Shown: positions 1 to 47,865 of the stretch, in pieces
Position numbering within the stretch: position 1 is the first letter of the stretch
Layout of the letters: every line of letters begins with the position of its first letter
Assembly: GCA_019400425.1 (NCBI GenBank)
Contig: JAFREE010000177.1
Span: 1 to 47,865 of the forward strand
Length of the DNA stretch: 47,865 nt
From: Hymenochaete sp. R1
Taxonomy: Eukaryota > Basidiomycota > Agaricomycetes > Hymenochaetales > Hymenochaetaceae
Direction: 5' to 3'
The notes under the pieces: generated by a model
Seen by the model: only the letters and a program-made list of their open reading frames with translations
The model's database searches: none
What the model was told of the DNA's origin: nothing
Translations under genes and position numbers: made by a program

Positions 1-560
1 TTTGTCTTTGAAGGAACCTACACGTAGAGATTACACAGTCAGTAGTGAGCATCAGAGTCGATGTGTATCAAGTTCGAATACCTAGTCAAATCCCTCGCAT
101 TCAAGACTTTGTGCTCGGAGAAGGAGACGATGTACTCGTCTCTAGATCCGTAGACATTCGAAACGAGAATTTTTACAGTGATATTGGCTGGCAAAGGCTC
201 GCCAACGATGAAGACATTCCTCGCACCATCCAAGACTTTGACGGAGTACCTCGACAATTCCCTGCATCCTTCAAGGCCTTGAGAAATTTCCTTAAGCACT
301 CCGCTGTCATTTTTTTCCGGGCCTGATACGATCTCGATTGAATATTGGTGCACCGTAGTCCCTTCGGAGAAAGTCACCGGGAATGCGTTAGCTCGCAACG
401 CGATTGCTGACCCGGTCGTGCCGGGACTGATGTTCAAACCAGCAATGTTCTGCGTCGCGAAAGCCGCCTGGAGTCCCTCAATGTCATGGCTAGCGCCGCG
501 CGTTCTGGTAGTACTGATGCTGCTACGCATCATTGGGTGAGTTGGACGAGATGCGTCCAT
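1..560 (-). CDS. Argonaute-like protein, 5' part (N domain only), runs off the left edge
   Basis: Small-RNA-guided silencing protein; only the N-terminal domain is inside the window. Visible are the conserved 'GTTGSAIALRANAFPV' block, then 'VHQYSIEI', 'LDGARNVFIVGEPLP' and 'ARDLTR', which follow the order of the Argonaute N domain (GT.G..I.LR.N.F.V, YDV.I, DGRKNL, linker). Reading on without splicing meets a stop at 39-41, but a good intron (donor GTATTC at 81, branch-like CTGAC, acceptor GTGTAG, 64 nt, 18-81) removes it and joins to 'RFLQRQ' at the edge, so the gene probably continues to the left. I chose the ATG at 560. The upstream in-frame ATG at 656 overlaps a TATAAAAG box, so it would lie above the transcription start. 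PAZ and PIWI domains are outside, so slicer activity cannot be judged. Confidence 0.72.
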
Positions 561-645
561 CTTTAGGAGTAAAGCTAGAAGGTTGCGATGGGCGAGAAGA
601 GACTCGAGTCTGCGGAATGAGAGCCATATGGAAGCCACGCTAGTG

Positions 646-653
646 CTTTTATA
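646..653 (-). promoter_or_regulatory. TATA box of the Argonaute-like gene
   Basis: TATAAAAG on the minus strand, about 86 bp upstream of the chosen ATG at 560. It decides against the longer reading from the ATG at 656. Confidence 0.4.
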
Positions 654-656
654 CAC

Positions 657-2237
657 ATATCGAGTATTTTGGGATCCAGTAGTATGCGCTGCGCGCGAGT
701 TGTTGAATTATTGTAGCCATAACGCAAAGCATTGTGTTAAGAAACTGCGGGACCAAGGTCATTCCACTCAGGGTAGATGTCCCCTTTCCAAGAGATGACT
801 GCGCGCGTGAAGAGAGCAATCTCGAGCTGGAATGTATAGGAGCGCACTACGCCTTTTGCCGAGAGCTTGAGGGACTCATGAAGGATGTTGTGAGGGTATG
901 GTGTTGAAGGGCTACGGAGTATTGATCATTCGCGAGCCTTTTCCCCAGCTAAATAGAAAATCTTACTCGAGAAGTGATGGTAAAGTTTGCAAGCGATAAT
1001 GGGTCACCCGAAATGTGAAGCTATTCTATTTATGTCAATGAAAACGGCGTTCGTCTTGACACGACACGGGGTGTGGTTCAGTGGTTGGACCCTAAGCCAT
1101 TCATTATCGTCTAAAGTTTGGTCCTTTAGATCACACTGGCAATGAGATGAAAAAGAGAAGCTCACTCAAGAACGTGGCGAAGGAATTTCAGCTGCGGACT
1201 CGAATAGCATAGTCTAAGCTCGGGCCAAGGCTCCGATACCAAGTTATGGTAGCGTGAAAAGCTCTGCGTTGAACAACAGGGTGGGTCGCCGGTCAGGGCC
1301 GTCCCAGGGGGAAAGCGAACTTCCTTTCTGCTCAGGAGGCGGCCTGACTTCGGACAAGTGACCCAAATAGACACAACAAGGGGATCGAAGCGTACACGTC
1401 GCGCAAGCTATTCGATGAAACGCGCGCTCGCAGCAATCCTCACTCGAGAAGTCACAATGCGCAGCTAACCAAGAGATCAAACGCGGATAATCCTCGAGGA
1501 GTACATCCCACGTTTCTTCAGATTTCGATCATCGCGCATCTGGTTGGGCTGGATCTGAGCGGCGGAGATTGCGGGTCAAAGAGGTCACTGTTACAGTGTT
1601 AGAATTTTAGAGATGACGATGGTAGGAAGACAAGTAAGTTTCATGTGCCTTCGAGTCCGGCCATTGCCCGAGGAGAAGCTCTTTGTTGGGTACCTCCAAA
1701 AAGGGAAACGTCGATCATATATCGCCCCCAATAGCATCTGGCTCGTTCCACCGAAACCATAAAAAGGTATCCGGCAGCCGCCTTCTATGGTTTCATCCAT
1801 GCCCACTTTTTGAAGTTCCTACGAAAATTTAAATCGCATTTTCTACTAGCACGTTGGCATTCATATCATAGCCGAGCATCGCTTCCTCTTTTGGGGGCAT
1901 GGGGTCAAGATATATTGCTATTCGAAGGTATCCCAGTTACAGCCACGGTCTGACCACTTGACATTCCGCTCGAGATGTTTAATTGGTCAATTAGACAGAC
2001 TGCGTAGTGCGAGGGAATGTCACTATTTACATGTGCGTATCCGCTACGTCAGAATATCAAAGGGAGCACTCTAAGCTCGAATAATGATAAAGAAAGTCAT
2101 GTCGTCTCCAAAAACAATCCGACTAAGTGTGTCATTTGAAGCTGTTAAACCCTCGACAGACAGAGCAAGAAATTGATGCAGGAAGGCATCAGATCAGTGA
2201 CACCTCGTCTCCAGCTAGGACAACCACCGCCATAGCT
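657..2237. other. Intergenic stretch without a recognisable gene
   Basis: Only short overlapping ORFs with no family resemblance and no coherent exon chain on either strand. It separates the 5' end of the Argonaute-like gene from the 3' end of the MFS gene, so it holds the Argonaute promoter. Confidence 0.5.
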
Positions 2238-4216
2238 TTATCGAATTGCGCTATTTCCCCACCTGTTCTTTTCTTTCTGATGAAGCCAACCAGCCACCGT
2301 GAGCAAGAACGCGGCTGCACACAACGTCGACTGCCAGAAGCTCATTAGTATTGGAAAATACACTATGAGAAGCGGGGAACACTGACTCCGCAAAAAAGGG
2401 ATGGTCGCAGCCAGAAATTCTGCGACGTCAGCAGAGCTCCGTAAATAGGTGGGCCGATGAGAACCCCGAAGCCTGTCAGGAATTAGTATTAGTAACCGTA
2501 CCGGTGACGGAAGCGTCAAAAATTTACCGCCAATGCCATATCCGACACCTATCCTTGCGCTACGCAGGAACAAGTGAGTTGATGGGGGGATAAGAGTGAG
2601 ATGCACTATATGCACTTACCCTACTTCAGAGACATCCCGAGAAAGCCCGGCAAACAAGGGTCCAAGCAAAGAAATAGCTATCAAAGTTGAGCCCTTTGAT
2701 TTGGAGTCAAATAAAGAAGTACTCACAGGCACCCGAGAAGAATCCACAAAGGATAGCCATGACGACAGCTCCAGCTGCGCTCACCACCGCGACAGACAAG
2801 CAGTAAATGAGAACACCAAGTGCCACGATGCTCGGAACTATCAGGTTAAAGACGCCTGTCCTGTCCACAATTATAGTGGGCAGGATACGTCCGAATCCAC
2901 TTGAGAAATTAAATATTGCGATCTAGTATCCATTAGCTTCCCTTCACGAACTCGAAGAATATGCTAACGTACTGCATAGAATGCCAAAGTGGCACTGACT
3001 CCCCTTTTCACGGCTTCAAGCTGCAAGAAGAAAACCGGAAAGAACCCTCCCGATGAGAACAAGAGAGTCCCAATGCATGCTATAAGAAAAACCCAATCCG
3101 AAAGGAATCCACGCCAATACGCCAACCGCTGCGTAAGTGTCTCGTTCCTCTTGGGCGGAAGCCTCGTGCTCATGAGGAAATTAGCGATCACGAGCAACGC
3201 GAGGTTGAAGAAGGCGCTGATTCGGACGCCCCAGGCGAAGCCTACACGTCCATAGATGAGTTGGTTGAGCATGATGGGGTGAATGACGCCTCCTAATGAT
3301 GAACCGGCAGCAACGATGCCCATAGCTAAGGAACGCTTCCGCTTGAAATGGTGGGCGGTGATACCCAGTGCAGGTATGTAGATAAGGCCTGCTCCAAGTC
3401 CCTGGCCAAGACCTTGTGCAAGGAAGAGCTGTAACATGCCAAGAAAAAGCAAATTGAAAATGTTAATCAGGATAATAAAAATTAGGTATTGAAAGGCCTA
3501 CCTGGTACCATTGCTGCGGCGGCGAGATTGAAACCATAAATATACAAAAAACGAATATCGCAGAGCCCGCGATCATGATAGCTCGACTGTATGCAATAGA
3601 CTATCAGATGTTTTGCTTCTTCAAGAGAACACCTACTCACAAGTGACCAACATCCATTGCATAGCCAGAGTAGATGCCAACGCTAAATAAGCAGAATGTC
3701 TGCGCACTTCCTATCCAGCTACAACAGAAACTAAGAATGTGGAAAACAAGCGACAGAGAACTCCCCTGACCTTATGGTGGATGAAGAAAAGTTGGAAAGG
3801 TATTCCCGAGTGTAGAAGTCTAACGTTCACCATCAGCTTTCGTCGTTCCTCTCAATCCCGTAGGCCTCCACGTACCTTCGTAGACACCAAAGCTATTCAC
3901 ATAGCTAGGCATGGGGCATCATAAGACTTTGCTTGAACTGCATACGGTAAACTGAACATACCCAAACGAGCTGAAGAGTACGATGAATCTATGAACGGTA
4001 TGAGTCCACAAATAGCAACGAGTCAACAAAACAACAGACTCACGCCCCGACAAGAGTGGACCAAGCCTGTGCCCCTCCATCCGGAATAAGCGGCTGCGCT
4101 ACTTGCTGAACCACAAGCTCCTCGAACACAGTTGACCGACTTCCATCGGACTTGTCGTTCGTATTGTCGGTCTTTCCCGACTCCAAGAAGGAGGCGTTAG
4201 CAGACGGAAAGGACAT
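2238..4216 (-). CDS. MFS transporter, monocarboxylate/MCH-like family
   Basis: Twelve-helix plasma-membrane carrier of the major facilitator superfamily, monocarboxylate-porter-like (fungal MCH group; substrate not deducible). The first exon (4044-4216) ends in the family signature 'PDGGAQAWSTLVGA'. Later exons give 'YVNSFGVYE', 'DFYTREYL', 'WIGSAQTFCLF', 'SISPPQQWYQ', then a long exon (2964-3452) with 'GLGAGLIYIPALGITAHHFKRK', the central loop 'LPPKRNETLTQRLAYWR', and 'SSGFGRILPTIIVDRTGVFN' followed by several C-terminal helices. About eleven exons joined by 50-70 nt introns keep one frame throughout. The last intron has donor GTCAGT and branch ACTAAT before the final exon ending in TAA at 2238. 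It looks complete and intact. I set the start at the ATG at 4216 because it is in frame with the PDGG motif; the longer ORF upstream stops. Confidence 0.85.
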
Positions 4217-5023
4217 TGGGATGAGAATGCGAAAGCGAGGTCTAGGTGGTTCGTTGCCAGGTGTATTTTATACCGTCGAGGACTTTGACGGATGCTTGAT
4301 GGACCCATGGAGTCGATTCGGAAGAAGACATGACACTGCCAGGTATTAGGTAGATTGTGAAGTCGGCGTAGACCAAATATAAACTCTCGAAGATGAGCTG
4401 ATGGCGAGGTAGTACAGGTATGTGTGTGGCGAAGCGCGAACTCGGTCTCGGCTCACGGCCGGGCTTGTCAATCTTTACGTAAGATATACTTTGGCTTTGG
4501 TGTCCGCGTTTTCATTCTCACATTAATATTTACATTGTGCACTGCAAATTGTACAGCCAGGTCGCCATTGACTGTGTACATACGAAGTCATTCGTTCAAT
4601 CGAATCACAGGCTATTACACATACATTATTAAAGAAAGGTATGCTACTGCCACAGCCCGTACTTTGTTCGTTTCAACCCCTCGAAACTATCAAGTCGTAT
4701 AAACCCAACGCGGTGAACCTCGGACCATAGCGATCGGAGCAAACAAGTGATTGACCGAGATGAATCAAGTCGTGTATCTTGACTCCCAGCTGGTATACTG
4801 CTTGATGAGCTTGATATGAAACCTTACCGAGTGCCTTTTTATAGCTTGTTCCGTGTTCGGAGATGCTAATTACCAGAGAGTCGGACGCGACCCAAAGCCG
4901 ACTGACCCGGCTATCAGAGCATCTCATTGACGTTAGAGAGGGAAGGAAGTGGAAAAAACGTATATGCACTCGATCCAGTCTTTGACCAACCGATCTTCTT
5001 GTCGAAATGAACTCAGGCCATTA
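4217..5023. other. Intergenic stretch upstream of the MFS gene
   Basis: No supported gene. It holds the 5' flank of the MFS gene and unassigned sequence; the short ORFs show no family motif and no splice-consistent continuation. Confidence 0.4.
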
Positions 5024-5290
5024 CTAAAACGAATAGCGAAAGGAGTCGGTCAACACATGTCGGTTTGCACGCCTCGTTACCAGTCCATCTATTTTCATTG
5101 TTGTAGCTGGCTCCGTAATCGAGTGCGTATCTTCAACCGCATGGTCCGAGGTGTCAACGTTCGAGTCCGTATACTCATACTCAAATAAGAACTATAAAAC
5201 CTCAAGAGCATTACCCCAGCTGCCACCTACGTGAGAAAACGAAGGACCTTGAGCGTTCGATCGTTATGATCGTTTGAAAAAAAACTTACC
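5024..5290 (-). pseudogene. Relic of the last exon of a seven-helix membrane protein gene
   Basis: This stretch matches the 3' end of the gene at 6514-8068. A reading of the minus strand gives an acidic tail ending in 'EPATTMKIDGL', against 'EAATTMKLDGL' in the intact gene, and the preceding intron is recognisable from the shared string GACCTTGAGCG..TCGAT...TTATGATCG (about 5247-5275, and 6742-6770 in the intact copy). The start of the exon now carries a stop, and the rest of the gene (all membrane helices) is missing. Repeat copy 1 follows directly. It is the left remnant of a tandem duplication. Confidence 0.55.
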
Positions 5291-6513
5291 TTTTAAGCGT
5301 GAGTAATTACGGAAGACATGACTGTGTCTGTGAAACATGAAATTTGCTCTCGATAACATATATAGAAGCGCACACGTTGTTTTCCGATGGTTGTTGAGAC
5401 GGTGGCTCGACGGCCTTGAAGTCGGATTGAGCCCTAAAAAGATGCGTCTAAGGCAACGCTTGGAAGTTGTCGCTGACACCGATCAGACAGGACCGCACGG
5501 ACGAGATTAAACACCGCTGACTGCATCGGAAATAAACTTGTCGTTTATTGGGCGTCGATGATGTTCAATGTAGTACCAAAATAAGTCGCTGGAGAATCTT
5601 CAAGCAGACGAATGTAGCGTCCCAAAGGAAATAGAATTGACGTCCTGAGTCGCGTCCTATGAGACACGCTGTGGATCTAAGACAGGATTCAGTGAACGCC
5701 TCCGATGATGTCTGATTGAACGCTAATAAAACTCGGATTTTAAAGAACAGTGCTGAACGATAAGCAATAAGGAACTAAAAAGTCAGGTTATGGTTACGCA
5801 GGGACCCCCTTATTAGAGTCTGAAAACTTTGTGAGACGCTTGATCCTGTGAGAATATACAGCTATATTTGGCAAGACCGTGCTCCTCCAACGAACCACTC
5901 GAACCGAACCCCGCCAATTTTGAACAGCTTTGATCACAACGTTTACCTTCATTGTTCTGACTCTCAGCCCTCTTCGAGAACTTAGATTTAATGCACACAC
6001 CTGTGCCTTGCGGCTGCTAGTCCTTATCATCGACTCCGCTTTTGCCTGTTTGTGTCATACTAAGTAGTCCAGCGTCGACGACCTCTTTCGTAACTTGAGC
6101 GAAGTGGTAATGGAACGCTTTACTAGAGGTCCAAACTTGAGACTTGGTGTTCAAAAGAACAAGCAAAATATTCATCATGGGCCTCTGCCTAGCGCCTCGA
6201 ATGATTCGAATGGAAGACCTATAGTACGCTTTGCTCTCTTTTGCAACGAGATACTCGTCTGACATACTGTTCACGTCTGATGTACGCAACTGCGGTGATG
6301 CTCGCCAACAAAACAAATTCCGATGATTTGAGAGCGGAAAATACATCATGACCAATAAAATGTCAACTGTCAAACTTTGAAGAACTGTCCTGAGACTGGG
6401 CGCGGAATGAGTTCGCTTCATCTTCCTGCATCCATAAGCAACTATTCAGAAGTGACTGTAAAAGCTCACAGTTCGATGGCTACTTTTCAGGTCGATATCG
6501 ACCTCGTGGACGC
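5291..6513. repeat. Dispersed repeat, copy 1 (second copy at 8683-9990)
   Basis: About 1.2 kb that aligns with 8683-9990 over most of its length in the same orientation, with scattered substitutions and small indels. Anchors are AAATTTGCTCT (5341), AATCCGA/CAATCC near 5425, the stretch around 5941-5965 (CAACGTTTACCTTCATTGTTCTG) and CTCGCTGACCTCATATCAGA (6522). On the minus strand a 134-codon ORF (6017-6421) is open here but broken in copy 2. Some changes there are conservative at protein level, so the repeat may include an old gene I cannot name. No terminal inverted repeats or transposase motifs were seen. Confidence 0.55.
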
Positions 6514-8068
6514 TCACCACCTCGCTGACCTCATATCAGATGCCGTTATAGGATTCGAGAGACAGGCTTTCACGCCGCTCTCCAATCCATCCAATTTCAT
6601 TGTTGTGGCTGCCTCCATAAATAGATTATCGTCAGCCACACGGGCCGCGGCGTTGTTCGTCCCCTCGGAGTACTCAGAAGGGAGGGTTAAAACTACAGGA
6701 GCATTACTTCGGTCGTTGCCTGCCAGTGAGTGAGTAACAAATGACCTTGAGCGCTCGATTTTTATGATCGATAGAGAACGTACTGTCATCAAAGCTTCTT
6801 GAATCCTGATATTTCCTTTTCTGTAGAGAGATACTAGCGTGGCCTGGGTCGGATCGAGTAATTGTTGTTTGGTTCCGAAAGACTAGGATCGGGGTCGTGC
6901 TGGTACCCAACTCTGTCGAGGATAAAGACCTGGTCGCCAAACCAAGCCCCACGCGGATGATCACCAGAGAAAAGACAATGCCAATGAGTTGGGTAATCTA
7001 TTAATCGCCGGTGAGAACATGCACAGGAAAAGGGAATAAATTCGATTTACGAAATCCAAAATCAGCAACTGAACGAAGCTTTTTGTCAGATAAAGTGACA
7101 GCAGAATGATAAGGCAGGTCGAGTAGATAGCGCCGGACTCGATAATAATGACTGCTGCGGACGAGAGAGATGACGTCCCACCAAATGCAGACGTTGTTTG
7201 CTTATGAATTGTATAGATTCGAAAAGCAATGAGGACTTGGAAACCGTGTTAAGCTCTCGGTGCTCGCGCATAACTCAAAGAACACTTACGAGTGCAGCTA
7301 AAATTAGTCACTAAAGATAAGACAAAGAGTGGCATAATCCAGTCACGAAGAGCCGGTACGAAGATGGAAATCCCGTCGGGCTCAAATGCGGGGCGCGCGC
7401 AAGCACCTATTCCCATAACCTGCCGGGGTTTTAGTCCTTCGCAATTGCACAAGTGAAATTATGCAGGCTTGCCTATACTTGCGATGAAGCACACCAAGAC
7501 AGGCAAGCAAACACGTCTGTCACCATTCCACGTGAGATATAGTCGAAAGAACTAAGTTTCGGTCGGCCAGAGTCATGAGCTTTTCGAATTGGTGGAAGAG
7601 TTCTTTGAAGCTACTCACCATGAAACCGTCTCCAATGAGTGTTTGGACAAGGTAAGTGCCAGTTTTGAAAGTGAAAGATCTATCGTTTATCTTTGTCAAG
7701 AAGGTCAATGACTCGGTATGTGACGTCGAAGTCCTCAAAAGTCTGTAAAGATCTCCGGCAAGATGCTTGAGGACGTGAGAAAGAGCATACAGTGTTCCAC
7801 ATATCGGGTACGCACCACAGTTGCGGTAAGAAACATTACTACCGACACTGCCAAAAGTGACTTATTCAAACGTTCCCCGCAGAGTCTCTTCCGAAAGTGC
7901 AGGACATAGACTGAAGCTGAAAATATACATATATAAATCCCTGCCAAACAGAAGTTACAGAATGCATTAGCTGGCCGAATTCTTCTGATAAGCAATGAAA
8001 AGAATACCATATGCTATGCCCTCAACGAGCATTGACGCGTAAGTAATCTGTACTGGATCTTCAGTCAT
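6514..8068 (-). CDS. Seven-helix fungal membrane protein, paralogue 1
   Basis: Multi-pass membrane protein of an Agaricomycete orphan family; function unknown. Exon by exon it matches the gene at 17423-18936: start 'MTEDPVQITYASMLVEG', then 'GIYICIFSASVYVL', 'LNKSLLAVSVVMFLTAT', 'GDLYRL', 'FLTKINDRSFTFKTGTYLVQTLIGDGFM', 'FFRLYLTWNGD', 'PLFVLSLVTNFSCT', 'SAAVIIIESGAIYSTCLI' and 'VIIRVGLGLA'. Seven hydrophobic segments can be counted, followed by a polar cytosolic tail with 'NQTTITRSD'. The last intron (branch in ACTCACTCAC) leads to an acidic, Ala-rich tail ending 'SDMRSARW' at 6514; this end is supported by the relic at 5024. One intron appears to use a GC donor (GCAAGC) where the paralogue has GTGAGT. 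No disabling change was seen. Confidence 0.72.
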
Positions 8069-8682
8069 GACGGATGTTCAGCCGCAGAGGTGCAGAAGGG
8101 CAAGCGTCCTACTCTGCTCCTCCTTATAACGTTGCGTCAACCCCCAAAGATAGATGCATAGCTGCGAGATCAAAGGTAAAAATAGACCAACAAAAGGGGT
8201 GCCGTAGTGATAAACCCCAAAATTTGTGGCTGACGGAGTAAAAGTGATACTTATCACAAACATTATCTGCGTCATTCATAATGACATCCTATTCATATTC
8301 CCAGAGATGACTTGACTCGTATCATTGAGGACCACCACAAACTCTACAAAGGAACCGCGAGCAGCGAGGGCCATATCGGGGTCAATGTACGGGGCAAGCA
8401 GAAAAGCCGATGCGATACCCTGAGATTGATGTTTCTCCTATTTGGACACATCAATGGACAACGCGAGTTATTCGGTTTCTGCAACACTAAGTCTTGCAAG
8501 TCGTCAGAGGTTCCCATGAACACGCTTGCGGATAAGACGGACAAGATTTGTGCTGCTCACCGACCCCCACCGAGCCGCCAGATGATGCGGAACTATTCAT
8601 CAAGCATGCTGGGACAGCGCGGGAGAGCATATAATAATATTTGACAATCACTGGTGTTTTGAAGGGATCGTACGTCATTTTC
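8069..8682. other. Upstream region of the membrane protein gene, possible minor exons
   Basis: The minus strand can be read as 'IASAFLLAPYIDPDMALAA' and 'RGSFVEFVVVLNDTSQ' (about 8290-8430), preceded by an ATG-led piece 'MTYDPFKTPVIVKYYY' near 8670. These look protein-like and could be scraps of another membrane protein gene, but I could not build a full exon chain or name a family. Confidence 0.25.
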
Positions 8683-9990
8683 TCATTCCGTCATCTTGGA
8701 TTGTGGGTAGTCACCGAAAACACGACCGTGCCTATAGAACCGAAACATGAAATTTGCTCTTGACAACACACACATATATATATAAACGCATACGTTGCTT
8801 TTGGGTGGTAGCGGATACGAAATCTCGACGGACTTGAAATCGGATTGGGCTCTAAAAAGAGTCGGCAAAGGCAGCGCTTGGAGATGTCGTTGACACTGGC
8901 TAGACAGGATCGCACGGACGAGAAAAACCACCACTGGCTCGCCGGGGATCACCCCATCGTTTATTAGGTGTCGATTGTATCCAATGTAGTACCAAAACAA
9001 GTGCTGAAGACATCTCAGGCAGTCGAATGTAGCGTCCCTACGAAAGGAACAGAATTGACGTCTTGTAACGTGTCCTCTGAGACACGTTATGAAGGTCAGA
9101 CGAAATCCAGTGAGCGCCTCCGATGAAGGACGATCGATCGCTGATAAAACTCGGGTTTTCAAGCACAGTGCTGAGCGATGAACAATATGGAAATAAGAGA
9201 ACATGAACACAGTACGCAGTGAACCACGAACCACATTAATATTGACGATTCTTTGAGGCGCATGATCTCGTGAGAATATATTGCTATATTTGGCAAGATC
9301 TTGCCCGTTGAACGAACCACTCGATCCTCAGCTTTGATCACAACGTTTACCTTCATTGTTCTGGCCCTCAGCCCTCTTCAAAAATTTTGATTTAATGCAC
9401 CACACACCTGTACTTATTAGCTGTCTAAAGTCAACGAGTCCTTATCATCAACTCCACTATCGTCTGTCTGTGTGATAGAAGTAGTTCGGCCTCGACGACT
9501 TCATTGCCAGTGGTAACACGGACGAAACGTTAATGAAAAGCTTCACCAAAGGTCCAGACGTGCGACCTGATGTTCAAAATAATAAGCAAAAAAACCGTGG
9601 GGGGTTTTCGCCGAGCCATGCGAATGATTCGAATAGAAACCCTATAGTGAGCTTCACTCTCTTTTGCAACGAGATACTCGCCTGACTTATTGATCGCGTT
9701 TGACAGACGCAGGTGATGCTCGCCAACAGAACAAACTCCAATGATCCGGAAGCGGGGAAGTCATCGTGAACAATAAAATGTCAACTGCCAAAGAACTACT
9801 TTGAGACTAGGTGCGGAATAGGTTCGCTTCATCTTCATGCATTCGAGAACAAAAACTCAGAGGTAACCGTGAAGACTCTCGGTTTCGATGACTGCTGTCT
9901 ACGCCTATATCGAACTCGTGGATGCTCGTCACCTCGCTGACCTCATATCAGACGTTGTTATAGGATTCGGGGCACAGGCTCTTCGAGTTA
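8683..9990. repeat. Dispersed repeat, copy 2 (first copy at 5291-6513)
   Basis: It aligns with 5291-6513 in the same orientation. The minus strand carries a 183-codon ORF (8683-9234) that is not preserved in copy 1, and the 134-codon ORF of copy 1 is interrupted here by several stops, so neither copy looks like a maintained gene. A short TA run (8770-8783) marks a variable spot. The end near 9990 is where similarity to copy 1 fades. Confidence 0.55.
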
Positions 9991-12900
9991 TCATGGACGT
10001 CAACGTGCCTAAAATTGTAAAGGACCTTGGTAATCATTCGGATCACGATAACAAGGATTGTGCGAATCGATCGAGTGGCATTATTATTAGAAATGCTTCT
10101 GCTTTCTGTGGAATTGATATATTCCAGACCATGTACGTTCTTTTTTCCTCAGTTCATGGCCAATAATCCGACTAATATCATTGTACACGATCAATCGTAA
10201 CACGCCTTCTTTGATTGCTAGTAACGAATCATGTCTTCCGTGGACTACTCCGAATTTCATTTGAAGGACCCGCTGGCGACCGCTTCGAGCATACACGTTT
10301 AAGCCCGGCTCTTGACATCGGTGTGATTCTGGAGGCTCCAGAATTGCCCCGACGTCCGAGAATAAATGCTTCACAGTCGGCGGATGGAAAAGAAAATGTG
10401 GACAAATGAGAGAAGGCGCGTCATTGGCAGCATAAGCTGACTACTGTACGTATGATTTCTTGAAAGCGGGGAATTGCCTGATTCGTTAACTCTCACTATT
10501 TCAGTTCGAACCACAGCATGATCAAAGTGACTAGACTATGTGAAGCTGTACTTGAGAAATGCTTGCAGCATAGCTGGGAGAGACACAATGCCTGCTGTTA
10601 TAGAGCTAACTTTGTCCAGATCATATGAAGAAGTGCCTCCGGAGCTGCTACTCTTGAGCTGGAGAGCTGCAAACTCATTGGCTTACTGCACAATTGACAT
10701 GATGGTTCGCTCAGCTATAAGTTGCTTAGTATAATTTCGCCATACTCGATTCTATGCTCACCCTGATAGATGATCTGCGCCCTGAACGCGAGTGAATGCA
10801 CGGTCTCGGCATTTGACAAGCCTTAAGCTTGCTCAGAATGGGTGGCATTTCGCAACGGTGCGTCCTTCGTCCGACGGTTGGTACTCTTTTTGCCATTTAG
10901 TCGCTGCTCCGTATATGACCTCGGTGGTTTTTACGTTTTCTGATATGAGTCAAAGGCATGCAGATCACTTATCGTATCCCTTTGGACATGATGCACCGGA
11001 AACTTCGATCACATAATGCAAATACTTGTCAGCAGCGTCTCGATCTGGTCTTGCGGCTGAAGCCCTTTTCATACGTTGATCATATTTGCCTAACCGATTC
11101 GGCTGTGTATTAGAACGCTGTGTTCGAAACGCACGAGCAGTTAGAGGACTGTGGAACTTTCTCTTTACGGTCTTCAAGCTGGAACTAGCACCTATGTGTC
11201 TTTCTTGACAGTCGTCGCCATGTCTACCCCTGGCGAATCTCTAGATATTATATGTGCCTGCTATGTAGTACGTACGGTAATCATGCCCTCGTCGTGAGAA
11301 AATACTTCGTCGTATCCTTCTGGTGGCCATCCATTCCTTCATTACTTCTTCACTTCTTCAAAGTGATGTGATGCGAATGCTGAATGACGTTCAACGGTGC
11401 GTCTGATGCATAGCGCATTTCAATTTAACCAGATACTAATATCACTTCGTTTCAATGCAGTCGTCGAGTGGTGTATCAAGCAAATAGCAAAAAATTAGCA
11501 CTGCAATATCGATGTCGACGTCGATAAGACAAGGGACACTGCTCCACTTTCATTGATCATAGGCAGCGACGTTTCGTCTTTGCATACCGATACTATGACT
11601 TGAATGCGTAGCTCTGAAGTATTCGCGACCGTCTTTTATGTTCTATACTGCATGTTGCATATTGCCTGAAAATTCTGAGCGAATTGCGCAAAGCTCTGAT
11701 GCATGCCATCTGGGCTCGGATAGCGACGCAATGCACTTTCAAATCGAAGGTATGCAACAGGAGTAACGGGTCTGGATTCATGATGATTTGCGCGTCTTTC
11801 TTGACATCTTGTAAAAAGATCATCATGTAGGGCGCTCGTTTGAGCTACTCTTTAACTCGTGGCATTAAATCCCCCAAATGGAATACCCGACATTATGGTA
11901 AGATTTCAATGGCGCATTCAGTCTGCCGGAAATTGATCTCAAGAATGCCACTTGAAGTATGTATTGTCGTTGTCTTGAGGCCAGCTTCATGAGCGCCCAA
12001 TCCCACCATTCACTCTCCCGTACCTTTTGTGGAGATGATGTTAGTCGTGGCACTGATTCCTCCTTGCATCTTTTCTATACCCCTGACAAATTCCGTGTAT
12101 TACCATGGATTGTTATGATATGACATGAAGCTGTGAGCTCGGGCTATACGGCTATGGTGGCCGCCCGAGTGAAAAGCCGTTTTTGGTTTTGGCTTCCGGC
12201 TGGGTTTGGTGAGAATCTCGGAACAAGCCGAGCCTTGCTCGGCAGCTGGCCGCTCTGACCAACACTGATTTCGCGTCTTTCGACAAACAACGGTTGGTAG
12301 TCCCCGTACATTCTACTTGTCCAGGCTATTGAAACTTCGTGAAGGCGCCTTGGCTCTGGACTCGTGCATACAAACTTTTAAAGATTATGCCGCTGTCCTA
12401 ACGCAGCTGTTGGCCGGCGAGGCGCTCTGTACAGGCACCAGTTATGTACGTGTTCCTGCGCCACATTTGTCGTCGTTGTTTGGTTTGAAAGTCGTCGGGG
12501 ACATTCAAACACGCTTTCGGACGATTTCAGTTGCAAGAACTCAACGAGACGTTGCTCCCGTTTCCGTTTTGGGTTTGGTATTTCATATAAGCATGCGATA
12601 CATGTGTTCAAGCCCGTTCATCTCACTTCAAACTCGCAGTGCTGTGGGGCTTCTACGAAACTGCGCGCCAAACAACTGCTTTTCCATGACCACAACGAAA
12701 GATTCCAGCAGAACACTATCCGCCAACTGCACGCTCAATGCCTGCCCAAGGTTCCAATTCAGTTACGTTTCGTGGTCGGATTGACTCGCCGGTGTCGTCC
12801 GTTTTTTCTGCAAGGAATTTGAGGTATTTTGGCCTCGTGACCAGCAGTGAATGGACTGGCTGTGCGCCCCGCAGGGTCATCTCTACTACCCCATGGGCGG

Positions 12901-13326
12901 CTGAGCCTTGCACAAAACGCCGAGACGAGTCCAATAGAATCCAATTCAACCGGCTCTGCGAACAAGCTTTCATCCCTTCGGTTATCTAGATCATCTTATG
13001 CAAACTCCAATTCGCCCTCATCACCTAGCCACCTGACCAATTCCCGACTGTCAAGTTGAGGCGGATGGACCAGATGGTCCCAGAAACGTACTCCCTGCAC
13101 AGGGTCTCGCCGCCGAGGAATGGTTACGCAATGCGTACGTGCGGAATCTACGGACCCATCCATGTTTGCAAATTTCATTCTTTCGAGATGATATAAGAGC
13201 AGGTTTCGTCCGGATTACGCAACATTTCCCCCTCTCTTCCCCTCTCGGACTCACTGTTTTGTTTTTCCCCATACCCCACATTCTATTCCGGGCGTCAGCC
13301 CTCCCTCCCTTTCCTACACCTCGCTA
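9991..13326. other. Gene desert of about 3.3 kb
   Basis: I see no supportable gene here. ORFs are short and overlap on both strands, and none carries a recognised motif or continues through plausible splice sites. A small perfect hairpin (6-bp arms, 5-nt loop) lies at 12227-12243. The last 100 bp (13225-13320) are pyrimidine-rich, as expected for a fungal core promoter in front of the DUF6533 gene. Confidence 0.45.
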
Positions 13327-15513
13327 ATGCTGTCGCATGATGACATCCGCTTTCTTGGTTCGTGGCTAAACGGAACGGTAGTGCTAGCCAGAGAAACCTC
13401 GCAACGACATGCTATCGATGAGGCCAATTATACGTAAGCCATTTTTTTCATCTCCAAAATTTGTCCTTGAAGAAATCGTCTGTCTAGCTTCTTTACCAAT
13501 GTACGTTGGTCTACTTGCCGCGAATGTGAAAGTTTGTGCTGAGGCATTTAGCATAGTATGTTGCGATCGTGGGGTACACAATTTTGGTTTGGGATCATTT
13601 GGTTACGTTTGACGACGAGGTCGAATACGTCTGGAAAAGGCCTTTCGGTCGTCTCAGCAAGAATCCTTGTACGTTTTAACTGTATCGTCACTTGATCAGA
13701 TCTAGATGCTAACATTAATGAACTAACTTCAGCGACGTACCTTTTTTTCATTGTCAGTAATTTAGCCACCGACGATGTCTCACTGGCCCCAACTAATTGT
13801 TCTTTTCAGAATCGCTACTTCACACCCGTAGCTTTCATCGGCAACTTCATCGGTATGCAGATACAGTTCAAATACGATTGAATGTTATCTTGATATCGGA
13901 AATTTCAATTCAGCCTATTTCTCCCATTGGTCTGCGCAAGTAAGCTGCAGATTTTTACGTCTGTAATTGCGTTGGTTCTTACTTTACCTTTTTGAGACGT
14001 GAGAGAACCCTCAGATCAAACTGTGGTCCAAGTGCTCACTCACCATGCAATGTTTTTACAGTTGTGCAAAATTTGTGCGCTACGAGGGATCGTGTACTCT
14101 CATCGCCTTGGCCGTCGCTGAGTTGGCATTATTGCAACGGTAAGTTTCGATTCATTACCAATATGAATGCAGCCTCACGTGCGTTTTTACTCGAAGAGTT
14201 CGAGCTTTGTACGCGGCGAGCAGATACAGTAAACTAATACCGGGAACCCTTTTGGGCCTCTTCGCTGCTCATACTGGAACCGTAGCTTGGCTGCTGTCAA
14301 ATGCGTCGTGTAAGTCGTTGTTTTCTCTCCTTGCATTTTTTTCTCTTTTTTTCGGGGTTTCCCTCGATCTTCAGACTGGCTCATAATCTCTACCCTCAGA
14401 TGTCAGGCATGACAACTCGACTGATCAAGGTTCGTGCTTTTTCTGTTCTTTGGGACTGACTTGACGTCATTGTATAAAGCCTGCACCATGCTCTTTGACA
14501 AAAAGTACGTCTGATTGCTCCGTTTCCCAATTCTGAACGGCTACTCAAACCCGATCTCGGTATTTCAGCCATGGTAGCTTCCTACCCTCCTTGACGGCTT
14601 GGTTGCCGCTCATTTTTGACACGATTGTGATCGTACTCACACTCTATAAGTGTCTGCCGCAAGCCAAAATCAACTCTGCGAGTCATCTGTTCAGGACGTT
14701 GGTGAAAGATGGACTGTATTACTATAGCGCTCTTTTTGGAGTGAACCTGGTCCTTGCGATTATGATCATTGTGGCGCCGGTACGTGATTTTTCGTCTAAA
14801 GTTAAAGACGGAACATCCTACAACTATTTTCATAGGATGGTATCAAAAACATCACGGCACAGTAAGTAAATCCACAATCGTGCTAAAAGATATGAGTGAC
14901 TCATGACATGGTTGTCTTTGAAGACTACAGCAGCTGTTCGTTCCCCCGAGTTCCATAATTTAATACGGTTTCTGAAGGTTTTCACAGGCTTACCGTGGCA
15001 ATGATCTCTAGGATAACTCTTAGTTTACGCAAAGAGGGCCGAAGAAGTTCTTTCGTAGATTCCGCGAAAGAAGACAGATACCCATCCCTCCGCGATTCTT
15101 GGTACGCGCCACCTCGTCCCCCTCCGGCGCATATGCTTCCCTCGACGATACCCTCGTTCGCTGCCCTGCGAAATGTCACCGACTTTTTAAACAGCCGATA
15201 TTCGCGAAGGTCGCTGGATGCGGGTTCGGTAGGCACGACGGATACCAATGTTCTCTTCACGCACATCAGTTCTTCTTCTTCACGACCTATCGATGGCTCA
15301 GACTCAGCGTCGCGATCGCCAGTCGTGATTGAGGGTTCCAGCCGTGGTGAGAACAGTGATGTCGAGGCAGCGAAGGAGACGAAAGAAGGGAGCCCTGGGG
15401 TGAAACCACATCAACCACCCGGAATCAAAATCATTGCGGGCACGTCGCGGTGGGACGAGTTCTCATCATATGAGCTACGCGCGATGAGACCGTCGGCCAT
15501 TTCGTCAGTCTGA
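13327..15513 (+). CDS. DUF6533-domain seven-helix membrane protein
   Basis: Integral membrane protein of the basidiomycete DUF6533 family; molecular function unknown. The diagnostic N-terminal block is clear: 'YVAIVGYTILVWDHLVTF' followed by 'DDEVEYVWKRPF' (13558-13640), then 'NRYFTPVAFIGNFI'. Next come 'CAKFVRYEGSCTLIALAVAE', 'RVRALYAASRYSKLI', a helix with 'HTGTVAWLLSNAS', an extracellular Cys pair region, 'SLTAWLPLIFDTIVIVLTLY', 'YYYSALFGVNLVLAIMIIVA' and the exit motif 'LTVAMISRITLSLRKEG'. A Ser/Pro-rich cytosolic tail of about 160 residues ends at 15513. About ten exons. The start at 13327 is my choice because skipping 13378-13557 as an intron keeps phase into 'YVAIV'; an ATG at 13409 is the alternative. 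Confidence 0.75.
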
Positions 15514-17422
15514 CGGCCTTTACTTCACAACCCTTTGTATTCTACTACTTTATTGCCCGCTGTATTAGTACCTGTTATTTGTTATCGCAATGTTGGCTTA
15601 TGGATTACTTATGAATGTATGTATACCTAGTAGTACTTGTACCTGTGTAATATTAAACTAGCACGGATCTTATCAGCATCTCTTCGAATCACGGTCGAGA
15701 AGAGTAGGTTATATTTGGACTGTCTTCGGGATCTTCGCATGGCTTCTACTTCTACCGGATGAGGACAGGCTGGATCTTGGGGAAGAAGCTGGCACGATGT
15801 TAGCAAAGTCTAATTTCTAAAGATAAATTCCTTTGACACCGAGAAGTGCGGAGGTACTAAATGGGTGCGTCGATCATTCGGCTCTCGGGGACAGTCCAAC
15901 CTAAGCGTAATGCTTTTTACCCTTTCGCTCTGGTGGTCGTCACGACTCGTCAGCGCGCCGTTCTTTCTTGTTCCAACGCCTACAACTCAGCGAATGTTAG
16001 ATGAACAAAGATGTCCGTGAAACCCGATAATGTGCCGTGGTATAGATGCACTGCCTCGCGCCGTAATGGATATCTCAGCAGCAGTCACATACATTGCATT
16101 CTCGTATCCTACCTCGCTCTGTACGTATTTCTGCGTTATTTCAAGACGCATGTAGCTAAAGTGCTTCTTATCTGGCCTTGGAATGTAGAATTCCGGGAGG
16201 AATAATTTGCAAGGTGATGGCTACAGGGGGGAAAGTGGCAGGCTAACGAAGCCCAACACGCAGACTGTATCTTAGTCCTCCTTGACGGAGATGCATTGTA
16301 AAGGAAAGCGCTGTTCCAAACTTTGGAGCGGTTATATAAAAAATGTGAGCGTGACGGTACCTGCAACATACGAATGTAAACTTATCAAGCCAGGTCCAGC
16401 CTGTTCTATGTTCATCAAACGCCGAGTAAGGTTTGAAGTCTCCATTTCGCTGCATCATCCAGATGTCTATGATAGCAGTTGACGGAGCCGGATGGACGTT
16501 ACCTTTTACAGCCAACAGTGTGGGACCGAGCAGGAGATCCAGGTTAGTACTTCCCCTCCCCCCCCCCCCCCCTTATTCGTTGACTCTTAGCGCTGACTCA
16601 TTTTACTTAGACGTGAACTTTGAGTTCAATACCAACCTACCCTGCCACATGTCACTGTTCACTTTTTCAAGTTGTGCCATTCAATACATTAAGACGGTCC
16701 CAAAGGCGCGACATTCTCTAAATTATGTGATGGTGCGCTTCTAGATTTTCTAAATACATTTCCATACTGACCTTGGACTGTAAAGCAGCGTTTTACTTTA
16801 CTGCTATTAAAACGCAACACAACTGTTGGCGGTAGTCAGTCTATATTCCGCCCGCAACGAAATCCAGGTTCCCAGCGTGCCAGAGCCGATGGAAATGCGG
16901 CTGGTTGGAATCAGAACGACATGTGTCTTTTGTCAGTATCTGCGGGTGAGACACTCCCACCTCAGAGTTTCGCATTTCCCCGCGGTTAGCGCATTTTACA
17001 CCTCAAGTCTTAACACCTCGGTGCTTCGCGGCATCATTCTCATTGACATCGGCGTGATCATGTGCGTCTTCGAGCGCCAGTAAGGAGGGATTCGCTGGCA
17101 TCGGTGAGAGTGAATAATATCTGCCTAAGACAGATTCTCATCTGTTGCAGAACACCACCAGTACACCGATTATAGCCTCTCGTAGCGTGGCAGTGGGGCC
17201 GACGCCCGACGTATATATGATCCATATGATACGCATCAGACATGCGAGAAAATTGATTGAATGCGCCAAACGGACCTCGGGTTTTCACACTTGCGGTATC
17301 AATTTTCGCGACATGCTTCGCGCAATTGATTCATAGTCGTCGCACAGGAGTCAAATGGAGTACATGTATAAGAGGATGACCATTCGTATCATAAACTACA
17401 TGCCAACCTCCTAGCAACCGCA
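15514..17422. other. Intergenic stretch without a recognisable gene
   Basis: No supported gene in 1.9 kb. ORFs such as 16433-16744 and 16826-17083 show no family motif. The stretch holds a 15-C tract at 16558-16572, and the last part is the promoter region of the membrane protein gene at 17423. Confidence 0.4.
16558..16572 (+). repeat. Homopolymer C tract
   Basis: Fifteen consecutive C in an intergenic region; the exact length is prone to sequencing error. Confidence 0.8.
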
Positions 17423-18936
17423 ATGCCTGAGGACGTAGTCAGAATCACTCTAGCGTCAATTTTTCTTGAGTCCCTCTTTTACGGTGAGTCTCAACATTAG
17501 GAAGCATTCGAAGTTTCTCTAACAAACTTGACGCCGCAGGAATCTACATATGTGTACTTTCTGCATCAGTGTATGCACTGCAAGTGCGGAGCAGGCGTCA
17601 AAAGGAGACTTTAAACAAGTCGCTTTTGACGGTGTCAATTGTGATGTTCTTGACCGCAACAATGGTGCAGCTTTCAAGCCTTCGTGTCTTTTTATGATCT
17701 GGTCTAATCATTTCAAAGCATATTTCAGGCGACTTGTACCGCCTTTTTGTTGCCTTTGGATACCGTGACGATACTCAGGCTACTATCGCCTTCCTGACAA
17801 AGATCAATGCTAACTCCTTCACTCTGAAGACGACGTCTTACGTATTCCAAACGCTTGTTGGGGACGGGTTTATGGTAAGCACTCTGAACTCACTTATGCT
17901 GGAAATGCTGACAACCTGTTCGGCCGACGACCAGTTCTATCGCTTATACCTAACTTGGAAAGGTGATAAACGGGTCTGTATTCCTGCATCCGTGTGCTTC
18001 CTTGCGAGTATAGGTGAGTCTGCTCATGACTCGTCCTGAGGCAATATCTCATCGTTCAAAAGTCACAGGAATAGGCGCTTGTGAGGGTTGCGCAGTGGCA
18101 CCGGACGGGACATCTGTATTCGACCCGAGGCTTCACAACTGGATTCTGTCTCTATTCTGCTGCTCTCTTGTTACGAATTTTGGTTGCACCCGTGAGTGAC
18201 GACTCTCCCTTTTAAGCCACTCTACTAGGGTTGTCGCTAACGTCTATTCAGTTCTCATTGCTATCCGAATCTATTTAGTGCACAGAGAGACTATTTCTGC
18301 CACCAAAGCTAGCTCACCTCTGGCTTCAGCGGCCGTCGTTGTGCTTGAATCTGGAGCCATCTACTCAGTCTGTCTCATCATATTGCTCTCGCTTTACACC
18401 AGCAAGAGTTTTGCTCAATTACTTGCGTTGGACTTCGTAAGCGTTTCCCGTGTCTTGCATTTTGAAATGTACTGACTGCGTTTCGGCCAAATAGATCACT
18501 CACGTCATCGGCATTGCATTCTCCCTCATTATCATACGCGTGGGCTTAGGCTTGGCAAAGAAGTCGCTGACCTCGAGTTCGAGCATGGACAAAGCGCCAA
18601 TCCATGTCTACCGTCATCAGACGACGATCACCCATTCTGATGTTGGCCGGGAGTCTATGAGGAAAGGCACAATACAACCGATGAACATCTCCACCGAGAG
18701 TGCGTTTCTTCTCACATTTCTTAGAGTCACGGCAAACTAACAACGCTTTGTTATGATGTGATTTAGACAAGCTCAGGTCTCATGTCGCGTTGGGTTTTCC
18801 TAGCGATTGCGAAGAAGAGAACGTTTCCAGCGCTACAAGTGCAAATTTCATGGACTCTGGTTCTGATTTACGTGCTGGAGGGAAATCAATGGGATTTATG
18901 GGTGTTGAGAGTCATGAACTTCATAATATCGTATGA
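17423..18936 (+). CDS. Seven-helix fungal membrane protein, paralogue 2
   Basis: Same family as 6514-8068 and intact. It starts 'MPEDVVRITLASIFLES', aligned with 'MTEDPVQITYASMLVEG' of paralogue 1, which fixes the start. Helices follow in order: 'GIYICVLSASVYAL', 'LNKSLLTVSIVMFLTAT', 'YVFQTLVGDGFM' plus 'FYRLYLTW', 'VCIPASVCFLASIG', 'ILSLFCCSLVTNFGCT', 'SAAVVVLESGAIYSVCLI' and 'VIGIAFSLIIIRVGLGLA', then 'HQTTITHSDVG'. An unspliced reading stops at 18740. A good last intron (donor GTGCGT, branch ACTAAC, acceptor TTTAG at 18766-18770) leads to an acidic Ser/Gly tail ending 'SHELHNIV' at 18936, as in paralogue 1, so I prefer that end. No substrate or ligand can be inferred. Confidence 0.72.
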
Positions 18937-19978
18937 TCGAAGTCTTTTCTTCCTACACATTCTCATCATGCACCAGAGCTTCTTTCGGTAGACGATGCCT
19001 ACCAATACGAAGAAACCGGTATCACTGGAAACACTGAAAAAATTACGTAGACTCGAATATTTAAACTTAAGTATATCTTGTACCACCCTTCCAGCTTCAC
19101 TTCGTGTACTTCTACCCTACGTGTCTACTAGTGCCTTTCTACTGCCGCATATTGACTTAAGTATCTTGGTAATATCTACGCTTTTTATCCTGTGCCACTC
19201 ACCCGTTCGCCAGAATTGGGGTTTGACATCTCACGCTGAGGGTGCAACTACTAGTAAGTGCCTGCCTTCTGCACATAAGCACGCAGAAGAGCTATACTTC
19301 AATCATTAAGCTAGATGCGATTTGGGAAAGCTTATAGGCACGCAAGAAGGAACACCGCGCTAATACTGACCGTCATCCCCGGAGACCCGCCGGACAAATG
19401 AAGGTGAACCCGCCTCACGGTCAACACGTTCCGTTTTGTCTGATTCGTTCACATCCAAGTCTGGGGTCCTTCTCAAATTCTCTTACGTTCCTTGTTCTGA
19501 AGGCCCTGGCGTGTTTGCAATAGCTGTCGTAGACGGGATGACGGTATGGTTGGAAGCGGGCGATGGACACGAGATCGTTGTACTCCGAGGTGGATGGCTA
19601 CTCGGCTTCCTACATACGGATAACACAGGCACAGATTCAAGTTTGACATTCGCATACAAAGAAGACAGCATTGTATGCATTCATCACTCGTGTTGCTGTA
19701 AGTGTTGTATTTTTCTGATATATTGACTCGGTTCAACGAGCCTTGCCAACTCGAAAAAAGGCGACGCGGCGCGGCGGCGTATCCGAAGATGCCACGCTCT
19801 TTCATGAAATTTCGAAATGGCATTTACCTATGTGTAAACGAAACAAAGACGTATGACTACAAAGGTCAGCACAGAAGGAGCGGAGCTTTGCAATGAACGT
19901 AATAAATACAAGGGCCCGAGGCAGGAAAGCCGAATAAACAAGGAGTCGAGAGGCCAACATTCAAATACCAGTACACCT
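18937..19978. other. Intergenic stretch, including the left edge of a segmental duplication
   Basis: No gene supported. A short string around 19370-19400 (CGTCATCCCCGGAGA) is repeated at 25611-25640, and sequence from about 19866 onward matches that from about 25690. The roughly 460 bp between (19403-19865), with a 96-codon ORF of no known family, are absent from the second copy. Confidence 0.4.
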
Positions 19979-21782
19979 TCAAATCGATGTGGGACTATTG
20001 AGTTGGGCGCGCTGCAAGGGAAGAATGACCTTCTCAACGAAGCGCTTACTGATCTGGCTCTTCTTGAGTGGTTTCGTCCTTCTCTCCCTGTCATCCTGGA
20101 ATGACAAGCAGTTCAGGACCACGTCAGTGTACGCATAGCCCATCTTAGCCGGGAGCAGTCGGTTTGCCATCCGCTTGAGCATGTCGCTCCTTAGAGCATT
20201 CTCGTCGCGCTCCATTTGTTGGCAGAAGAAATCGTCGTCGCCTGGCCTGATGGCTTCAATGGTACGGAACCACAGTCCTCGCGCCCAGTCAGCACGGATG
20301 TACTCTTCCTTTTCTTCGTCCCAGTCGAATAGCGAACGCCAAAGCCCAATTTCGAAGAGGCATACCCCCAGACTATAAATATCGTCCTCCATGTCGTAGG
20401 CTGGTCTTTCCTCTTGCATGATATGCCTGGGATGATAGTAAATTCCTCCTCGGAGCATATCGTCGAAAGTATGTCGCTCCGTCCTCGAAAAATCCCATCG
20501 TGCTCTGTGAAAGCCTGCGAGATAAGGAGTCCCGAGATTATAATGCCCAGTAACGGGGTTCTTCGATGGTGCTCCTTCCATGACAACGACGGCATCAGGT
20601 CTGATCGCTTTATGCACCATGTCCACACAGTGAAACACGTGGATAGCTGTCGCAAGCTTGTGGGCAAAATTAAGTCGAGTATCGATAGAGTGGAAGTCGG
20701 TCCCAGTCGTCACGAGAAGTCTACGTAGAGTAACGGGAGTGTGATCATTAGGGACTTTGAAAACGAGATCATGCGAGCTTCCTCCATACGTCGTAGCGTA
20801 GCCACAACATTGAAGCATACCCACGTTCGCGTGCAAGTCGTTTCGTATCCCGTTGTCGGGGTCGTCTAACCCGTTTTTCTGATTTCTTTCGTCCAGAATC
20901 ATAGCAATGCGTCTGGTGTCTTCAAGGGCATTCGGGACTTCCATCGCACCTCTGAAGTCAATCAAGTGACCCTTATATTCGCCTTCCTGCACCATTGAGA
21001 AGTGCGCATGGTCGTCCGGGTCAAGGAGTTTGCCTCGAAGCTCCCCCTCAATGAATTTAGGGGTATCGTCCTCCTTGATCCTCTTCAGAGCCCTGGACAC
21101 GAAGCGCAGAACGTTATCGTCGAATTCGCTGTCCTATAAGTGAAGGTTGTCGGATATGGGAACAAAGAGTTGAAGTTCATTCCTGATGTGCTGGAGCTTG
21201 AATACGGCTTCCCGAACTGACAATCCGCCAACATATTGGTACCGGGTTGCATGGATGGTAAAGCGAAGAGTTCGTTTCGCCTTCTTATGAAGACGTTTCC
21301 ACTTTGTGATGATTGAGGCAACTGCAAACAACGAGAGATTTTGGCCGACGTGTCTCTGTCCGTTACTTTCTGGATTAGTTGAAGTATCTTTCTCGTCCGA
21401 TCCCGGGGAAGAGTCATGGGAACCAGAGGTCGAGGGCTCGGCTGTGGAGTCGAACAGGACTCTTCCTTCCCACGTCTTCAGCTCTTGACTCAGAGCTATG
21501 CAGTATTCGTCCCCCTTTTGTAGAAGGCCAAGTAGGGCTGCCTCTATCTCGTCTGCGTAAGTCGTCCGCTGTACGATTCGAGCATACATGCTTATGTCGT
21601 TGATCATCCGCTGTCCGAGAAAAAGAAGGGCGCTAAACTCATCGTCAGTGGTTTTGATGGCACGAATGAGTCTTATTGTCTTGAGAAATGTCTCCGTTAG
21701 CTGGATGATTGTTAGAAGCTCTGGTGGTTGCCAAGATGAGGATAGCGTTTGAAGAGATTATACAAGTAAACGTACCGGACAT
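19979..21782 (-). pseudogene. MLKL/HeLo-kinase-like pseudokinase, copy A, with one in-frame stop
   Basis: Layout: helical N-terminal region (residues about 1-100, starting 'MSELLTIIQLTETFLKT'), a Ser/Asp-rich linker (about 100-150), a second basic helical part, then a C-terminal kinase fold. The kinase motifs are all degraded: the VAIK position reads 'GHLIDFRG', HRD reads 'MVHKAIRPDAVVV', DFG reads 'YLAGFHRAR', while the structural F-helix 'DDIYSLGVCLFEIG' is kept. The first exon is only seven nucleotides (21776-21782), followed by a 55-nt intron (21721-21775), as in copies B and C. A TAG at 21134-21136 interrupts an otherwise open frame. Copies B and C have a leucine codon there, so this is a nonsense change, not an intron. 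It is divergent from the truncated kinase at 22460. Either it is a young pseudogene or this allele is null. Confidence 0.8.
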
Positions 21783-22459
21783 GTTGATGGGTTGATGTGG
21801 AGGGTTGGTGTTCCACAATAAAGCAGGGAGAGAGCCGGTGCTAGATACGGGGAGTTTTGATGAGTGTTAGCAACAGTATACACTGTATCCGATTATATGG
21901 CTCACTCAAACCTTCGAGCTTACTCTCTGGGCACCGAAATGAGGTGAAAGGATGTTATAGTCGTGCGAAGGTTAGGTAACTGGAGAACCTGAAGCTAATT
22001 CAAGTTTGCCGCCGTTTGGGCACCACGAGGACACACAAGAGCCCATAATTGTTCCCTTTCCGTGATCTCGAAGCGCACGAAGCGCTCAGGCCACATATAA
22101 TATGGCGACGGAGCGGAGGGAACGTGGCGAGACGAAACGGAAGCAAAAATTAGTCGGAGACAAAGGGACGAGGACAAGGGTACACCGAATCAGGACGTCG
22201 ATCGCTTTGAAGACCCCGGTCACCCCACCTCCTTAGGCCCGAGCACTCACACTACCACTGGCATGCTCAGCAACCAACCTTCGTGCCCAACCTTTTTCCA
22301 GTGCAGGACTTTGTTTGTGTCATGGGCACATTGCTCGCATATGCTCCGTCCCAAAGCACTTATAAGTAGGCATGAATCTCGATCGTGCTTCCCTCAGTGA
22401 CCACCTTCAAATTCCATCGATAACCTAAACTTGAACCTCATCAATTCGTTGCATGTCCG
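21783..22459. promoter_or_regulatory. Divergent promoter A between pseudokinase A and kinase A
   Basis: 677 bp. It contains CGGAAGCAAAA (22138-22148) and GAGACAAAGGGACGA (22157-22171), a pair also found between the B genes and, inverted with its gene pair, between the C genes. CCCATAATTGTTC (about 22043) is shared with promoter B. It is probably a bidirectional control region; binding factors are unknown. Confidence 0.5.
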
Positions 22460-23468
22460 ATGGCCGACAATCCAGCACCCTACCTTTTCTACGGTAAAGT
22501 TCTTTTATATTTTGATATAGGCGTGTTCTTATATTGTGTGGGAATAGGTCTTCAAGAGGATTACTCCCTTAACGTCATCACTGGAGCTCAACTCAGGCCT
22601 GACGGTCAAAGACTCGTGCATGGCGGAGCTCGCTCCGACATCTATTTGGCGCAGTACGGGAGAAGTGTTAGTCTTTTGTTATTGACAGGATTATGTTCTC
22701 ACAACGGAACCTACTTATTAGACTGTGGCTTTGAAAGTCGTGAACTCGAAAGCGTGCAGGAAGGCGGAGTATAGGGAAGAAAGAGCTGCAAAGCTTAACC
22801 AGTTGCGTGGATTATGTATCATTACCCTACAGCGCAAACTTACGCAAGGTTGTATCTCTGAAGTATTTTCGAAGGGAATGTTTTTGCTTGACACAGCTGC
22901 GCCACCCAAATGTTGCGAAACTCATTGGAATAATGAACGGCTACAAATCCTGTTCATTGCCCGTCTTGGTTTTCCACTACTACGACATGGGTAATTTACG
23001 TAGTTACACAGAGAAGGCGCTCTCCGCTCCTTTGAATCTCAAGCTGAAACTGGTGTGTCGGCTCTCCTTCGTGTCTATGGGGTCCCTCTAATCACCAGTC
23101 TTACCCACCAGCTAAAAGATGTTGATGTTGGCTTATCGTTCGGTGCGCCCTTTTACTCTCGGGCTGATCCGTGCTTGCGTGGGTTTGCTGACCTGAACGC
23201 CGGGTTGCTAGTGCATAGACGTAAATTCGTTCACAGAGACATCAAAGGCGTTAGTTTGTACCTTATCTAAATCAGCCTAAAGCTAACAACCCACTACTGA
23301 CAGAGCAATATTCTGTTGGAATGGAGCGAGCCTAAGTGCCGTCTTGTTGCAGCTATCTCAGATTTCGGATCGACGACGTCCATTGAGGATACGATAAAGC
23401 GAAGCTATGGGGTTGCGAATTCTACCGAAACCACGTCAGCCGCGTGGATGTGTCGTAAATATGGTTAA
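22460..23468 (+). pseudogene. 'HRDIKG' protein kinase, copy A, truncated in the activation segment
   Basis: Ser/Thr-type kinase paralogous to 28293-29636 and 36490-37850. Readable parts: 'MADNPAPYLFYG', nucleotide-binding loop 'GGARSDIYLAQYGR', 'VALKVV' (catalytic Lys), 'YFRRECFCLTQLRHPNVAKL', hinge 'VLVFHYYDMGNL', catalytic loop 'FVHRDIKGSN', 'SDFGSTTS' and 'RSYGVANSTETTSAAWM'. After 'AWM' the match to copy B stops: a short unrelated piece with a TAA (23466-23468) replaces the PPEF motif, and helices F to I are gone. One intron donor (about 22800) also lacks a G that copy B has. With no C-lobe a working kinase is unlikely. The next gene starts 100 bp downstream, so a rearrangement probably joined the two. 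It is divergent from pseudokinase A. Confidence 0.75.
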
Positions 23469-23567
23469 GATGAACCTCCGGAACACCGCGTTCTGGTAAG
23501 ACTCAAATAAAGTCGCGTTCGCAGCTTCAAGTTGCTTTTTGCCTGTCCATCGTTCTGCTACCCTACC

Positions 23568-24953
23568 ATGAACCCCACCATAAACCCCTCTTCTTCTCGG
23601 CCGTCCTCTCCGTCATCGCCGTCGACTCCGAACGAGGAACTGAAGCCCTTCGAAAAATGGTGGAGAGACCACTACGATATACTCAAACGGCATGGTTACG
23701 AACTTCGACCCCGATATCATCCAGACTGGTCACCTCCGTGGAAGAAGACCAACGAAAGCCGTCTTCTACATGAGGAAAACATTCCAAGCTGGGTACGTCA
23801 AGCTCAGCTATATTCCATCGCTCTCTCATCTCTCTTATCTCTCATATTACAAGTACAAGTCCACGCTAGATGCCATCCGACTTTCAGATGGTCAACGGGT
23901 TTTCCTCAAGCTCATTGAAGGTCATAAAGAAGAGTTAGCCATTCTCAACTTTTTCGCAGCCGAGGGGAGAAAAAACAATCTCCATAATCACACTGTCCCG
24001 CTCCTTGATTACTTTGATGATGAGTGTGAGGAGCCCCATTCCTTCATTGTCATGCCGGTGCTTCGCAAGCTCGACTCACCTGCTTTCATGTCTGTTGACG
24101 AAGCAATCGAATTTGTCAAACAGACACTAGAGGTGTGTTTTACTTCTGCTATCAGATGTTGCTATTCTCATCGCTCACCTCAGGGACTAGCTTTTATGCA
24201 CGAAAACAATGTTGCTCATCGGTGAGCTGGTTTTGCTTGGAATCTGCGCGCTCATCTGAAAATAAAACTCCAGTGATCTCGCTTTACTCAATGTCATGTA
24301 CGATGCCTCGTCAATATATCCTAAAGGTTTCCATCCTCTCAGTCCTAATTGGCTTCCTGATATGTCCAAGAAAGCAAAATACCTCCGAAGACGATCGACA
24401 AAGGGCATTAAATACTACTTCACAGACTTCGGGATTTCCGACATCTTCCCTAGTTTCGAAGCTAGGAAGAAAGTCCGGGGATTTACTTGTCAAGACAAGA
24501 CGGTTCCAGAAATCCGTGAGCACGCGCCATATGACCCATTTTGTGTGGATGTCTATACACTGGGAAATGTATACAAGGAAGTGTTGATTGATGTAAGGTC
24601 TTTTCGTTTCACGATATACCGAACAGCTATCTGACTTGCCTAAAGAAATACTCCAATATGGCGTTTTTGAAGCCTCTGGCGGATTCGATGACGCAGAAAG
24701 TTCCTGAAGCTCGTCCGAAGTCGCAGGAAGCAATGGAGGCCTTCCAGAAGATTATTGCGGAGCAGTCCTACGTTTCAAAGCGCTGGCGACTCAAATCCGT
24801 TGGATCTGAATATGCAAGCTCGGTCTTCCGTTGTATTGCTACGTGCGTCGACGAGGTAACGTATCAATCGACGCGCGTCTCTCGTAAGCTGCCCAATGTA
24901 CTTCGAGTAACTGATGTCTAATATTGCACACGTTAGATTTTTGGGATAAATAG
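23568..24953 (+). CDS. 'WRDHY' family protein kinase, copy 1
   Basis: Kinase-like protein of a family greatly expanded in Agaricomycetes. A Ser/Pro-rich start is followed by the family signature 'EKWWRDHYDILKRHGY' and 'ELRPRYHPDWSPPW', then 'STLDAIRLSDGQRVFLK' (VAIK-like Lys), hinge 'HSFIVMPVLRKL', catalytic loop 'NNVAHRDLALLNVMYDA', a family insert 'YPKGFHPLSPNWLPDM', 'KYYFTDFGIS', 'DKTVPEI' (APE-like) and 'DPFCVDVYTLGNVYKEVL'. HRD and DFG are intact, so it is probably active. Six exons; a phase-1 intron precedes a last tiny exon giving 'HFWDK' and TAG at 24951-24953, parallel to the WKKKRA and WKRRR endings of copies 2 and 3. It lies just downstream of the broken kinase A and, unlike copies 2 and 3, has no HGDLR kinase beside it. 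Confidence 0.82.
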
Positions 24954-25802
24954 GATTTGGGTTTTTGCTTAGAATGGACGCTGGTTCTCATCCGCTCTCG
25001 ATTCTTCGTGCATGCTTTGCTTATTTGCTATGATCTGCTTGATTTTGGTTTTTATATTGAATATGTATCTCTATCATGGACGCGCACGGCTCATATCTGC
25101 ATTCTCCCCATCTGTAATAAATCTGGAGTAGGATGATTCGCCAACTTCCATTCACTCTACAAGGTCTTGTGCATCCTCCGTGCGATATGTTCTTACATAT
25201 TGCTACTAAGTTACTTCTTGTTGTAGACGCACCATGATTCCTCATAGTACGAGTGAGGACTCCAGGAAATTTTTGGACTCGTATGGCAGCTAGTCCTCTT
25301 TGAAAGACAGTAAAGTAAACAAGTATTCAACTCGAGTTAGCATAAACCATCTGATGGTAGCCCAGATGATAAAGTGACGATACTCCGTACGCAGTCAAGT
25401 TGTAAAAAAACGGATCTTCGACCGAAGAACGATCGAAGTTGTACGTAAAGGCAATCGCCCAGCTGTTAGTTCTGCATCTAACTAATACGAAGAAACGCAA
25501 GTAGCCAGTATGCGGTTCAGCTTACAATTGTGCTCTTCAAAGATCGTCTTTTCTTGGTTCTTGGTTTATCAATCGTAAGATTCGTGGGACCAAACTCCCC
25601 GTCCGAGTTAACCGCCATCCCCGGAGATCCGCTGAACAAATACAGTAGAAACGGCAAACTTCAAGTTGGATACACTTCATGGCATGCCTATCAACATACG
25701 GAAGGAGCGGAGATTACAAGAAACGTGATACATTCAATGGGCAAGAAAAAAAGAAGAAGAAAAGAGTCAAGAAGCTAACGACAACCGAACACTAGTGTAC
25801 CT
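24954..25802. other. Intergenic stretch between convergent genes
   Basis: 3' flanks of the WRDHY copy 1 gene and of pseudokinase B. From 25611 it carries the left edge of duplication unit B. No gene supported. Confidence 0.4.
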
Positions 25803-27624
25803 TCAGATGGATGCCGCGCTACTGAGTTGGGCGCGCTGCAGCGGAACGATGACCTTCTCAACGAAGCGCTTGCTGATTACACTCTTTTTGAGCGGCTTTG
25901 TCCTCCTCTCTCTGTCATCCTGGAATGACAAGCAGTTTAGAACCACGTCAGTATACGCAAAACCCATCTTCGCCGGGAGCAGTCGGTTTGCCATCCGCTT
26001 AAGCATGTCGCTCCTGAGCGCATTCTCGTCGCGCTCCATTTGTTGGTAAAAGGCATCATCGGTGATTTCTTCTACATGTTCGATAGTCCGAAACCATAGC
26101 GCCCGAGCCCAATCTGCACGGATATATTCCTCTTTCTCTTCGTTCCAACTGAACAGCGAATGCCAGAGTCCGATCTCGAATAGACATACGCCGAGGCTAT
26201 AAACATCGTCCTCCATGTCGTAAGCGGGTCTTTCGTCCTGCATGATATGTCGTGGGTGATAGTAGATCCCTGCTCGAAGTTCTTTGTCGAATGTGTAGCG
26301 ATGCGTGTCAGAATTGTCCCACCTCGCCCGGTGGAAACCCGCAAGATAAGGCGCGCCGAGGTTATAATGACCAGTGACGGTATTCTTCGACGGCAAACCT
26401 TCCATAACGATGACGGAGTCAGGTCTGATGGCCTTGTGGACCATATCAACGCAGTGGAAGACGTGGACGGCAGTCGCAAGTTTGTGGGCAAAGTTGAGTC
26501 GGACATCTATGGGATGGAACTCGGACCCAGTCGTCGCGAGCAGTCTACGAAGAGTGATCGGGGTGTAGCCTTTGGGTACCTTGAAAACCAGATCATGCGC
26601 GCTTCCGGTTTGGGCGTACCCACAACACTGAAGCATGCCGACATTGTCATGCAAGTCGAGGCGGACGGTATTTTCGACATCGTTTCTCTGATTTCGTTCG
26701 TCTAGGAGCATAGCAATACGTTTCGTATCTTCGAGAGCATTCGGGATCTTTCTCGAACTTCGAAAGTCGACTAAGAAGCCTTGGTAGTCACCATCCTCTA
26801 CTATAAGAAAATGTGTGTCCTTATCAACATCGAGCGTTTTTCCAATTAGTTCTTGGGTGATGAATGTGGGCGTGTCGGCCGAATGTATCCTCTTCAAGGC
26901 TCTCGCTACAAAGCATAGCACACTGTCGTCGAAATCGCGATCCAAGAGGTGAAGGTTGTCCGCAATGGGGACGAAGAGTTGCAGCTCGTTTCTGACATCT
27001 TGCAGCCTCTGTATAGCTCCTTTAACCGTGAGCCCCCCAATGTACTGGTAATGAGTGGCGTGAACAGTAAACCGAAATGTTTTTCTCGCTTTGCGATACA
27101 GAACTCCAACTTTACCTATCACCAAGGCCAGGTTCGAGAGTGATGGGCTATGTCCGCTCCGATGATTGAGCTTCGTGTTGTTACTCGGCATTGATGTCCG
27201 AGCGACAGTGTCATCCTTTTCATCGGCTGTGGGGGGACTTGAAGAGGAATTACGAGACGCTGACATTGACGCTGGAGGGTTTACTGCTCCATCGGATAGG
27301 ACTCTGCCCTCCCAGGTTTTGAGCTCCTGGTTAAGCACAATACAATACTCGCTACCTTTACGAAGAAGATCGTGTAAAGCTGCGTCAATTTCGTCTGAAT
27401 AGTCTGCTCGTTGTACGATTCGAGCGTAGATGCTTATGTCGTTGATCATCCGCTGGCCGAGGAAAAGAAGTGCGCGGAATTCATCATCGGAGGTTTTGAT
27501 GGCACAAATGAGCCTTATTGTCTTGAGAAATGTCTCCGTGAGCTGGAAGACTGTTAGGACCTCTGGTGGTTGTCAAATTGAGGCTATGGTTCCTAGAGAT
27601 TACATGAGTACACTTACCGGCCAT
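25803..27624 (-). CDS. MLKL/HeLo-kinase-like pseudokinase, copy B (intact)
   Basis: 588 residues. Starts 'MAEVLTVFQLTETFLKT'; a seven-nucleotide first exon (27618-27624) and a 55-nt intron (27563-27617) match copies A and C and fix the start. Residues about 1-90 are predicted helical ('LFLGQRMINDISIYARIVQR', 'LNQELKTWEGRV'), then a Ser/Pro/Asp-rich linker, a basic helical part and 'LQDVRNELQLFVPIADNLHL'. The kinase fold follows. VAIK is replaced by 'GFLVDFRS', HRD by 'MVHKAIRPDSVIV', DFG by 'YLAGFHRAR', while 'TPITLRRLL' and 'DDVYSLGVCLFEIG' keep the fold. It should bind partners or sense a signal, not phosphorylate. Helical N-terminus plus dead kinase resembles MLKL and fungal HeLo-kinases; membership of the HeLo family itself is inferred, not shown. 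It is divergent from kinase B, 668 bp away. Confidence 0.85.
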
Positions 27625-28292
27625 AGCGGGGCAGAGTAGAAGATAACACTGGTTCCTGTTGAGGTTTGTGTGGTTCCGTTGTGCCACTAAAAACATCTGC
27701 CTCCCTCCGGTTGAAGTTTATATGAAGGGCGAAGAGAAAAGGCGCTTAACGACTCGGATGCGAAGAAAGGGACGATATAACTTTAACATCGTGTGATACG
27801 TTAGGTAACGGATGAAGTCGAAGCCAATTGAATCGATTTCTGAGATCACAGGGACCCACATGAACCCATAATTGTTCATACGATTGCGGTTGCCGAGCGC
27901 TACGAGTGCTCAGGCCAGAGATGTGGCGGAGGAACGTGCTGGAACGGAAGCAAAACTGGATTTCAATGGGAGCAAGAGACAAAGGGGACAACAACGACTG
28001 CCATTTTTAGATGCCGATCGACAGTCATCGAGACCCCTGCCACCGTGCACACTTCGATCCCTTTGTTCAAGTTCCGAGTCGCCTTCGTTTCCAACAGTCT
28101 TAGTCTACCAACCGGCCATGGACGAAGTGTTGCAACGTTTCTCCGACGCTTTATTACAGATGGCAGATGAACATATAAGCTCTCTTTCGCATCAAACTAA
28201 TTTGTCCTCGTTTTATTTTCCTTAACGCGCTTTGCAACAACTTTGAACTTTTTTTGAACACTATACAAAGTTATTCCGGTGCTAACTCCCAA
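27625..28292. promoter_or_regulatory. Divergent promoter B between pseudokinase B and kinase B
   Basis: 668 bp, clearly related to promoter A. Shared blocks are CCCATAATTGTTC (about 27866), CGGAAGCAAAA (27945-27955) and GAGACAAAGGGGA (27976-27988). No other gene fits here. Confidence 0.5.
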
Positions 28293-29636
28293 ATGTCCAA
28301 CGGCGTCATAAGCTACCTATTTAACGGTACGTGCTAGCTCCTAAGGAGTACCCTCCTCGCGTTCGTTTACTGATTCGTCATTGCGATAGGATTGAAGCAA
28401 GACTACACTGTCACTGTCCTCTCAAAGGCTGAACTTCAGGACTTAGGGCTTTTAAACCCCGGTGAACGCTCGGATATCTACCTGGCTCGGTATAGAGGAA
28501 GGGTGAGACTCCATCGATGTTTCCGTGCCACACTGTCTCACGCAGCGTTTTGTCAAGGTTGTCGCTTTGAAGCTCATAAGCCCTGAGCTTGGCAGGATAG
28601 CGCATTCGAGGGCCATAAATACGTCAAAGCTGAACCAGGTTTGTCTCTACCATTACGCATGTTTCAGTGCTACGAATTTTGATGATTAAAAACGCAGTAT
28701 TTTCGCCGAGAATGCTATTCTTTGTTAAAGTTACGCCATCCCAACATCGCCGAGCTCATTGGGATCGTAGACGGCTATAAATCCTGTGCACTCCCCGTCT
28801 TCGTATATCGATATTACGACAAGGGAGACCTCCGGCGCTACGTAAGAAAATATCCAAATGCTCAACTTAAGGATAGATTGAAGCTGGTACGATATTTCTG
28901 TTCGCGTATGGTTTCTTGTACTTATTAACAATGGCTTAAAGTTGCATGACGTAGCGTCCGGACTGGCATTTGGTGAGTCTTTTAAAACCCGTTCCAACCT
29001 GCTATTTCTGATGATTCGCCTAGTACATCAGAAGGGCTTTGTCCATAGAGACATTAAAGGAGTGCGTCATCATTTTACTCTGTGTATTTGATATTATGCA
29101 TTTGACATTCACGTTGCTTTAGAGCAACATATTACTAGGAAGAAATGGCGACATGAGACTTCCCATTGCATGTATCGCGGATTTCGGCTCGACTGTCTCC
29201 ACCGAAGATGCTGTTAAGAGAGCGTCCGGCGTCGCCAACTCTACGGAGACAACGTCGCTGGCGTGGATGCCGCCCGAATTCATCACGGCCGACTATAACG
29301 TATGCTTTAAAAATGCAACGCCTGCGTGCGACGTGTGGTCTTTTGCCTGCATTTGTATTGAGGTAAGATACCAGCCGCGTTTTCAGTGACCCAGAATTGA
29401 CAACAATTGCGCTTCAGGTCATGTCAGACCAGGACCCTTGGGGCAAGAGAAGCGATGCCTCAATCGTGCGGGCTCTTAGAAGCTCCAACCCAGTACCTCC
29501 TCTGCCAAAAATGATTGTCGAAAATCAAGGCCTATTGCATATCGTACTCCCTTGCTTTGAAAGACTGGCATTTCGTAGATTGCCCGCAGATACGGTGAAG
29601 TATATGCTTGAACAGTACCTTGCGAGGCTACAGTGA
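28293..29636 (+). CDS. 'HRDIKG' protein kinase, copy B (intact)
   Basis: Compact Ser/Thr-type kinase, with little outside the kinase fold. It starts 'MSNGVISYLFNG'; then 'DYTVTVLSKAELQDLGL', a loop with few glycines 'GERSDIYLARYRGR', 'VVALKLI' (catalytic Lys), 'YFRRECYSLLKLRHPNIAEL', hinge 'PVFVYRYYDKGDL', 'LHDVASGLAF', catalytic loop 'FVHRDIKGSNILL', 'IADFGSTVS', activation segment 'GVANSTETTSLAWMPPEF' and F-helix 'CDVWSFACICIEV', ending at 29636 after 'YMLEQYLARLQ'. All catalytic residues are present. About eight exons with short introns. The overall style (RDIKGSN, GVANSTETTSLAWMPPEF) recalls tyrosine-kinase-like/RIPK-type fungal kinases. Its divergent pairing with a pseudokinase suggests the two proteins act together. 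Confidence 0.85.
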
Positions 29637-30696
29637 GTACCATAGGCATTTGTTTTCGGATGACCACCAAGCTCTGATGAATCGTTGATTCCGAATCCTC
29701 ATTCAAAAAAGAGTTCAAATGCATTAATTTAAGGGCCCGTTCAATCGCGCTTTCAAGTTTCACACCTCATGCCTTTGACATCGTCGTCTCCTTCTCCTTG
29801 TTTCCCTGTTCTACTCTAATTATTTCACATCCCCTCAACCCATTGTCCCGTCATTGATCAGTGTATTCAAACCCCTTTGGTTGCACATGGGTACATGCCA
29901 TGTTGAAATTCCTCAGGCTCGGGCACACGTATTTTCGACTGTGCCACATCAAGAGACGTTATTCGAGTCGGACGGCTTCTTTAAACCGAACAGCGTAATA
30001 CAAGACTTCAAAACTTACAATACAACGCAGAAACGCGATTGAGGAATGAGAACAATGTCGCCTTTCTTCCTTAGCAGAGGAAGTTGTCTTCGATGATTTC
30101 CAATTGTGGGAACCGATCAGTTGCCTACCAGCGAGTGTTTTCACACTCGCTTTCGGACGTACTCAAGTACTGATGCATAACATCATCCCGTCTATCATAA
30201 CTGTTCAAGGTATCAATAAGAGACTTTGAGAACAAGAGTGGACAAAGAAAGTTTCGGAGGTCCCCAGATGCAAATGGTAGCGAGACGTTCAGATAAGAGC
30301 GCCGATGTTGATAATACTAGTCGTTGAGGTATGTGCGCCTTCATCTGTATAGGGGACGCTACGGAAATGGATTCGGCTTCGGGTCGTGTGAACAATTACT
30401 TTCAGTAATCTACCAAATTGAGCTACGTAACTTTGGTTTTTAGGGACGCTTTGAGTTTCACAATCTCCCAGTAACGCAGATGTAGAAGGTATTGAATACA
30501 ACATAGTACGGAATCATAATGAATAATGATATACAAATGCAAAATAATACAATGAAAATACTCATGGACTGAGGTGTGCGGGGGGGGGGGGGACAAAGAA
30601 AGAAAGAAAAATCGAGTATTAAGCAGCAAATGCGTGTAGGTTTCGTTGTATGGGTGTCAGATAGTGTCCCCCGGTATCCATCGTGCAATGAGGATG
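29637..30696. other. Intergenic stretch between convergent genes
   Basis: No gene supported. It holds a 13-G tract at 30580-30592 and the 3' flanks of kinase B (plus) and of the HGDLR kinase 1 gene (minus). Confidence 0.45.
30580..30592 (+). repeat. Homopolymer G tract
   Basis: Thirteen consecutive G near the 3' end of the HGDLR kinase 1 gene; the exact length is uncertain. Confidence 0.8.
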
Positions 30697-33670
30697 CTAG
30701 TTTCCACTTGTCGATGAGTCCGAGTTGGTTGCAAATGATACTATAGTCAATTCTGAGATGAGGGAATGAACACTTTCGAATCTCTCTCCTACAGGATTCC
30801 AGCATTTCGTCATGACTCGCCAGAACCTATCCGGAACATTGAGGATATCCTGAGACGCAGGAAATGCGCCTTGTATGATTTCGAGACGAGCTGTGGCGCA
30901 CGATTGCCCTTCAAATGGTTCTCTACCACACAAGATCTGTGCGGAAGCTTCAGTTACCAACTATGTCAAGACAAAAGAAACCGTACCTCTAGCATCACAC
31001 ATCCAAATGCATAGATATCTCCTTGCGTTGATACAAGTGACGACCGAACAAGTCCTTCGCTCATTTGACCTGTCTCCAATTTCTCGAGCTTCACGATTAG
31101 TTCCACGGATAGCCAACGCTCGTTTGTGACCTGCTTCCTGAGCACCCAGTCGTCGAGATCTCCACTGTCTTCCGCGTTCTCTCGGTCCTCTTTTGAGCAT
31201 CCAAAGTCACACAGAATTGCGCGGGGGCAATTATCGACAATTCGTATAAGAACGTTGTCCTGCAGAACAGTAAGAGTATGACGATTCACAAATGGAATTT
31301 GTCTCACCGCTCGAAGATCTCCGTGGGCAATAGGAGGTTGCATTCCATGCACTAAGCAAGTCAGCCACAAAGAACTGCTGGAAATAATGATTAACGTACT
31401 TGAGCTCAAACCAAAGGCGATATCTTTAAGCTATGAAGCGAACGTGAGCGGCAATGGAATCCATCTCAATGGCGAAAAAAGCGTACAAAATCAAGGCCAG
31501 TGGCTCTTTCACCGTTCAGCTCGTCCTTTATGTATTGCTGAACAGGCCCGAAACAAAGTTCCGAAACGAGGCAAGGATAAATCTGGGTTTCTTGAATGAT
31601 GCAGTATCCAACAAGAGGAAGGATGTGTTGGTTTTGACTTTGATGTAGTTTCCACCATATTCTAGCTTCGTTCTCGAAACGCTAAGAATCGGTTTCCGAG
31701 TCAATAAAGTCTGTTCAGCCGGCTTTTTGCAAGAGTTAACTTACTTTCCACATTTGGGATTTGTTATGAGGTCTCTTCACGGCATACTAGGAACCTATCA
31801 ATGTCAAAGTCACAGACGAGAAGATAGCCATACCGATTTTGTATTCATGCGATTGGTCATCGCGAAAACCGAGCCCGACGAACCCTTCCCTTTGCTTTCC
31901 ATCTCCGAAAACTCGAGATCCGTTATCTCTCGGATGCCAATCGCAGCCATTTCTTCGAGCACAATAAGCGACGATCGTGCTTCATGAAACTCCAGAACTC
32001 ACTTTCCGAAAGTATTGCTTTTATTGATCCATCTCCTACAGCTATTTCAGCATTCAAAACGGTCACATGTGGAAATGTATCAATACCGATCATGTGTTGT
32101 AAGTCATGCACTGTAGTCAGTAGCTGTTTCACAGGCTCATCTTTCTCTGACAAGCAAAATGGGTTGAACAATCCCAGAAGTAAGAGACAAAAGCTCACTA
32201 ACCAATAGCTTGAGTTTCATTATAAAGGCGTTTTGGCACCGACACATTGTCGATATCTAGGAAACATTAGCCAGCCGAAGACACTAAAGAACAGAGACGT
32301 ACAGTCGTCGCCTATAAGCATTTCAGGCATGTCAAGCTTAACCCAGATATCCTAAACCGGATCACTCAATACGAAATTTTATGACTCAGATGGACAATAC
32401 TCACACAGCAACGCTTTTTAATGTCGACTAATAGAAACTGGATTGAGCGAAGCTTGAGCGCGAGCTCTACGTGATCAGTCCCTGCTTCGTCGTCTTTATA
32501 TTGACAGACATGATCACTGTAAATATCAAGAAGAAACACAACCCTGATTCCCTTTTTCAGAATCATCTTTCATAAATGGAGCGAATAAACGCACGGTCTC
32601 ATGTCCTCGAAAAGTCGCTTGAACGAAGGTCCATCCTCAAGCTTCAACATGTCCCGCTTACAAAGTTCCATTAGACGTCTGCAGATGAGACACGATAATC
32701 GAATATGATCTTTTAATGTCTTTGCATTTGGGAAGGAATCTAGCTGTGAATACATGTGAGCAACGTGAATTTGTGATTTGAGAATGTCTGACCAAATCCT
32801 GGACTCGATCGTAAGCATAGATCAACTTCTCACCAAGAAGTTTTGTATCAGATTCAGGTTCAGACACGGCATCCACTTTGGAAGGATCTTTAAGGAGAGT
32901 GAGTTTGGCGAATGGATCTGTAAAAAACGATGACAATATTATTCAAATGTTCTTTACTTTCGTCGCTGTTGTTCCACCATAATTGAAATTCTTTCTCCTT
33001 GAATGCCAGAAAGTTCCAGTCTGTTTTGATAGAATGCGGAGAGAATACTAGTGCCATGGTATCAATAATAGAACAAGATTCCGATTTATGCGAAACAACT
33101 CACACTGAATTGTCAATTTCCATTGGCTTCCGGGAACTGGCGTATGCGGACTAAATGTGCGTCTCGCTATGCTTCCGGGATATCTGTCTCGCACTATAGA
33201 CGTTCGCTAAATGCGAAGTCGGCCTCCGATTAAGCAACGAAGCTAATGATAAGCTAACCTTGGATGTTTTTTGGCTGATAGCTATCGAGTCTCGGGCTTG
33301 ATTTATCCCGTCCGCAGATTTCCTAGACGCGGGAAGGGCGTACTTGAGTTTCTTCCGCAGCTTGGAGAGACCACGCTCCTCTAGATCTAAAAGCGCTAAC
33401 GTATCCTCGTATTCCTCTTTTGCTCTGCGAAGATTGTTAGTCAGTCGTAAAGTCCGGGTAGGTAATTTAAAGCTCTTACATTGTCATGTGGTATTCCAGG
33501 TCCATCCTTTTTGGGTCATTACGTTCACCGCAGACTTTGAGGCCTTCAACATAATCTTTAAATGCTGCAGCGTATTCAGACATCATTCTTTTTTTCTGCG
33601 AAGTGTCTGAGGGTAAGAATAAGTAAGCCTGAGCAGAATGGAGACTCGCTTGTTCGCGGTAGGAGACCAT
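30697..33670 (-). CDS. 'HGDLRADN' protein kinase 1 with long helical N-terminal region
   Basis: The C-terminal kinase domain is complete: P-loop 'GKGSSGSVFAM', 'YAVKRP' (catalytic Lys), 'ENEARIWWKL', 'ILPLVGYC', 'CLVSELC', catalytic loop 'IAHGDLRADNVLI' (Asp kept, Arg of HRD replaced by Gly), 'ILCDFGCS', long activation loop, 'NERWLSVELI', 'GDIYAFGCVMLE', ending 'NSDSSTSGN' at 30697. The N-terminal part is spread over many small exons (31980-33670), rich in charged helix-forming residues with Cys-ended helices; exons such as 'KLRSIQFLLVDIKKRC' and 'DIWVKLDMPEMLIGDD' align in order with those of kinase 2. The start is uncertain: the frame is open to 33922 without an ATG, and 33670 and 33586 are the first in-frame ATGs. 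It is divergent from WRDHY copy 2. Exon borders in 31980-33400 are approximate. Confidence 0.72.
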
Positions 33671-34021
33671 AGCGGCGTCAGAATGTGCTTGAATATAGGT
33701 ATTGCAGCTTTGGCCGGCTGAGTAGAGGCCGGTGTCGGGAGGAATAGAGAGTGAAGAGAAATGCTCAAGGACAGAAATGGATCCATCCTTATGAATACTC
33801 CAGCTATCTCGATGTACGATGTAATTGTGTTCATCGGTGGTGGACAAGGACAACGCTGTCGCAAAGAGGTCAAAGAGCCCGAAAGAGAACAATGAGAACA
33901 GGACATCGCCAGTGGTAGACAACGCGTCGCGATGTGAGATTATGTAATATGATGTACTGAGTTGCTCGGTCCTTTTATTTCGAGTTATTTGACGGGTTCA
34001 GTTTTATCTTTCCTTCGAACT
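33671..34021. promoter_or_regulatory. Divergent promoter between HGDLR kinase 1 and WRDHY kinase 2
   Basis: About 350 bp or less, depending on the start of the minus-strand gene. The minus-strand frame stays open through it to 33922, so part may be coding in an unspotted first exon. Confidence 0.35.
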
Positions 34022-35390
34022 ATGACTTCAACTCAAACGACCAATGAACTCCCACCGTTAAAAAACGAGCTTGGTCCTCACGAAGAGTGGTGGAGAGACC
34101 ATTATAACACACTACGAGACTATGGCTACGAGCTGAGACCTCGGTACCGTCCCGAATGGACGCCGCCTTGGAAAGGAACCAACAAGCATCGCTTCGAGTT
34201 TGAGGAGAGCGTTCGAAGTTCCGTGCGTGTGCAGCTATTCTCTGTTTCGTTTATGTCTCATGAATAAATACAGCATAAAGCGACGTTGGATGCCAAACGG
34301 GTCTCTGACGGCAAACGCGTCGTCCTTAAACGTGTTGAGAGGCATAGCCATGAACATGCCATCCTTGGATACTTTTCGGACCAATCCCGACAGGACGATC
34401 CTCAAAATCACTGTGTCCCGCTCTACGACTCATTCACAGATAATTGCGAGGGGAAGCACATATTTGTTGTCATGCCTCTTTTACGCACGCTCAACTCTCC
34501 CGACTTCAAATCCGTTGACGAGGGCCTTGATTTTGTCGACCAGTCATTGCAGGTGCGTCTAAGATATCATGGACTGTTCATGTGTAGCTAACTTGAAGAT
34601 TTAAGGGGCTAGTATACATGCATAGTCATAATGTTGCTCATCGGTGTGTTACTCATCTATCATGAACTATTTGGTTTTGTATTCTGACAGAGTGTCCAGA
34701 GATCTCGCTCTCCTAAATATCATGTTCGATGCCTCTGACTTGTATCCAAAAGGCTTTCACGCTCAGAAGAATTCCTTTCTTCCTGACATGTCTGGATCCG
34801 CGCCATTCCGTCGTCGGCGTTCGGCACGCGTTAGATATTACTTTACTGATTTCGGAATATCCTCAAAATTTGACAGTGTGGAAACTCGCGAAGAAGTTCG
34901 CGGCGTGTACGGTGCAGACAAGACTGTCCCCGAAATATTGAACAACTTCTCATACGACCCATTCCCGGTCGATGTTTATACCTTGGGTAATGTTTTCAAG
35001 GAAGTGCTAATTGACGTATGTGACCTTCCAACTTAAGTTCATCGGTTCAAACTGAAATGACGCTCGAATTCCAGAAATACTCCAACATGGCATTCCTAGC
35101 GACACTTACGGACAAGATGACACGCGAGGACCCGCGTTCTCGTCCCGGGGCAATTGAATCATTTGAGGAGTTCAAAACGATTGTTGCTAAGCAGTCTTAC
35201 GCTACGAAACATTGGCGCTTGGAACCAGTTGGGTCTGGGCGAGCCTCATCTGCGTTTCGGGCTATGGCTAGTTGCGTTGATGAAGCGTTCTATCAACTAG
35301 GTTGTCTAGCTTGTGAGTATCTCCAACTTGCTTCAGGAATATCTATAAATGATTTTTAATGTTCTAGTTTGGAAGAAAAAAAGAGCATGA
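34022..35390 (+). CDS. 'WRDHY' family protein kinase, copy 2
   Basis: Intact member. It starts 'MTSTQTTNELPPLKNEL', then 'HEEWWRDHYNTLRDYGYELR' and 'PRYRPEWTPPWKGT', 'ATLDAKRVSDGKRVVLK', 'IFVVMPLLRTLNSPDF', catalytic loop 'NVAHRDLALLNIMFDAS', insert 'YPKGFHAQKNSFLPDM', 'RYYFTDFGISSKF', 'ADKTVPEIL', 'DPFPVDVYTLGNVFKEVL', and a tail with 'KQSYATKHWRLEPVGSG'. A phase-1 intron precedes the last exon (35368-35390), which encodes 'WKKKRA' and TGA. This short aromatic-basic end is shared in kind with copy 3 and could act in targeting; that is a guess. Catalytic Lys, HRD Asp and DFG are present. Closest relative in the window is copy 4. Confidence 0.85.
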
Positions 35391-36489
35391 CCATAATATG
35401 CAACCAAATTTCGGTATAACGTTTCGTATTTCATCCAACTCTGGGAGCAATTTACGCTTTTTTATGTCTTTATTGCTGTGTCTTCTGATCTTTTGTTTTG
35501 ATTATATGCTATCGTTAAGTGTTCTATTCATGCTTTGCTACGCAGTTGTTCGGCCTGCGTTTTGTGTATTCTTATACGTTTTTGTGAATCCTTACTCCGC
35601 AAGCGACCGCTTTCCTTTTCAAAATAGCTCTAGAATGTAAGATATCAAGGATCACTGGCATCAAGGTACCGGAAACATCTGTCAAGGCATGCTTTTAAGA
35701 AGCGATTAACGCGCTGCAGTTGAGCGAGCTCGCTGCACCCGTTTTCGAGTCTGCTGACGAAACAATTATCATGGTCCGGCGAACACCAAAGGTACATCGC
35801 ACACTTCTCAGAAGCTACAAGTCTATAATAAGACTCAAAGTTGGGGTCTCATATATATGCACAGTCACAATGTACCTCACGGGTGGATAGTGCTTTGCAT
35901 TGGCCAATGGAGTTCTCATTCCTTCTTTCCACGCAGTACGACGTACGGCGTACCATCGACATCCCTAAAGATTCCGTCCCTTGATGCATTTACACCTTTC
36001 TGATAAAGTGAAATGGGGAGTAAGGGGGGAACCCGACATCCCCGAGGCTCCGCTGGCCAATGCGCGGGAACGGGAATGCAGAGCTCCGAAATCAACAACT
36101 CGTTTGTGCCTTGGGTCCTGGCTCTTGTTCTCTTCCAATTTGCTACTATTCGTCGATAGGGATTGACGTGTACTGTCACAACTCGCAAGTCAACATTATC
36201 AAATAATAGAAGCATCTGTTACCATATCTTAAACGTAAAAGACGCGAAGAATCCTACCAACCATTCGCCTCATTCGCCTCCAATCAAGTCGATAAGAGCA
36301 TTCTCACAAGTCTCCATCGGATGGCGATCGTGCGGATGGTGTGCCGGGACATTCGGAGTGAGTTGGAACTTGTGGAGGGACGTTGTCTTTCATGCATAAA
36401 ATCTAAGGCTCGTCTTTATAAAAAGCGATAACGCACACAAAACTCTCCGGTCGAAAAAAAAGAAACGGGGAAGTGGTAAGGATTACTTA
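35391..36489. other. Intergenic stretch with a WRDHY kinase relic
   Basis: No complete gene. Apart from the relic at 35735-35890 it holds the 3' flanks of WRDHY copy 2 and kinase C. A 99-codon minus ORF (35916-36215) has no recognised motif. Confidence 0.4.
35735..35890 (+). pseudogene. Relic of a 'WRDHY' family kinase (catalytic-loop exon)
   Basis: About 35848-35888 translates as 'GLIYMHSHNVPHG', which matches 'GLVYMHSQNVAHR' of copy 3 and 'VYMHSHNVAHR' of copy 2. Just upstream, 'FESADET' recalls 'FKSVDEA' of the preceding exon. No open frame links them and the HRD position is lost. It is a decayed fragment of a fifth member. Confidence 0.5.
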
Positions 36490-37850
36490 TCAACTCAAAC
36501 ATTCCTCGATCGAAGCGACTGCAGTGTCTGCGTTTAGCCTGTAGTGCATGTCCTTTACTCTGAAACAATGCCGCACAAATTTCCATACATTGTCATCGAG
36601 CTGTTCTGGCCGAGAGGGTCCCGTCCCTTCTTCCAAGGCCCTCAAAATCCTCAGCGAGGTCATATCTTTTCCCCATGGATCCAGACCGGTCATTGCCTTG
36701 ATCATCCGGATAAGAAGCATTCAAATATCTAGATAAAACAGAACTTACCTCGATGCAAAGGCAGCCAAAAGACCACATGTCGCTCGAAGTCGCGGCATTC
36801 CTGTAGTTAACGACACCATTGATGATGAATTCTGGTGGCATCCAAGCCAAAGAATGACCTTGGGTAGAGTTTGCGACTCCATAACGTTGCTTCAGCGATT
36901 CTTCAGTCACACCAACAAAAGTGGTGGAGCTCAAATCTGAGATGTACGCATTGGGCGGTTCTCTTGCAGAACGGACCTCAACCAATATATTACTCTAAGT
37001 GAATTTTAATATGAAAACAAGGGAATAGATATACAACCACTCACGCCTTTGATGTCTCTATGAATCATTCGAAGCCTGTGCACTAATATCACATTAACCA
37101 AAGTTCGCGAACGGTAGGTCTTGAAAATACATGTCTCACTGTCATTCAGTCCCTTCGCAACATCCCGAAGCTATATTGCGAACAGTCAGAGATTACTGAC
37201 TTCGTATGAGGATATACACTTACAACGTGTAATCTGTAGTTCGTACTTAGCAATGGATAGGCACTAAGGAAAGTGCGGAAATCCTGCCCGTTGTAATAAC
37301 GTTGTACCAGGACCGGCAACCGATAATTCCCATATCCTTCCATAACGCCGACCAACTGTGAAGTATTGGTCTTCTCACGCATACAGCGAAGGGAGCAGAA
37401 GCACTCGCGAAGAAAGTACTAGATTCAAGCTTCAGTCGTTTCAACCATATGAAGTAGACATTAAACTAACCTGCTCGAACTTCTTCGCTCGTTCAGGATC
37501 CTTAAGTGCTTCTTTTCTGAGAGACGCACTGACAAGCTTAAGAACCACGCTCTGAAATTACTGCGCTCAGATAAAAAGCGCCTCAAACCCGTCTGGGATA
37601 CAGGTAACGAACCTGGGAACTTCTATACGTGGCTTGAAATAAGTCACTTCGACTGCCACTGTGAATGGAACTGTCCGGGCCAGAGATTTCTTCTGGGGTG
37701 ATGAGTTTGACTCCGAAGTCTCTTTGCAGCTCTGGCACAAGTTGAATGAGGTTAACTTCCAATGCTTGAACAGGAGCGCATATACTTACCGTGGACTATG
37801 GTATGTGTGAACTCCTCCTGGTTAGAATCTGTTTGTTGCTGATGCTGCAT
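36490..37850 (-). CDS. 'HRDIKG' protein kinase, copy C (DFG changed to DLS)
   Basis: It starts 'MQHQQQTDSNQEEF'; then 'LQRDFGVKLITPEEISG', 'SGSRSDLFQATYRSS', 'VVLKLV' (catalytic Lys), 'YFLRECFCSLRCMREK', 'LPVLVQRYYNGQDF', 'LRDVAKGLND', catalytic loop 'RMIHRDIKG', then 'NILVEVRSAREPPNAYISDL' where DFG reads D-L-S, activation segment 'GVANSTQGHSLAWMPPEF', F-helix 'SDMWSFGCLCIEV' and an end at 36490 after 'VASIEECLS'. Exons match copies A and B one by one. The metal-binding Asp is kept but the Gly of DFG is replaced by Ser, so activity may be altered or low. It is divergent from pseudokinase C, 574 bp away, giving a third pair inverted relative to pairs A and B. Confidence 0.82.
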
Positions 37851-38424
37851 TGCAGAAGCGTTTATAGTGATAATCCTTATCTAGAGGACACATATTGATT
37901 AGTACCATATTTAAAGTCGCGGTATTTCGGGTGAGAACTTTGGCAGGTCATTGTGCACAAAGTCGGCGTGGTGAAGGTAAAAAAAGACAGCTCGATTCGT
38001 AGCCGATGCGATGAGTGTTCGGGCCGTTGATCGACGCTCCTTTTTTGGGTGCTCTTGTTCACCCTCTCCCGAAGCTTCGTCCCTTTGTCTCTTGCCACAT
38101 TTTCGACATTTTGCTTCCGCCTCGTTCTCGACACGTTGTCTTCTGCATCTTCGATCTTTTGATCTGTTGGCTCGGTTGTATTAACATCTCCCGATTTTTG
38201 TGGATAATTATGGACGAATATGGGTCCCAGAGGTCCCTCTGTTTCCGATAAACACCATCCTCCGAACTCATGTTCACACCGCATTCTTGGCTAGACGCCC
38301 CTTCCGCGTCAGTATTAACTGTGAAGCGTTGCGCTGCTTATTGTTCCCTCTTGCGACTTCTCCTACGACAAGAAACAGCGCTTCGCACCGGTTCTCTTTC
38401 TTGTGAAAGACGTTAAGCGTGACT
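37851..38424. promoter_or_regulatory. Divergent promoter C between kinase C and pseudokinase C
   Basis: 574 bp. On the minus strand it carries the same two blocks as promoters A and B, in the same order relative to the genes: CGGAAGCAAAA (complement of 38109-38119) and GAGACAAAGGGACGA (complement of 38077-38091). The rest has diverged, so the blocks look selectively kept. ORFs here (for example 37877-38284) are shadows. Confidence 0.5.
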
Positions 38425-40237
38425 ATGCTTGGTATGCATCTACGTTTTTGAAGCGCTTTCGGAAGTTTATTATTCATCTTCAGATCCATTGTCCACCATA
38501 CAAGTAATAGACACTCTACTCAAGACCATAAAATTTATTCAGTCGATAAGAACAAACGACCAGGAGTTCAGCGCGCTTCTTTTCATAGGCCGGAAGCTGA
38601 TTTACGATATTAGCGTGTACGCGCGAATTATTCAGCGATCAACTTATCCAAACGATGAAGTCAAAGCCATCCTTCAAGATCTTCTACGCCAAGGACACGA
38701 CTATTGTATTGCCCTGAAGATTGTGCTTGGAAAATGGGAGGGACGCTTTCGGGACGACAAAGCTCGAACCAACAAATTGAACGTCGATTTCGATACCGAC
38801 GTTTTGACTCAGCTTAACGACGAGAAGAACTGGGATTCTGCTTCGTACTCCGGCCCCGCGGCAGAAGAAGCATCGGCGCATAACACATCCAAAAGGACAC
38901 TTCTACGAGCGTCCAAGCTCGTTACTTTATGCAGGCAATGGCTTGGAAGGACATGGAGGATTCTTCGTCTCGCCGCCCATTCAAGTTATTATCAATTCTC
39001 CGGGGAATTGTCAGTCATGGGAGCACTGCAGAAGCTAAAGGATGTACGAGACGAACTGCAACTATTTGCTCCTATTGCCGACAATCTTCACCTCTTGGAA
39101 CGTACTGACGACAACGTGCTACGCTTCGTCGCAAGAGCAAAGCAGCGCTTATCCGCCTCACAAGAGCCAACCCTCATTCCGGAATCCGATTGCCCAACCG
39201 GAAAATCCGTCGACAGGGATCCACATAATCACTTTGAAATCCTGGAAGAAGGGAAGTTCAAGGGTTGCCTCGTCGATTTTCGTAGTCACGCGAAAATTCC
39301 AAACGCACTGGAGGACACCAAACGTATCGCTCTTCTTTTGGACGAGAATAACCAACAAGACAACGAAATGGAGAATGAAACTTTGCCGAACCGTCATTCC
39401 GACGTAGGCATGCTACGTTGCTGCGGGTACACGGCACCCTTTCTCGCAAACATGAATGAGCTCGTTTTCAGAGTCCCCAGAGGCCATACTCCAGTCACTT
39501 TACGGAGACTTCTGGAAACGGAAGGATCTGATTTCCACCCCATCGACAAGAGGTACTCTTTCGCTCTCAAGCTTGCCACTGCTGTCCACGTTTTCCATTG
39601 CGTCGAGATGGTTCACAAATCCATACGCCCGGAATCGATCATCGTGATGCAGGGCACGCCGGAAACGGACACTGCGGGACATTTCCAGCTCGGGACACCT
39701 TACCTCGCCGGTTTTCATAGAGCACGCTGGGATTATTCACTCACCGAGAAATATACATTCGACGACGACATGAAAGGTCGTATTTATCACCACCCGCGGC
39801 ATGTCATGAGCGATAAACGACCTGCGTACGAAATGGGGGACGACATTTACAGCTTGGGCGTATGTTTATTCGAAATCGGACTTTGGCGGTCGATGTTCTA
39901 TTGGAACGAGGAGCAGCGAGCATTTCTCATCGATGATTGGGCGAGGGAAGTGTTTGTAACGAAGGTCATCCTGGAAAACGAAGGAGGTGATGGACGAATG
40001 ATAGAAGTGGAGGACAACAACTTTCGGTGCGAGATTCTCAAACGACTAGTCAAACGACTTCTTCCAGCAAAGATGGGATATGCGTATACTGACGTCGTCC
40101 TCAACTGCTTGAACTTCCAGGACGACAGGGATCGTCGCTCAAAGGCACTCGAGAACAGCGAGACTTCTAAGCGCTTCGTAAACGAGGTTCTCATGGAGCT
40201 TCGTCGAGCCAAGATTCGAGTCACAGAAGGAATTTGA
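38425..40237 (+). CDS. MLKL/HeLo-kinase-like pseudokinase, copy C (intact)
   Basis: 586 residues. The seven-nucleotide first exon (38425-38431) and 52-nt intron (38432-38483) give a start 'MLDPLSTIQVIDTLLKT'; without them the frame has no matching N-terminus. Helical N-terminal region ('LFIGRKLIYDISVYARIIQR', 'LKIVLGKWEGRF'), an acidic/Ala-rich linker, a basic helical part and 'LKDVRDELQLFAPIADNLHL'. The kinase fold lacks catalysis: 'GCLVDFRS' for VAIK, 'MVHKSIRPESIIV' (about residue 378) for HRD, 'YLAGFHRAR' for DFG; 'DDIYSLGVCLFEIG' is kept, as is the C-terminal 'YTDVVLNCLNFQDDR' shared by all three copies. It is most distant from A and B, so its pair with kinase C is probably an older duplicate. 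It is tail to tail with HGDLR kinase 2, only 131 bp away. Confidence 0.86.
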
Positions 40238-40368
40238 TAGGCTTGTTGTAATACATCATTGATTATAATATAAATTTGCGTACGTGATATAAGGTTATTA
40301 AAACTGAAGAAAGAGTCGAAGTAGAAAATCGAAGTGGGAAAGATAATAATTTAAGTCTATAAGAAGAG

Positions 40369-43300
40369 CTAATAGTAACACAAGTCTTGCATTTCCAGCA
40401 CAAGAAGAGGTGCACGCAGTCTTGTTTCCGCTTTGTCCCAACACCGAACCATCAAATCCCAATGCTTGTCGACCATGCTACTGATTCGCCCTTTTTCAAC
40501 AGGCAGTGCTCCATATAAAATGTGAGATAATGCCTCAGAGCCTTTCTTGTCTTCAAAGGGCTCCCTTTCGTATACGATCTATCAAAATAGTAAGTGCAAG
40601 TTCGCAACCTCGATTGAAAGTACAAAGATGCTCCAACCTCTAGAAATACACATCCAAATGCATAGATGTCGCCCAACGTAGAAACCAGAGTCCGTTTAAC
40701 AAGGTTGTCGCCCACATTGACAGAACGTAGTGCGTCAAGATTGACAGCTAGTTCCTTTGCAAGCCATCGTTCATTTGTCATCTGCTCTTCAATTCCCCAG
40801 TCGCCCTCTATTATACCTCCACAACCTTCTCGAGGTTGCTCTCGAGAGCTTCCAAAGTCGCACAGAACCGCGCTAAAGCCTTCACGGTTGTTCTTTTTTA
40901 CGAGAATGTTATCCTAAAGGAATTATAAGACAAAGTCGAAAGGTTTTCAAGAATCAAAAACTTACCGCTCGAAGATCTCCATGCGCAATTGGAGAATCTA
41001 CCGAGTGCACTAGAATCCAAGTAAGCCACGTTAGATGGAAAGTAATTGGCGAACGTACGAAATTGTAAGCCCAGTGAGACGTCAAGGAGCTATAGCGACG
41101 ACGTTGACGAAGATAAACTCTCGGACAAAGAAAGGCTACTTACAAACCGTAGTCCTGATTGATTCCTAGAGCTGAGTGATTCAATTCCGCCGAGGTATGA
41201 TTTGATATTCTGACAAAGTTCCGAAACGAGACAAGGTACAGTCTCGGAGTCTCCCAACCAACAAAAGCCAACGAGTGGTAAAATGTACTCGCATTCACAA
41301 CTTTTGGTAATGACCTTCTTCCAAATGCGAGCCTCCTTTACGAAACGCTGTGATGACATGTTCATTAGGAGCAAAATTTGACATATGATCAACTTTACCT
41401 TAATGACATCGGGCTTCCTGTGGGGCTGCTTCACGGCATACTGGATGCACATGATCATTAGAGAGAGAGAACTGACTGGAGTGCAACAAGATGCTTACCA
41501 TTTGCTCTCCTTCGCTAGATTGGTGTACCATAGCGAAAACTTTGCCAAACGACCCTGACCCAATGCTATCGCGGTTCGCTTGGTTGTGTTGCATTCGAAT
41601 CTCCGTTATTTTTAGCGTTCCCATCACTGAAAAGATTCTCCTGGGTAAGGGAGCTGAACACAAAGCGTAGACATGTGATGTACTTCTTATAATCCCATCC
41701 TTTGTAGACGAATTTAGACCTTGACCTGAATTACAGTTAACATGACCTATCACCTGAAATAGCTACAAAACAGCGTCAACTAACCGACAGCTGGCATGAA
41801 ATCAGATGGTTGCGATGAAAAGTCGTCTAAAGCTTGACGGTGCTTCGATACTGTCCGATAGAGCAAGCAATTAGCCAAATGCATTACCATGTATGCGTGT
41901 AAAGTCCCAAACTCACTGTATGAATCCGGATTAGCACAGGGAAACTTGCAAGCTTCGTTCATATCTTGTCCAGACAAATTCGAAGGTGAAGAAGAGCCAG
42001 ATAGTTGTTTTGATTCAGTCGAAACGTAACTTTCTAACACTGGTAAGGATGGAGCCGTGTTTGAGCGTGCCTTTGTAAAAGCACATATTACTTACGACCG
42101 TTTTCTATTACGAGGTTGACGTGACCAATACTCCGCAATGCGTCCTGCAAGGCGATTAGATCTCGTTCACCTACTTCCAGGACAAACAATGCAAGGCACT
42201 AACATTACATCTTATAGCCACCCTGCTCAACAGACGACAAAGCGCTTCCAATCTCAAAGATGTTCCAAGGGTCGATGTTGAATCCGGATCGGGATCAAGT
42301 GCCAGTAAATTGAGTTCTTTGGCGCAGTTCTCAAGTAGATAAACAAGTCTTAACGGTCAATTCAGCTTGGCGACTCTCGGGAAAGAAAATTACACAGCTT
42401 ACGGCAAGGTATCCTCGAATAGTTGTTTATAACAGTCAGAAGCCTCCGTTATGAGCATTTGGTCAGCACAGAGGTCCAAAAGGCGCACGGCAATCTGACA
42501 AGTCATGCCTGCACAATCGGCAAGACGCCTCCCAAGAGCCATATCAACCTGAATGGATAACAATGAGCAGACTGACTGAGAATCGACTTCGACCAGTGAC
42601 TACGCACCGCAGAACCTGTCATTTCCGCCACGTAAAGGACTTTCTTACTCAGGATGTGAGCATCAAGTTGGGCGTAGGTCTCATTACCCATTTCGTTGAA
42701 TGCTGAACATCAACGATCAGAAAGAAGGTTTGACACTCTTGAACTGCGATTACATACTTCCGTACTGACTAACAATCTCATTTCGAAACTTCCCCCACCA
42801 TGTAAAGAAATCGTCGTGTTCGTGAGTTAGCCCGCGTGTCAAGAACTTCCAATCGATCCTTAAATCGTTGACTGTTATTGCTATACATTCGACTGGCGAG
42901 TAATATCAGTTGTCAAATTATGAGGCCGGGCGGGTTATAACACCAATGACTGTCGTACGTTTGAGATTTAAGACCCAACTTTCTCTATACGTGGGCTCCG
43001 GGGTTCGAACTGCTTTGGTGGCTAACTTGTCGGGGAAAAGAAGACGTGCTTGACTGGTTTTCTAAGAAACCACTTGAGAATCAGTTAAAACCACAAAATG
43101 ATTTGCATTACCTCACAAAACTCATTATAAGCCCTGGCGTCATTTCTAAAAACTTTTACATCCTCTTTGTGCGCTGAAATCCCGAACATCAAAAATTTGG
43201 CCACCTCGAGCCACCCCGAGGCTTCCTTTTCTTCAATCTTAGTCTTGAGGGCTAAGTATGTCCCTTCAATGCTTGAAAAAGGTGCATGAGCATTTCGTTC

Positions 43301-43519
43301 AATTGACCGCCGAATGCAAGACAACAAAGGCAAAACCTACCATTTTCTCCATCCGTCAATCTCCTCTCGCGTTTTGTCTTCAAGGCCCGCTAGAAGGCAT
43401 CTTTGTCGTGCAGCCTCCGACTCGATCCATATGTAGCTCAATTCCTCGGTCTAAGGCAGTTTGGGACAGCTTGATTGATAGGTGAGTGGGTAACTTACTT
43501 GACGCTTCAGGGAGGGCAT
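40369..43519 (-). CDS. 'HGDLRADN' protein kinase 2 with long helical N-terminal region
   Basis: It starts 'MPSLKRQTEELSYIW' (ATG at 43519; first intron with GTAAGT donor). The N-terminal 350-400 residues are helical and charged: 'KTKIEEKEASGWLEVAKFLM', 'VDMALGRRLADCAGMTCQIA', 'LVYLLENCAKELNLLALD', 'LEALCRLLSRVAIRC', 'DALRSIGHVNLVIENGR', then a Ser-rich stretch. The kinase domain follows: 'IGSGSFGKVFAMV' (P-loop), 'YAVKQP', 'KEARIWKKV', 'ILPLVGFCWLG', 'SELCQNIKSYLGG', 'IAHGDLRADNILV', 'VLCDFGSS', 'NERWLAKELAVNL', 'GDIYAFGCVFLE', ending 'MQDLCYY' at 40369. Catalytic Lys, Asp and DFG are present; the Arg of HRD is Gly, as in kinase 1, so activation may not need activation-loop phosphorylation. 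About 14 exons; some borders in 41750-43000 are uncertain. It is divergent from WRDHY copy 3, 178 bp away. Confidence 0.75.
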
Positions 43520-43697
43520 TTCAGCGCGTGCGGAACCAAAGAAAACTCCAGTAGGTCAGGTTCGGATAGGCGAGAGACTCAAGGAGCGTGAAATGGAAAG
43601 AAATAATGTGAGGATCCCTCATTGGGAGCAAAGAATATATAAGCCAGCCTGAGGACGGTATCCATGGGACTGACGCTGGCCGTGCTGGCCAACAACA
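43520..43697. promoter_or_regulatory. Divergent promoter between HGDLR kinase 2 and WRDHY kinase 3
   Basis: 178 bp separate the two start codons. TATATAAG at 43636-43643 lies about 55 bp before the plus-strand ATG at 43698 and supports that start over the ATG at 43866. Confidence 0.45.
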
Positions 43698-45230
43698 ATG
43701 GTGGACAAAGGTGGATACAACAAAAAACAGGTGAGATTGGCAGCGCGTCGCGTCGCGTTCGAGCCCATCCAAAAAAAATCAACCGCTCTTCCCTCAACGT
43801 CCACCGTCACCGTGACCATCCCCCGTCCAAACACCAGCGCACCGCCGATACCACTGCCCAGCGAAATGCCCCTCACTGCTCAAGAGCGCAGATTAGCCGA
43901 GTCTTTTGAAGTACTCAAGCCCCACGAAATCTGGTGGAGAGACCATTATGACTTCTTGCTCCGGCATGGCTACGAGCTTCGTGCCCGCTTTCGTCCAGGC
44001 TGGATACCATCCTGGAGAACGGCCGACAGAGCTCTGCTTCGTTGTGAGGATCATATATCTACTTTTGTGAGTGATCCCCACCTGCCTTCCACAAGCAATT
44101 TCTCTGAAACCTCGTATGCGCAGCTCAAGACAACACTAGATGCGAGGCGCGTGTCTGATGGCAGACAAGTCTTCCTCAAACGTCTGATACCACATTCCAA
44201 GGAACGAGTAATTGCAGAGTATTTCTCGTCCGAGGAACGACGCAACGATCCCCATAACTTCTGTGTTCCTGTTCTCGAGTTTCTCGAGGACGATTGCGGG
44301 ACAAAACATGGGTTCCTTGTCATGCCTTTATTGCGAAATTTCGACCTGCCGGGCTTCCGCTCTGTTGACGAGGCCCTGCAATTTTTCACCCAAACTCTCG
44401 AAGTACGGTCGACTTATTTTCTCTACTCAAGTCTCCGTTCCTCATTACTTTACGCCTTTTAGGGTTTGGTATACATGCACAGTCAAAATGTAGCCCACCG
44501 GTAAGATGGTTATCACCTCGTAATTCAACGACACTAAACAATGCATGCAGTGACCTTTGTAGTTTGAACATTAGGATGGAAGCAACAAGCATGTTTCCCG
44601 AAGGATTCCATGCGTACCAGCCAGATTTCGTGGCTGATTTTTCCCATCTTGTCAAACCACGTCGGCGTCGCTTGGCCACAGATATCAAATACTACTTTAC
44701 AGACTTCGGACTTTCGTTCATGTTTGAGAGTTTTGAATCACGAGAGCTAGTTTCGGGCTTTGCTTGCCAGGATCAGACTGTTCCGGAATTGAGTAGCGGC
44801 TTTCGGTATGACCCATTTGCAGTGGATGTCTATACACTGGGTAATGTCTTCAAGGAAAGTCTCGTTGAGGTACGGAACTCACTTTAGCTGAGAATCAACA
44901 AACTACTTATCATTCTTTCAGAGATACTCTAACCTGAAGTTCTTGGAATCCCTCACCAATGCAATGACCCGGACAGAACCTCAAGCTCGACCTACTGCAG
45001 ACGAAGCTCTGGAAATGTTCCAGGCCCTCGTATCAAAGCGCTCCAAACTCATAAAGGGTTGGCGGCTCAATCCGATTGGTTCTGGCCATGTGGTTTTAAT
45101 CCTTCGGGGGATAGCTAGTGTCTTTGACGAGCTGACCTATAGAGTCTCTCGCCTTACTTGTGAGTGTCTATTCTCGTTACGATCTGCAGTTGTCTAAACT
45201 GGCTTCATAGTATGGAAAAGACGAAGATAG
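43698..45230 (+). CDS. 'WRDHY' family protein kinase, copy 3
   Basis: Longest N-terminus of the family: a basic and Thr/Pro-rich stretch of about 65 residues, then 'HEIWWRDHYDFLLRHGYELR', 'ARFRPGWIPSW', 'TTLDARRVSDGRQVFLK', 'FLVMPLLRNFDLPGF', catalytic loop 'NVAHRDLCSLNIRM', insert 'FPEGFHAYQPDFVADF', 'KYYFTDFGLSFMF', 'DQTVPEL', 'DPFAVDVYTLGNVFKESL' and 'LTNAMTRTEPQARPTADEAL'. The last exon after a phase-1 intron encodes 'WKRRR' and TAG (45228-45230). Lys, HRD Asp and DFG are intact. The start is the ATG at 43698, behind a TATA box; the ATG at 43866 is an alternative. It is divergent from HGDLR kinase 2, repeating the arrangement of WRDHY copy 2 with HGDLR kinase 1. Confidence 0.83.
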
Positions 45231-45969
45231 TATCTTACGTCTTGATTTGGCTGTAGTGGACTCTTCCTGCGTTCGGATTTTCTTGCTCTGTTTGCTTTGA
45301 TATGCTTTGAAGATGTTTTGAATCGCCGTATTAATTTTTTGTCGCTGGTATGTCAATCCGTACATAATCGTTTTCGCAACAAGCTCTTTTTTGACTCCAT
45401 TTTGATGACCAAGGCTAATTTAGTGAAACTGTCCTCTTGCATATTCATTACTGCCTTGGACGTCAAGGACGTTTTGTCATGTAATTATATTTGTTGTATT
45501 TTAAAGATTTGTCTGTTCAATTTCACAAACTTACGGAATCGAGTATACCATGCAGTTCGCCCTTGTCGTGCTTGCCTCGTGCTTTCTTTCGAAGACAATC
45601 CGTAATGGAAGTTGGCATGGTTCACTTCGACGTTTCTCCAACGAAATGAGTCCGAAATCACACCGAAAGGCCGCTGCATGGGGTGGTCGCAGAAGGTCTC
45701 TTACACAGGAACATGTGAACGCCGACATCCCCTGCCCTCCGGCGTCAACTCGCACGGCGCTTAACAAAGCCCTCATGCGCGGACACGGCGTTGTCAAAGT
45801 ATCCGGGGTCCCCACTCCGACGTTCCTTTTGTTCTGCTGAATTTGCTTCCGTCCCGCATGTGCGGCACGCTCAGATAGATTAGCATGCGTGGGCCTGAAT
45901 CATGATCTCGTGTCATCGATATCGGATAATCCATGTGATACGCTTTAGCGCTTGTGCTCGTTGCCAGGC
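45231..45969. other. Intergenic stretch, one weak small-ORF candidate
   Basis: A 96-codon plus ORF (45550-45840) begins with a short hydrophobic stretch like a signal peptide ('MQFALVVLASCFLS') in locally GC-richer sequence, but no family resemblance or splice support was found. The minus strand is open over the same part. I make no gene call. Confidence 0.25.
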
Positions 45970-46458
45970 CTAAGCGTCTTCGAAGGGGTTCAAAAAAGTG
46001 ATGGTCTTTGTTCCGTTGTTGGAAATGATTCGAACAGTGGCAAGGTTGAACAAGGCGGCGTCGACTGATCGAAGAACGGTAGCATCATTTGAGTTGTGCC
46101 GCAGCGCGAAGACAGATCCTGTGTAAGAGCAAATGGAAGATGATATGTGATTTTGGACCGCGTGTGAGAGATGATGATACAGTATATGGGATTTGATATT
46201 CAAAGTACAAAGGTGGAGGATGACGAGAAAGTATGAATAGTGGATCCGTCGTCAACCTGCACGACACCTGGTATTAGTACTTTTCGAATTCAAGACAAAA
46301 GCATTTGATACGTACGTCCAATTCCGGAAAAGATGAACTCTGAAGAAAACAAGGGTGAGGTGAGTCAGAGATTAACAATACAACTTGGAGGCTCTTCCTT
46401 TCAATCAGACGAGAGCACACGGTGATCGATAGCCATCCCAGCGTAAGCTCCACGAACT
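45970..46458 (-). CDS. Unrecognised small gene or 3' gene fragment
   Basis: The minus strand shows three exon-like pieces with good splice signals: '..LTLGWLSITVCSRLIERKSL', 'EFIFSGIG', then an intron with branch TACTAAT and a CAG acceptor, 'VDDGSTIHTFSSSS', and a last exon 'GSVFALRHNSNDATVLRSVD' ending 'TITFLNPFEDA' at 45970. No ATG was found in the first piece before it meets the 3' end of WRDHY copy 4, so the gene is truncated or its start is missed. The family is unknown. Confidence 0.35.
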
Positions 46459-47865
46459 TCACATCGAGCTTCGTGTCGAAGATGAATCAAGAAGAAAAAA
46501 AAGAAACCGTGCTATCGTTACTGGGCTCAATATCTTCGCTAAACTTTGAGAAGGCGTCAGTGAACGCCCTGTGTACCAAAAAGAACGATATTTACAAGGC
46601 AAACCAGCCAGTTGATAGAATGCTTCGTCAAAGCAGCTGGCAGCCCCCCGAACTACGTCTGATGCCAGCGCAGATTTTACCGGTCTGAGGCGCCAGCGTT
46701 TCGCAACGTACGACTGTCTTCCAATAGTGACGTTGAACTCTTCCAATAGATCATCCGCGGTGGGGCGAGCTTTTGGATCCTTGAGAGTCATTTTCTCAAC
46801 TAGAGGAGCCAGGAAAGACACGTTGGAGTACTTCTGGAAATCCCCAATTAGTCCAGATGACCCTATAATGAATTACAGTAGGGAAGGTAGCTTACGTCCA
46901 GTAGCGTCTCTTTAAACACATTACCAAGAGTATAAACGTCAACTGGGAAAGGGTCGTATTTATAGCTACTGAGTATTTCTGGAACCGTTTTATCCGCACA
47001 AGCTATTCCTCGAACTTCCTCTCGAGTTTCGAAACTGTCGAACTTCGAAGATAGACCGAAGTCCGTGAAGTAGTATTTGACGTCCATCGAACGGCGACGA
47101 CGGAATGGTGCAGAGCCTGTCATATCAGGGAGGAATGAAGGTTGTTGCGCGTAAAAGCCTTTAGGGTACAGGTTGGTTGCGTCGAGCATGATGTTAAGGA
47201 GAGCAAGATCACTAGATAGCACATCGGGACGTAGTTTCCTTTTTAGAGAAGAGAAACATACCGGTGGGCCACATTATGCTTATGCATATAGACTAGTCCC
47301 TTTCAAATACATATGAGCCACAGATCGTGAGAGTGCTGACTATGAATGAATACCTGCAGTATTTGCTCAACGAAGTCAATGGCCTCATCGACGGACTTGA
47401 AATCAGGCGAATAAAATTTGCGCAAAAGTGGCATGACGACAAAGGTATGTCTCTCTTTGCAGTTGTCCGTAAAAGAGTCGAGTAGAGGGACGCAATGGTT
47501 CTGCAGATCACCTCGTCGAGTTTCATGCGAGAAGTATTCAAGAATGTTCTTTTCGTCGAGATATTTATTAATGCGCTTCAGGATGACCTGTTTGCCATCA
47601 ACAACTCGTTTGGCATCCAACGTCGATTTATGCTAGTGTTGAAATGAGAAGCAATTAAAAGTACGAGTAATTCGTGAATACGCACGAAGCTTCGAACGTT
47701 TTCTTCAAACTGGAAGCGGTGTTTGTCGGTTCCCTTCCAGGACGGCGTCCAGCCTGGATGGTAGCGGGGTCGCAACGTGTAGCCACGCTCTTGAAGCATG
47801 CTGAAGTGATCTCTCCACCACTCTTCATGAGCATCAAGCTCGGTCTTTGGCGAAGGGAGTTCGGG
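46459..47865 (-). CDS. 'WRDHY' family protein kinase, copy 4, 5' end off the right edge
   Basis: Starts inside the family N-terminus at the edge ('ELPSPKTELDAHEEWWRDHF', against 'NELPPLKNELGPHEEWWRDHY' of copy 2), so only about ten residues are missing. Then 'RPRYHPGWTPSWKGT', 'STLDAKRVVDGKQVILK', 'TFVVMPLLRKFYSPDF', 'VAHR' plus 'DLALLNIMLDATNL', 'YPKGFYAQQPSFLPDM', 'KYYFTDFGLSSKF', 'ADKTVPEIL', 'DPFPVDVYTLGNVFKETL', 'KMTLKDPKARPTADDLLEEF' and 'KRWRLRPV'. Catalytic residues are intact. The 3' end is uncertain: after 'QLAGLP' the other copies splice to a short basic tail, and here a poor donor GTAAAT leaves either an unspliced read to 46459 or an unseen last exon. By analogy with copies 2 and 3 a partner gene should lie divergently to the right. 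Confidence 0.8.

Follow-up and report, generated by a model that had tools for sequence, protein, structure and literature searches.

Kinase and pseudokinase genes paired head to head

Do two genes that repeatedly lie head to head in a fungal genome, one for a kinase and the other for a pseudokinase, act as a unit, or is their arrangement a matter of descent? This question is raised by contig JAFREE010000177.1 of Hymenochaete sp. R1 (assembly GCA_019400425.1), of which we analysed positions 1-47,865 of the forward strand, hereafter the window. We denote the TKL-like kinase of the pairs as K, the pseudokinase as PSK and a different kinase family as W; the letters A to F designate copies. Gene models confirmed the three divergent K/PSK pairs (A, B and C) located by a preliminary description of this DNA (Table 1), with ATG-to-ATG gaps of 677, 668 and 574 bp, respectively. 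A fourth, strongly diverged pair (D) was found on contig C326 of the same genome. It presents a gap of 708 bp, which gives a range of 574-708 bp over the four pairs, and its identity to pair B is 39% for PSK and 33% for the kinase.

Table 1. Location of the paired genes, intergenic modules and W-family kinases in the window
Feature	Positions	Strand	Description
PSK A	19982..21782	-	exons 21776-21782 + 19982-21720; early TAG 21134-21136; probable pseudogene
Pair A module	22043..22169	+	intergenic; CCATAATT ... CGGAAGC ... ACAAAGGG
Kinase A	22460..23468	+	ends after activation loop; probable pseudogene
W-family kinase	23637..24792	+	adjoins pairs A and B; approximate, exon-match span
PSK B	25803..27624	-	intact, 588 aa; exons 27618-27624 + 25803-27562
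Pair B module	27866..27986	+	intergenic
Kinase B	28293..29636	+	intact TKL-like, 8 exons, 314 aa; VALK/HRDIKG/DFG
W-family kinase	34067..35221	+	adjoins kinase C; approximate, exon-match span
Kinase C	36490..37850	-	8 exons, 325 aa; HRDIKG, DLS replaces DFG
Pair C module	38079..38213	-	intergenic
PSK C	38425..40237	+	intact, 586 aa; exons 38425-38431 + 38484-40237
W-family kinase	43914..45068	+	approximate, exon-match span
W-family kinase	46687..47841	-	contig end; approximate, exon-match span

Pairs A and B had been described as close copies and pair C as more diverged, and both views hold: PSK A and PSK B share 73% amino-acid identity and PSK C is older, at 52%. According to the PSK identities and the trees, pair C did not arise in the recent duplication that produced A and B. 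The tree of the K copies showed no resolved branching. Since the pairs are copies of common ancestry, they do not represent four independent events.

Each pair had further been taken to join a live-looking kinase to a dead pseudokinase. This is accurate for pair B; it needs correction for pair A, both halves of which are decayed, and for kinase C, which presents DLS for DFG. PSK A lies where it had been placed, but contains an in-frame TAG. Kinase A lacks the C-lobe, with 99 bp from its end to the modelled start of the next gene, and its intron 3 has a non-GT donor in the gene model used. The stop in PSK A and the truncation of kinase A with its non-GT donor indicate that pair A is not live; both frames are intact in pairs B, C and D only. 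PSK A, B and C have in common a first exon of 7 nt and a phase-1 intron, and PSK proteins possess a kinase fold devoid of the HRD aspartate and of other catalytic residues. Kinases B and D present the residues of an active TKL-type kinase (Lys, alpha-C Glu, HRD and DFG) and may be considered active by sequence. Kinase C retains HRD together with the lysine of VAIK and the aspartate of DFG. The glycine loop is degenerate; the APE motif appears as PPE in kinases B and C and as APE in kinase D.

Kinase D was matched by a kinase on contig C34 at 47.2 bits in one stretch, as compared to 44.7 bits for kinase C (one exon) and 40.2 and 26.5 bits for kinase B (two exons). Seven other kinase loci were scanned: the HRD/HGD motif was found in three, one of which presented an apparent intron at the same place. 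The case for placing kinase D in K by its exon structure is thereby weakened, and we assign it there on the combined basis of exon structure, module and position.

A shared module between the paired genes

A single collinear module, composed on the same strand of CCATAATT, CGGAAGC and ACAAAGGG/AAAGGGAC, was identified in 4/4 gaps and is nearly confined to them across the genome of Hymenochaete sp. R1. Five 8-mers were common to the four gaps, against none in 500 dinucleotide shuffles, and a looser form of the module yielded one match in 20 mononucleotide-shuffled windows as compared to three pairs in the real window. Two further PSK genes are not paired with K: PSK F on contig C309 has an open frame, and that of PSK E stays open as far as the end of its contig. 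Upstream of these two genes the module was not found. Scans of the window for Rfam families and tRNAs yielded no match. The presence of the module in all four gaps and its absence at PSK E and PSK F are what a co-regulated cassette would show, and we consider that K and PSK probably constitute a co-regulated unit. The earlier proposal that the two genes form a unit is strengthened by the fourth pair, by the module in every gap and by its absence at lone PSK genes. An obligate pair is opposed by PSK E and PSK F, which lack K, and by the joining of PSK to W in Sanghuangporus.

Alternatively, an ancestral divergent pair may have been duplicated passively, and several times, within a fast-evolving kinase cluster, such that the layout was inherited by descent and joint action is unneeded. 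The close relationship of PSK A and PSK B and the abundance of kinase duplicates in the cluster are in line with this scenario, as is contig C107, which holds an inverted partial copy of the flank of pair C (87% over 2.1 kb) and may or may not be an allelic copy (87% and 70% identity). The dS among copies is saturated or high, however, and outer neighbours differ in our reading, yet the four K-PSK junctions and the module persist. Moreover, the gap of pair D has kept the module and has little else in common with the other gaps, despite the low identity of D to B. We regard descent without joint action as doubtful, though it deserves serious consideration.

Linkage to a second kinase family

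The cluster is abundant in duplicated kinases, among them those of the W family. It is possible in principle that PSK and W form the unit that counts and that K is an accessory or a later addition. All of the W exon matches (29/29) fall on contigs C87, C107 and C326, which carry the PSK cluster, and PSK E lies head to head with a W kinase at a distance of 532 bp. Linkage of PSK in another genus was observed in Sanghuangporus only, and there it is to W, not K: two gene models fuse W and PSK in one protein. These models, however, may reflect an annotation that fused neighbouring genes, and a third model (P0002) consists of PSK alone. The place and orientation of W relative to PSK also vary, in contrast to the head-to-head position of K, with the module, in the four K-bearing pairs, and the contig of PSK F has no W match. 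We regard a PSK-W unit with K as an accessory as rather improbable.

The nearest relative of K in Sanghuangporus is P0024 of Sanghuangporus sanghuang (tag number 125); PSK genes in sister species bear tags far from it (4140 and 4405). If P0024 is the orthologue of K, this provides a weak hint that K and PSK are unlinked in that genus. The best single match of P0024 in Hymenochaete sp. R1 was on contig C28 (40.1 bits), and two exons of kinase B (28.6 and 26.9 bits) together exceed it; P0024 may or may not be the K orthologue.

Affinities of the pseudokinase

PSK B, C, D and F all stayed below the gathering score of 27 bits for PF24476 (DUF7580): PSK C scored 23.8, PSK D 22.5 and PSK B 15, and PSK F gave no match. 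The pseudokinase half and the last part of the helical region before it aligned with DUF7580 relatives at 99.9% using hhalign, and HKx.../xGFxxxR motifs recur in both groups. Judging from these comparisons, PSK is a distant relative of ascomycete DUF7580 proteins, below the membership cut-off. The motif R-x(3)-[ST]-x-[ST], located after the LAGF motif in the pseudo-activation loop, was found in 10/11 close relatives as compared to 1/18 distant ones.

The N-terminus was also compared to known domains. No match to HeLo (PF14479) was obtained: 0/8 N-termini matched any Pfam family, and hhalign of the PSK N-terminus alone against three ascomycete-type N-termini was not significant (probability of 0.5%). 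A PDB sequence search with the N-terminus gave no match below E 0.24. Foldseek returned 89 matches to the N-terminal model at E <= 10 and none at E <= 0.001; MLKL and HET-S were absent among the 50 matches listed, which argues against neither. Genome-wide scans with PF24476 and PF14479 gave no match here and none for the controls, and were therefore uninformative. No relative of PSK was found in the viral and prokaryote contigs scanned. The predicted layout of PSK is MLKL-like, with an N-terminal helical bundle followed by a DUF7580-related dead kinase domain.

Regulatory pseudokinases include JAK JH2 and the decoy pseudokinases of plants. PSK might likewise regulate K as an allosteric activator, scaffold or decoy rather than as a membrane executioner. 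The pseudokinase half is indeed the part of PSK conserved across fungi, and the N-terminus lacks a HeLo match by Pfam or hhalign. On the other hand, intact PSKs retain a predicted helical N-terminus and HeLo domains are present in some ascomycete DUF7580 relatives of the same pseudokinase. We consider regulation of K by PSK unlikely.

A possible signaling cassette

The explanation that we favor, at a little under even chances, is a two-gene cassette in which K and an MLKL-layout PSK are transcribed away from each other out of a common control region. It is weakened by the decay of pair A, by the lack of K beside PSK E and PSK F and by the linkage of PSK to W in Sanghuangporus. Under this cassette explanation, K and PSK would be expressed together from the shared control region. 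Once triggered, K would phosphorylate the pseudo-activation loop of PSK at the R-x(3)-[ST]-x-[ST] motif, and phosphorylated PSK would free its bundle and damage the membrane, in a manner comparable to RIPK3-MLKL signaling and to the two-gene clusters for cell death in fungi. The likely role of the cassette would be in non-self recognition or in antiviral or antiparasite cell death. That K acts on PSK in this manner, as a kinase on its executioner, is proposed by analogy and only tentatively. More fully, basidiomycetes might possess a phosphorylation relay resembling necroptosis, in which a stand-alone kinase activates a bundle-pseudokinase executioner, one conserved bidirectional promoter module induces both genes together, the pair has multiplied jointly and W kinases can serve as activators in place of K. 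In this full form the proposal appears somewhat unlikely.

The analogy to RIPK-MLKL signaling, suggested before, is plausible in view of the layout and of HeLo domains in some ascomycete relatives; homology of the bundle to HeLo or MLKL was not found by sequence searches. As in RIPK3-MLKL, a predicted helical bundle precedes the pseudokinase and a TKL-type kinase is the candidate activator. Unlike that system, K has little beyond its kinase domain (314-325 aa), K and PSK are divergent neighbours, and the sequence searches revealed no MLKL homology of the PSK bundle. HeLo-DUF7580 proteins (PF14479 + PF24476) resemble PSK in the alignable pseudokinase half and its motifs, but PSK attains at best 23.8 of 27 bits and its N-terminus has no HeLo match.

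Fungal two-gene cell-death clusters such as het-S/nwd2 and HELLP/PNT1 are described in PMC12881547 and PMC10197012. K-PSK pairs are similar in that a putative executioner gene adjoins a candidate activator gene. They differ in that the head-to-head partner of PSK is a protein kinase in all four pairs rather than an NLR, and the signal would be phosphorylation rather than amyloid templating. In the reviews consulted, NLRs set off the fungal HeLo-type executioners, in many cases by amyloid templating. PMC12881547 mentions proteins that carry a HELL domain besides a kinase or pseudokinase domain; like PSK, these combine a helical-bundle and a kinase-like domain in one protein, but the portions consulted give no kinase partner gene or pairing. 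In the accessible parts of the open-licence literature (mostly outside subscription journals) on DUF7580, HeLo pseudokinases and MLKL in basidiomycetes, we found no account of the K-PSK pair. If the proposal is true, a kinase gene tied to a pseudokinase of MLKL layout would constitute a fungal route nearer to animal RIPK3-MLKL signaling, and the cassette, promoter module included, offers a concrete handle for finding and testing such a route. Regarding the candidate activator, the best solved-structure relatives of K include SYK, Eph, ROCO4 and CTR1.

Divergent pairing across the genome

All gene models are predictions from genomic sequence. Within the window (contig C87 in full, 47,865 bp), they place the divergent pairs A, B and C, each joining a pseudokinase (PSK) gene to a gene of the 'HRDIKG' kinase family (K), where the preliminary description had located them. 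Searching the whole genome (27.8 Mb, 336 contigs) with PSK B returned seven places: A, B, C, D, E, F and a fragment on contig C107. Kinase B gave at least 51 matches, nine of which represent the C87 kinases (A, B and C) and two kinase D on contig C326; the remaining 40 lie on other contigs with the scores of more distant kinases, and such counts are lower bounds for large families. PSK D starts at C326:366074, 708 bp from kinase D. All four K genes recognized are divergently paired with a PSK gene, and of the six PSK genes that are complete or almost complete, four are paired with K. PSK E instead faces a member of another kinase family (W) at a distance of 532 bp. An open frame of 712 residues lies on the opposite strand upstream of PSK F. 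No PSK relatives were found in scans of viral and prokaryote contigs.

Pseudokinase and partner kinase features outside the window
Feature	Location	Strand	Identity to PSK B	Remarks
PSK D (match)	C326:366141-367841		39%	genome search with PSK B
PSK E (match)	C326:370577-372274		72%	genome search with PSK B; contig end cuts gene
PSK E (gene)	C326:370520-372276			open up to contig end; head-to-head with W
PSK F (match)	C309:3677-5362		34%	genome search with PSK B
PSK fragment	C107			genome search with PSK B
Kinase D	C326:363987-365365	minus		head-to-head with PSK D

In the predicted models, a phase-1 intron follows the very short first exon of the PSK genes, which measures 7 nt in A, B, C and E but 10 nt in D and 4 nt in F; K genes B, C and D each have eight exons with matching boundaries. 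The K proteins had been described as live-looking. This holds for the catalytic residues of kinases B, C and D, which retain the lysine, alpha-C glutamate, HRD, catalytic-loop asparagine and DFG aspartate; their glycine loop is degenerate, and DLS replaces DFG in kinase C. Kinase A does not fit the description: it ends in WMCRKYG, directly past the activation loop, and leaves no room for a C-lobe because a predicted W gene starts only 99 bp beyond. In the model, the third intron of this kinase has no GT donor, and the frame of PSK A is interrupted by a TAG at 21134-21136. On these predicted features, both halves of pair A are decayed, unless the stop, truncation and donor are assembly errors.

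Divergence of the copies

Identities among PSK proteins were 73% (A-B), 77% (A-E), 52% (B-C), 39% (B-D) and 32% (B-F), and among K proteins 55% (A-B), 40% (B-C) and 33% (B-D). Between copies, NG86 dS was saturated or high (defined values, 1.9 to 3.9), and PSK genes gave dN of 0.15-0.77, so that the intact ones are likely under purifying selection. The PSK tree joined A and E as sisters, with B next, and grouped D with F with modest support (88/94), each on a long branch. Given its position as sister to A, PSK E has probably either lost its kinase or become separated from it.

Positions 1-8078 of C107 form an inverted partial copy of the flank of pair C (window 39822-47850), in which the PSK is cut at the point corresponding to 39822 and no match to kinase C was found. 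Identity is 87% over the PSK end and adjoining kinase and 70% over the W gene; this copy is either a segmental duplicate or a divergent haplotype.

A conserved intergenic module

Read in the direction of K, the gaps between the K and PSK starts of all four pairs contain, in the same order, CCATAATT, CGGAAGC and ACAAAGGG/AAAGGGAC, the first two spaced by 79-98 bp start to start. The four gaps share nine words of length 7, five of length 8 and two of length 9, against means of 0.096, 0 and 0 in 500 dinucleotide shuffles, none of which reached the observed number. Reversing gap D left no shared 7-mers, and reversing both C and D left one.

Since the patterns were derived from the four gaps, matches there are given and the result is their scarcity elsewhere. 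Genome-wide, CCATAATTN{60,90}CGGAAGC occurred five times, four in the gaps (reversed-pattern control, two), and CGGAAGCWAAAN{5,35}AAAGGG seven times, four in the gaps (control, two). The first element is not specific by itself, as CCATAATTNTYC occurred 22 times, four in the gaps, versus 17 for its control. Among eleven sequences, some overlapping (213,894 bases, both strands counted), the complete three-part pattern was confined to the four gaps. The module words were absent on both strands from 600 bp upstream of PSK E and 800 bp upstream of PSK F. Because gap D has little else in common with the other gaps, the simplest reading is selection on the module as a putative control element.

Linkage in Sanghuangporus and proposed function

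In protein searches covering few fungi, the nearest named relatives were Sanghuangporus proteins, and PSK linkage outside the present genus appeared only there, with W rather than K as partner. W kinase is followed by PSK in single annotated proteins of S. baumii and S. vaninii (P0003 and P0004), which are either fusions or neighboring genes merged in annotation, implying linkage in both cases; S. weigelae P0002 is PSK alone. When the first 333 residues of P0003 were used as W query, all 29 exon matches fell on PSK-cluster contigs: C87 (four genes), C107 (two) and C326 (two). Among the best 120 of 211 matches to K, the nearest Sanghuangporus protein was P0024 (ACEPAF_125), which on sequence similarity is not clearly a K orthologue. 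Its tag is far from the PSK tags of sister species (ACEPAI_4405, ACEPAH_4140), a weak hint against K-PSK linkage in Sanghuangporus.

We favor a co-regulated cassette in which K would act on PSK, taking the two-gene cell-death clusters of fungi as the analogy. K would phosphorylate PSK, which may in turn act on membranes, possibly in defense. PMC9815663 reports abundant MLKL-like N-termini in basidiomycete NLRs; the K-PSK gene pair is not described in the available text of related fungal cell-death literature, including PMC9815663 and PMC10197012.

Other features of the window

A repeated kinase family with HGDLR for HRDLK lies beside the pairs, at approximate spans taken from open frames (about 30697-33900 and 40369-42350; also L016:1376-2622). 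Positions 5299-6568 and 8703-9980 share 73% DNA identity, and the one open frame tested in this repeat had no Pfam match. Near the contig end, an open frame at 42-656 (minus strand) contains ArgoN, the N-terminal domain of Argonaute, with a score of 31.1 bits versus a cut-off of 30.9.
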